A DNA stretch of 49,095 nt, taken from IMG/VR virus record IMGVR_UViG_3300017783_003139, positions 1-49,095 of that record; one strand, written 5' to 3'. A program made the position numbers and the translations under genes. The stretch is from a virus. Below are positions 1 to 49,095 of the stretch, piece by piece (within the stretch, counting starts at the first letter, position 1; every line of letters starts with the position of its first letter). The notes beneath the pieces were generated by a model that was not told the origin of the DNA, made no database searches, and was given only the letters and a program-made list of their open reading frames with translations.

Positions 1-1
1 C

Positions 2-658
2 CAACAATTTTGTAAAGACAGAAATATATTGTTTATTGAAGATGCGGCACAAAGTTTAGGCAGTAGTTTACACGGAGTACGAGCAGGTACTATTGGAGAC
101 TGTTCAGTGTACAGTTTTAACAGTAACAAAGTTATTGCTGGTATTAACGGCGGCGGAGTTGTACTTACAGATGATGAAGAAATTGCTCGTCGTGTAAAAG
201 TAATTAGACGTCATGGTAAAGACAAAGACTTTAGTATGCTAGGATACAACAGTCGCATGTATGTACTCAACGCTGAAATAATTAACCTACGATTGCGACA
301 TGCGGAACGTAATCAAGAACGTAGACAGCAAATAGCACAAGAATATAATACAGCATTTAGTGATTTGCCTATGGTAACACAAACAATGTCAAACGGACTT
401 AATCACAACTACCATAAATATGTAGTACGGTTTAACGACAAAGAGACTAGAAAACGTGTAAAAACTGCTTTAAACGCCAGTATACACTACGAAACACCTT
501 TGAGCGCAAATACTATGTACGACAGCTTAACCAGCAGGAGAGACGCTTGCACAGCGTCTAAGACGGCATCTAACACGGTTTTATCGTTACCTGTACATGC
601 TTACCTTACAGATAACGAAGTAAATGATATTATTAATGTAGTGAAGGAAAACCTATGA
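2..658 (+). CDS. DegT/DnrJ/EryC1/StrS-type PLP aminotransferase, C-terminal part (5' end outside window)
   Basis: The frame is open to the left edge, so this is the last ~218 codons of a longer gene; family members are usually 360-400 residues. It reads into 'IEDAAQSLGS', the Asp-containing PLP site of sugar aminotransferases, then 'SFNSNKVIAGINGGGVV', where the Lys after Asn is the expected Schiff-base residue and 'GGGVV' matches the GEGG-type loop. Family knowledge: these enzymes transfer an amino group to keto-sugars, giving amino-sugars for surface glycans or antibiotics. The C-terminal ~60 residues look like the usual substrate-side domain. The stop overlaps the next start as ATGA (655-658), so translation of the nitroreductase-like gene is probably coupled. 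The fold call is firm; the substrate is unknown. It fits a sugar or small-molecule pathway with the carbamoyltransferase and transferases on the opposite strand. Confidence 0.85.
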   Translation, partial: QQFCKDRNILFIEDAAQSLGSSLHGVRAGTIGDCSVYSFNSNKVIAGINGGGVVLTDDEEIARRVKVIRRHGKDKDFSMLGYNSRMYVLNAEIINLRLRHAERNQERRQQIAQEYNTAFSDLPMVTQTMSNGLNHNYHKYVVRFNDKETRKRVKTALNASIHYETPLSANTMYDSLTSRRDACTASKTASNTVLSLPVHAYLTDNEVNDIINVVKENL

Positions 659-1446
659 TAGAAGAATTATTTGGCAAGAGAAGACAGATACGAGCAAGAT
701 GGGATCAAAAAAGGTTACCTTCTAAAGAAACAATAAAAGATTTATTAAAACGGACAATGAAAATTGCTCCTTCAAAACAAAATTTATTTCCATTTAAGAT
801 TCATGCGTATGGTCCAGACGATTTAGAAGAAAGAAAAATCATAGGACAAATATGTGCTTTATTTAAAACAGGCTCTGTTAATCACATGGATAGTGAAAAT
901 AAAAAAGGAATGATTAAAACAGCAATGGGCAACATAAATGTTAACGAACATGTTTTAGATGACCAAGGCAACGATATGAGATTGTCTCCTTGGGTATTAG
1001 TATTTGAACAAAGATTGTGTGAGCCTAATAATTTTATAAAAGAATATGCTAAGTTACATAACATAACAGACGAAGCTAGGTTTACACAAGTTTGTCCAAA
1101 AAGATATAGAGGAGCATCTAATACTAAACTTTCTTCTGTTGAAATTGGTATGTTTATAAAATGTTTAGCCGGACTTTGTTTAGAAAATGACTTAGCAATT
1201 TCGTATATTAAATCTTTTCCTGAATGGGTATGGAAAGATGGGAATGGTGGATATAGTAAAGATATTAATAAGGTTGGGCTAAGTTGGGATAGTCTTCCTG
1301 ACATTACAGAAGCACCTATTATGGTTGTACAAATTGGGCATGTGGCTCCTGGTGAAGATTACTTTGCTAGTAACAGTGTAGACCCAAATGACATACACTG
1401 GGAAAACAAACCTAGTTTAGATACTATAGTGAGGTTTAACAAATAA
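655..1446 (+). CDS. Nitroreductase-fold protein, copy 1 of 3 (divergent)
   Basis: 263 residues. Near the N-terminus there is an Arg-rich start (KRRQIRARWDQ) and 'KIAPSKQNLFPFKIHAYG', the Pro-Ser-x-Gln-Asn FMN-binding signature of the nitroreductase superfamily. A middle segment 'FEQRLCEPNNFI' recurs almost unchanged in the next gene. The C-terminal half has 'SVEIGMFIKCLAGLCLEN' and 'APIMVVQIGHV', matching the helix and strand that frame the flavin in this family. It is longer than a typical member (about 200 residues), with an insertion around residues 65-110. Known relatives reduce nitro groups, quinones or enones, or oxidise azoline rings; nothing here fixes the substrate. ATGA overlap upstream and a one-base TAATG overlap downstream place it in a tight operon. 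The superfamily call is fairly sure; activity is unproven. Confidence 0.7.
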   Translation: MIEELFGKRRQIRARWDQKRLPSKETIKDLLKRTMKIAPSKQNLFPFKIHAYGPDDLEERKIIGQICALFKTGSVNHMDSENKKGMIKTAMGNINVNEHVLDDQGNDMRLSPWVLVFEQRLCEPNNFIKEYAKLHNITDEARFTQVCPKRYRGASNTKLSSVEIGMFIKCLAGLCLENDLAISYIKSFPEWVWKDGNGGYSKDINKVGLSWDSLPDITEAPIMVVQIGHVAPGEDYFASNSVDPNDIHWENKPSLDTIVRFNK

Positions 1447-2111
1447 TGGATTTATTACAACTGTTAGATTCAAGAAAACATGTATACCGATTTAAAGAAG
1501 AAGTTCCGCCTCAAAGTGACATAGAAGAGATATTATTTAAAGCCTGGAAAGTAACGCCGTCAAAGCAGAACTTTATGCCTTATGAAATTACTATTCTAGG
1601 ACCTAATGCTAAACAAGAAAAACTTGCTTGTTACAACTTGGCTAGAATGAACAAAAAAAATGTAAACGAAAATGCTACTAAAGGACATACAGAAGACGGT
1701 CATAATCCAAACTTCCTTTATTTAAAAAACGCTCCCTACACAATTATTTTTAGTCAACGATTGTGTGAACCTAATCCGTTTATACAAAGAACTATTAATG
1801 ACGAAAATAGTTACTATGAACAAATGCACGAATCAGAACTAGATTCTATATTAAGATCTGCCTCAACTGAAGTAGGTTTATTTGCGGCTAACTTATCTGC
1901 GTTTGCTTTAGAAAAAGGAATAGACGTTAATTACAACGGTTGCTTTCCTAGTAAAGTTAAACATTGGTCTACACTTCCAACAATTAAACACAATCCGATA
2001 TTAATTGGTGCTATGGGCTACTGTGATGTACCGAGAAGAAATAAAGTAACTGAATTATTATTTGCTGAAGACCTTAAACCAAATTTGGAAAAGATATTAA
2101 AATGGATATAA
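1446..2111 (+). CDS. Nitroreductase-fold protein, copy 2 of 3
   Basis: 221 residues, close to normal family length. It opens with 'LLDSRKHVYRFKEEVPP', a classic nitroreductase N-terminus (Arg pairs that grip FMN phosphate), followed by 'VTPSKQNFMPYEITILG'. 'FSQRLCEPNPFI' matches copy 1, and 'STEVGLFAANLSAFALEKG' plus 'NPILIGAMGY' match the C-terminal core. Copies 1 and 2 are thus clear paralogues that diverged after duplication. The homologues usually form domain-swapped dimers; neighbouring paralogues could form a heterodimer, but that is inference. The start codon overlaps the stop of copy 1 by one base and its own end overlaps the start of copy 3 by ten bases. Confidence 0.75.
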   Translation: MDLLQLLDSRKHVYRFKEEVPPQSDIEEILFKAWKVTPSKQNFMPYEITILGPNAKQEKLACYNLARMNKKNVNENATKGHTEDGHNPNFLYLKNAPYTIIFSQRLCEPNPFIQRTINDENSYYEQMHESELDSILRSASTEVGLFAANLSAFALEKGIDVNYNGCFPSKVKHWSTLPTIKHNPILIGAMGYCDVPRRNKVTELLFAEDLKPNLEKILKWI

Positions 2112-2839
2112 GAGATCAAATAAAAAATGCTTCTAAAATTACTAACAGGGCACAACGTAATTATGACCTAACTAAATCTATACCTCAAGAAGATTTAGAT
2201 ACACTTATACAAGCCGCTGTTAACTCTCCAACAAAACAAAACGAAACACACTATAGTTTACATGTATATACTGATCAAAATATAATTAAACAAATATATA
2301 ATCATACAAAAAAGTTTACAATGATCCGAGATAAACAAGATCAAGATGAAAGTTTTAAAGTAGAAAATGATGTTTTTATACAAAACGATACTAAGTCAAT
2401 AACTAACTCTCAAATTTATGCTAACGCACTATTTGTATATGTTGTAGAACAAGGCAATACTCGTGGAAGTCAGCATCGGGCGGCAAAAGAAAATCCAAAT
2501 AGTAATGCGGCAAAAGTATACGGCGAACAGGTAGCATATTCTATGGGCATATCAGTTGGTGAACTTATACTTTCAGCAGGACTACTTGGATATAAAACAG
2601 GAATTTGTTCGGCACTAGATACAAGACCAATACGTGACATACTCGGAATAAAACAAAATCCTAAATTGCTTGTAGGTGTAGGTTTTCCTAATGAACAACT
2701 AAATCGTATTCAACATTCAGAAGTATTAAACAAAGATGTGCCAGAGAAATTTAGAACAGGCGAATTAGATGAACACTGGAATTTTCCTACGTTTGATAAA
2801 AATATAAAAGTAGTACTAAACGGTAATCCTACCAACTAG
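2102..2839 (+). CDS. Nitroreductase family protein, copy 3 of 3 (most canonical)
   Basis: 245 residues. 'NRAQRNYDLTKSIPQEDL' followed by 'AAVNSPTKQNETHYSLHVY' gives the Arg and Pro-Thr-Lys-Gln-Asn flavin contacts. 'GISVGELILSAGLLGYKTGICSAL' is the standard long helix of the family, and 'NPKLLVGVGFPN' the following strand. Unlike copies 1 and 2 it has no LCEPN segment, so it is the outlier and probably a different specificity. It is the last plus-strand gene of this block: its 3' end overlaps by 24 bp the 3' end of the minus-strand methyltransferase gene, so the two operons converge without a visible terminator. Confidence 0.75.
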   Translation: MDIRDQIKNASKITNRAQRNYDLTKSIPQEDLDTLIQAAVNSPTKQNETHYSLHVYTDQNIIKQIYNHTKKFTMIRDKQDQDESFKVENDVFIQNDTKSITNSQIYANALFVYVVEQGNTRGSQHRAAKENPNSNAAKVYGEQVAYSMGISVGELILSAGLLGYKTGICSALDTRPIRDILGIKQNPKLLVGVGFPNEQLNRIQHSEVLNKDVPEKFRTGELDEHWNFPTFDKNIKVVLNGNPTN

Positions 2840-3412
2840 CATATAACGTGTACCTCTAGTATCTTTTATCTCGTCTTCAACTAATATTGTAGAGTTATTA
2901 GGTAATTGATCTTTAAATTCTTGAATACTGCTTACACAATTAATATGTCCTTCAATATCGTACATGTTGTTACTAGTTAACGCAAATGTCATATCTTTTT
3001 TCCAATACTGCCATTCTTTCATCGGCCTCATATGTTCACAACTAGGATTAATAACTAAACTAGCAGTATGATATCTTTTTAAATCTAGTTCAAAAATATC
3101 ACCTGGTATATATTCTATATTTTTAAGGTGATTAAATAATCTATTTTTTGATGTTTTTAAGACACGGCTATCTAAATCAATACAGGATATCTCTTTTACA
3201 TGTTTAGATAATTTTGGAATTAAAATACTTCCGTACCAGCTTCCGAATATAATAACTTCTGATTGTTTATTAACATGTTCTAATACTGCCGAAACAATTT
3301 TATCTTTTGCTAAAAATTGATTATCACTAAACGAATCAATTAAGTCATGTGAATATTCTGAATTTTCTTTTATTTCTTTAACAACGTTTCTAAAAATTTG
3401 TTCGTCTATCAT
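2816..3412 (-). CDS. Class I SAM-dependent methyltransferase-like protein
   Basis: 198 residues. After a helical N-terminus, residues 53-62 (VIIFGSWYGS) match the motif I strand-loop of Rossmann methyltransferases, and 'CIDLD' at 77-81 matches motif II with the acidic residue that holds the SAM ribose. 'PGDIFEL' and 'LVINPSCEH' at the motif III/IV positions complete the core. The motif IV region is not the NPPY of DNA amino-methyltransferases, so the target is more likely a small molecule or protein. The gene starts inside the stop of the carbamoyltransferase gene (ATGA), last in a long minus-strand operon. Fold call moderate; substrate unknown. Confidence 0.65.
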   Translation of the reverse strand: MIDEQIFRNVVKEIKENSEYSHDLIDSFSDNQFLAKDKIVSAVLEHVNKQSEVIIFGSWYGSILIPKLSKHVKEISCIDLDSRVLKTSKNRLFNHLKNIEYIPGDIFELDLKRYHTASLVINPSCEHMRPMKEWQYWKKDMTFALTSNNMYDIEGHINCVSSIQEFKDQLPNNSTILVEDEIKDTRGTRYMLVGRITV

Positions 3413-4872
3413 TTGCTAACCATCTTATCATCTATTACGAGTATATCAATAGCAGTTTCTTCGTAAGTTTCGTATGCTTCATATGGATTCTCTACAATAG
3501 GTTCTTGGCAGTTGAAGCTTGTATTAAGTAACATTGGTATGCCTGTAATTTTATAAAACTCATTTATAAGATCATAAAACTTTTCGTTTTGCTCTCTGTT
3601 TACAGTTTGTATTCTTGCTGTACCGTCAACATGTGTTACACCCGGAATCTTGTCTGACTTAACTGGCATAATCCTACTCATGTATGGACTTGGCTGATTA
3701 GTATCAAAATATTCTTGATAGTGTTCTTCTAACACACTTGGCGCAAACGGTCTAAAGTCTTCACGCTTCTTAATAGTTGTGTTAATGATATTTTTGATAT
3801 TAGGATTACGAGGATCAGCAAGTATACTACGATTTCCTAATGCTCTATTACCGCTTTCAGATAACCCTTGAAACCATCCAACAATTTTCCCATCAGCAAT
3901 ACTTTGTGCTACTTGTTTAATATCTAAGTTAGAAAAATTATCTGATAAAGAATATTCAAAATGTTTTCCTGATGCTGTATTAGGTATATGTACATTTTTA
4001 TTTAACACATAGTCAGCGTGCATATACGTACCTAGTGCTTGTCCTTCATCGCCTACTGCTGGTGGAACATGTACATTTGTATAGTGCTTAGTAAACATTT
4101 CATTCATATAGCCATTGTACGCAACGCCACCTGCTACACACAAGTTGTCGCATGTTTTTAAAGGATATACATATTTTTTAATCAAGTCTTCAGTTACCCA
4201 TTGTAGCGTATAAGCAACATCTTCTTTTAAATGCTTATCTAAAACTTTCTTTGACCAATCGGGTAATTCAAAGTCATTGTTCATATAATAATCAATTAAA
4301 GCATGTATTTGATAATCGTACTGACCGTAACCTGCTAGACCCATAACTTTACCGGCACCTAAGTAACCAAATCCTAAGTCTTGTGATAGTCTGTTCCACA
4401 ATCCGCCAATTGATAGTTTATCTGATAAATTATGTATATGTCCGTGCTTGTCAATAAACACACAATTAAATTTCCAACCTTTACCGTCAATAGCAAGTAT
4501 GTCCGACTGCTCATATCCAGAACTTAAAAAAGCGTATGCGGCATGACTTTGATGATGGTCAATATAATAAAAGTTATTCCAATGTCTGGCATCCCATAAG
4601 TTTGTAGGTTTAAAATTTAAAAAATCTTTTGTACCAAATTTTTGTTCGATAAGATCAATTACAAATTCTTGTCCTAAATTAGAAACTGTAAAACATAAAG
4701 TTTCATCTTCTGTCTTTACATACTGCTCAAAAAATTCTCTACTAGGCTTTCCATCATGTGGATCAGTATTTAAATTATGTTTTCTACGTGTCTGTCTTTC
4801 GACTTGTAAATGTGTTTCTCCGTTATAAGTATTATGGTCATGCATATTTAATGCTACAGAAAATAGTTTCAT
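3409..4872 (-). CDS. NodU/CmcH/TobZ-family carbamoyltransferase
   Basis: 487 residues, somewhat short for a family of roughly 530-600. The N-terminal half has 'HHQSHAAYAFLSSGY' (His106, His107, His110), the metal/carbamoyl-adenylate site, followed by 'ILAIDGKG' and 'GKVMGLAGYG', all typical of the Kae1-like YrdC-independent O-carbamoyltransferase fold. The C-terminal half holds 'GNRALGNRSILADPRN' and 'KKREDFRPFAPSVLEE', diagnostic of the family, and 'LLNTSFN'. Family knowledge: these enzymes put a carbamoyl group from carbamoyl phosphate on a hydroxyl of a sugar or antibiotic (nodulation factor, tobramycin, cephamycin). Here the acceptor is unknown; transferases and an aminotransferase nearby make a sugar plausible. 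ATGA overlaps on both sides. Confidence 0.9.
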   Translation of the reverse strand: MKLFSVALNMHDHNTYNGETHLQVERQTRRKHNLNTDPHDGKPSREFFEQYVKTEDETLCFTVSNLGQEFVIDLIEQKFGTKDFLNFKPTNLWDARHWNNFYYIDHHQSHAAYAFLSSGYEQSDILAIDGKGWKFNCVFIDKHGHIHNLSDKLSIGGLWNRLSQDLGFGYLGAGKVMGLAGYGQYDYQIHALIDYYMNNDFELPDWSKKVLDKHLKEDVAYTLQWVTEDLIKKYVYPLKTCDNLCVAGGVAYNGYMNEMFTKHYTNVHVPPAVGDEGQALGTYMHADYVLNKNVHIPNTASGKHFEYSLSDNFSNLDIKQVAQSIADGKIVGWFQGLSESGNRALGNRSILADPRNPNIKNIINTTIKKREDFRPFAPSVLEEHYQEYFDTNQPSPYMSRIMPVKSDKIPGVTHVDGTARIQTVNREQNEKFYDLINEFYKITGIPMLLNTSFNCQEPIVENPYEAYETYEETAIDILVIDDKMVSK

Positions 4873-5711
4873 TTTATTTCCTCTAATGCTATTTTTTCTA
4901 ATATTGCTTGTCTACGTCCTTTTGGTCGAGGTGGAATAATATCCATACATGCTGTACAATATTTTTCAAATTTAAATAAATCGTGTTCCATCATTTTAGT
5001 AATATTTTCTATTGTAATATCAAACTCACGCGATCCATTAATTGCTTTTCTACTACAATGTCTAATCTTTTGTATTTCAAAATCAAACACAGGTACTTGC
5101 GGAAACTTAGCACAAATACGTCTTTCTAATTCAGGTGCTTGCTCTAGTTCATGATCACTAAAAAAGTCAGGTGATCTTGAATTGTACTCTTTAAATTCTG
5201 TATTCTTATGATCAATATGACTTATGTCATGTTTATCTCTATATTCAAAGTAACCAGGCGTTTCAATAATAAGATTGTAGTTGTTTAAATCGTTAGGTTC
5301 AAACCAATCATAGTTTCCTAATTTTTCAATTCGGTCATCATAAAAATCTAATATTAAGTGTTCTATATAGATAACTTCGGGGTCTTCAAGTATGTGTGGA
5401 TAAAACTTACGCACTAAACTATTAGACAACACTTGCGGAATTAAATTAGGATATTTTTTGATCTCTGCTATAATTTCATCTAAATTTTTAATAAGTCCTG
5501 GCTCTCCACCTAATAAGCAGATACGTGTCTTATACGGAGCAAGTCCTTTTAGAATAGTTCTTACTAGATCCATATCAGTATCTAAGTAACGCATTTCTAA
5601 TGTCCAAGCGGTACAATAGTGACAACTCTTATTACATGACTTAGATAGATAAAAATCTACTGTCCTGTATTCTTCACTTTTTAGTTGTTCTAATGTTTTA
5701 ATTGTTCTCAT
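4869..5711 (-). CDS. Radical SAM enzyme
   Basis: 280 residues. Cys26-x3-Cys30-x2-Cys33 in 'SKSCNKSCHYCTAW' is the 4Fe-4S motif that binds and cleaves SAM, preceded by the usual first beta strand (VDFYLSK). 'ICLLGGEPGL' near residue 67 is the GGE SAM-contact motif. Extra cysteines near the C-terminus (RRICAKF, RHCSRK, KYCTACM) suggest a second, auxiliary Fe-S cluster like the SPASM/twitch group. Radical SAM enzymes do C-C bond formation, epimerisation, methylation or peptide modification; nothing fixes which. It starts inside the 3' end of the paralogous transferase gene (14 bp overlap) and ends in an ATGA overlap with the carbamoyltransferase gene. Confidence 0.85.
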   Translation of the reverse strand: MRTIKTLEQLKSEEYRTVDFYLSKSCNKSCHYCTAWTLEMRYLDTDMDLVRTILKGLAPYKTRICLLGGEPGLIKNLDEIIAEIKKYPNLIPQVLSNSLVRKFYPHILEDPEVIYIEHLILDFYDDRIEKLGNYDWFEPNDLNNYNLIIETPGYFEYRDKHDISHIDHKNTEFKEYNSRSPDFFSDHELEQAPELERRICAKFPQVPVFDFEIQKIRHCSRKAINGSREFDITIENITKMMEHDLFKFEKYCTACMDIIPPRPKGRRQAILEKIALEEIK

Positions 5712-6378
5712 ACCGATTCCTTAACCAACTAAAATTATTTATTAGCTCAAGATCAGAGCTGTTAGAAATGCCAAAGCGCATGCCGTCGCGAGCACCTCGT
5801 AACGCATCTCGCTTATAACTTCCAGTAGCATAAGTAGTCCAAGTTTCAAGTCGTTCATTTGTTTCTCCTTCTTCTTGTCTGTTTATTGTTTTACTTGCTA
5901 ATTTAGCACATTCTCTAAAAGCACTTTTCCAAGTACTAAAAGAATCTGTATCAAATGCTGTAATGTTACTGACTTCGTCTATTACTTTAAACTTATCACT
6001 AATACTTGTAGTCATGTCAGTAGTTGTTGTATCCATATTACGTGTAAGTGTAGTAGGTAATAGCTTAATACCGCCGTAACCATACGTTAAACTGTTGACT
6101 GGATTACTACTATGATAAACGTGTACTACATCACTTTCCTCCGCTGTATGAGCAAATTTGAAGCCCTGTACGACCTGTGCGTCACCATCAACTACATAGA
6201 AGTAACTAGTATTTGCTATTTTAGCCGCTTCGACATGAGCATTGTGTATACCTTCAACGTCTTTAATACGTTTAACCCTATCACCAAAAACTCCAACTGT
6301 ATTAAATCTGTCATACAAATCTTTAAAATTTTCTTCAGCATTTGGCTCGTGATAGCTTATAAAAATAATATCATACAT
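5698..6378 (-). CDS. VDGD-motif glycosyltransferase-like protein, short copy
   Basis: 226 residues from ATG at 6378; a TTG at 6393 is in frame but the ATG gives the same N-terminus as the paralogue (DIIFISYHEPNAEENF). 'FYVVDGDAQVV' supplies an Asp-x-Asp at the end of a hydrophobic strand, the metal site of GT-A fold transferases, and 'LTYGYGGIKLLP' and 'WKSAFRECAKLA' recur in the gene at 7738-8631. The family is not one I can name; the GT-A assignment rests on the DGD strand and on context. Each of the two copies is followed in the operon by a radical SAM gene, so a transferase/radical SAM pair seems to be repeated. The N-terminus overlaps the upstream gene by 8 bp. Confidence 0.55.
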   Translation of the reverse strand: MYDIIFISYHEPNAEENFKDLYDRFNTVGVFGDRVKRIKDVEGIHNAHVEAAKIANTSYFYVVDGDAQVVQGFKFAHTAEESDVVHVYHSSNPVNSLTYGYGGIKLLPTTLTRNMDTTTTDMTTSISDKFKVIDEVSNITAFDTDSFSTWKSAFRECAKLASKTINRQEEGETNERLETWTTYATGSYKRDALRGARDGMRFGISNSSDLELINNFSWLRNRYENN

Positions 6379-7741
6379 TTTTAATAATCTCAAAAAATCC
6401 CTCGTACTCAGGAAATGTATTTAAAAAATTTCGTTGACGCCTACGATCATACTGAAGAATAAATTTAAAAAACATATTTTGTGCTTCTTGTTGTTCCTTC
6501 CAAAACTTATCTTTGTTGTTAAATCTGTGATCAACATCCTCAACAATACGTTTTAGCTTTGCTGTTTCAACTGTTTTAAATCCACGTGGATCAGTATTTT
6601 GCTCCATAAACGTTAGTGCTGGTCTTAAATAATCATCTACTATCTGTGGATTAGCAATCTTGATATCAAGGAATGCCGGATTACGTACATAAGGAATATC
6701 TATTAGAATACGTTGGTTCCATCTGTTTTCTCCACTGTAAGTTGCTTTTAAATGTAATACCCATATTAAAAAATCTTTGAATGTAGGTAAACTAAAGATA
6801 TTAAACGCACTCATGAAACTAACTTTACTTCTAGTATTTCTAGCAAAGTATTCAACGTTATCTGTAAATTGATGCCAATCCATTCCGTCTCTACTATATT
6901 CTGCTTGTATACCTGTACTTTCTGCGCTAGTATACAATGTAAATTCTTTAATACTTTTAGTATCTTCTAGTTGTTTAATTAACTGTGTAAATTCTTCCCA
7001 AAGTCCTTTAGGCGGACATCCATTAGTATTAATAGCAAATTTAAGTTTAGGCTGTGGATTATCTATTAAGTATTGAATCACTTTCTTAGTATGTTTACTA
7101 AGGAGAGGTTCACCGCCTGTAATTCTAAAAGTAGTCATATGTTTTACTGCTTCTGGAAACCATTTCCAAAATGCTTCAATATAAGGATTTTCTTCACGCT
7201 CAGGAATAGGTTGTTCATCAGGGTTAATTACATTATATTGCCAGGTCTTTATATCATACGGCCCTTTGGCTTTTACTTCTTCTGTCCACTTACTACTAAA
7301 TGGCGGACCGCAATACGCACATTTAAAATTACATACATTTCCAAAACTAACTTCTACAAAACGAGGATAAAAATCTTCATCTCCGGTTGATGTTGATATT
7401 GTATCAAAGTCTGGCCAACTAAACAAATCTCCGCTTTTATAGACTCTATCACTAAAGTTATCTGTGTTATCTTCAATGCGCCAACAGTAATCACATTCTC
7501 CTGGACGTTCACCATTAAGCATCTGCTTTCTAGTTTGTTTTTTAAAGCCTGTATTATGTAGTGCGTTAGGATTATTTTTTAATTCTTCTAAATCAATCTT
7601 ATGTGCTTTAACATGATGACAACTATGATTGATACCACTACCTAAATGAATAGTAACTTGTGTCCATTTAGCAAGGCAAAAGCCGCAACCAACACTATCT
7701 AGTTTGTCTTTTACAATAATAGGATTTTCCGGAGTTTTCAT
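6371..7741 (-). CDS. Twitch/SPASM-type radical SAM protein
   Basis: 456 residues. 'GNVCNFKCAYCGPPFSSKW' near residues 130-148 gives the CxxxCxxC cluster site, and 'FRITGGEPLLSK' near residue 210 the GGE motif. Before the barrel lies a Cys-rich N-terminal region (VGCGFCLAKW at 17-26, then NHSCHH, then ECDYCW near 83-88), which is the arrangement of a twitch-type auxiliary cluster placed at the N-terminus. Long C-terminal tail is charged (DRRRQRNFLNTFPEYEGF). Marine T4-like phages often carry such twitch radical SAM genes; their substrate is unknown to me. It is flanked on both sides by the two VDGD paralogues and overlaps them by 8 and 4 bases. Confidence 0.85.
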   Translation of the reverse strand: MKTPENPIIVKDKLDSVGCGFCLAKWTQVTIHLGSGINHSCHHVKAHKIDLEELKNNPNALHNTGFKKQTRKQMLNGERPGECDYCWRIEDNTDNFSDRVYKSGDLFSWPDFDTISTSTGDEDFYPRFVEVSFGNVCNFKCAYCGPPFSSKWTEEVKAKGPYDIKTWQYNVINPDEQPIPEREENPYIEAFWKWFPEAVKHMTTFRITGGEPLLSKHTKKVIQYLIDNPQPKLKFAINTNGCPPKGLWEEFTQLIKQLEDTKSIKEFTLYTSAESTGIQAEYSRDGMDWHQFTDNVEYFARNTRSKVSFMSAFNIFSLPTFKDFLIWVLHLKATYSGENRWNQRILIDIPYVRNPAFLDIKIANPQIVDDYLRPALTFMEQNTDPRGFKTVETAKLKRIVEDVDHRFNNKDKFWKEQQEAQNMFFKFILQYDRRRQRNFLNTFPEYEGFFEIIKNV

Positions 7742-8631
7742 CTTATTTGTGGTCCTTGGTAAACAGTTTTAAAAAATTCGCTCTGCTCTTGAGTAAAAGG
7801 TTGTATAGCGATAGGACATTCTAATTCATTAATAATCCTAGAACCGCTAATAAAAATTTCATCAGTTAATACCTCTGGCGGCATTTCATCTCTATTTGCC
7901 CATACTTCATTTAGTTCATTAAAATCTCTTACTTTAATATAGTCCCAATCGTCTAACATTGTTGCTATTAGTCCTTCACGTGCGCCAAGTATAGCCCAGT
8001 CACCGTTAGTTACATCACTACCTACCATCATCCATACATATAGCATGTGTAAATTTTTATAATGATTCCTTGTAAAAAAATCTTCTTTAGAAATACGTTC
8101 ACCTCTATCTAATGATAACTTTACACCTTCACGGAAGCCTGCTCTCCATGCTTGATAAGGAGTTGCGTTATTATGTGTAGTACTAAATACATCTCTTACT
8201 TGTATATACTCAGCATCCCAACAAAAATCTACTTGTGCGTGTGGATTATCCGGACTTGCGTTTTCATGTGTACGCATATTTAAGACATATTCTTTTGGCC
8301 AGCATTTAAGTCCGCCGTTGCCGTATGTAAGTCCATTGATAATATTTTTGCCACACCAACTAATTACACACTTTGACATATCTGATTGTCCAAGATCAAT
8401 AGTTTGATTTAAAAATTTTTGATCAATAGTGTTATCGCCGTCAACAGTGATAAATCTATCAGTTTCACTTTGTTCAGCACATATTTTATGGGCGGCATCA
8501 CTACCATGTACTCCGTGTACACGTTTTGCCCACGGCACTTTACTTAATAGGTCGGCATAATTTTCTTCAGCGTTTGGTTCATCATAACTTAAATAAATTA
8601 TATCTAATTCTGCTATTTTTAATTTCATCAT
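7738..8631 (-). CDS. VDGD-motif glycosyltransferase-like protein, long copy
   Basis: 297 residues from ATG at 8631, chosen because it overlaps the upstream TGA as ATGA; an in-frame start at 8649 lies inside the upstream gene. 'DIIYLSYDEPNAEENYADLL', 'FITVDGDNTID', 'GLTYGNGGLKCWP' and 'AWRAGFREGVKL' are shared with the shorter paralogue at 5698-6378. The DGD at the end of a hydrophobic strand suggests a GT-A type nucleotide-sugar transferase, acting in the infected cell cytoplasm. An extra ~70 C-terminal residues (EIFISGSRIINELECPIAI) are unique to this copy. Function is inferred from motif and neighbourhood only. Confidence 0.55.
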   Translation of the reverse strand: MMKLKIAELDIIYLSYDEPNAEENYADLLSKVPWAKRVHGVHGSDAAHKICAEQSETDRFITVDGDNTIDQKFLNQTIDLGQSDMSKCVISWCGKNIINGLTYGNGGLKCWPKEYVLNMRTHENASPDNPHAQVDFCWDAEYIQVRDVFSTTHNNATPYQAWRAGFREGVKLSLDRGERISKEDFFTRNHYKNLHMLYVWMMVGSDVTNGDWAILGAREGLIATMLDDWDYIKVRDFNELNEVWANRDEMPPEVLTDEIFISGSRIINELECPIAIQPFTQEQSEFFKTVYQGPQIR

Positions 8632-9167
8632 AATTCCTTGTACATACACGTTGCCATGTCACTACTGGCATATACACTATACACGCCGTCTACATTAACT
8701 GTTGCTTCTTTTGGATTAGCAATATTAAATGTAACCATATCATATAGTACATGTGGATCACCTTTTTTTGTAAAACTAAAAGTAATCTCTTTTTGTAAAT
8801 CTACATTTGTAGTCTTCATAGTATCTATTAACTCGATACCTGTACTAATATAACATCTTTTAGCCTTTTTGTCAACCGTTAAAAGCAAATCATACATAAC
8901 TAATTCATCTACAGGCTGTAATTCTGTAAATTGAGATTCATTTTCAATATAGATGTTCTTTTTTAGTACAAATTTCTTTTCAGTTCGATTATATGCTACA
9001 ATATAATCAGTCATTTTCTCTTTAAAGGATTTAATAGGCTCAATTTCTTCCTCAGTAACTTGTATATACTGATGTCCTTCTTCAATACTAGGACCTATAC
9101 TAAAAATTTCTCCGGTTTTTTGATCAAAACAAATATACTGTGGAGTATCTACTTTTACATGTAACAT
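8628..9167 (-). CDS. Unknown phage protein in the modification cassette
   Basis: 179 residues from ATG at 9167, picked because GAGGAGG sits five bases upstream; the longer in-frame start at 9182 would use that RBS as coding sequence. I do not recognise a family. The sequence is rich in short beta strands with alternating charged residues (VKVDTPQYICFDQKTGEIFS, DYIVAYNRTEKKFVLKK, VDELVMYDLLLTVDKKAKRCYIS), which suggests a small beta-sandwich or barrel; no cysteine cluster, signal peptide or membrane segment is visible. It sits between a DTD transferase and a VDGD transferase with a 13-base overlap upstream, so it is probably an accessory or substrate-binding partner; that is inference. Confidence 0.7.
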   Translation of the reverse strand: MLHVKVDTPQYICFDQKTGEIFSIGPSIEEGHQYIQVTEEEIEPIKSFKEKMTDYIVAYNRTEKKFVLKKNIYIENESQFTELQPVDELVMYDLLLTVDKKAKRCYISTGIELIDTMKTTNVDLQKEITFSFTKKGDPHVLYDMVTFNIANPKEATVNVDGVYSVYASSDMATCMYKEL

Positions 9168-9946
9168 AAAGCCTCCTCGCAAAAACTATTTTCGGTATAA
9201 TGAAAAAGACCGTGTTGTTTATAGTTTCCAATTTTTAATTCATCATTGATATAATATGGAACAGTGTCAGTCCAACTATCTGTTGAATCTTCCCACCCTT
9301 GTACTTTACTTTTCATATGTACAAATGAGGCAGATGTGTATGTGTAGTTCTGTATTCCGTTATGTAATAAAGCAATTGAATGGTTTACATCCATACTACT
9401 TAAACCAGGTAGTTGCTTAGGAGCATATATTTTGTAAAAGTCTTTATAATTTTCGCATATATTATTAAGTGTTTTATAATATTTTAATGCTGTATCATCT
9501 TTTTTAAAGTAATGAAACGCACAGTAAATATTAGGTAAATTATTTGCTGTAAAAACTTTTCTATAATAATTATTTGTTATAATGTTATTTCTATAGTCTC
9601 TTACATTGCTAACAAACCCTATACTATTTTGTGCGAAGTATTTCCACCAATGTGAAACATCTGTTAAAAATATCATATCAGTATCTAATACAACTGTTTC
9701 ATCATAGGGTGTTAAATGAAACACTTTCCAGCGATGTTCTGTTTTATAAAAACTCCTTGCTTCTTTATCATGCCAAGGTACTTCTATAATTTTATCAAAA
9801 ACAGATTTATATTCTTCTGGAACTACATCACTTGTTACTAAAGATACATTTTTAATAGATTGTGTAGCAATAATACTTTTAGCACACAAGTATGCTTGCT
9901 TTACATAGTCATCACCCATTGCTACCATAATATATCCCTTAGTCAT
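9155..9946 (-). CDS. DTD-motif glycosyltransferase-like protein A
   Basis: 263 residues. Starts 'GYIMVAMGDDYVKQAYLCAKSI', the nucleotide-binding first strand and helix of GT-A enzymes that work on stored or linked sugars (GT8-like), and has 'ETVVLDTDMIFLTD' around residue 87, the Asp-x-Asp metal/UDP-sugar site. 'GLSSMDVNHSIALLH' and 'FVHMKSKVQGW' sit where GT8-type enzymes close the active site with a His. Homologous in layout to the upstream gene, so another duplicated pair. Cytoplasmic; donor and acceptor unknown. It overlaps the upstream gene by 8 bases and the unknown 179-residue gene by 13. Confidence 0.7.
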   Translation of the reverse strand: MTKGYIMVAMGDDYVKQAYLCAKSIIATQSIKNVSLVTSDVVPEEYKSVFDKIIEVPWHDKEARSFYKTEHRWKVFHLTPYDETVVLDTDMIFLTDVSHWWKYFAQNSIGFVSNVRDYRNNIITNNYYRKVFTANNLPNIYCAFHYFKKDDTALKYYKTLNNICENYKDFYKIYAPKQLPGLSSMDVNHSIALLHNGIQNYTYTSASFVHMKSKVQGWEDSTDSWTDTVPYYINDELKIGNYKQHGLFHYTENSFCEEALCYM

Positions 9947-10763
9947 TTATAAGTTCTCCTAAACTAAACTTATTCATAACATGTACATTACAATTATTAG
10001 TTGATGCTAGTATATACTCACCTGTATATTTTTCCTTTTCTACTAAAAATGTAAGTGAAGTATCATTAATTGTTTTAATAATATCTTTATCTAGTGTATA
10101 AAACATTTTGCCTGGTAAAATTTTTGCCCAGTCACCGTCTATAAATCCATTCATCATATGTATAGCAATACTAAACACATGATCATTCCTAAAATTCCTA
10201 CTACCTAAATTATATACTTGTTCGTAATGCTTCCAATTATCTACTAAATGTTGTAGTAAATTAAAAAATGTCTTTGTTTCGTGTGTCTTTGTAAAACAAA
10301 AACAAGTTGCCCAATAAAATGGAATACCAGTATCGTTAATATAATCGAACTCTTTATAGTTTCGCCATTCGCATAAATCAACACCGTCTTTATAAATTTG
10401 AAAGTCATGTACACTATCAAACGCATGTTTAAAAGAATCATTACAGATAATATAATCTGTATCAAGAACAAGAGTAGTATCATACGGAGACAGATCGTAA
10501 CTGTTTACTCTATCATTATTTTTGAATGATAACTGTTGATGATGTAAAGAACCGTTATAGTAACGCTTCACGTTATTATTGTCATCAGCTATTTCAATTA
10601 CTTTATCAAATACATTAGTATCTTGTAATTCACTAATTGTAGATGTTACTAGAGTTGTTGGTAAGTTTAAATACTTGCGTACACGTTTAGCTAATTCTAT
10701 TGCTTGCTTGATATAATCAACTTTTCCGTTATTATGAGCAAAGCATAAAACACCATTAGACAT
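9939..10763 (-). CDS. DTD-motif glycosyltransferase-like protein B
   Basis: 274 residues. 'GVLCFAHNNGKVDYIKQAIEL' at the N-terminus and 'DTTLVLDTDYIICND' near residue 103 parallel protein A at 9155-9946, as do 'FDKVIEI' before the DTD strand and 'NDHVFSIAIHMMNG' after it. The pattern is that of a GT-A nucleotide-sugar transferase with a DxD metal site. The two copies have drifted far in sequence, so different donors or acceptors are likely. The start lies in the end of the small 112-residue gene (8-base overlap). Confidence 0.7.
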   Translation of the reverse strand: MSNGVLCFAHNNGKVDYIKQAIELAKRVRKYLNLPTTLVTSTISELQDTNVFDKVIEIADDNNNVKRYYNGSLHHQQLSFKNNDRVNSYDLSPYDTTLVLDTDYIICNDSFKHAFDSVHDFQIYKDGVDLCEWRNYKEFDYINDTGIPFYWATCFCFTKTHETKTFFNLLQHLVDNWKHYEQVYNLGSRNFRNDHVFSIAIHMMNGFIDGDWAKILPGKMFYTLDKDIIKTINDTSLTFLVEKEKYTGEYILASTNNCNVHVMNKFSLGELIND

Positions 10764-11094
10764 GTACCAAACCTTCTACACTACGATTTTTGCTAATCTC
10801 TTTATAACTTGTAAGATACTTGTTTGTAGCATCAGCATACTTTTGATGAGCTAAAGTTGTAAAGTCTTCTAAGTCGTCAATTTGAATAGGAGTATTATTG
10901 TCATCGATTAACACAGTGTTTGGTGTCTTTAACATATGACAGAAAGTTAATACTTCTTTTGTAATACTAAACTTCCCACCTTTGTAATATAAAATAAGAT
11001 CACCGTGATAAGTTTCAAGAAGTATACGCTTCTGAGAGTTAAGGGTAGCAGTAAAATTTGAGAAGTCTAGTGCTTTCTCTAATTTTTCGTCCAT
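10756..11094 (-). CDS. Small conserved phage protein of unknown function
   Basis: 112 residues, acidic and mostly helical at the ends, with 'KRILLETYHGDLILYYKGGKF' and 'VLIDDNNTPIQIDDLEDF' in the middle. I recall similar proteins beside tail genes in marine T4-like phages but know no function. AGGAG eight bases before the ATG gives a strong start, and a late-type octamer (AGTAAATA, 11122-11129) lies 27 bases upstream. As first gene of the cassette operon its promoter may drive all ten overlapping genes down to 2816. Confidence 0.75.
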   Translation of the reverse strand: MDEKLEKALDFSNFTATLNSQKRILLETYHGDLILYYKGGKFSITKEVLTFCHMLKTPNTVLIDDNNTPIQIDDLEDFTTLAHQKYADATNKYLTSYKEISKNRSVEGLVHV

Positions 11095-11121
11095 AGTTAT
11101 ACTCCTAGTTTATAGTATAAC

Positions 11122-11129
11122 TATTTACT
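11122..11129 (-). promoter_or_regulatory. Candidate T4-type late promoter (AGTAAATA)
   Basis: On the minus strand the octamer AGTAAATA keeps the TAAATA core of the T4 late promoter TATAAATA, in the gap between the 304-residue structural gene and the 112-residue gene, 27 bases before the ATG. The other candidates in the window lie at similar distances. If real, it makes the cassette at 2816-11094 a late operon. Confidence 0.5.
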
Positions 11130-11130
11130 C

Positions 11131-12045
11131 TTAGAGGTTGTTTGTAGTACTGAAAGTTGGCGCTGTAATATTAACGCTATTTGAGTTATTAGGTCTATTT
11201 TGCTGTGCTGTACTAGTTGTAGTTGCTGTAACTGCTTCGTCAAAGTTTGGATTAGGACCTTTATCTTCATTAAATGTAATTCTAAATGTTAACACATTAC
11301 CGTTCTTTTTTGCTTCAATTAAATAGTCATTAGCCGAATATGCTGATGCTGTTTTATTAAAGATTGTTGTATAACCTGTTGGTAAATTTGAATACCCGTA
11401 ACTAGTTCCTACTGAACCGTTTGATGTAGTTGATCTTTTAAATTGTACTGTACCAACACTATTCATTAAATTACGCCAGTCATTGTTAATGGTTGAATTA
11501 CCACTACCAATAGTTCCGCTTAAATTAATAGTTCCACCTGCGTTAAAATATACACGCATATGATTTTCGCCACTTACTGTTGTAGTACTACCGTCGCCGT
11601 TAGTTACAGAATATCCACCGAAAGTAACAGTAAAAATATGATTAATATCTGTTGACCAGCTTGCTGTTCTTTGACTGCTTGTGCCTGACTGTAAACCTAA
11701 TTGGTTTGCGGCCGCAGTTAATCTAGATGCTTGAGCTGTAATGCTTAATGCTTCGTATTGAGCATAGCCTTCTTTGTTAGTTGAATTTGAATCTAAAATA
11801 GTATCGCCAACACTAGGAACTGCTACCTCTGTTGGGACTGAACCTGTTTGGTGTAACCTACACTTTGTCATATCAGAAGATAGGTTTGACATATCTGAGG
11901 CGGTTACTGTTGCTCCAACTGCTACTGTACTACTAGTTACTGCTTGCCCGTAACCTTCGTCACCGGATCCTAGTCCTAGTACTCCTGCTATTCTTGCTCT
12001 AATATTATTGTACCGCGCCGCGGTGATTGTATCGCCTACTGCCAT
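11131..12045 (-). CDS. Probable virion structural protein, beta-rich
   Basis: 304 residues, rich in Ser, Thr, Asn and Gly with few charges, as in tail-fibre or baseplate proteins. The N-terminal ~90 residues have a repeated 'VGDTITAARYNNIR' / 'VGATVTASDMSNLS' / 'VGDTILDS' motif; the rest is a beta-rich domain containing 'INHIFTVTFGGYSV' and 'GENHMRVYFNAGG'. I recall relatives annotated as virion structural proteins in marine T4-like phages. It is preceded by its own late-type octamer (TATAAGTA, 12062-12069) and lies last in the fibre series. Exact position in the virion cannot be read from sequence. Confidence 0.7.
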   Translation of the reverse strand: MAVGDTITAARYNNIRARIAGVLGLGSGDEGYGQAVTSSTVAVGATVTASDMSNLSSDMTKCRLHQTGSVPTEVAVPSVGDTILDSNSTNKEGYAQYEALSITAQASRLTAAANQLGLQSGTSSQRTASWSTDINHIFTVTFGGYSVTNGDGSTTTVSGENHMRVYFNAGGTINLSGTIGSGNSTINNDWRNLMNSVGTVQFKRSTTSNGSVGTSYGYSNLPTGYTTIFNKTASAYSANDYLIEAKKNGNVLTFRITFNEDKGPNPNFDEAVTATTTSTAQQNRPNNSNSVNITAPTFSTTNNL

Positions 12046-12061
12046 AATGCTTCCTTTTTAA

Positions 12062-12069
12062 TACTTATA
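12062..12069 (-). promoter_or_regulatory. Candidate T4-type late promoter (TATAAGTA)
   Basis: One mismatch from TATAAATA, 16 bases before the ATG at 12045. The TAA stop codon of the upstream fibre gene (12065-12067) forms bases 3-5 of the octamer. Confidence 0.6.
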
Positions 12070-13549
12070 CTTTAAGTACACACTCAATTAACTTTTCTGA
12101 CTCGTCGTCACTAGCCTCTAGTGCAATACCAACTAAACCTGTTGACGCAATCGTTGAACATACGCCATCTTCCCAAGCGTAAACTGGATCACCTTTTGCT
12201 ACAACACCTTTTACTCTTACTGGAACACGACCTTTAAGTCCAATTGCCTGTCCATCACAGTCGCTATTCATTAAGTATGCTGGTTCTGCAGATATAACAC
12301 CAATACAATGACTACTTGTTTTTGCCGCTGTTGTTTCAGCTTCTCCACCTACACACATTGCTGTACCTGTTGGATAGTCTTGATCAGTTGTATAAACTTC
12401 TGCCAAGTCAGCATATCTAGCACTTGTTGAAATACCATTGAATACATTTGCTGACAAATTACCACTTGAGTCACGTACTGCTACTGTATTATTAGTAGGG
12501 TTAACATCACCTGTTCTATAATTTGATCCGACTTGTAAGTTAGTAGCATTAGTTGCCAAACCATTAAACGATGTAGCATATATATTTCTAAACTTAATTG
12601 AACTACTACCAATATCATATGTTGTAGTTGCTGTTGGCATTAATCCATCTGATGAAATATGGAATGGTTCTGTTGTTACAAACCCACTAGACTTAACTTT
12701 AAATCTAATTTTTTGTCCTACAGTGTTTTCAATAATACCTTCATTGCCTGCGCCAGCTGTATCAATGTAAACCTTTAAATCGTTTGCCGCACCAACTGTA
12801 AATCCAGCGTCGGAAAATCTAACAATATCACCAAATGAACTTTCTTGTCCTGGTGTATTTTGTACAAAGTTTGCCGCAAGTACGCCGCCTAATGCTTCAG
12901 CATTAGTTGCTGTACCGTGGAATCTATGCGCTGATGCTGTAACACCATTTGTACCTGATGTTGTATTTCTTAGTGTAACACCTTGTCTAATTACATCATA
13001 GCCAGTAATTACGTTAGCAGGGTCTGTTTGGTCAATAGTAAATTCTGCGTTACTTACAATAAACACAACTCCGTCATCAACAGTACCTTTAATAATTGTT
13101 CTGTTATTTTGTGAAGTATCTCTTACTTGTGCTGTAACCATAGCACTAACTGTTTCACCTATAGACTGTGGACCAATTAGGACAAATCCGCCGTCTTCGT
13201 TTTGTGCGTATAGTTGGTTATTGCCACTATCCCACCAAAAATCACCAGTAGTTAATCCTACCGGTTGTGTAGTAGCTACTTCAGCACCACCTGTTGTTCT
13301 AAATTTTGTTCCGTCATAAAACTTTAGTTTTTTCACCGAGCTATCAAACCAAATCTGTCCTGATAAAGGATTAGCTGGTGAATTGCCACTGGAAAAACTT
13401 TCCATCAAATGTACAAAGTTTTCGTTTTGGATTTCACCATAACCAGCATAATTCTTACCTACTAGCTTAATAGTAGTGCTTTGGTCAATGGTGCCATCTT
13501 CAACTGTGGTTAACTGTTGTCCATTTGTTAAATTGATTACATATGCCAT
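12065..13549 (-). CDS. Tail fibre-like protein with C-terminal maturation/chaperone-like domain
   Basis: 494 residues. Residues 1-130 form a module shared with the next two genes: 'MAYVINLTNG', then 'GKNYAGYGEIQNENFVHLME', 'NPLSGQIWFDSS' and 'GDFWWDSGNNQLYA'. The middle is beta-rich fibre sequence (DIVRFSDAGFTVGAANDLKV, YDIGSSSIKFRNIYATSFNG). From about residue 375, 'YADLAEVYTTDQDYPTGTAM' and 'CIGVISAEPAYLMN' resemble the C-terminal intramolecular chaperone/peptidase-G2-like domain found at fibre tips; that match is from memory of the motif. Own late promoter at 13578-13585. Likely a distal adsorption fibre. Confidence 0.75.
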   Translation of the reverse strand: MAYVINLTNGQQLTTVEDGTIDQSTTIKLVGKNYAGYGEIQNENFVHLMESFSSGNSPANPLSGQIWFDSSVKKLKFYDGTKFRTTGGAEVATTQPVGLTTGDFWWDSGNNQLYAQNEDGGFVLIGPQSIGETVSAMVTAQVRDTSQNNRTIIKGTVDDGVVFIVSNAEFTIDQTDPANVITGYDVIRQGVTLRNTTSGTNGVTASAHRFHGTATNAEALGGVLAANFVQNTPGQESSFGDIVRFSDAGFTVGAANDLKVYIDTAGAGNEGIIENTVGQKIRFKVKSSGFVTTEPFHISSDGLMPTATTTYDIGSSSIKFRNIYATSFNGLATNATNLQVGSNYRTGDVNPTNNTVAVRDSSGNLSANVFNGISTSARYADLAEVYTTDQDYPTGTAMCVGGEAETTAAKTSSHCIGVISAEPAYLMNSDCDGQAIGLKGRVPVRVKGVVAKGDPVYAWEDGVCSTIASTGLVGIALEASDDESEKLIECVLKV

Positions 13550-13577
13550 TTAAATAAACCCCTAATTGTGTTATATG

Positions 13578-13585
13578 TATTTATA
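13578..13585 (-). promoter_or_regulatory. T4-type late promoter (TATAAATA, perfect)
   Basis: Exact TATAAATA on the minus strand, followed by C, 28 bases before the ATG at 13549. The stop codon of the upstream fibre gene (TAA, 13581-13583) is bases 3-5 of the octamer. The best match in the window to the gp55-dependent consensus. Confidence 0.8.
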
Positions 13586-15419
13586 CCAAAGCGCCCGGAG
13601 TCAAGTCTTCAACATATGTCCAAGCTCCGCCAATGATTCTAAATAGTTTAAGTGTTCGTGTTACTGTCGAAGAAATCGAACCTGTTGTGTCATTAAATAC
13701 AGCACTTTGTATAACGCTTATCGACCCATCGTCGTTACCATCGTTATCTAATTGCTGTACTAAAGTGTTTGATGCGTTAAACGCTGTATTCAAAGAAGCA
13801 CCTGTTAGTGTAGCTGTAGCACCTGTTGTGGTTGTACAGTGTATTCTAGCTTCAGTACCGTTCTCTTTTATTGATACAGGAGCAATATCATTTACAATAG
13901 TAGCAATATTTGTATGCTGTTGAGTACTTCCTGCTGTACCTAGTCCTGTAACGTCTAATGCTAGTGATAGTACTTCTAAATTAATTTGGCTATCAACATA
14001 ATTCTTTGTAGCAACATCTTGGGCACCAACAGGATCTGTTACATTTGTTATACGTTGTGTTGTAGTAAGTTCTACTGGACCTGCTACATCAAATGTTAAT
14101 CCGTTTCCGCTTAAATCTGTCGATGTTGATTGTAATCTAACGCCAGTAAACGCAATATTACCAATATTTGCCGATGTTAACGCACCAATACTTGTAATAC
14201 CTGGAGCGCCTGTACCGTCAATAATATCAACTCCGTTAGCTTTAATCTTTGTTCCTGGTAATAAGTTAATACTTTGATTAGTTGTCCAGGATGATGTTGA
14301 TGATCTCCAAAGGAATTCTTTATTTCCTCCGGAACTTTGTACAATTAATCCTGCTTCATCAACTTGTGTGTCATTTAAAACTGTACTATCACTTGATTTA
14401 GCGAGTGTAATATTTTTATCTTCAATATTTAATTCTGTAACGTCAACACTAACTGTTTCGCCGCTTACTATTAAGTTGCCAGCTACACGTACATCTCCAC
14501 CTACATCTAATGTATAAGAAGGATTATCATTATATATTCCTACTCTACTATCTTCTGCCTTAATACTAACGGCACTTTGAATACCGCTTGATGTACGTAC
14601 TTGTATTGTATAGTTTTGATTTGAAACTTCGTTAAGTGCTATTACGCCTTGGCTTGTAACCTTAACAACGTGGTTATCACCTAGTCCAATAGTAAGTCCA
14701 CTGTTGTTTCTTACAGCAAGTGAGCCACTAGTAGCATCATCTGAGTCACTAGCAAGGAACTGTGCCGCTGTTCTTGAAACGTTATTACTATCAACTAGTG
14801 CTGATGTTTTTGAAGCTGTACCAGCAAAAATAAAGTCATCGTCAACAACGTTAAATCCTTTAACAACATCACCTGTAAAACTTGGAATAGTATCTACGTT
14901 TTGTGGTGTAAAAGCAATTTTGCTCCATAAGCCTACAAATGTTCCACCTACCCAATATTTTACAATCGTTCTACTTGTTCCTGTGTTATCAAGAACTGTT
15001 ATAACTTCAGGTCCTGACTTTCCTTGGAAAGCATTATAAATTGGTCCTGCTAATTCTAAATCTGTGCCATCAAAAAAGTAAAGTTGGTTAGCATCATTGT
15101 TAATCCACATGTCGCCCGCAACCATTACAGGTTGTTGTGGACTAACTATAGGTCCACCACCTGTAGTCCAATTAGTTCCTGTATAAACTTTCAAACGTGA
15201 AACACTAGTATCCCACCAAATTTGTCCAGCTAATGGATTTGCCGGAGCAGATGCGTTAGCAAAATTTTCAAGTATTTTAACAAAATTTTCGTTAACTGCT
15301 TCACCAAACCCTGTATATCCTCTACCTATGAGTGATAAATCTGATGATGTTGAATCTATTTGTCCATCTGCTAGGTTAACAAGTAATGCTCCACTAGTTT
15401 TATTAATTTGATATGCCAT
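13581..15419 (-). CDS. Tail fibre-like protein, second of three paralogues
   Basis: 612 residues. The first ~130 residues repeat the shared module (MAYQINKTSGALL, GYTGFGEAVNENFVKILENF, NPLAGQIWWDTS, GDMWINNDANQLY). Downstream come repeated fibre signatures: 'VGIYNDNPSYTLDVGGDVRV' near residue 300 and 'DPVGAQDVATKNYVDS' near 460, both common in marine phage fibres. The C-terminus has a Thr-rich beta region ending 'LFRIIGGAWTYVEDLTPG'. It starts two bases after the previous stop, so it is co-transcribed with the collar-type fibre. Probably part of the adsorption apparatus. Confidence 0.75.
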   Translation of the reverse strand: MAYQINKTSGALLVNLADGQIDSTSSDLSLIGRGYTGFGEAVNENFVKILENFANASAPANPLAGQIWWDTSVSRLKVYTGTNWTTGGGPIVSPQQPVMVAGDMWINNDANQLYFFDGTDLELAGPIYNAFQGKSGPEVITVLDNTGTSRTIVKYWVGGTFVGLWSKIAFTPQNVDTIPSFTGDVVKGFNVVDDDFIFAGTASKTSALVDSNNVSRTAAQFLASDSDDATSGSLAVRNNSGLTIGLGDNHVVKVTSQGVIALNEVSNQNYTIQVRTSSGIQSAVSIKAEDSRVGIYNDNPSYTLDVGGDVRVAGNLIVSGETVSVDVTELNIEDKNITLAKSSDSTVLNDTQVDEAGLIVQSSGGNKEFLWRSSTSSWTTNQSINLLPGTKIKANGVDIIDGTGAPGITSIGALTSANIGNIAFTGVRLQSTSTDLSGNGLTFDVAGPVELTTTQRITNVTDPVGAQDVATKNYVDSQINLEVLSLALDVTGLGTAGSTQQHTNIATIVNDIAPVSIKENGTEARIHCTTTTGATATLTGASLNTAFNASNTLVQQLDNDGNDDGSISVIQSAVFNDTTGSISSTVTRTLKLFRIIGGAWTYVEDLTPGALV

Positions 15420-15420
15420 C

Positions 15421-17502
15421 TTAGCCCCCGACTCCCGTGTAGATAATATATTTGACTGTTAAGAACGGGTTCATAACATTAAATGGTGTTCCTAGTTCAG
15501 TAATATCAAATGTTTCAAATTCTTCTAGTCCTGTGTTACTGTTATACTGAATATTTCTTCTATTTAGAACGCCGCCGGATGAAGTACGTGCCTGGCCTGC
15601 TTGCGATCCTGTTGGAGCATCATACGGAATAGTGTCAGCATCTTGCTGTACTCCACTATCATCTAGTATAACATAGAACTGAGCACCTTTTGGTGATCTT
15701 AAATCATGTTCGTGTTCTGGTAAGTTTTTAACGTCAATTGCTCTACTTTCAACACCTGATGCTAGTCCAATTGTATCAGCGTTAACATCTGATACTCTGT
15801 TAGCACTTGTGCCACCTAAGTTGTCAGCACCTAAAGCAAATCTACCTCTAAAGTCAGGTAAACCAAAATTACCTGATGTAACCTGGCTTTGATCTTTAAA
15901 CTGGAATAATATAGCATTGTATAATCCCAAGTAATCTGAAATTTTTACTTCTGCTCCGTCGCATAGTAACCAACCCGCCGGCGTATTAACACCACCAAAT
16001 GGTACAATAGTTCCAACTGGTATAACTGGTACACTACTAACTAGTGCCTGTTGTGAAATCTTAAACACACCTGTGTCATCACCTGAAATTCTGTTAATGA
16101 TAATTTCGTCATCATTATTAGGAACTGTTACAGCTTGCTTACCAGCAATGAACGTATTACTAATTGCTGTGTTAAATGTTTTTGTAGTTCCGCCAACTTG
16201 CCCATCAAATGTAATCTGATTTGAACTTACATCACCTGATATCTCAAAAGTAGTTGCTGATGTTAATTTATTAGCATTAGTAGCACCACCTGTAACTGTA
16301 CCTGTAATATTACCAATTAAGTTACCTCTAAATTCAACAGCGTGTACTGCTGACCAACGGAGTGTTGAAGATCCTAAACTATGACTCTGTGTTGCCAATG
16401 GAAGGATACTTGCTGTTGAACTTTCGCCTGCTACATTTAATTCTGTACCAACAAATAGTTTTTTAGCAATACCTACGCCGCCACTAATTTTAACTGCGCC
16501 AGTACCAATACTAGCACTATCTGTTGTACCTTGTATAGTTAAGTTATCACTTGCTTGAATTGATCCTGATACATCAAGCGCCTCTGCTGGACTTAGTGTA
16601 TTAATACCAACTTTTTCAGTTGAGTCAATTCTAATAACATTTTTCTGTACACCTAAATTATTAACTTTAAAGTCAATTGGTGCGCCTGATGTTAAGTTAG
16701 TAATAGCACCTGATGTACCTTGTACGTCAAATGTTACACTAGCAGTTTGTCCTACTTGTATACCTGCGTTATTACTAATAATAAGTTGTTCGTTTGATGT
16801 ACTTGTAACATCATTTCTTAAAAATTTACTTGCGTCAACCTTTACTCCGTTAACAATAAGGTTTTCTGCTTTTTCACTTGTTCCTAAAAATTTACTAACA
16901 CCTGATCCGCCAATGTTTAAACTTGATAAGTTTAGTCCTGGTTGTATAATTGTAAATCCTGCGATAGTTGTTTTTGGTTGGAATGTTCTTGTACTATAAA
17001 TTGATACTGGTGATCCTGCGACTTCAACTTGTAGGATAGTATAAAGTACATCATCTTTACCTGTTACTACAACAGGCTTTGCTCCAGTTAATAGTCCGTC
17101 ACTGTATTCTGGTCCAACTAGTGTCCATCCACTACCTGTAAAAATATACAACTGGTTGTTATCTGTATCAGACCAAAGATCACCTTGTAGTGCGTTAGAA
17201 ACATCTGGTGCTGTACTTCCTTTTTTAAGTCCACTAGCATTAACCCAACCTGTACCATCGTATAGTTTTAAAGTATCAATGCCTGTTGAACTGTCATACC
17301 ATAACTGTCCTTGGACTGGATTTCTTGGCGCCGCTGTATTAGCGAAATTTTCTAGTAAATTTAAAAAACTGTTTGCAATAACTGACCCATAACTAGTAGT
17401 GTTACGTCCAGGAATATCTAGACTTGTTTGCTGATTAATTGTACTATCTTCAATTGAGATAGTGCCTTTATTAGTGTCCGAGTAGTTAATTGTATATGCC
17501 AT
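15421..17502 (-). CDS. Tail fibre-like protein with phage tail collar domain
   Basis: 693 residues, largest of the three paralogues. Shared N-terminal module (MAYTINYSDTN, GRNTTSYGSVIANSFLNLLE, NPVQGQLWYDSS, GDLWSDTDNNQLYIF). A long beta-rich shaft with 'AVKISGGVGIAKKLFVG' and 'SHSLGSSTLRWSAVHAVEF' follows. Around residues 488-545 'VPVGTIVPFGGVNTP..GWLLCDG' and 'FGLPDFRGRFALGADN' are the hallmark of the tail collar domain (the receptor-binding fold of T4 gp12-like fibres). The stop of the upstream gene and this ATG share one base (TAATG). A receptor-binding fibre is the best call; the quoted pattern is given in two pieces separated by dots. Confidence 0.85.
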   Translation of the reverse strand: MAYTINYSDTNKGTISIEDSTINQQTSLDIPGRNTTSYGSVIANSFLNLLENFANTAAPRNPVQGQLWYDSSTGIDTLKLYDGTGWVNASGLKKGSTAPDVSNALQGDLWSDTDNNQLYIFTGSGWTLVGPEYSDGLLTGAKPVVVTGKDDVLYTILQVEVAGSPVSIYSTRTFQPKTTIAGFTIIQPGLNLSSLNIGGSGVSKFLGTSEKAENLIVNGVKVDASKFLRNDVTSTSNEQLIISNNAGIQVGQTASVTFDVQGTSGAITNLTSGAPIDFKVNNLGVQKNVIRIDSTEKVGINTLSPAEALDVSGSIQASDNLTIQGTTDSASIGTGAVKISGGVGIAKKLFVGTELNVAGESSTASILPLATQSHSLGSSTLRWSAVHAVEFRGNLIGNITGTVTGGATNANKLTSATTFEISGDVSSNQITFDGQVGGTTKTFNTAISNTFIAGKQAVTVPNNDDEIIINRISGDDTGVFKISQQALVSSVPVIPVGTIVPFGGVNTPAGWLLCDGAEVKISDYLGLYNAILFQFKDQSQVTSGNFGLPDFRGRFALGADNLGGTSANRVSDVNADTIGLASGVESRAIDVKNLPEHEHDLRSPKGAQFYVILDDSGVQQDADTIPYDAPTGSQAGQARTSSGGVLNRRNIQYNSNTGLEEFETFDITELGTPFNVMNPFLTVKYIIYTGVGG

Positions 17503-18113
17503 TATTCACTCAATCCTGATAAACTTTGTACACGCACAGTATAATCAATTTGAATAAGTCTATTCAAACTCTTTTGTACTGGGTGGAAAATTACATGTGT
17601 TAACAGTCTACCTTGTCCTGATGGGCTATAACTTACTAAGCCTAGTTCATCAAATACATATAAACTATCAGCGTTGGTTGCGTTATCAACAGCATCTTGC
17701 CCTGTTGGCTCACCATAGTCAAGTAAGCAACTAACAACAATATCTGTATAATTAGTGCCGCTTACGTGCCTTGATTCAATTTTATTTCTTGCTGGATCTG
17801 TGTTATTAACACTTCTATCATCAACAACTTTGATAAAAGTTTGGTTATACAAACTAGCATTAGTTCCTGTTGAGTTTGGTGTTAAGTATGTAATAATGCC
17901 TGTAGGATCAATACTAGTTCCACCATTACCAAATGCCATTTGATACACAAATCCTTCACCTGCGTTAGCTAAACTTTCAGCTAATGAAATACTCATATTC
18001 TCATAATGAATAGCATTCCGTTTATCAATAAGCACTTCGCCTGATTTAGGGTCAGTTATCTTAATATGTCCTTGGAGCATTACTCCGTTTTGTTCTTTAA
18101 TAGTGTCTATCAT
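17502..18113 (-). CDS. Virion structural protein (baseplate/fibre attachment region)
   Basis: 203 residues. The sequence 'LQGHIKITDPKSGEVLIDKRN' at the start and 'VYQMAFGNGGTSIDPTGII' in the middle are features I recall from conserved structural proteins that sit between the baseplate genes and fibres of marine T4-like phages. 'LTHVIFHPVQKSLNRLIQID' near the C-terminus is another conserved stretch. Position between the giant protein and the fibres suggests an adaptor that links fibres to the baseplate; this is inference. Own late-type octamer at 18132-18139. Confidence 0.7.
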   Translation of the reverse strand: MIDTIKEQNGVMLQGHIKITDPKSGEVLIDKRNAIHYENMSISLAESLANAGEGFVYQMAFGNGGTSIDPTGIITYLTPNSTGTNASLYNQTFIKVVDDRSVNNTDPARNKIESRHVSGTNYTDIVVSCLLDYGEPTGQDAVDNATNADSLYVFDELGLVSYSPSGQGRLLTHVIFHPVQKSLNRLIQIDYTVRVQSLSGLSE

Positions 18114-18131
18114 AATTTTTTTCCTACACTG

Positions 18132-18139
18132 TATTTATT
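18132..18139 (-). promoter_or_regulatory. T4-type late promoter (AATAAATA)
   Basis: One mismatch from TATAAATA, 18 bases before the ATG at 18113. The TAA stop of the giant gene (18135-18137) is bases 3-5 of the octamer. Confidence 0.65.
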
Positions 18140-21100
18140 TGGGTAGCTCCACCTTTTCTGCCTTAAAGAAACGTGCAACCAAAGTTTCTGCGTCATTCAA
18201 TGATTCTCCAGTATTTGACCATAGTGTTCCTGTTCTACGCACTATTTGTATCTTAACTCCGTCTCCGGGTTTATTTAACAAAGTTACAAATGGTGTTCTT
18301 CCATCTACGGAGAACTCTGCTGGTGAAGTAACATCAGCTTCTGGGGAATCTTGGTCTATTGTTGCGTCAAATACTTGTATAGCATTTTTACGCAATCTCT
18401 TGCCACCTACAAATATTTCAAATTCATTAACACTATTTGGAGTAAATCCTAACTCAAATACTTGTGTTGAGTTATCTCCCTCTAATTCATCTATAGTAGT
18501 GTTATCTCTGTATGGTGCTGTTTGTGTACTATCAGCATTATATATGTCACTTCCTGCTAGATGTAGTGCTTTTGCTCCTGTTCCTAGCGTGCCTCTTTGA
18601 ATTTGACGTAATACGTTGCCTTGCTTAATTAGATATTCAATACGTTCGCCGTTTACAAATATAATACCTGGTATAGCACTATCTTTGTCTGGTGCGCTTA
18701 GTGTACTAGCATCTTCTAATACAATTTGTTTGTCTGTTACACTTAAATCGATTGCTAATTTAAGAGGTGCTTTGTCGCCTAAACGTTTGTAAATATTTCT
18801 ATTCAATATATCTTTGAACTGACTAAATCCGAACTTTGGACTAATTGGTCCTAAAGCACTAAATTGTATAAGTTCAATTACACTATTATCTGCGAAATTA
18901 GTCTTATATCTTAGATAATTTCTGTCATCAGTTAAAGTGTAGTCTATACTAGGTGTTTGTAATACACCATCAATTGTTAACCACACATACTGAGCATCAA
19001 TTGCTGTATTTCTTAGTTTTACTAATCCGCCTTGTAAACGTTTAAATTCTTTAAAGTCTTCACTGTTTGTATTAAGTACAGTTCTTGAAACAACATCATA
19101 ATTGATTCTTTCAAAATCCATGCTATCATGTTTATTAAATGTATACACAGTAAATTTTTCGCCTTCTGCTGGCGCTGTTGCTAATTGTATTGTGCTACCA
19201 CTATCTACCCAAACATCTTGACTATTAATACTTTGTATACTACCAAATGCGTAATCTCCGTCAGTACGTAAATAAACTTCTAATATATCGCCTTCATTAC
19301 CAATACCTGGCTCAAGTTTGATACTACTATTAGATGGACGTATATTATACTGAACAGCAATATCTAATTCTTTTCCGTTTAGTAATACTAATATATCACT
19401 TGCGTCGAAAGATCCAACTGGTGTTTGCCAAATTTTAACATAATATTCTCTTGCCGCAGTAACATTAAACTGTTGGTTATATCCTGGATTTAAAATCTTA
19501 TTACCTTTTTTAACAATTACATTATGACTGTTTGGTTTTGAACTGTATGGAGTTTTTGCTAAATCAAATAATCTTGTACTTCCATCACCTGTAAACTCGG
19601 TAGTTTCAATTCTACTGAAACTATCAGTTTTACTATAGATAGCATAACTAATTACACTATTATCTCTTGGTGCTGAACCAAATTCTAATGTTGCTTTAGG
19701 ATCAGCATCGTCAGTACTATCATCATTTGGACTTGCTACTAGTACACTTTCAACTTCGACGCCGTCAACTGTTGCGATATAATCTAAGTCTTCAGTATAT
19801 CTTGCTTTAGTAACATATTGTATAGTTGATCCATCAGCTATAATTTGTGCTTGCTCAAGAATGTTTTCGCCGTTGCCACTAATACTAACAATGTTTACTT
19901 CTGTACCTAACGCTGGCACACTAGCAAGGGTTACTATTTTATTTCTATAATCTACTGTATATTGTGACTGTGCTTGTATAATATTATTAACTGTAACAAT
20001 AAGTCCATCTTTGTTTTGTGGTTGTATACCAAACGCAAATTTTGCTTCTGTGCCATCAGATCTGTAAGAGTTACTAGATAATGTGCTACCGCCTTCTGTA
20101 GGTCTGTGGTAAACTTTAATATCTACTGAATCTAATACTTGTCCAGGAACTTGTTCTTCAGGTCCTTTACTTGTTGTAGGTGTAACAAAACCATCGCCAT
20201 CAATAATAATTTCTTCTGGGTTAATACCTTTTGCTGTTCCAAATGCTAAATCGCCACCTTGTAATAATGTATCATAAGATGTAGGATCCGGAATAACTGA
20301 TCCGTCTGATGATTTCTTACGTACAACAACCACATCGCCACTAACAAATCTTTGTACATCCATTGTTATAGTAACTGTGCTTGTAGTTCCGTCACCTGTT
20401 AATGACTGTAATACAGCATTATCATTAGTTTGGCTTTCTGTTCCAAAGTTTGGATCATCAAGTCTTACACCGTTTAGATAAATGTTATACTCTACACCAT
20501 TTTCTAATGGTGTAGTAAGTTGGAATACTTCCGTACTTCCATCTAACTGAAATATTTCATCTTCAAATGTAGTATCAAATGTATCGTATGTAGTTGTAAA
20601 CCAAGCATCTGAATCCCAACCTGTGCCAGATCCAAAATCAAAACTAGTAACTTCAACTCCGCCGTAGTCAATGCCGTCTAATAATTGTCCTAGATCGTTT
20701 CCGTATTGACCTGTAGTTGGATCATAATATAGATTAATTCTATCCTGTGCTTGTAACAAGTCAGGTGACTTATTATATTTTACAGATATAGTTTGACCAA
20801 GTTTTAATGACGTTGTAAAATTAACTCTTCCAAAGTTACGTGTAAATCCTTTTGTATCATCTTTAACATTTTCAAAAGAATATTCACTTTTTAACAATTC
20901 TAATCCATCTAGTGTAACAGTAATATTAGTTGACTTTAACTGCATTGGCCATTTTAAATCTAATTGTAACTGATCTAAACTACTAGTAAATGTTTCTGTT
21001 TCAACAAGTGTTTGAAATAAGTAGGCTCCTGTAACTCTGTCAAACTTAACTCTAATATTTGAAGATTTTGCTTTACCGTTTCCAAAAATAGCACTTAGTC

Positions 21101-24100
21101 TAGCAGGAGAGCCACCTTCTTCAATTGAACCTATTATTGTTATTGTTGGATTAGATAAGTAACCTGATCCTGCGTTAATAATTTTAACTGAAGTTATTTT
21201 TCCGTTACCAACAAATGCTTCAGCTTTAGCGCCAGAGCCGCCGCCACCTGTAATCTGTATAATAGGAGCAATGTTGTATCCTGAGCCTGGATCAGCAATA
21301 GCAATACTTGTAATTTCAAATCCTACATTGTCAGCCCAGTGTTTTTGTGGATATTCTGTAATACGAGAATTGTCTGAAACAATTTCACCATCTACAATTT
21401 GTACACTTTGCGGTACAATTTTACCTTGTAGCTCACTGTATACCGGTGGTAAATCAAAGTCAGTAATACTGTTGTTTGAAGTTTCTAAATTTTCGTATGA
21501 ACTTAGGTATTCTCTAACCTTAGTTTTATACGGTTTCATTTCTTCTACGTATTTTTCATAACTAGGAAGACTGTCATTTTTAAATGTTATTCTTTGATCT
21601 AAACTACCTACATTGTGTTTTGCTTTTACAAAACTTGTTTTAATTGCCCAGTCTACATTTAGTTGCTCTGTGAAAACATATTTTAGACTTGCGAAGAATA
21701 ATTGATTCCAGTGTACTTGTAACTGATCTATAAAAATATCATTCTTAACAATATTAATAATTTTACGCATTTCTTGTACAGGTTCAGTATCATAGAATAT
21801 TCTATCATAACTTGCGCCGTCAAATGCTATATTGTCACTATTAACATCATACAAGCTATCTAAGAATTCAATAGTTCCGTTCTGTCTACCAATAGTTGAA
21901 TAGTTTATACTATAGTCGCTAGTATCTTCATCGGCAACTTTTTTAAGTAATAACCAGCCGCCTGTACCAACGTTATCAATTTTTACAATATCGCCAATAT
22001 TATTTTCTAATCCATATAGTTGATAACTGGCATCAATATTATTATTAATAAATGTAAACTGATTGTAATCTTTAGCGTACCAATCAATATATTTCCAATA
22101 TAAGTTTACATCATAACTTTGTGTAAGTGTTCTTTGATACTCTATGCCGTTCCACTGGAATACACTCCACTTACCATTAATATTTTCATCGTTTTTAACA
22201 AGTACAGCAAATTTTCTTACAGTAATACGTGCATTACTACTGTATCCTTTACCAGGATTAATAATTTCTACTGAACTAATTCTGCCTCTAGTGTCTAAAC
22301 TTACGTTAAGCTCGGCACCTGTTCCTTGAGTATCTGTAATTGCGTAGGTTGGTGGATTAATATATCCTTCACCTGGATCTGTAATTAGCACATTAATAAT
22401 AACACCATTTTCGATTTCTAATGTTAGTGTAGCAGGCTTAACACGAGCAATACTTACAAATCTCATTTCAGCAAATGTGTCTGCTGTTGTATCAAAAATA
22501 CCTGTTGCTACTGTTGGTAGCGGATCAAACTCAGTCAACTTTGTTAAATCAAAATCGTCTACAATTAAATTATCTTTTAAAACACCATTAACTCTTTCAA
22601 CAAACTGTTTACGTGCTTCTGTCTTATTTATAAACCAACTTTGTCTTGGCTGATTTAGAGAACCGTATTTTTGGTTAGTTGGAAGGTTAATATCCGGAAC
22701 AGGACGTTCGTTTGTGTCAAAGCCAACTAAACTATCAAACCATTTTTGTTCAATTACTCTATTTGGAATACTTGTTTCCAATCCATCAGTTATAATTTGA
22801 TATTGATTGTGTGTATTCTGTTCTTGGTTATCAATAGTCCACCAATTGAAACTTATTGCTACGTCTTTGTCTTGTATAAGGCTTTCACAGTTGAATAACG
22901 CAAAACGCTGATTGCTTAACATAGCAACAAATCTATATCCAATCGAAGCTGGATCTGAAATATATGTAGCAACATCGAATCCAGTAACACTTCTATTTTC
23001 TACTGACGGAAGTGTACGCTTGTTCTTAACCCAATAGTAATAAAAATTAGCAAATGTACCCGAAGCACTATTGTATTTTCTACGTTTAGAATAAACACTA
23101 TCTCCGTATTTTGTTGTACCACTTATCCCATCAACAAGTCCTGATTCAGATCCTTGTTGTGCGTCCCATTCGCTTGGTAGCAATGTTGACTCTACCCATT
23201 CGTAAATATCAACTGTTGTACCTTGGAATAGTTTATTAAAATTATTAGTACCTTCTGTAATGTCGCCTTGATGATGATTAATAAATCTAGCACTATCAAT
23301 ATCCCACCATAACTTACCAATCCAAGTATCACTTGTGTAGTCTAAATCATGTGTTTGTATATTAGCATCTGTACTTATATTGTATCTACAAGGGTCATAA
23401 CTGGTTTTAAAACTAATCTCTTGTTCTGCTGGTCCAGCAATTTTTCCTTGTATAGGATCAATGTAATCAATATATGATACTAAAGTATTATCTACAGTAT
23501 TATAAAGGAATACACCTTTGAATTTTTCTGTGTCAGCTGGAATTACAGGACTTCTAGCAATATCCCAGGCTTTAGAATTTAATGGTTTTCTGTATTCAGC
23601 AACAACTCCTCTATCTTGTACTCCATTAGTGATAGTGGTTTGCTTAGGCAATCCAACATATACATGGTTATTTTTAACTTTTAAAATACTACCAAAATCT
23701 TCAGTGTCTACGTTATAGCTAAAGTCTTGTCCGTATAATAAACTATCATTAATAGATTCGTATATACTAACTAATCCGCTATTGTTATCCGTAGTTAAGA
23801 ATTCAGTATTTCCTCTGTCAAAGGATGTAAAAGTATCAAAAGTTGTTTGAGTTTGTATATCTCCACCTTTGGCTGTAATAGCAAGAGTAGCACCGTCAAA
23901 GTCTAACTTACTACCAAATCTAGTATTTGGTGTTGCGTCTTTTGGTCTAATAGTTTGTTTATATACAAAAGTATCTCCGCTCTGTACATATACATACACT
24001 GCTCCATTTGACCTACTTGTATCGCTATTAAATGAAGCACCAATAGCAATTTTCTTGCCGTCGGCACTAATTGCTATATCTTCTCCAAAATGTTCTGTAA

Positions 24101-27100
24101 GATCTGATGGTTCAAGTATTTGACTATAAACGTATTGATCTTCAAATTTTCTATATATAACAACCTTAGTATTTGGCACAGCACTATCTTGTGTGTTTAG
24201 GTATCTAGCAGTGGTAATTAATACACTACCATCAGTGCTTACATCAAATGATTCGCCTACTTCTTCTAAGTATAACTGATCAACTGTACTTTCAGTAATA
24301 CTAAAGTTAGTATCGTTTGGTACATAACCTAGTAAGTCAATTCCACTATTAACCTGCTCCCATAATAAAGGATTAAACACTCCTGGAACAATATTACTTT
24401 TTGATTCATACACTGCTTCGCCGAATTTAACATATTCACCCTGTACATATGACGCTGATGATCTATGTAATCCTCTATATAACGGTTCGCTACCAATAGT
24501 CCAATTTTCTGTTGGTGTTTTATCAACGAAGAATATCTTACCATTGTTTACTTCAGTGCCATCACCTTTAGCATGAATATATAATCTGTAGTTTTCTCCT
24601 GTTTGAGAAAATTTAAGTTGATTACCTAGTCTGCGATTGTTTTCACTCTTTGGTAAAGTATAGTAACTTAATAATTGGTATGTTAATCCTTTTTTCTCGT
24701 ATACAGCAAACGCTCCTTCGTTAGTAAATCCGCTTTCTGTACCTTCAGGTGATAATGGAAGATTATAAGTTCTTGTCCAATCTAAATTTAAAGCACTTGG
24801 AGGAGTAGCTAATTCAAAAATTCCGCTAACTGTAGCACTTTGATATAAGAAATATTCTAATGCTTGTAATGTATTAGTAGTTGGAATAGAAATATTTGTT
24901 TGCTTGTCAATAACTATTAACGGTCCTGAAATACTATTTTCATGATGTACTGCGTTAATTGGACCAATTGTTCTTAGTGTACTATCATTTTCAACAAATG
25001 TAGCATTAGAGTTAACTCCATAATCACTACCTACTGACATTGTTCCAGTTTTATTCTTAAAGAATATTCTTACAACACCAAAATCTCTTTTAATATATAC
25101 AATTTCTGCTGACTCACCTGAGGCGCTATCAGTAATTGTGTTACCTACTAATGGAATAAAAGGATCACCTTGTAGATTAAAGTTTGTTAATCTTACATCC
25201 ATAAATCCGTTCCATATATCAGCAACAGTGTGTTCAGTATCGTTAATATATGTAAAGTCTAAATTAATAGCACTTGGATTTTGTACAATCCCGTTTACTG
25301 TTATATTATTAAGCCAGACTCTAAGTTTATCACCAACTGTAGTGTTTGCTCCAGCAACAGCTTCTGATCTTATAAACCATTTACTATCAATTCTGTCAAT
25401 TAGTGTTGATCCTTCAGTGTGTGATAATGTACCAATCAAAGAAGGTTGTGTTGGTTTAGTAATGTCTTGTTGTAATTGTACATCTAAGATATTTGTAAAG
25501 TCTGGAGTTGGTGTTACAAAGTCGTTCTCTACTTTGATAGTTTGAATAACAAGTTGAGGATCTGTTTCTTCTAACTCTGTTGTGTTAAATAAAGAACCTA
25601 CATCAATCTTCCACCAACCGTTATGATATGTATCATCAGTTTTTAATATAACTTGATAATCACCAACTGTAACATTATTTTGTGTAAGCACTCCGGACTC
25701 AGTAAATGTACCATTAATATCGTTAATGTATACTGCCATTTGGTTGTCGTCGTTTACTTTTCTGTAAACAACTGTAGCTTTTCCTGTATCAGTTTGTACT
25801 ATACTACCAACATCTGGAACACTTAACGAACTTTCAATTTGTAATACTTTTTGTACTTTTGCTGTAATAGTATGTTCACCATTTATAAATGATTCAGTTA
25901 ATACTGGATCGCTATTAAATGGATCTCTACCTGAAAGATTGCCTGTAGTATATCTATTCCATTTTAAGAATAATCTATCTCCGGCTTTAGTTCCTTCAAA
26001 CTGTTCTTGTTCAGCTCTAATCAAAATATGATCAGTTGCTACATCAGTACCTAGGCCGTAATCACCTCTTGCCATAAACACTGTTTCTGGGTATTCATTA
26101 GCAAAGCTATCATAAGTTCCGTCTAAACTCTGTTGGTTACTTGATGATGCTGGGAATAACTGTATACTATCGCCTTCAATAGTACGTTTAGCTTTCCATA
26201 ATTGTTCATCATATAATACAACATCACCGGCAACATAATTTACTAAACTATTATACTCGCCTTTTAGTTTACTTTTTAAATTTCCGGCATTTGGTGATCC
26301 AATAGCAAGATATTTGTTGTCACCGGATATTGCTACACTTGTGCCAAAGCCGCCATTTTGATCATATAAAAATGCTTGTTCGTCAATTTGCTGTAAGTAT
26401 CCAAAATCTGTATTGTCGCTTGGGCGAGCATATATGTATACTGAACCGTTAAGATCTTTAGGCGCACTAATTGCTATAGTATTGTTATTATCACTAATAG
26501 CAAAATCTGCTCCGAAATCTTTTTGTGTACTGTCTAACAATCCTGCTAATGTATTTTTAATATCTGTCTTTAACTCAAACACTTGCTTATTTTTAAGCAC
26601 TGTCCATTTGCCGCTATCGTCATCATCAATCCAGATAGTATCGTTGTACTGTTTATTATCTGAATCTGTACTAAATTGCTTACTACTTTTAATAATGTCA
26701 TTAGCTGTAGCTATATTAGGTAATCTATAATTGGTAAATTGTGTTAGGTATCCGTTAGCAGAATCAATAGCAGTAATACTGTCTGTTGTTTTAAGTGTTA
26801 ATACATTTAAATTAATAGATTCAATTTCATAAAAACCATCAACGTCTGTATCAATATCATGTACACCAATTATATCACCGACAGATGCCTCTGCTATAGT
26901 GTCTAATGTAATAGTGAAGGAATCTGTATCACTATCTGATATACTTGTAATTTTATTACTACTTTCTACATGCTTATACACTGCCCATGTTGTTTGTGTT
27001 TTTGAATTTGCTGTCCATACATAACTATTAGCTGGAATTTCTGTTAATGTTTTATCAACAATACTTGAATATGTTAGTAGTTGTACAGTTACATCATTTG

Positions 27101-30100
27101 GGTTTACATAACCAGCAGTTTTAGTATAACTGTTGGCATCATTAAAATATTTTATAGGTAACGGTTTATGATCATAATTTTTTGACTTTGTTAAAATATC
27201 ATTTTGTGTAAGTCTATAAATTAAACTTGTATCTTGAGGATCAATAGCGTCAACTAATTCAACCTTCTGTGGTTCTTGTCTATATTTTTCTTCGTCTAAT
27301 TTAAATTCAAATTGGTCATCACCTGTAGTAGCACCATAACGTCCTACACGTATTGCCCATTCTTCGTAAAATTCTAAACTATCTTTACTTGCGCTTCCTA
27401 GTTTATCAAATAATTTTGTAAGAACATTCTTTGTTCCTTTATCTTGAATTGCGCCTTGGAAGAATTTAAACTGACTTACGTCATCATTAATAATATTTTC
27501 TAAGTAAGTTCTATTCTGATATCCAATTAAGTGCTGTGCTAGTCTTTGTTGATCAGCATCAAAGTTATCTGAATCAAGATCGTAAAAATCTAAGAATTGT
27601 TTTGCTTTATAATCCCAGTTAGGCAATAATCCTTGTTTTGGAGCACCGTCTAATCTTACAAAATTTGAATCTACAAAAAATTGTGTTCCGCTGACATCCT
27701 CTTTAGTAACATAATAAAACTGTTTGTGCTTAACTAATGTACCAATTGGGTAATCTTGGTACTCTTGCCATTCATAAATTTTAGCATCATCAAATATAAA
27801 GCCTGGTACATTAAATGATCCGTTCCAATTATCACTTCTATAGCCGCTTACTTTAATACGTTCTTGTCTATAACCTTGTGGTCTGTTATAGATAACATCG
27901 CCAAATACAGTTCTATTATCTAAAATAACTACGTGTTCATGCTGTACTGTAGGAATCTTTAAACTATAAATTCCTTCTTCAGTATTTTTAACATAAAGTC
28001 CAAATGAGTTTGAATTGTCTCTTTCTGTTGTAGCAAAGTCTGCTAATAAACGTTTACCGTCTGACGAAAGTAGACTATAATCATAAAAGTTATTGTAAAT
28101 GTCATCTACTACTTTAAATTCTTCGTTAAATTCAATTTGTTGGGCACTCGGACTTACTGTAAGAATAGTTCCACTATCCCAGTTTTGTGTTGTCCAATAC
28201 AAGTATTCTTTTGCTGATAGATCCCAGTTTTCAATTTCTTCTAAATCTTGGTTAAATCTTTCAAATATAAAACCTTTAGTTTGTAGGTATCGACCATAAC
28301 CTCTTATAAAGTCAACAACTTCTTGTTTTTCTCTATAAAGTGTTCCGTATGGAACATCTACTACATTTCTTAGGTCCCAATTTTTACTAAACATTGCCGC
28401 CGCTCCACCTTCTTGAGGTAATTCAGCTAATTTTTGGAACTTATCGTTATCAAATCCATCACTACTATTATGACCTACTTTAACTCTAAAGTAAGTTCCG
28501 CTATTTTCAACAATTTGACCAACTTCATAAAACTTACCACTGTCCCAAGTAAGGAAAGGTTCACTAGTTCCGCCAATATTAATTAGAGGATCATTATTTT
28601 TTCTAATAGGAGCATATGTTTTAAATGTAGGTCTTTCTTTATCATAACCTTTAACAATATATCCTGCTGGAACAACTTCAATTATAATACCACTATAAGA
28701 ATAAACATCAATAGGCGTACTTTTTACTAAGTGTATTTTATAATTTTCTTCTGGTACAAAAACATTTCCTTCATTAGTAGGTGTTCTTGAATCTAATATT
28801 AATCTAAATTTGTCTTGTTGTGTAAATCCGCCAATCTTAGCTGATATTTTATTTTGTAAGTTTTTAAGATTAGTCTGATACGTACCAAATTGGATAGTTT
28901 CGTTCTGTGCTAAGTATCCTTGAATATAATTTACAATACCCGAAGTAAAAATTCTTGTTGTATCAGTAGTATTATTAGGAAATACTAACTTTGATAGTTC
29001 AATATTTTTACTAGTATCAGTATACACTAGTTGATCTGCTTCATTTCTTTTAATTCTACTTCTATCAAATGCTAGACCAAAGAACTGTGCTGGTTGATGT
29101 AGTGCCCAGGTTTTCATTAAACTAAACGGATAATGTGAACTGTTACGCCAAGCCGCTTCAATAGGAGCTTCGTCACCAAATACAAAAGGTTCATTATAAC
29201 TAGAATCAACACCATACCTAGCAATACCACAATTAGCAGGATCTAATAAGTATCCTTGATCGTCAACCGGAATATAGTTAATGATATTATTGTTAATAAA
29301 CTTATTTCTATATTTTATTTTTTCACCTGGTTCACGAACAATACCTTTTGATAGATCTTCCCAAAGTATTAAATTATTACGTGTGTAAGGTGCTTCACCA
29401 TAAACTGTATCAAACCAATTAGGTTTAATTTTAAATCCTAAAACTTCCCAAGGATGACTGTGAGGTCTATCTGTGTTATAGAAATCTTTGTAAATTGCTC
29501 TCCAAAATCCCGGCAAGGGTAAATTGTCGATATCAGCAAATTTAGAATAGTTAAAAGTAAACCCGTTTGTACGATCAAATACTGTGTTAGTACTATAGTC
29601 CGGATTACCAACTGTTTCTAACCAAGAATTAAAATCACTAATAAGTGTATCTGTAATAGTGTATCTACTAAATCCTGTTTTGCGAGATTTTGTTTCAACA
29701 AAGTCTGCAATATCTAAAATTGACTCGTCATAAGGTTGTTTTAAGTTATTATAAATTCTTTTTTCAATATCTAATATTAGATGATCTCTAAAGTCTCCAA
29801 AGCATACCCATTTAGATCCATCATGACCTTGTATGATTGGTTTAGCCATTGGCCATTCGTCATATGCTACTGAGTTAGATGTAGCATGGCTCATATTACT
29901 ATTTGGCATATAGAATACTTTATTATATCCGGCAAACGTATGTATATGTGCTAATCCACTTCCGCCAGTGCCAACGTCGGCAGCCTGTGCGGCTGTTTCA
30001 GATGTGTATAACGGATAGAACCAACCTAGTTTACCTTTATAAGACATTGTTGTTTCTTCGTCAATGCCATAAATTTTATAAGGACCTTCTGATTCTGGAA

Positions 30101-33071
30101 CAACACTAATATAAGTATCGTCTAACATTACCTTTGGCTCAAACTTAGGATATAATCCTAACTTAGTAGGTGTTGGCGGAACCCAACAACCGTCTGTTGA
30201 TTCAAATTCATAAACTTCTAATATATCGTTAGCAACTACAGGAATGCTTAATGTTAAAAATCCAGTAGTAGTTATAGTATAGTCTTGGTCTTTTATTAAT
30301 TGTGTTCCGTTAAGATATGGCAATACCGACTGATTACCTAATTTTGTAAAATCAATTCCTCTAGTTAAACTAAAAATTGTTTCTGAACTATCGTTAATAA
30401 TATGTTTTGTCATATTAGATGCTTTATGTCCAAACATGTCACTAAAGAAAAACGGATCTGTTGATGTTTTTGTAAAGTTTAATTCGTCTAATACTTTATC
30501 AACATGCTGTTTTATTTCACCGTCATAACCTAATTCATTAGCTATACGTAAAAATTCTCTTTTAAATTTAATGTACTCAAGCCCGGCAAATTTTATTGCG
30601 TCAATTGAGTTATAATCTTTTTGTGTTAGATTGAATAGTGCTAAATTTATTGGACCACTATGTTTAACAAATTTTAAACCAAACTTACTTACGTTACCCA
30701 AATCTCTTAGATTGCTTACACCTGGAAAAATTCCATCAAAGTTTTCTGTATTATCAATAATACTATCTACATGATCTAAAACTTCGCCTAGTGTAAAGTC
30801 AATTACATTTTCGTTCATAGGATTTTTTTCCATATTAGCTGGAAATTCATAAAATCCTGTTTCTGTTTTATTTGCTTTAGAAAATACTTTAATTACTAGT
30901 TTATCGCCTGCTGTTAAGTCTTTAGCAAAAGTTACATACTTGTAATTGTTTGTTGTTGTTAAAGTGTAAATTGGATCTTTAACTCTGTCGTTGTTAAGAT
31001 AAACTTTTACTTTTAAATCTGTAAGACTAGCACTATTTTCAAACATATCAATAATAAAGTTATTAAGTCTTGGTCCAACAGTAGGTTGATCAATTACCCA
31101 TTGTTCAGATTTTCTATCACCTTTTGTCCATCCTCCCGGACTTGTATATGTGTCTATTGATACATATTTTCTAAGTAATGCTGTATCAGTACTTGCTGTA
31201 ATTGTATTTGCTATTTCATCGTATCGATAAGTGTCTGCTAATAAATTAAAATCAAAAACAATATCACCACTATTTTCGATAGTTCTGTAACTTAACGGAA
31301 ATCCTAATTCTGTGTCATTAGACCCTGTACCAACTTTATAACTAAACAATTTGTTTCCAACAAATGTACTTGAGTCTAGTGTAGATAGTGCGATACCCTG
31401 ATCGTTATATAAATCAAATAATGGTGCTTGATTTAATCCTGTTTTGTCTTGTGACTGTTTCCAAGATGTTCCATCATAATAAAACATTTTACCTTTGTAA
31501 GTTGAACCAGATTTAATAAACACTGTTTCATTTGTTAATGGTGTAGTGTCTGTAGTTTCTTTTAAAGTAATTTGATTATTTCCATTAATGGTTATAAAAG
31601 CAACTTGATATATTTTACCAAAAACAAAACTGTCTTTGTCTGCTGTAAACAACACACGCTGTCCTGCTACTAAATCTGTACCGTCTACAAAGTATCCTGA
31701 TTGTCCTTCGATATTAGAAAATACATCAGTAGTTACTGTATCAATTAGATCAACACTTTGTTTAGCACTAGTACCATTGTTATACAATTTAAGTCCAGCT
31801 TCAAATTCAATAATAGGTCTTGTTGCTCTATAATTTAAATCTAAACTTGTTGGGGTATTATTAATAATTGCTGTTGTTTCAATAATGCTTTTATGAGTCC
31901 ATCTATTATAACGTGCCCATTGATTCTTATCCGGTGATGCTTTATTAATACAAATATAATCTTTTTCACTAGCATATGACGTAGCATTATCAAAAGGCAA
32001 TGTACTAAATCCTGCTTCGTCAAATTCAGTAGCATTATCTAATAGGTAATCTGCTGTAATAAGAACGTCTTGTTCTGAAACTAATTTAATATTATCGCCA
32101 ACACCTTCAACATACCAATTACCTTCACTGTATTTTTCAGGTGTTATTTTTCCGTAAAACTTTATCTTCATGCCATTAGATAAATTGTATCCATTTTGCA
32201 TAGTATAAGATTTTTTATCAAGAATATTATTAACATCTAGTTCTGTATTATCTCTAATATCTTTAATAACAATTAATCCAGACGCTTCAATATCATTTTC
32301 ATTTACGTAGTATAGATAATCTGGTGATTCTAATCCAACAGTAAATACAATTTGTCCATTTTCAACTTTTTGTTGACTTACTCCTTCATTATATAATGTA
32401 GTGTCGTCATCAACTGTTTTACTTGTTCTAATTGTAAAAGGCATATTAGGAGTAACAATATCAAAGGTATATTCTTGTCCTCTATATAATGTTAAAGTTG
32501 TATTACTATTTTGATTAACTGGATTAAAGTTGTAAGCAAAGTTATCAACATTGTCAATATAGTTTACCGGAATTGTACTTTTAATTTCTTTAGCATTACC
32601 GTATACTGCTATAGGATTAGGTCCTTGCGGTAACCAATAGTATTCTCTAAAGTTACTAAATTTGTCCCAAGTAATATGGGGTGACCAAGCATAATACTCT
32701 TGGCTATTCATAAGACTGTGATTTATATTTCCAGCATTACGTATCTGAGTACTGTTTACATAATCTCTATAGTCACGGTGTAATAATACGTTACCAAGAT
32801 TATCTTCAACAATCGCCGCAGGTTCTAATTGATAGTTTACTCTGTCATCACTTATGTCAGAAACATAGTTGTCTGTTGACTTAAATGCTTTTGAATCTTT
32901 TCGACCCATAAAGCCTGTAATTTTTTCAATAGTACCTGGTTGTACCATTTGATCAATTGTACTTGATATAAACTTCTTATTGGCAACGGTTCTAAAATAC
33001 CTTGGAAGTAAATCTGCACTACTTCGTTTTTTATTACCGTTAGTTGGAAGACCTGACTCGTCTTGCGCCAT
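18135..33071 (-). CDS. Giant baseplate/virion structural protein (4978 residues, gp7 position)
   Basis: Continuous 14.9-kb frame with no internal stop. The ATG has GGAGG nine bases upstream, encoded within the last gp6 codons, and gp6 ends two bases before. Position right after gp6 is where T4 has the wedge protein gp7 (about 1030 residues); homology to gp7 is not visible by eye. Domains seen: N-terminal ~900 residues of mixed alpha/beta; short modules with a Y..G..V...Y.......W pattern near residues 1510, 1770, 2270 and 2870, like CBM5/12 sugar-binding modules; FG-GAP/integrin-type propeller blades (FGADFAISDN, FGTSVAISGDNKYLAIGSP, FGEDIAISADGKKIAIGAS) near 2180-2260 and 2950-3140; 'PGEGY', 'PGKGY', 'PGSGY', 'AGSGY' repeats at 3570-3630 and 3920-3990; and a C-terminal third of beta modules (GDGSTRLFDLAKTP, DNSTQVFELGFTP). 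Likely a wedge organiser with fibre-like arms. Confidence 0.85.
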   Translation of the reverse strand: MAQDESGLPTNGNKKRSSADLLPRYFRTVANKKFISSTIDQMVQPGTIEKITGFMGRKDSKAFKSTDNYVSDISDDRVNYQLEPAAIVEDNLGNVLLHRDYRDYVNSTQIRNAGNINHSLMNSQEYYAWSPHITWDKFSNFREYYWLPQGPNPIAVYGNAKEIKSTIPVNYIDNVDNFAYNFNPVNQNSNTTLTLYRGQEYTFDIVTPNMPFTIRTSKTVDDDTTLYNEGVSQQKVENGQIVFTVGLESPDYLYYVNENDIEASGLIVIKDIRDNTELDVNNILDKKSYTMQNGYNLSNGMKIKFYGKITPEKYSEGNWYVEGVGDNIKLVSEQDVLITADYLLDNATEFDEAGFSTLPFDNATSYASEKDYICINKASPDKNQWARYNRWTHKSIIETTAIINNTPTSLDLNYRATRPIIEFEAGLKLYNNGTSAKQSVDLIDTVTTDVFSNIEGQSGYFVDGTDLVAGQRVLFTADKDSFVFGKIYQVAFITINGNNQITLKETTDTTPLTNETVFIKSGSTYKGKMFYYDGTSWKQSQDKTGLNQAPLFDLYNDQGIALSTLDSSTFVGNKLFSYKVGTGSNDTELGFPLSYRTIENSGDIVFDFNLLADTYRYDEIANTITASTDTALLRKYVSIDTYTSPGGWTKGDRKSEQWVIDQPTVGPRLNNFIIDMFENSASLTDLKVKVYLNNDRVKDPIYTLTTTNNYKYVTFAKDLTAGDKLVIKVFSKANKTETGFYEFPANMEKNPMNENVIDFTLGEVLDHVDSIIDNTENFDGIFPGVSNLRDLGNVSKFGLKFVKHSGPINLALFNLTQKDYNSIDAIKFAGLEYIKFKREFLRIANELGYDGEIKQHVDKVLDELNFTKTSTDPFFFSDMFGHKASNMTKHIINDSSETIFSLTRGIDFTKLGNQSVLPYLNGTQLIKDQDYTITTTGFLTLSIPVVANDILEVYEFESTDGCWVPPTPTKLGLYPKFEPKVMLDDTYISVVPESEGPYKIYGIDEETTMSYKGKLGWFYPLYTSETAAQAADVGTGGSGLAHIHTFAGYNKVFYMPNSNMSHATSNSVAYDEWPMAKPIIQGHDGSKWVCFGDFRDHLILDIEKRIYNNLKQPYDESILDIADFVETKSRKTGFSRYTITDTLISDFNSWLETVGNPDYSTNTVFDRTNGFTFNYSKFADIDNLPLPGFWRAIYKDFYNTDRPHSHPWEVLGFKIKPNWFDTVYGEAPYTRNNLILWEDLSKGIVREPGEKIKYRNKFINNNIINYIPVDDQGYLLDPANCGIARYGVDSSYNEPFVFGDEAPIEAAWRNSSHYPFSLMKTWALHQPAQFFGLAFDRSRIKRNEADQLVYTDTSKNIELSKLVFPNNTTDTTRIFTSGIVNYIQGYLAQNETIQFGTYQTNLKNLQNKISAKIGGFTQQDKFRLILDSRTPTNEGNVFVPEENYKIHLVKSTPIDVYSYSGIIIEVVPAGYIVKGYDKERPTFKTYAPIRKNNDPLINIGGTSEPFLTWDSGKFYEVGQIVENSGTYFRVKVGHNSSDGFDNDKFQKLAELPQEGGAAAMFSKNWDLRNVVDVPYGTLYREKQEVVDFIRGYGRYLQTKGFIFERFNQDLEEIENWDLSAKEYLYWTTQNWDSGTILTVSPSAQQIEFNEEFKVVDDIYNNFYDYSLLSSDGKRLLADFATTERDNSNSFGLYVKNTEEGIYSLKIPTVQHEHVVILDNRTVFGDVIYNRPQGYRQERIKVSGYRSDNWNGSFNVPGFIFDDAKIYEWQEYQDYPIGTLVKHKQFYYVTKEDVSGTQFFVDSNFVRLDGAPKQGLLPNWDYKAKQFLDFYDLDSDNFDADQQRLAQHLIGYQNRTYLENIINDDVSQFKFFQGAIQDKGTKNVLTKLFDKLGSASKDSLEFYEEWAIRVGRYGATTGDDQFEFKLDEEKYRQEPQKVELVDAIDPQDTSLIYRLTQNDILTKSKNYDHKPLPIKYFNDANSYTKTAGYVNPNDVTVQLLTYSSIVDKTLTEIPANSYVWTANSKTQTTWAVYKHVESSNKITSISDSDTDSFTITLDTIAEASVGDIIGVHDIDTDVDGFYEIESINLNVLTLKTTDSITAIDSANGYLTQFTNYRLPNIATANDIIKSSKQFSTDSDNKQYNDTIWIDDDDSGKWTVLKNKQVFELKTDIKNTLAGLLDSTQKDFGADFAISDNNNTIAISAPKDLNGSVYIYARPSDNTDFGYLQQIDEQAFLYDQNGGFGTSVAISGDNKYLAIGSPNAGNLKSKLKGEYNSLVNYVAGDVVLYDEQLWKAKRTIEGDSIQLFPASSSNQQSLDGTYDSFANEYPETVFMARGDYGLGTDVATDHILIRAEQEQFEGTKAGDRLFLKWNRYTTGNLSGRDPFNSDPVLTESFINGEHTITAKVQKVLQIESSLSVPDVGSIVQTDTGKATVVYRKVNDDNQMAVYINDINGTFTESGVLTQNNVTVGDYQVILKTDDTYHNGWWKIDVGSLFNTTELEETDPQLVIQTIKVENDFVTPTPDFTNILDVQLQQDITKPTQPSLIGTLSHTEGSTLIDRIDSKWFIRSEAVAGANTTVGDKLRVWLNNITVNGIVQNPSAINLDFTYINDTEHTVADIWNGFMDVRLTNFNLQGDPFIPLVGNTITDSASGESAEIVYIKRDFGVVRIFFKNKTGTMSVGSDYGVNSNATFVENDSTLRTIGPINAVHHENSISGPLIVIDKQTNISIPTTNTLQALEYFLYQSATVSGIFELATPPSALNLDWTRTYNLPLSPEGTESGFTNEGAFAVYEKKGLTYQLLSYYTLPKSENNRRLGNQLKFSQTGENYRLYIHAKGDGTEVNNGKIFFVDKTPTENWTIGSEPLYRGLHRSSASYVQGEYVKFGEAVYESKSNIVPGVFNPLLWEQVNSGIDLLGYVPNDTNFSITESTVDQLYLEEVGESFDVSTDGSVLITTARYLNTQDSAVPNTKVVIYRKFEDQYVYSQILEPSDLTEHFGEDIAISADGKKIAIGASFNSDTSRSNGAVYVYVQSGDTFVYKQTIRPKDATPNTRFGSKLDFDGATLAITAKGGDIQTQTTFDTFTSFDRGNTEFLTTDNNSGLVSIYESINDSLLYGQDFSYNVDTEDFGSILKVKNNHVYVGLPKQTTITNGVQDRGVVAEYRKPLNSKAWDIARSPVIPADTEKFKGVFLYNTVDNTLVSYIDYIDPIQGKIAGPAEQEISFKTSYDPCRYNISTDANIQTHDLDYTSDTWIGKLWWDIDSARFINHHQGDITEGTNNFNKLFQGTTVDIYEWVESTLLPSEWDAQQGSESGLVDGISGTTKYGDSVYSKRRKYNSASGTFANFYYYWVKNKRTLPSVENRSVTGFDVATYISDPASIGYRFVAMLSNQRFALFNCESLIQDKDVAISFNWWTIDNQEQNTHNQYQIITDGLETSIPNRVIEQKWFDSLVGFDTNERPVPDINLPTNQKYGSLNQPRQSWFINKTEARKQFVERVNGVLKDNLIVDDFDLTKLTEFDPLPTVATGIFDTTADTFAEMRFVSIARVKPATLTLEIENGVIINVLITDPGEGYINPPTYAITDTQGTGAELNVSLDTRGRISSVEIINPGKGYSSNARITVRKFAVLVKNDENINGKWSVFQWNGIEYQRTLTQSYDVNLYWKYIDWYAKDYNQFTFINNNIDASYQLYGLENNIGDIVKIDNVGTGGWLLLKKVADEDTSDYSINYSTIGRQNGTIEFLDSLYDVNSDNIAFDGASYDRIFYDTEPVQEMRKIINIVKNDIFIDQLQVHWNQLFFASLKYVFTEQLNVDWAIKTSFVKAKHNVGSLDQRITFKNDSLPSYEKYVEEMKPYKTKVREYLSSYENLETSNNSITDFDLPPVYSELQGKIVPQSVQIVDGEIVSDNSRITEYPQKHWADNVGFEITSIAIADPGSGYNIAPIIQITGGGGSGAKAEAFVGNGKITSVKIINAGSGYLSNPTITIIGSIEEGGSPARLSAIFGNGKAKSSNIRVKFDRVTGAYLFQTLVETETFTSSLDQLQLDLKWPMQLKSTNITVTLDGLELLKSEYSFENVKDDTKGFTRNFGRVNFTTSLKLGQTISVKYNKSPDLLQAQDRINLYYDPTTGQYGNDLGQLLDGIDYGGVEVTSFDFGSGTGWDSDAWFTTTYDTFDTTFEDEIFQLDGSTEVFQLTTPLENGVEYNIYLNGVRLDDPNFGTESQTNDNAVLQSLTGDGTTSTVTITMDVQRFVSGDVVVVRKKSSDGSVIPDPTSYDTLLQGGDLAFGTAKGINPEEIIIDGDGFVTPTTSKGPEEQVPGQVLDSVDIKVYHRPTEGGSTLSSNSYRSDGTEAKFAFGIQPQNKDGLIVTVNNIIQAQSQYTVDYRNKIVTLASVPALGTEVNIVSISGNGENILEQAQIIADGSTIQYVTKARYTEDLDYIATVDGVEVESVLVASPNDDSTDDADPKATLEFGSAPRDNSVISYAIYSKTDSFSRIETTEFTGDGSTRLFDLAKTPYSSKPNSHNVIVKKGNKILNPGYNQQFNVTAAREYYVKIWQTPVGSFDASDILVLLNGKELDIAVQYNIRPSNSSIKLEPGIGNEGDILEVYLRTDGDYAFGSIQSINSQDVWVDSGSTIQLATAPAEGEKFTVYTFNKHDSMDFERINYDVVSRTVLNTNSEDFKEFKRLQGGLVKLRNTAIDAQYVWLTIDGVLQTPSIDYTLTDDRNYLRYKTNFADNSVIELIQFSALGPISPKFGFSQFKDILNRNIYKRLGDKAPLKLAIDLSVTDKQIVLEDASTLSAPDKDSAIPGIIFVNGERIEYLIKQGNVLRQIQRGTLGTGAKALHLAGSDIYNADSTQTAPYRDNTTIDELEGDNSTQVFELGFTPNSVNEFEIFVGGKRLRKNAIQVFDATIDQDSPEADVTSPAEFSVDGRTPFVTLLNKPGDGVKIQIVRRTGTLWSNTGESLNDAETLVARFFKAEKVELPK

Positions 33072-33073
33072 TC

Positions 33074-36000
33074 TTAGTAACCTCCGCCGCTAGATCCACT
33101 TGATCCGCTTGATCCTGAACTGCTTGAACTGCTTGAACTGCTTGAACTGCTTGAACTACTACTTACTACTGTACTAGATGTCGAAGTAGTATTTGCTGTA
33201 GTTGTAAGTGCTTGACTTTGTATACCTGTTGATGCTGTATTTGTAGCTGTAACAACGTTGCCTGTTGCCTGTATTCTACTGGCTGTAATAGCATCAATTA
33301 TTTCTACATCATCTACTGTAGCATCATTAATAAAGATTTCATCGTTCTCTGACTTAATTTCAAACAAACTACCAAATCCTTGTGATGCTTGATTAGGAAC
33401 AATAATTAAGTTTGCTATATCAGGTGCTGTTTCATTTACCACAAACGCAACTAGTTCTGAAAAATGGAATGTATCTCCAAAGTCCCAATTCTGTAAACTA
33501 AAGAATCTATTAATTGAATTAACAACTCTTACTTTTATTTCATTATTATTAATAACTTCGCCTGTATTTTTTACAATCTTAAATGTTGCTTGTAAATTCT
33601 CTTGAGCATTTTTACCGAACAATGCTTTATATTTTACAGGATGATAAATTATTTCATCACTAATTGATTTATAAGAATTTATACTAGATCCGTAATTTTG
33701 GAATAATGCGTCTGAACTTAATGGTAAAGGCTTAGTAGCTATTGTACCTGCTATAAATTTTCTAAATTCTACATCATATGATCTTGTAAGCATATAAACA
33801 TCAATAATATTTGACGCACTAACATCAATTCTATTTGCTTCATCAGCACTATGTACATAATGGAATTTTAAATTATCACGTCCTACATATGCTTGATATT
33901 CGGTTGTTAGTACTAACAGGTTTCCTATCAAAGTTTTAAAATTTGTGTCTTTGGTAATATAGAAAATAGTGCCTTCTTCGTACTGACTATAAGCACCAAT
34001 TTCCGCTTCGGTTGTAACTACTCTTATAGTATCGCCTTCAGCATAATAGTTATATTTTGTAAAGCCCTGATCACTATTTTCTTTCTTTAAGAAAATATAC
34101 TTTGTGTTAGGTGATGTTAATGGATCAACTACAACATCAAATACATCAGGGTCATCAACACTACCGTCGTCATTTAAGTCGTAGAAACTAACTTCAACTT
34201 TTTTACTGTTTACGTATCCATCTGCGTTTTGGAATGTATTAACAATTTCCCAATTAACATCATTATTAAAAGCAACTAAGCTATCTGGCTTAGTATTAAA
34301 ATTAAGAATACTAATTTTATCTTTTACTAATTGACCTGTAACACTATCATAAATTTTATTTTGTCCGTCAAAGTAAAAACTTAATTCTTTATCACTTTCA
34401 AATACATATCGTAAACCTCTATTAGTTACTGTATATTTCTCGCCATTAGTTTCAAACAATATTAGCCAACTTGCGTCTAATTGATTTTGAGTAACGTCAC
34501 CTGTTTTACCATTACTAAACGTATCGTAAATATTCAAGTTTTCATTAATAATTACACGCCAAGTTCTTGTAGCTTGGTCATAACGTAATCCAAATGTTTT
34601 ATAAGCAAAGACTTGATCAATAATTTGTGTTCTAACATCTGCTGAAATATCTTTTACAAGTTTTGGTTTAACTTCTTCAAGTATACTATTAGCAGGAACA
34701 ATTTCGTTAAACACAATTGGACCTGCGCCTGTTACACTGTCAACTGCTGTACCAGCACCTGCTACGCTAATAACTTTTACCCATTTATAAGTTGATGCTC
34801 CTTTTTCAAGAGCATTACTTGTCAGGCCACCTTTGTCATTAAAATAAAATCCTGCTGGTGGTTTAAATTTAAGCAAAGCATTTGCTTCTAAATACTTTAA
34901 AGAACCTCCAGTAAATGTACCTGTTTCGTATGGTAAATCATTATTGTTCTTTAATAAGCCTGTTGATATATTTGTACTTTTTGAACTTTGTGTCCAAGTG
35001 GCATTTAAATCGCTTACAATAATCTTAGCATAGTTAGCAAAATAAAAATTATTAGTTGCTCTATTTTGTATAATTGGTAATATTGTATTTTCAATAGTAC
35101 CTTCAATATCTGTTTGAGTATCAAAAGTAAAAGCACGTTTATCTGTATACTGTTCGTTATACAATACTCCGTCGCTTCCGTATAAATTTGTACTAGAGTA
35201 TTTTCCAGTAACATCTTTAAGATCAAAATATCTACTAATACCGCTAGTAGTTCTGTTAACAGATTTTACTTTAACAATTTCTTGGTTAGTTGTTAACGGA
35301 ACAATATTATAGTCCTCACCTGTAACCATTCTGTTTTGTGTATAATAAGTTTGCGGAGCATTTGTTCTAATACTTGCTGTAGATTCACTTGTTGTAGCAT
35401 TAGTAACTTGTTCTTTAAGTTCAACGCCAATAGTCATTGTTTCAGTTGTTCCTGCTTTACTTAGGTAATCTATTGAGATTGTAATATTTGTAAGCTCTTC
35501 AGGATTAATTTTCATTGATCTGTTAGCACTTGTTCTGTAATAAGCTCTAAATGCTCCTGAAGGAATATTACCAAAAGTTCCGTCAGCAAATACTAAACTA
35601 ATTTCATCGTTTTGTCTAGTTTGAACAACATAATAATTTCTAACACCTTTAACAATACTATTATAGATAGCATTATTTCCTTCAGCACTGTCAACCTGTG
35701 ACCAAAGAGTGTCTTCTTGGCCTGAGTCGTTAGTTCCGTACAACCATACATCATTTTGGTTAATATTTTCTGTTTCAATAGTTAAGCGTTGATTAGCTGT
35801 TGGACTTGGAACGTTAAAGTCTGAAGAGTTTAGTTTACCCTGTCTAAAGTGTACAAAGTATCCTGTGTTATTACTTGCGTTTCCTCTACCGTCTTCTCTA
35901 TATAAGAATGCTAAATTGTTTCCTGGAATAGGATTTTCTTCTCTAATAACTTTTGCCGTTACATCAATGTCAGTTGAAACAATTTCAAACTGTGTAGGTA

Positions 36001-36622
36001 AACCATTTACTGGTTTATTAAATGTATAAACTGGAACATCTGAGTTAGTAGCATTAAGTCTATACTGTTCAGTAGTTAGTCCATTAATTTTACTATTCTT
36101 GGACGGTCTACCAATTGTATTATTTCTAGGAAGTGCAGCATTAAGAACACGTTTAAACTGTTCTGCCCAATTACTGTTGCTTGGGTCATTCCAAATGATT
36201 GTTTGGTCTGATAAATTAAATCCGTTACTATCATTAATGTTTTCAGTTGTGCTTACTGTTTCAAATTTAAGTAATCCGTTTGCGGGTTGATTACGCTTTG
36301 CGTTGTATGATAACATACGAGCCAAACGAAGAACTGATTCTCTACGTTCAGCTAATTCTAAAAAGTTTTCTCTGGAGTTTAGATCAACTCTATAACTAAT
36401 ATTTTGACCTAAGAACGCAATCATATCAATGAGAGCAAGATATTCTGATGTATCTACATAGTCGTTAAAATCTTCAGGATAGTTAGTACGAAGATAATTA
36501 ATCATCGCCCTTCGTAAGGTATCAAAATCATAACTACGGAACTCTGCATTCCTGTAGCTTTGATATACCTTTTTCCAGTCTTCTGCTAAAAGCAGTCTAT
36601 TTTGTCTATCTGTTGACGACAT
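33074..36622 (-). CDS. gp6: Baseplate wedge protein gp6 (BPP J-like), extended
   Basis: 1182 residues, nearly twice T4 gp6 (660). The N-terminus has 'WKKVYQSYRNAEFRSYDFDT', 'YLALIDMIAFLGQNISYRVD' and 'RESVLRLARMLSYNAKRNQP', the conserved start of wedge gp6. 'RMVTGEDYNIVPL' in the middle and 'VRVVNSINRFFSLQNWDFGD' near the end match the J-like core that links to gp25 in contractile baseplates. gp6 dimers form the continuous ring of the baseplate. The last ~35 residues are almost only Ser and Gly (a run of about 16 Ser, then GSS repeats, GGGY), encoded by a 9-bp tandem repeat. A late octamer lies 25 bases before the start. The next gene's RBS is in its last codons. Confidence 0.9.
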   Translation of the reverse strand: MSSTDRQNRLLLAEDWKKVYQSYRNAEFRSYDFDTLRRAMINYLRTNYPEDFNDYVDTSEYLALIDMIAFLGQNISYRVDLNSRENFLELAERRESVLRLARMLSYNAKRNQPANGLLKFETVSTTENINDSNGFNLSDQTIIWNDPSNSNWAEQFKRVLNAALPRNNTIGRPSKNSKINGLTTEQYRLNATNSDVPVYTFNKPVNGLPTQFEIVSTDIDVTAKVIREENPIPGNNLAFLYREDGRGNASNNTGYFVHFRQGKLNSSDFNVPSPTANQRLTIETENINQNDVWLYGTNDSGQEDTLWSQVDSAEGNNAIYNSIVKGVRNYYVVQTRQNDEISLVFADGTFGNIPSGAFRAYYRTSANRSMKINPEELTNITISIDYLSKAGTTETMTIGVELKEQVTNATTSESTASIRTNAPQTYYTQNRMVTGEDYNIVPLTTNQEIVKVKSVNRTTSGISRYFDLKDVTGKYSSTNLYGSDGVLYNEQYTDKRAFTFDTQTDIEGTIENTILPIIQNRATNNFYFANYAKIIVSDLNATWTQSSKSTNISTGLLKNNNDLPYETGTFTGGSLKYLEANALLKFKPPAGFYFNDKGGLTSNALEKGASTYKWVKVISVAGAGTAVDSVTGAGPIVFNEIVPANSILEEVKPKLVKDISADVRTQIIDQVFAYKTFGLRYDQATRTWRVIINENLNIYDTFSNGKTGDVTQNQLDASWLILFETNGEKYTVTNRGLRYVFESDKELSFYFDGQNKIYDSVTGQLVKDKISILNFNTKPDSLVAFNNDVNWEIVNTFQNADGYVNSKKVEVSFYDLNDDGSVDDPDVFDVVVDPLTSPNTKYIFLKKENSDQGFTKYNYYAEGDTIRVVTTEAEIGAYSQYEEGTIFYITKDTNFKTLIGNLLVLTTEYQAYVGRDNLKFHYVHSADEANRIDVSASNIIDVYMLTRSYDVEFRKFIAGTIATKPLPLSSDALFQNYGSSINSYKSISDEIIYHPVKYKALFGKNAQENLQATFKIVKNTGEVINNNEIKVRVVNSINRFFSLQNWDFGDTFHFSELVAFVVNETAPDIANLIIVPNQASQGFGSLFEIKSENDEIFINDATVDDVEIIDAITASRIQATGNVVTATNTASTGIQSQALTTTANTTSTSSTVVSSSSSSSSSSSSSSSSGSSGSSGSSGGGY
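33116..33160 (-). repeat. 9-bp tandem repeat coding for poly-Ser in gp6
   Basis: On the plus strand TGAACTGCT occurs four times in exact tandem (33116-33151) and a fifth time with one change (33152-33160). It encodes Ser-Ser-Ser on the minus strand. Neighbouring related units give the GSS repeats. Such repeats change length by replication slippage in steps of three codons, without frameshift. Confidence 0.85.
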
Positions 36623-36647
36623 CGGCTATCCTTCTTAACTATGCTAG

Positions 36648-36655
36648 TATTTATG
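36648..36655 (-). promoter_or_regulatory. T4-type late promoter (CATAAATA)
   Basis: One mismatch from TATAAATA, followed by C, in the 62-base gap between gp25 and gp6, 25 bases before the gp6 ATG. It would let gp6 and the giant protein be transcribed apart from the hub genes. Confidence 0.7.
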
Positions 36656-36684
36656 ATATTTAATAATAGCAGTACTTAATTGTG

Positions 36685-37116
36685 TCACGATAACCCATTG
36701 GCTTTATCGAAGTTCAATTTAACGTTTTCGCTAATATTATATTGTAAATACTTTAGTGTACATTCAATTTGTATGCCAGATTCGTATTCACTAACTTGTA
36801 CACCGGTTGCTGATGTCCTTGGATCGTAATTTACAATTCCAGTAACATTTTGTGCTATTGCTTCTTTAAGTTCAGTAGTTAAAGGTTCAAATAGTGCTTC
36901 CCATATAATACACCCAAATTCAGGATTTGATAATTTTTCTCCTTGACGTATATTAAAATGATTAATTAAGTCTTGCTTAATTAATGCTAAGTCATATTGC
37001 TGAAATGAAGTAGTGTCAGGATTGACTGTGCTAAACCCTCTGTAGGATTTTTGTGCCACAGGAGGTTTAGGAGCTTTTTCACCTTTAATTTTAATTTCTT
37101 TGTATAAATCTGCCAT
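36685..37116 (-). CDS. gp25: Baseplate wedge protein gp25
   Basis: 143 residues, near T4 gp25 (132). 'YDLALIKQDLINHFNIRQGE', 'NPEFGCIIWEALFEPL' and 'EYESGIQIECTLKYLQYNIS' are the gp25/lysozyme-like (GPW) fold signature, with the Glu-Pro-Leu segment that contacts the sheath-proximal wedge. N-terminal ~25 residues are basic (KIKGEKAPKPPVAQKSYRGF), an extension over T4. gp25 joins gp6 and gp53 in the wedge core. AGGG nine bases upstream serves as RBS. Confidence 0.92.
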   Translation of the reverse strand: MADLYKEIKIKGEKAPKPPVAQKSYRGFSTVNPDTTSFQQYDLALIKQDLINHFNIRQGEKLSNPEFGCIIWEALFEPLTTELKEAIAQNVTGIVNYDPRTSATGVQVSEYESGIQIECTLKYLQYNISENVKLNFDKANGLS

Positions 37117-37133
37117 ACTGTATTTACCCTATT

Positions 37134-37430
37134 CTATCCACCAGCAAAAACTTTATTAAATCCTGTTGCTACGCTTGTACACCCTGTAATAGCATCTCCT
37201 ATACGACCGCATCCTTTGCCGTTTACAAATACTTTTGTACTTCCTGTAGTAATCGGTGCCGCGTGACTTGGGCAAGGTGCTGGTGGTAATTCATGTGAAG
37301 TGTTATTATCGCCTTGACGAGATACTCCTGTACCATCAACAAATACATCTCCGCTACACTGATCTCTTTTTGGCGTAGAACAGTGTGCTACATCAGAATC
37401 TACACTATTACCTCTACATACTGCGGGCAC
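37134..37430 (-). CDS. PAAR-repeat spike tip protein
   Basis: 98 residues from GTG at 37430. The TTG at 37436 is one base from the GGAG RBS, while GTG is seven bases away and gives 'MPAVCRGNSVDSD', matching the usual 'MPA' start of PAAR proteins. Three short blocks 'DVFVDGTGVSRQGD', 'KVFVNGKGCGRIGD' and 'TGFNKVFAGG' are the PAAR repeats that fold as a cone. His and Cys residues (AHCS, CPSHAAP) would bind the metal at the point. It caps the gp5-type trimer, one copy per phage, like T4 gp5.4. It overlaps the small upstream gene by 17 bases. Confidence 0.9.
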   Translation of the reverse strand: MPAVCRGNSVDSDVAHCSTPKRDQCSGDVFVDGTGVSRQGDNNTSHELPPAPCPSHAAPITTGSTKVFVNGKGCGRIGDAITGCTSVATGFNKVFAGG

Positions 37431-37620
37431 GTTCAATCTCCATTAGTTGTTGTAATTTTCCATTCCATTGTTCTATTTCTTCGTGTTGTTCTTCAGTGTG
37501 TGGCTCTGGTGGTATCTCAGGTAAAAATTCTATTACATGATCAAAGTCGTTAGGTATTTGATCAAAGTCAGTGTAAGTTATTAACTCGTTATTCTTTTTT
37601 ACAGTAAATCTATGAGGCAT
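37414..37620 (-). CDS. Small conserved protein between spike and PAAR tip
   Basis: 68 residues from ATG at 37620 (an in-frame earlier start lies in the end of gp5). 'MPHRFTVKKNNELITYTDFD' then an acidic, Pro-rich middle 'EFLPEIPPEPHTEEQHEEIE' and a helical end 'QWNGKLQQLMEIERARSM'. I recall close relatives at this place in marine T4-like phages, function not known. Location between the spike and its tip suggests a spike assembly factor or a minor hub component; inference only. Overlaps the genes on both sides (11 and 17 bases). Confidence 0.7.
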   Translation of the reverse strand: MPHRFTVKKNNELITYTDFDQIPNDFDHVIEFLPEIPPEPHTEEQHEEIEQWNGKLQQLMEIERARSM

Positions 37621-40303
37621 TGTTTTCACTCGCATTTCCTGCTTCCAATTTAGTTTCAATAATTGAAACTGTACCTGTTCCTGGATAAGCAGTTGTAGTT
37701 AATGATGCTAACGGAATCATTTCTCCGTTAATAATTTTTTGATAAAATCCTTTACCAATACCAATACGTCTAGCAGTTTCATTTCCGCCTGGATCAGAAT
37801 ATCCAACTGCTTTGGCAAATGCAGATCCTAAAGAAGCAAAACTTTGATCTGTCCAATTTATACCTTTAGATTTAATATACGCTACTGCTAGTTTTGTAGC
37901 AACTGTTGGGTCGTTTGCCATTTCAGGATTATCAACAATATTAACTCCTGCTAGTCCGCCGTATTTTTCGTAGTTGGCTTTAAATGTTAATTGAATAAGT
38001 CCTCTTCCACGATATTTGTAACCTTCATTTTGAGCATTACCATATCTGTTACCGTATAGTGTATTACCAATTGCCGCTGGGCCTGCCGCTACAAGTTCTT
38101 GAGCAAACGCATTTGATTTGACTCTACTAGGATAAACTACTCTTAATCTTGAAGCACTATAGTTCATACTTTCGCTACGAGGTTTAAATCCACATTCTGC
38201 TTGAGGTTGTGCCATTGCCATTGCTACCGCTACAGGATTGAGTGATACCCAAGTTGCTGGATCTAGTCCTACACCTTTTATCAATTCGCTTAAGAAATAT
38301 CTCTGCATATCATTAACTGGTACAGGGTGTGCTGGTTGAGCTCCGTCTACTGGTCCTGCTGTACCTGGAGTAACTACTTGTGCTCCATCTGTGTCAGCAA
38401 CAACAGGTCCTGATTCTGCTGTGTAAAATGGTTGATCAGTTTCGCTATTAATAACTGCTTGTTGAGCTCTTACTGCCGCTGGCGGCGATTCAATAGCTTG
38501 TGTGTTTGCCGGTGTGTGTGCACTTGGATTAAGGTGTTCGTGTTCTGGCCACGGTTCACGTATTGGTACTCTTCTTGGATATAACGCAAACGGTGCTTCT
38601 TTTGCTCTTAAAGCATCCTGTGTTACTTCTAACGGAACTCCGGCACTGTCAAGAATTACTTCACCAATTTGATCACGTACTCTATCTTCTTGGTCTTGTG
38701 TTACAGGAGAAGTAAATGTATCTGTAATATTATCAGCACTAACACTTGCTGTAGCTTCTATAGTACTATTCATATGTATTTCATTACCTGCTGTTTCAGA
38801 ATGGTTAACTCCTGATAGTATTTCAGTACTAACTGTAGCATCTAATTTATTATTTAAAGTACTTTTAATTTGTGTAGTGGCTCCACTAGTAAATTTGTTG
38901 TCTCCGGAAGTATTTAGGTTATATGCTCCTGATACAACTTGTCTATAGTTGCCTGCTACTTTACTGCCAAACTCTCCGTTAATTGCTATTCTTCCGTTTG
39001 AAGCAACTTGTAAATTATAATTTCCGGATACTGTTTTAGCATCATTACCTTTTACTTGTATATCTTGATTACCACCAATAGCAACTGTGTTATTATTACC
39101 TATCCATAAGTCATTTGTGTTGCCGATAAATTCTTGTTTGTTTACACCTACTCGTATATCTACATTTTCTGCTGTAGTGTTTTTCGTATTTCTACCAGCG
39201 TTTATGTTTATATCTCTTCCAGCACTCCAGTTAAAATCTCTGTCAGCATGTAGGTTAATATCATTTCCGCTTCTTACGCTAATACTATCGTCACTGTAAA
39301 CATCAATCTTACCATTTGAAGTAAGTTCAATCCAAGCACTGCCACGAGCGTTACCGATGTAAATTAGATCTTCAGTATTATGCATTAATATTTGATGACC
39401 TGTTCTAGTACGTAATCTTACATGTTCGTTAAACGGAAGTGTTGGATTTGTCTTACTTACTTGATCAGGTAATTTACCAATATCATAATATGTCGGAGAA
39501 GTATCAAATGCTAATCCCGAACGTAAAATAGAAGGGTCTCCATCATCCATTGTAAATGCTGAGCCACCAAGTCTGCTTCTAAAATAATCAATAGCTTCTT
39601 TTCTTGCTCCATACTTTCCTTTAGGAGCTCCGTCACGTTTATCTAACGGTCCTGGTGTATTCCAACCAAACACCATACTAGGTAATTCTCGTCTAGCACT
39701 CGAACTAGTAAGTCCTCTAGTAGTATCATCTAACAATCCTTGCGAAGCAAGAGTTTGTACCATTAAAGGATTATGTGGACGTAAAAAAGTATCAGGATTA
39801 TTGCCTCTATTATTATTAAAGGCTTTATTATATTCGCCTGTCGGTAATGGTTTCTCTTTAAATTCTTCGGCTAAATTATCTTGTATAACGTATGAACTTT
39901 TTGCGGCTGCATATCCACCCGGAACCATATGATTCATGTATTCATCTTGAATACATCCAATCCAATATCCCATATTAGATTTACCTTCAGCAAATATTAC
40001 TAATACCTTTGACCCAGGGTCTGGTGGTACTGCCCAAAAACCGTAGCTCTGTTGAGTGTCTCTGTAGTTATTGTTTGATGTATTACTGTTTACATCTGTT
40101 ACACCATAAAAAGGACTACAATAATTTACTGTAAAGACTTGACCGTCTTCATCTTTGTCATTCGATGTTGAACTATTTTTTATTAATTGGACTTTAAGAG
40201 CACCTGATCTTCTAGGATCAAGGTGACTTATAACTCTAGCAACAAATGGTCCTGTTGGTAAATTTCTATTTGGTGCGCCTGCGGTTCTTTTTTCTTGACT
40301 CAC
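37610..40303 (-). CDS. gp5: gp5-type baseplate spike with C-terminal GH19 lytic domain
   Basis: 897 residues from GTG at 40303 (GGAGG nine bases upstream; GTGA overlap). Residues ~15-120 are the OB-fold (PFVARVISHLDPRRSGALKV, YGFWAVPPDPGSKVLVIFAE). After a linker, residues ~300-500 form a spike of short repeats (INLHADRDFNWSAGRDININ, IGGNQDIQVKGN, VSGNYNLQVASNGRIAINGE), the triple-stranded beta helix of VgrG/gp5. From ~655 is a GH19 chitinase-like domain: Glu703 in 'PQAECGF' at the catalytic place, 'ESMNYSASRLRVVYPS' and 'GYKYRGRGLIQLT' (~757). T4 gp5 has a lysozyme inserted between OB and helix; here a GH19 domain follows the helix. Role: trimeric needle that pierces the envelope and cuts peptidoglycan. 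Confidence 0.9.
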   Translation of the reverse strand: MSQEKRTAGAPNRNLPTGPFVARVISHLDPRRSGALKVQLIKNSSTSNDKDEDGQVFTVNYCSPFYGVTDVNSNTSNNNYRDTQQSYGFWAVPPDPGSKVLVIFAEGKSNMGYWIGCIQDEYMNHMVPGGYAAAKSSYVIQDNLAEEFKEKPLPTGEYNKAFNNNRGNNPDTFLRPHNPLMVQTLASQGLLDDTTRGLTSSSARRELPSMVFGWNTPGPLDKRDGAPKGKYGARKEAIDYFRSRLGGSAFTMDDGDPSILRSGLAFDTSPTYYDIGKLPDQVSKTNPTLPFNEHVRLRTRTGHQILMHNTEDLIYIGNARGSAWIELTSNGKIDVYSDDSISVRSGNDINLHADRDFNWSAGRDININAGRNTKNTTAENVDIRVGVNKQEFIGNTNDLWIGNNNTVAIGGNQDIQVKGNDAKTVSGNYNLQVASNGRIAINGEFGSKVAGNYRQVVSGAYNLNTSGDNKFTSGATTQIKSTLNNKLDATVSTEILSGVNHSETAGNEIHMNSTIEATASVSADNITDTFTSPVTQDQEDRVRDQIGEVILDSAGVPLEVTQDALRAKEAPFALYPRRVPIREPWPEHEHLNPSAHTPANTQAIESPPAAVRAQQAVINSETDQPFYTAESGPVVADTDGAQVVTPGTAGPVDGAQPAHPVPVNDMQRYFLSELIKGVGLDPATWVSLNPVAVAMAMAQPQAECGFKPRSESMNYSASRLRVVYPSRVKSNAFAQELVAAGPAAIGNTLYGNRYGNAQNEGYKYRGRGLIQLTFKANYEKYGGLAGVNIVDNPEMANDPTVATKLAVAYIKSKGINWTDQSFASLGSAFAKAVGYSDPGGNETARRIGIGKGFYQKIINGEMIPLASLTTTAYPGTGTVSIIETKLEAGNASENNAS

Positions 40304-43236
40304 GTAAGATTACCTCCGCTATTGTTTTTACGAATGTTTCTAGATCCATAAACATAATACGGATCGTTACCTGATATTCCTTTACCACCTGATCGTTTTG
40401 GTTGAGCAACTGGGGGATATCCATCATCAGCTGTTGCAGTTTGAGCTTCTTTCTTCTCAGGAGCTTTTTTAACCGGTGGTACTTCGTTTCCTGTTCCGGC
40501 ATTACCAAACTCGCCTTCTTGTCTAACTTTTAATTTATTAGCTCTTTCTGTTGCTAATCGTGTTCTTTCTTCTGAAGTAATTCCGCCTGCTAATGCTTCA
40601 TTTTCTTGAAGTTTGCCATCAGCATCTAGATCTAATTCAGCAAATCTAATTAGATCCGGATCACCTGTTGCTTTTGCTTCAGCAATAAGTTTGTTACGTT
40701 TCTTTTCTATTGCTAATTTTCGTTCTGCTTCGGCTTCTTGGAATTCAGCTAGACTCTGATTCTTTCTTTTATTAGCTATTAATTCTTGTGTAAACACATT
40801 TCCGGAAAACTTATTATTAACACTAACAACTCTATAAAGTCCGTCAAAGTCTTGTACACCTACAACTTCGTTATTCATAAGGTAATTACCTTGATCCGGA
40901 TTAAGATCAATTGGTGTTTTAAATTTAATATTAACATCAACTTCGCCGTTACTTGCATTCACTGACCCGTCAATATTTACATTAAACTGATCTGTATAAT
41001 CAGCTGAATAGTTGCCTACACCGCTATCTGCTAGATAATACGGATCTCCTAATATTTCCATGTTAATTGTAATTAAACTACCTGAAGCATCAATAATTGC
41101 TTGGTTAAACTGTCTTGCTACACTAATAGCTGTTGTTTCAGCAACTGCTCCTGAAGATAGTGCATCTAAATCAATGTTTTCTATCTTAGCTTCAGAACCG
41201 TCGCCACCGCTTCTTTGTTGACCTGAACCTGAAATTTCAGCCACTGGTTCTTTTGTATCTTTTACACTTCCTTGAGACGATGGATCGTTACCATCGTTTC
41301 CCATACTAGCAATTTGTATTGATTCATAAAATGAATTATTAAACTCTAAATTAAAATTTAGTATATCTTTGTTTTTACCTGTATACAGATATTCGTATGA
41401 TCTTCCAGGTTGTATTTTATCATACCCTTTTGGTGGACTGTTGGGCATTTGAAAATGACTATTATGTACCTTATAAGGAATAACTTTGTATACATACAAA
41501 TAAGGTTTTCTTCCGTAAACTTTTTCTGATGCTTTATCATCAACAATAAAAACTTGTGTTTCAATTTTAAACCAATTGACCATTCCGTCTTCTGCCACTT
41601 CAGCATCTTTAAAAATATTTTTACCGTAGTCACTAATAAGAACTAATTCTTCAATACATCTTTGTATCTTAGTTCCTGCTCTAAATGTTATTGTTCTTTC
41701 ATTTGGATTAATTCGGATTCCGTTTTTTTCTAGTAATTTATTTTGAGGATTATAAGCATAATTGCTTAATCCAAACGGAACGTTACCAGATGACAGATCT
41801 TCATTTGGTTTTATTTTTGCCTTGCCAATTTTATTACAGTCTCCACCTGGTGTCGCAAGGACACTTTTTATACTTTCACTTAGATCACCTCTTTTAACAC
41901 TAAACCCTAATTTACTTTCAACAAACACTCTGCGTTGTTTTTTGTAGGATTGGGCGTAATCGTGATTGTCTTTTACAAAACTTCCTTTGATATCATCAAA
42001 GTGTTCTTCAATATCTTCATCGGTGAATGATTTTTTAGACAATTCACCTGAGGTAGCTGTTTTATCTCCAGATATTCCTGTTATAGCTTCTTGTAAACTA
42101 TTACTACTATTATCACTAGGAAAACAAATTATATATTCGTCAACTTCTACAAGATCATATTGTTTATTTTTTATATACAAAAGTTGAGTATTAATATGAG
42201 TTGCCAAACTGTTAATACCTGTTTGTAATGCGTCTTGTAAATTTTCTCCACTTATAGTAAAGTCTTGTTTTAATCCTTGAGCAGTATCTTCAAGTGCTTG
42301 TTCATTGTGGGCTACGCATCCAAATTTATATATACTGCCAGCATCATCTATTTCAAATTCGGCGCTGACAATTTTTACCGGAAATTGTCTTCTAAGTTTT
42401 GAATCTCTTAGAAGTACACCTTCAGTATTGTATCCGGTAAAAGTACATTCAAGCAACCAAGGAGCTTTTAGATAATTATCATATCCTGCTTCATTAGCAA
42501 TAACTTGTAGTGTTTGAAAGAGTTGCCCCATACTATAAGGTTCTCTGACTTCAAAAGATATGTTAACAGCATTAGTATGTCTAGTTTTACTTGTTGGAGC
42601 CATTACAGCACCAATTTCAATATCGTCAATAAAATAACCTGTTGCTATATTAAATTTTTCTTCTGCGGCTGTTCTTACTTTTCGTTCATTTGATCTACCG
42701 CTAGAATCAATTGCTGTTAGTCTCGGGCTTGGACCAAATCTTCTGTATGTTTTGTCTGGTCTGTTAATTTCATCTGGTGTAAGGCAGGCAAGTTTCCAAA
42801 TATGATTTACAGTAGCATAGTTATATAAAACATTTTTTGTACTATTTTCAAAATTAAGAGAAGCAATAGCCGACTGAGTAGCTTCATAATTACTAAGGGC
42901 TTGTTTTTTATTTTCTATAGCTTGAAGTTTAGCGGCATCGCCTACTGTAGATGTTCCAGTCTTTTTTACAAGATCATTTTCAGCCAAAACATTTATATTC
43001 GATGCGTTAGCACCAAATGGATTTTTACCAGCTCTAGCATCATCAATCATAGTTGATGCTCCTGGGAATCCAAAGGCTGCCATAATTTTTTTGCTTTGTT
43101 CTACATTTTCCTCTGTAACTTCACCTTGGTATTGGCCTTTTTTATCTAAGTCTGCTTGACTGATATATTTCGCGCCAATAATTTTTCCTGTTTTAGGATC
43201 AGTTTTATAAGGAGGTTTAGGTAGTGTATAAGGCAA
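40300..43236 (-). CDS. Large baseplate hub protein (gp27-like position)
   Basis: 978 residues from TTG at 43236, with AGGAG eight bases upstream; no ATG is found for ~50 codons. It lies between gp53 and the gp5 spike, where a gp27-type hub is expected. 'EKFNIATGYFIDDIEIGAVM', 'NISFEVREPYSMGQLFQTLQ', 'WLLECTFTGYN' and 'QFPVKIVSAEFEIDDAGSIY' form a conserved core. Near residue 800 'GLYRVVSVNNKFSGNVFTQE' resembles the last hub strand of gp27/GpD proteins. C-terminal ~150 residues are charged and Lys/Glu-rich (EAEAERKLAIEKKRNKLIAE) with an EF-hand-like 'LDLDADGKLQENEA', possibly calcium-binding. The hub call rests on order and one motif. T4 gp27 is about 390 residues, so this is a much expanded form. 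Confidence 0.65.
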   Translation of the reverse strand: MPYTLPKPPYKTDPKTGKIIGAKYISQADLDKKGQYQGEVTEENVEQSKKIMAAFGFPGASTMIDDARAGKNPFGANASNINVLAENDLVKKTGTSTVGDAAKLQAIENKKQALSNYEATQSAIASLNFENSTKNVLYNYATVNHIWKLACLTPDEINRPDKTYRRFGPSPRLTAIDSSGRSNERKVRTAAEEKFNIATGYFIDDIEIGAVMAPTSKTRHTNAVNISFEVREPYSMGQLFQTLQVIANEAGYDNYLKAPWLLECTFTGYNTEGVLLRDSKLRRQFPVKIVSAEFEIDDAGSIYKFGCVAHNEQALEDTAQGLKQDFTISGENLQDALQTGINSLATHINTQLLYIKNKQYDLVEVDEYIICFPSDNSSNSLQEAITGISGDKTATSGELSKKSFTDEDIEEHFDDIKGSFVKDNHDYAQSYKKQRRVFVESKLGFSVKRGDLSESIKSVLATPGGDCNKIGKAKIKPNEDLSSGNVPFGLSNYAYNPQNKLLEKNGIRINPNERTITFRAGTKIQRCIEELVLISDYGKNIFKDAEVAEDGMVNWFKIETQVFIVDDKASEKVYGRKPYLYVYKVIPYKVHNSHFQMPNSPPKGYDKIQPGRSYEYLYTGKNKDILNFNLEFNNSFYESIQIASMGNDGNDPSSQGSVKDTKEPVAEISGSGQQRSGGDGSEAKIENIDLDALSSGAVAETTAISVARQFNQAIIDASGSLITINMEILGDPYYLADSGVGNYSADYTDQFNVNIDGSVNASNGEVDVNIKFKTPIDLNPDQGNYLMNNEVVGVQDFDGLYRVVSVNNKFSGNVFTQELIANKRKNQSLAEFQEAEAERKLAIEKKRNKLIAEAKATGDPDLIRFAELDLDADGKLQENEALAGGITSEERTRLATERANKLKVRQEGEFGNAGTGNEVPPVKKAPEKKEAQTATADDGYPPVAQPKRSGGKGISGNDPYYVYGSRNIRKNNSGGNLT

Positions 43237-43239
43237 TGC

Positions 43240-43530
43240 TTATTCTCCTAAAGTTTCTAACACACGGGCTCTGTCTGGTAAGTAAATTTGTAGTCCTGCT
43301 TCAATATCATATATCGGGTCTTCAATTATATCTAAGTTCCTTTGAGCAAATATCCACCACAAACTATGATCGCCGTACATGTCATACGCAAGTAAATCTG
43401 GCCTATGTGTATACTGTGGTTCAATAGTATATAGCGGATCATCAGTGTAAGCAGGCACTGGTCTGATGTTTAAAACTCCCAAAGTCCCATCTGAACTAAG
43501 TTTTGTATCTCTATACGGACTATTAGCCAT
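43240..43530 (-). CDS. gp53: Baseplate wedge protein gp53
   Basis: 96 residues, about half of T4 gp53 (196). 'YDMYGDHSLWWIFAQRNLD' and 'YDIEAGLQIYLPDRARVLET' carry the LysM-like motif of gp53, the clamp that joins neighbouring wedges. 'RPDLLAYDMYG' is typical of marine T4-like versions. One-base TAATG overlap with gp48 upstream. Confidence 0.88.
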   Translation of the reverse strand: MANSPYRDTKLSSDGTLGVLNIRPVPAYTDDPLYTIEPQYTHRPDLLAYDMYGDHSLWWIFAQRNLDIIEDPIYDIEAGLQIYLPDRARVLETLGE

Positions 43531-44429
43531 TATAAATATCCTTTACCTAAATTAAATCCGGAGATAAAATCTCTATAGTTAAATTTTGATGTAGTATCTC
43601 TGCTGTATATTGGTTGAGCTACTACGTTAATTTGAGATTCTGATGGTGCCCATCCTATATTTTCAGCACTACTTCTGGTAGCAAAATTTGTAGCAATGTA
43701 GTCAACATCTCTTGGCATATCAACTGAAAATGTTGTAATTACTACTGGAACATTATTAAAAACATAATCTCCGTAGCCGTTAAGTTTTACAATTGGTGGA
43801 GGATTACCTGTAGCAAATCGGCCATAATCCATTTTAGTAATTGACCTTAAGTAATGTACACATGCTACCCAATATTGGGCTTCTAAAGAATTTTGTACAT
43901 ACATTTGACCTGTGATGTTTATAGCTTCCACACTTGAGTTCTGATACGCAAAGAACGGATAATTACTATGCACAGGGGCAGTAGCATTATAATTGGCATT
44001 ATGCTGAATAATAATTGAAGGTGTATATGGAAAAACCATTCTATTTCCAGTACTTTGAAGCGGTGACATTACAGGAGACATTTTGAAAGCAAGAGGATTG
44101 TTAGGTAAACTTAAAGAAACTCTCCAATCTTTTTCTTCAACCTGTGTAGAAGCAAAAACTGCTGGTTCTACTTCAATGCCGCCTCCGGCGCCATCGGCTC
44201 CTGGAAGATTTTGTGACCTAAAAGCACTAGCAAATTTTCCTACTGCGCCACTAACACCACTGAATATACTTTGTCCAATGTCTTTAACATTATCTGGTAT
44301 ATCATCTGTTGAAAATGGGAAAGTACCAGCATTTACGTTTTGGCCTGAACCTTTCTTTGGTACGTTAAATCCAGGGTTTCCTGATAACTGTATGCCTGGT
44401 ACGCCTGGGTCTCTGTCTTTAAAGTCCAT
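43530..44429 (-). CDS. gp48: Baseplate tail-tube initiator gp48/gp54-like
   Basis: 299 residues. 'DWRVSLSLPNNPLAFKMSPV', 'GNRMVFPYTPSIIIQHNANY', 'ITGQMYVQNSLEAQYWVACV' and 'GDYVFNNVPVVITTFSVDMP' are characteristic of the tube-like fold of gp48/gp54 that sits on the hub and starts polymerisation of the tube. The first ~90 residues are Gly/Ala-rich and probably flexible. First gene of the minus-strand baseplate operon, with a late-type octamer 26 bases upstream and AAGGAAA as RBS. gp48 against gp54 cannot be decided by eye, as the two are homologous. Confidence 0.85.
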   Translation of the reverse strand: MDFKDRDPGVPGIQLSGNPGFNVPKKGSGQNVNAGTFPFSTDDIPDNVKDIGQSIFSGVSGAVGKFASAFRSQNLPGADGAGGGIEVEPAVFASTQVEEKDWRVSLSLPNNPLAFKMSPVMSPLQSTGNRMVFPYTPSIIIQHNANYNATAPVHSNYPFFAYQNSSVEAINITGQMYVQNSLEAQYWVACVHYLRSITKMDYGRFATGNPPPIVKLNGYGDYVFNNVPVVITTFSVDMPRDVDYIATNFATRSSAENIGWAPSESQINVVAQPIYSRDTTSKFNYRDFISGFNLGKGYL

Positions 44430-44455
44430 AATTTTAATTTCCTTATATTATGCAT

Positions 44456-44463
44456 TATTTAGT
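44456..44463 (-). promoter_or_regulatory. Candidate T4-type late promoter of the baseplate operon (ACTAAATA)
   Basis: TAAATA core with two mismatches at the first two bases, 26 bases before the gp48 ATG. It shares base 44463 with the -35 box of the divergent gp55 promoter. Confidence 0.55.
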
Positions 44464-44491
44464 TGACTTTATTAACTACTGAGTTTATAAT
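44463..44491 (+). promoter_or_regulatory. Sigma70-type promoter of gp55
   Basis: TTGACT (44463-44468), 17-base spacer, TATAAT (44486-44491); one mismatch in the -35 and none in the -10. The gp55 RBS (GGAG at 44505-44508) and ATG at 44514 follow at normal distance. A 5-bp inverted repeat (TAGTT / AACTA, 44460-44464 and 44474-44478) straddles the -35. Confidence 0.85.
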
Positions 44492-44513
44492 ATGAGTATA
44501 ACCTGGAGAAAAA

Positions 44514-45356
44514 ATGAAAAAAGTAAATTATTTAAACAACAAAGATATCTTAAAAGAGATACACAAGTCAAAAAGCACTTTTTGTAGTTATACCGACGAT
44601 AGCTATAGCCAATACGACATAATTTTACCTTCTATAGATAAAATCAACGTTAGAACTGTTGCTGAAGCAAAGCGTAACAAGGCTAAACGATTACAACAAC
44701 AAAATTTTGAAGCCGCTAAATTAGCTGGTAAAAAAGTAAAATTAGCCGAATTTGAAATTGATTATAGAAAAATTACAAAAGAAGAACTAATATTTAGAAT
44801 TATGTCATTTGATCATATTCCTGAAGAACCTGGGCGTAAAAAGAACCCTAAGACTGTAGCAGATACAAGAGTAAAGTTAAATTTTCCACCTTTTCAACAT
44901 TTTAAATTTGATGACGATGGAAAAGAACTAGATTGTGTAGGTAAAAGTCATTGGGAAGGTGGCATGGAGAACGGATACTTTAATAAAACAGGTGGTAAAG
45001 CAACTAACAAACTTGCTATGATGTGGATGAAGTTATGTGATAGATACGCAACAAGAGGCAATGTACGTGGATACACTTACAATGACGAAATGCGTGGACA
45101 AGCAATTCTACAATTAGCACAAATTGGCTTACAGTTTGATGAATCAAAATCAAACAATCCGTTTGCTTATTATACTGCGGCGGTTACAAATTCATTTGTA
45201 CGTGTTATTAACATCGAAAAACGCAATCAAAACATTAGAGACGATATTCTTGAAATGAACGATATGAATCCTAGTTTTACTAGACAAAATCAAGGTCAGT
45301 GGGAGCGTCAAATGGAAGAACACCAAAAAAAGCTGGCAAACGAGAAAAAGACTTGA
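44514..45356 (+). CDS. gp55: Late transcription sigma factor gp55
   Basis: 280 residues, longer than T4 gp55 (185). From about residue 160, 'KLAMMWMKLCDRYATRGNVR', 'YTYNDEMRGQAILQLAQIGL' and 'NPFAYYTAAVTNSFVRVINI' form the sigma region 2-like core that binds the RNA polymerase clamp and melts the late promoter. The N-terminal ~120 residues are an added basic stretch (EAKRNKAKRLQQQNFEAAKL). The protein directs host polymerase to TATAAATA-type promoters, several of which are in this window. Strong sigma70 promoter in front, so the gene should be expressed before late genes. Its TGA stop lies inside the -35 box of the next promoter. Confidence 0.92.
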   Translation: MKKVNYLNNKDILKEIHKSKSTFCSYTDDSYSQYDIILPSIDKINVRTVAEAKRNKAKRLQQQNFEAAKLAGKKVKLAEFEIDYRKITKEELIFRIMSFDHIPEEPGRKKNPKTVADTRVKLNFPPFQHFKFDDDGKELDCVGKSHWEGGMENGYFNKTGGKATNKLAMMWMKLCDRYATRGNVRGYTYNDEMRGQAILQLAQIGLQFDESKSNNPFAYYTAAVTNSFVRVINIEKRNQNIRDDILEMNDMNPSFTRQNQGQWERQMEEHQKKLANEKKT

Positions 45357-45381
45357 CTTTAGTCTTAAAATAAGTTATAAT
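45353..45381 (+). promoter_or_regulatory. Sigma70-type promoter of gp47-gp46
   Basis: TTGACT (45353-45358), 17-base spacer, TATAAT (45376-45381), the same design as the gp55 promoter, with nine identical bases from the -35 (TTGACTTTA). The TGA of gp55 is bases 2-4 of the -35 box. Confidence 0.85.
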
Positions 45382-45397
45382 ATAAAGGTTAAGACTA
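45360..45397. repeat. 9-bp perfect inverted repeat around the gp47 -10 box
   Basis: Arms TAGTCTTAA (45360-45368) and TTAAGACTA (45389-45397), separated by 20 bases that contain the TATAAT box. The right arm falls at the expected start of transcription, so the repeat cannot fold in RNA made from this promoter; an operator for a dimeric repressor is a reasonable reading. In read-through RNA from gp55 it could fold as a weak hairpin. Confidence 0.7.
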
Positions 45398-45410
45398 TAA
45401 AGGATATATT

Positions 45411-46421
45411 TTGTTTAAAAAAGCGGCTGTGTTTACGGACATACATTTAGGATTAAAATCAAATAGTCGACAACATCTTCAAGACTGTGAAGACTTTGTT
45501 GATTGGTACATTGAACAAGCAAAAGCTAACGGTTGTGAAACTGGCATTTTTTGTGGAGACTGGCATCATAATAGAAATACAATTAACGTACAAACACTTG
45601 ATAGCACTACTAGGTGCCTTGAAAAGTTAGGTGCGGCATTTGAAAATTTTTATTTCTTTGCTGGCAATCACGATTTATACTATAAAGATAAACGTGATGT
45701 TTTTTCAGTAGAGTTTGCCAAACATATTCCCGGTATTACTTATATTGAAGAAACTACTGTAAAAGACGATGTAGCATTGGTGCCTTGGTTAGTAGGCGAC
45801 GAATGGAAAAACATTCAAAAGATTAAAGCAAAATATATGTTTGGACATTTTGAACTTCCTAATTTTTATATGAACGCACTTGTAAAGATGCCTGACCACG
45901 GTGATTTAAAACCAGAACATTTTGAACATCAAGAGTATGTGTTTAGCGGACACTTCCACAAACGGCAAGTACAAGGAAAAATACAATATCTAGGTAATGC
46001 TTTTCCTCACAACTATGCTGATGCGTGGGATGATGATCGCGGAATGATGATTCTTGATAAAGAAAATAATGAAGAACCTAAATATTTAAATTGGCCTGAC
46101 TGTCCTAAGTATCGAACAACTACTCTTAGTAAACTTCTTGATCCGGACTCAGATATTATTAAACCTAATATGTATTTGCGTGTTACACTAGACTTGCCAA
46201 TTAGTTACGAAGAAGCACAATTTATTAAAGAAACATATATTACTCAACACGGTTGTAGAGAGATTACACTAATTCCTAGTCAACAAGACGAAGAGATACA
46301 CACTGATATTGATATTAGTACTTTTGAAAGTGTTGATCAAATTGTTACTAAAGAAATTTCAGCAATTGATACTGAAAATTATAATAAAAGTGTTCTATTA
46401 GGGATATATGACGAACTATGA
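45411..46421 (+). CDS. gp47: Recombination nuclease subunit gp47 (Mre11/SbcD-like)
   Basis: 336 residues from TTG at 45411, with AAAGGA six bases upstream; no ATG precedes the first motif. The five metallophosphoesterase motifs are present in order: 'FTDIHLG', 'GDWHHNRN', 'FFAGNHDLYY', 'FGHFEL' and 'FSGHFHKRQ', which bind the two metal ions. Family knowledge: with gp46 it resects double-strand ends to load recombination proteins for phage replication and repair. The stop and the gp46 start overlap as ATGA, ensuring paired synthesis. Confidence 0.93.
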   Translation: MFKKAAVFTDIHLGLKSNSRQHLQDCEDFVDWYIEQAKANGCETGIFCGDWHHNRNTINVQTLDSTTRCLEKLGAAFENFYFFAGNHDLYYKDKRDVFSVEFAKHIPGITYIEETTVKDDVALVPWLVGDEWKNIQKIKAKYMFGHFELPNFYMNALVKMPDHGDLKPEHFEHQEYVFSGHFHKRQVQGKIQYLGNAFPHNYADAWDDDRGMMILDKENNEEPKYLNWPDCPKYRTTTLSKLLDPDSDIIKPNMYLRVTLDLPISYEEAQFIKETYITQHGCREITLIPSQQDEEIHTDIDISTFESVDQIVTKEISAIDTENYNKSVLLGIYDEL

Positions 46422-48193
46422 TAAAAATTAAAAACTTAACGGTTAAGAACTTTATGAGTGTGGGCAATCAGACTCAAGCAGTTGACTTTGATACACAACA
46501 GATTACGCTTGTGCTAGGAGAAAATCTTGACCAAGGTGGTGACGATAGCGGTTCACGTAACGGTACAGGTAAAACTACAATTATTAATGCGTTGTCTTAC
46601 GCATTGTACGGACTTGCGTTAACAAATATCAAACGTAATAATCTAATTAATAAAACTAATAGCAAAGGTATGTTAGTTACACTGTCTTTTGAGAAAGACG
46701 GCAGAGAATATAAAATTGAAAGAGGTCGTTCACCTAATATTTTAAAGTTTTATGTAGACGGGCAAGAACAAGAAATGTTAGACGAGTCGCAAGGCGATTC
46801 ACGCAAAACACAAGAAGATATTCAAGACTTACTTGGTATGAGTCATAATATGTTTAAGCATATCTTAGCACTCAATACATACACTGAACCGTTTTTAAGT
46901 ATGCGTGTTAACGATCAAAAAGATATTATTGAACAGTTGCTCGGCATTACAATACTAAGTGAAAAAGCAGAAACACTTAAAGAACAAATTAGAAAAACTA
47001 AAGAAAATATTACTGAAGAAAATGCTAAACTTACAGCACAACAATCTAGTAACGAACATATTGGCAGTACTATCCGCAGTTTAGAATTAAAAGAAAGTGC
47101 TTGGAAAGAAAAACAATCACAAGACATAGAAAAACTACGCAAAGGAATAGACGAATTAGAGCATTTAGATATTGATTCTGAGTTAGATTCGCATGAAAAA
47201 CTATCTAACTGGACTGAACATAATAATGCTATTATGGCTCTTAAGAAAGAACTTAGTACATTAGAACCAGCACTAGTACGTGCTGATAAGAGTGTTAATA
47301 AAGTTAATAAAGACATCGCAGAATTAGAAGATGCTGTGTGTTATACATGTGGACAAGAACTTCACGCAGACAAAAAAGCAGAAATTGCCGAACGTAAATC
47401 TAAAGAGCTTACTGATGCTAAATCATATCAAGAAGAAATTAACGGTAAAGTAAAAGACGTTATGGCTTCTTTAGATTCTATTGGTGATATAAATGGAAAG
47501 CCTACTACATTTTATGAAACTGCTAAAGAAGCATATGACCATAGAAGCAATGTTGAGAATTTACAAAAAGCATTAATTAGTAAACAAGAAGAAAACGATC
47601 CTTATGCTGAACAAATAAAAGATTTAAAAGAAACCGCTATACAAGAAATTGACTGGGCTACAATTAATACATATACTGACTTAAAAGACCATCAGGAGTT
47701 TTTATTAAAACTGTTAACAAACAAAGATAGTTTTATACGTAAAAAAATTATTGATCAAAACTTAGCATATCTTAATAACAGACTTACAACGTACCTTGAT
47801 AAACTAGGACTACCGCATCAGGTTGTATTTAAGAATGATCTAGCAGTTGAAATTACACAATTAGGACAAGATTTAGACTTTGATAATTTAAGTAGAGGCG
47901 AGCGTAATAGACTTATACTTGGTATGAGCTTTGCGTTTAGAGATGTTTGGGAAAGTTTATATCAAAATATTAACTTGTTGTTTATTGACGAACTTATTGA
48001 TAATGGATTAGATACTGCTGGCGTTGAAAACGCACTAACAGTTCTTAAGAAAATGGGTCGAGAACGTCAAAAAAACGTATACTTAATATCGCACAAAGAC
48101 GAACTGGTAGGAAGAGTAACACATGTTCTTAAAGTAATAAAAGAAAACGGGTTTACTTCATACGAAAACGATGTAGAGATACACAATGAGTGA
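46418..48193 (+). CDS. gp46: Recombination nuclease ATPase gp46 (Rad50/SbcC-like)
   Basis: 591 residues, similar to T4 gp46 (560). Walker A 'GSRNGTGKTTIINAL' near residues 45-60, long coiled coil from about 170, zinc hook 'CYTCGQ' near 307, second coiled coil, ABC signature 'LSRGERNRL', Walker B 'NLLFIDELID' and 'LISHKDE' H-loop. ATP-driven partner of gp47, SMC-like dimer joined through the hook. The gene overlaps its partner by 4 bases and the next small gene by 8. Confidence 0.93.
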   Translation: MIKIKNLTVKNFMSVGNQTQAVDFDTQQITLVLGENLDQGGDDSGSRNGTGKTTIINALSYALYGLALTNIKRNNLINKTNSKGMLVTLSFEKDGREYKIERGRSPNILKFYVDGQEQEMLDESQGDSRKTQEDIQDLLGMSHNMFKHILALNTYTEPFLSMRVNDQKDIIEQLLGITILSEKAETLKEQIRKTKENITEENAKLTAQQSSNEHIGSTIRSLELKESAWKEKQSQDIEKLRKGIDELEHLDIDSELDSHEKLSNWTEHNNAIMALKKELSTLEPALVRADKSVNKVNKDIAELEDAVCYTCGQELHADKKAEIAERKSKELTDAKSYQEEINGKVKDVMASLDSIGDINGKPTTFYETAKEAYDHRSNVENLQKALISKQEENDPYAEQIKDLKETAIQEIDWATINTYTDLKDHQEFLLKLLTNKDSFIRKKIIDQNLAYLNNRLTTYLDKLGLPHQVVFKNDLAVEITQLGQDLDFDNLSRGERNRLILGMSFAFRDVWESLYQNINLLFIDELIDNGLDTAGVENALTVLKKMGRERQKNVYLISHKDELVGRVTHVLKVIKENGFTSYENDVEIHNE

Positions 48194-48395
48194 TGATACG
48201 CACGATCTTTTAACTAAAGCATATATGGCTTACTTTAAAGCAAATGAAAAGTTTGAAGCTCGTAATTCTGTAAGAACGCACCGTGAAAGCAGAAAATGGT
48301 TACGTGAAATACGTAGATTAGCAAAAGATCGGGCAGAAGAAATACACACAATACACAATACAACAAGAACAACCAGGACCGGTGGTCCAAAATAA
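48186..48395 (+). CDS. Small basic helical protein after gp46
   Basis: 69 residues. Nearly all predicted helix: 'LTKAYMAYFKANEKFEARN' then 'RESRKWLREIRRLAKDRAEE', followed by a Thr/Arg-rich tail. I recall similar small proteins after gp46 in marine T4-like phages, with no known role. Overlap with gp46 (8 bases) implies coupled translation; the positive second helix would suit nucleic-acid binding, but that is inference. Confidence 0.75.
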   Translation: MSDDTHDLLTKAYMAYFKANEKFEARNSVRTHRESRKWLREIRRLAKDRAEEIHTIHNTTRTTRTGGPK

Positions 48396-48416
48396 CAGGC
48401 ACACATATATAAGTTC

Positions 48417-48866
48417 ATGCAGTGGACTTATCAAGACAAAATAATAGACGAAATACCAGATGAGTATGAAGGCTTTGTTTATCTTATTACTAATACCACT
48501 ACAGGCCAAAAATATATAGGTAAAAAACTAGCAAAATTTAAGACTACTAAGCCACCACTTAAAGGCAAAAAGAATAAAAGACGAGGCACTAAAGAAAGCG
48601 ATTGGAAAGATTACTGGGGATCTAGTGATAGACTAAACGCAGATGTTGCCAAACTAGGCGAAGACAAGTTTACAAGAGAAATACTATACCTATGTAAAGG
48701 TAGGGGCGAAATGTCCTACATAGAGGCACGAGAACAGTTTGACAGGCGAGTACTTGAAACTGATGATTACTATAATGGTATCATTAATGTTAGAGTAGGC
48801 GGATCAGACAAACTCAAACAGGCATTGCTAGAACAAAACATCAAGGCAAAACAATCTAACACATAA
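48417..48866 (+). CDS. GIY-YIG-type endonuclease-like protein
   Basis: 149 residues. 'GFVYLITNTTTGQKYIGKK' is a GIY-YIG motif with a Val-Tyr-Leu form of the first element and an intact Tyr-Ile-Gly. 'DWKDYWGSSDRL' and, later, 'GEMSYIEAREQFDRRVLETD' with a conserved Glu complete the expected core. Such small stand-alone proteins occur in phages and prophages as putative endonucleases, some of them mobile. The start has no clear RBS. It is followed directly by the non-coding GC-rich segment. Confidence 0.75.
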   Translation: MQWTYQDKIIDEIPDEYEGFVYLITNTTTGQKYIGKKLAKFKTTKPPLKGKKNKRRGTKESDWKDYWGSSDRLNADVAKLGEDKFTREILYLCKGRGEMSYIEAREQFDRRVLETDDYYNGIINVRVGGSDKLKQALLEQNIKAKQSNT

Positions 48867-49095
48867 GGTTAGCGGGCCAGTTTACAAATACCGCTGAGGA
48901 AAAGGTCCTGTGATAAGGACACTCGTACACGTTGAGCCGCGTCCGGTAGTAGGGCGGCAGGATTGATGTAGGTTGACTGTTAGCAATCGAAAAACACAAC
49001 ACAGTTCATAAAAACTCTTTAGCAATAGGAACGAAGCGAGAGGTAGCGTAAGCGATGTCGACGTAGGTTGGGAAAGGTCAGAGCCCATTGAACTA
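48867..49095 (+). other. GC-rich non-coding segment, candidate structured RNA (cut by window edge)
   Basis: No credible gene on either strand. By hand count about 110 of 229 bases are G or C (48%), clearly above the coding sequence around it. Consecutive stems: TTAGCGG/CCGCTGA (48869-48875 with 48891-48897, one G-U), GTCCT/AGGAC (48905-48909 with 48916-48920, loop GTGATA), GCCGC/GCGGC (48936-48940 with 48954-48958), and GACTGT/ACAGTT (48975-48980 with 49001-49006, one G-U). None is followed by a U run, so these are not intrinsic terminators. Direct repeats TAGCAAT (48981, 49020) also occur. The strand given is arbitrary. I match it to no RNA family I know; it may continue past the edge. Confidence 0.5.

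Follow-up and report, generated by a model that had tools for sequence, protein, structure and literature searches.

In phage T4, late promoters carry an octamer at -13..-6 (PMC1524935), and the available part of a second source describes them as having no upstream or -35 element, while noting a small T4 protein, DsbA, whose binding sites overlap two late promoters (PMC2988020). Octamers with a/gC at -13/-12 belong to the Aeh1 type, CTAAATA being the late box of Aeh1 in the portion of that work at hand (PMC1524935). In the accessible text on the Pectobacterium phage CBB, neither a gp33 nor a gp45 homologue is reported (PMC5259590). A different kind of early/late control is described for phi29, where site 3 of the regulator p4 overlaps the -35 of the early promoter A2b, and p4 bound there activates the late promoter A3 while A2b is repressed (PMC3100819, as far as the accessible text goes).

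The stretch considered here (the window) is a virus record of 49,095 bases of the T4-like jumbo-phage kind, from a group of large, mostly uncultured phages. Its structural genes lie on the minus strand up to 44429, followed by gp55, gp47 and gp46 on the plus strand. CBB and the Klebsiella phage RaK2 are annotated with this divergent arrangement as well (gp5, structural protein, gp53, structural protein / gp55, gp47, gp46), as are, with small differences, MIJ3 and Atu_ph07; in the one cyanophage examined, gp55 lies elsewhere and is flanked by same-strand genes.

Anatomy of the gap upstream of gp55

The gp55 protein is well identified. It matches phrog_12791 (E 5.8e-77) and, by sequence, the T4 gp55 chain 7d7c_F (E 6.1e-5), and the latter is also the top-ranked PDB fold match (E 0.024, probability 1.00, 89 columns) of its AlphaFold2 model (mean pLDDT 86.7). 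The remaining listed fold matches with a probability above 0.2 are sigma-factor chains, save for 9a50_A (0.41), to which no identity was assigned. A part of about 130 residues (residues ~30-160, 44601-44993) falls outside the T4 gp55 sequence match; it is modelled with high confidence, and the fold search of the AlphaFold2 model returned no clear PDB match for it. The gene on the other side of the gap had been called gp48 in the sequence-only reading, a name given by position only which the searches do not bear out, as its 299-aa product matches phrog_12050, annotated as 'virion structural protein', and no Pfam family at E 0.1. This gene heads a run that continues with a gp53-like protein, a virion structural protein and a gp5-type hub/lysozyme. 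Also on the minus strand, among structural genes, a single open frame of 4978 codons occupies 18135-33071. The sliding-clamp family PF02916 was detected in 0 of 14 records and was equally silent in all control genomes, so its silence carries no information.

The 84-bp gap between the divergent genes holds a near-consensus sigma70 promoter of gp55 (TTGACT-17-TATAAT) along with a T4-type late octamer:

37610-40303, minus strand: gp5-type baseplate hub/lysozyme, in the baseplate run (profile match)
40300-43236, minus strand: virion structural protein, in the baseplate run (profile match)
43240..43530, minus strand: gp53-like baseplate wedge subunit, second in the run (profile match)
43530..44429, minus strand: virion structural protein, 299 aa (phrog_12050)
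44438..44444, minus strand: AAGGAAA, purine-rich ribosome-binding stretch of the first gene of the baseplate run (by eye)
44456..44463, minus strand: T4-type late octamer ACTAAATA of the baseplate genes, predicted to occupy -13..-6 (read directly)
44463..44468, plus strand: -35 TTGACT of the gp55 promoter, base 44463 common with the octamer (read directly)
44474..44485, no strand assigned: dyad AACTACTGAGTT, differing from AASTRCGYASTT at two positions; it lies 10 bp upstream of the octamer and takes up the 12 distal bp of the sigma70 spacer
44486..44491, plus strand: -10 TATAAT of the gp55 promoter, adjoining the dyad (read directly)
44505..44508, plus strand: GGAG, ribosome-binding site of gp55 (by eye)
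44514..45356, plus strand: gp55, T4-type late sigma factor, 280 aa (phrog_12791 and T4 gp55 matches)

With a spacer of 17 bp (44469-44485), the gp55 promoter agrees with the sigma70 consensus (-35 TTGACA, 16-18 bp, -10 TATAAT) at 11 of 12 positions, one of two such matches in 36000-49095, and is followed by the gp55 ATG at 44514 on the plus strand. The octamer is separated by 26 nt from the 299-aa gene's ATG (44429). The window combines a TATAAATA-like box (ACTAAATA) before late genes with an encoded gp55. The sequence-only reading had proposed that the late baseplate promoter abuts the sigma70 promoter of gp55 and that the -35 box and the octamer share base 44463; direct reading finds exactly this, i.e., an overlap of 1 bp. 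Given the T4 octamer position of -13..-6, the late start is predicted at ~44450, close to the 44448 put forward earlier, and the gp55 start is predicted by sequence at ~44498, placing the two starts ~48 bp from each other in divergent orientation.

Upstream of called genes (60 nt, five records), none of the other AT-only hexamers, 64 in all, shows a sense excess as large as that of TAAATA (64 sense versus 19 antisense). Exact TATAAATA was discarded as a finder of late promoters: it occurs three times in the window as against a mean of 10.8 in 100 shuffles, every one of which has at least three, and late promoters were therefore found by position, not by spelling alone. Its rarity in the window may perhaps reflect selection against stray late starts. 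The composite arrangement (a sigma70 match of at least 11/12 with its -35 within -2..+5 bp of an opposite-strand TATTTANN) is present once in the window and once in the record of each of four relatives, and 100 Markov-1 simulations of the window contained three such sites. An inverted repeat, GTTGA..TTAAC, seen by eye across the -35 and the linker was dropped, its arms showing no covariation.

Register and constraint among relatives

A first set joined the window to 77 of 80 loci, for 78 sequences in all, leaving out one truncated locus (L011) and two with too short a flank (L019, L008). Over 60 bases these comprise 63 distinct sequences, 53 of which display TATTTAGTTGAC (1-bp overlap) and eight TATTTATTGAC (2-bp overlap, with the octamer AATAAATA), the other two having no octamer at that place. 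In a larger set of 120 distinct gaps, with a gp55 at least 75% identical to that of the window or of L071, the overlap is 1 bp in 109 and 2 bp in eight, and the promoters are split in three. Conservation of the gap in relatives, suggested earlier as a check, is accordingly seen in 117 of the 120 close-relative gaps as an overlap of 1 or 2 bp, a count whose members are related by common descent and hence not independent. The flanks, in turn, vary: the octamer stands a mean of 20 nt from the start with a standard deviation of 4.4 nt (n=75), and the distance from the -10 to the gp55 ATG has a standard deviation of 5.7 nt (n=63). Across the 1953 pairs of the 63 sequences, the pairwise difference is 20.9% in the 36-bp composite versus 55.5% at gp55 4-fold sites and 62.4% in the left flank, with values of 0% for TTGAC, 2.7% for TTATAAT and 15.8% for TATTTA.

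A control is provided by the promoter of the adjacent gp47, located 0.83 kb downstream in the same phages and of similar strength:

45353..45381, plus strand: gp47 sigma70 promoter TTGACT-17-TATAAT, 11/12, without octamer or dyad (sequence)

This promoter scores at least 10/12 at that place in 97 distinct sequences of the group. One could suppose that TATTTAG is an UP-like upstream part of the early promoter and that there is no late promoter at all, and indeed TATTTA directly precedes the -35 in 106 of 108 gp55 promoters. However, it does so in 0 of 97 gp47 promoters (distinct cases in both counts), and the spacer information is 21.2 bits for gp55 versus 5.5 bits for gp47. Further, 14 of 18 records contain TATTTAGTTGAC a single time and none contains it twice, the other four being of the 2-bp-overlap or split types; in those 14 it lies only at gp55 and is absent from their other exact TTGACW-16/17-TATAAT sites. 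Moreover, where relatives have the two promoters split, the octamer remains on the late-gene side and is missing from the early promoter. Judged by these comparisons, TATTTA is not a generic early-promoter feature, and the UP-like interpretation is largely refuted, retaining in our estimate hardly any probability. The comparative evidence says instead that both promoters are real and their register conserved, and the overlap is no accident of one genome.

TATTTAGTTGAC is also seen in L231 and L249. Elsewhere, sigma70-like sites with CTAAATA in the spacer on the same strand were observed at G007:49122-49150 and G008:49021-49049, a possible tandem early/late overlap, and the distant Atu_ph07 (L083, 5880-6010) has TATTTAGTTGACAAATTAACTAC, by eye with no -10 at the right distance.

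A dyad upstream of the late octamer

The conserved gp55 spacer, TTAACwgmGTA, contains a second element, the often degenerate 12-bp dyad AASTRCGYASTT. This had been overlooked in the sequence-only reading; it is part of the late promoter and is common to a second baseplate promoter. Mismatches to the dyad number 0/1/2/3/4/5 in 12/16/26/33/19/11 of the 117 merged gaps, i.e., 54 have at most two, 52 have three or four, and 11 have five, as compared with random 12-mers of the window, in which at most four are found in 1.6% and at most two in 0.06%. The octamer-distal half AWNTAC, which adjoins the -10, is kept in 102 of the 117 and broken in the window.

A dyad matrix built from the gap alone was run over octamers outside the gap, with octamer-overlapping offsets excluded. 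Over 807 octamers it peaked exactly 10 bp upstream with 15 matches, against a mean of 0.32 and a maximum of 3 at the other non-overlapping offsets and a maximum of 8 for 200 column-permuted matrices; over 535 further octamers from 76 new loci, 27 matches fell at 10 bp (other offsets: mean 0.21, maximum 2). A spike at offset -15 in the first scan was an artefact of the matrix window overlapping the octamer itself, and the first permuted-matrix control (95% point 29, maximum 90), which suffered from the same overlap, was replaced by the 200-permutation one. Palindromes of the AASTRCGYASTT form with at most one mismatch are enriched close to other TAAATA sites, with 15 cases near them and 27 away from them, while for ten control palindromes between 0 and 5 lie near. 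By eye, nearly all of the spike outside the gap comes from orthologues of a single promoter, which precedes a baseplate wedge gene (33074-36622 in the window; phrog_10646, E 2.7e-290):

36648..36677, minus strand: second late promoter, of the wedge gene, with octamer CATAAATA (36648-36655), 10 bp, and the degenerate dyad AAGTACTGCTAT (36666-36677, five mismatches)

Both window dyads are therefore imperfect, the gap dyad having two mismatches and the wedge dyad five. In the first set, the window included, nine of 12 distinct wedge promoters have a dyad with at most two mismatches, the misses being the window (5), L165 (5) and L177 (6). In a second set, a few contigs of which (e.g., L203, L226) are also in the first, 28 of 31 distinct promoters have it at 10 bp with at most four mismatches; adding those at 9 bp in L249 (four mismatches) and L252 (two) gives 30 of 31 at 9-10 bp, and L260, like the window, has five mismatches. 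Since the linker sequences vary freely, it is the spacing that is kept at this promoter. Among 11 wedge promoters of phages at 61-69% gp55 identity, six have the dyad at 9-10 bp with at most two mismatches, two have three or four, and three have five, whereas 14 more distant ones have no octamer within reach. Most octamers other than those of the gap and the wedge gene have no dyad. Gap and wedge dyads do not covary significantly within genomes (8.33 versus 8.17 of 12 when shuffled, p 0.18, 39 pairs).

Searching for WACGYASTT-N(9-12)-NNTAAATA in 22 records yielded 26 sites in 15 records, as against one for the reversed pattern. Among these sites, in addition to those of the gap and the wedge promoter, a possible third late promoter was noted at G001:93355 and G002:65439, before a gene that is scaffold-like by eye and has no PHROGs match, with a dyad half 12 bp from a TAAATA box; the half at G002:65439 is also 5 bp from another such box. 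Further candidates by spacing alone are G032:77338, G034:32740 and G037:83706, inspection of the gene itself having covered G001 and G002.

The three split gaps (L071, L188, L189) reveal to which promoter the dyad belongs. In them the dyad keeps its 10-bp distance to the octamer (mismatches 0, 0 and 2), and the gp55 promoter is found 53-55 bp away with an unrelated spacer and without an octamer. Because the dyad stays with the octamer, it belongs to the late promoter (-35..-24), with the gp55 promoter lying over it; at the level of sequence, its going with the late rather than the sigma70 promoter can be regarded as shown. The idea that the conserved spacer serves the host sigma70 polymerase only draws on the dyad filling the sigma70 spacer in merged gaps, yet similar dyads at the wedge promoter and in the split gaps lie outside the gp55 spacer, and gp47 spacers are little conserved. 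Unless these dyads are unrelated, that idea is largely refuted and seems to us very improbable.

In clade B (MIJ3-like environmental contigs), 34 bp separate the octamer from the -35 in 25 of 42 distinct measured gaps; many gaps of this clade (L087-L132, L264-L288) have ATAAAC-N6-TTTTAT or something similar at a fixed place between the promoters. In three groups of gaps the strongest centre of dyad symmetry lies 15 bp past the octamer: the 42 of clade B, the 12 of the 60-69% group and the 10 left over; in these last 10, a centre at 43 bp does nearly as well. Merged clade-A gaps peak at 24 bp, over their AT-rich -10 region, with 16 bp in second place, and by the same measure 14 bp is best for the three split gaps. 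Ten RaK2-like gaps have no symmetry peak of this kind; among 14 distinct RaK2-like gaps, the octamer is 1-3 bp from the best -35 in six and is otherwise placed, or none was placed, in the rest. The existence of relatives with promoters 34-55 bp apart and of RaK2-like phages without the dyad implies that the overlap is not essential. When 120 gp55 proteins were placed on a quick tree, those with merged promoters clustered; clade A contained one split group, and another small merged group fell outside that clade. The four state changes counted include L263, labelled merged by artefact.

A proposed early/late node and its described counterparts

The comparisons establish the anatomy and conservation of the interlocked promoters as features of the sequence. 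We favor, at a probability of about 0.55, a divergent early/late node in which the late and gp55 promoters exclude each other, gp55 falls, and a dimeric dyad binder acts in the manner of phi29 p4. The late promoter of the baseplate run comprises the octamer (-13..-6), a 10-bp linker and the dyad (-35..-24), and the gp55 sigma70 promoter is threaded through it from the other strand, with its -35 in the linker overlapping the octamer, the dyad as most of its spacer and its -10 abutting the dyad. Early on, host sigma70 polymerase would use the gp55 promoter and cover the late one; later, gp55-polymerase and the putative dyad binder would occupy the late promoter, and the -35, spacer and -10 of gp55 would be hidden under the late footprint and a dyad-bound dimer, such that late baseplate transcription and further gp55 synthesis exclude each other. 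With only ~48 bp between the predicted divergent starts, there would hardly be space for two polymerases at once, and mutual exclusion is likely on steric grounds; we infer that, as the sequence-only reading proposed, rising gp55 might thereby shut off its own gene. A phi29-p4-like factor that binds the dyad, helping the late promoter and blocking that of gp55, is the leading mechanism by analogy, albeit an unproven one. Early promoters may also be silenced by other means, and in some relatives the two promoters stand 34-55 bp apart.

Two alternatives carry more weight than those dealt with above. Two promoters in a short gap might overlap by plain compaction without regulatory consequence, each motif being needed and there being no room for indels. 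The gap is only 84 bp, the leaders are short (octamer to start, mean 20 nt) and the overlap itself shifts between 1 and 2 bp; indeed, with no switch involved, the register could be kept simply because the required elements are rigidly packed. However, such phages can make room: the same promoters stand 53-55 bp apart in three close relatives and, in clade B, 34 bp apart in 25 of the 42 gaps that were measured, and the overlap is nevertheless retained in 117 of 120 close relatives; we therefore consider compaction unlikely, while giving it serious thought. An equally doubtful alternative takes the dyad to be the operator of a repressor of both promoters, for instance one delaying the baseplate genes and capping gp55, rather than an activator site. 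A tightly bound dyad at -35..-24 and inside the sigma70 spacer would block both promoters, and T4 DsbA, which the available part of its description shows binding AT-rich sites that overlap two late promoters (PMC2988020), is possibly kin in kind. The fixed 10-bp distance, though, suits contact with polymerase, without deciding the matter.

Beyond the preferred node of mutually exclusive promoters, we tentatively advance a broader proposal, with the odds leaning against it: a dedicated phage DNA-binding factor might read the dyad at -35..-24 of a few morphogenesis late promoters (baseplate run, wedge, perhaps scaffold) as a second layer of control atop gp55, one that T4-type phages are not known to have, and, by sitting in the gp55 promoter core, close a feedback loop tying late-sigma synthesis to baseplate production. 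As to its identity, DsbA is the nearest hint by analogy. The gp55 protein itself was considered as the reader of the dyad and is not named as such, because RaK2-like gp55 shares the extra part at residues ~30-160 while RaK2-like gaps have no dyad.

If the node operates as proposed, DNA geometry would let a T4-type phage set the timing of its late sigma factor and couple that factor to structural-gene output, and an upstream element would be added to a promoter class held to have none; the naturally split and merged gaps offer a ready comparison. No description of the interlocked early/late arrangement was found in the literature searched, and the described systems resemble it in part. The locus is like T4 late promoters in its 8-bp TAAATA-type box upstream of structural genes, with a gp55 homologue next door in the window. 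It differs in that two, perhaps three, late promoters of the window's group have a dyad at or near -35..-24 (PMC2988020, in its available part), and the gap and wedge promoters consequently depart from the T4-type rule of no conserved upstream/-35 element. The resemblance to Aeh1 lies in the octamer spelling ACTAAATA at the gap and in CTAAATA late promoters, whereas the accessible text describes neither an upstream dyad nor an overlap (PMC1524935). CBB has the same gene order around gp55, late ATAAATA boxes and a named promoter before gp55 with an octamer close by; unlike in the window, that promoter has a TGAAACG-type -35, the CBB gap has no dyad, and the overlap is not remarked upon in the portion available (PMC5259590). 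The placement of the candidate regulator site, with the dyad upstream of the late promoter and within the early promoter core, is by sequence alone of the phi29 type. As with A2b and A3, in the available part of that account, the early and late genes are on opposite strands and a regulator site between the promoters overlaps the early -35 and serves the late one (PMC3100819). Unlike in phi29, the late promoter of the window is T4-type, the early gene encodes the late sigma factor, the interlocking of the promoters reaches down to single bases, and the binder of the dyad is putative.
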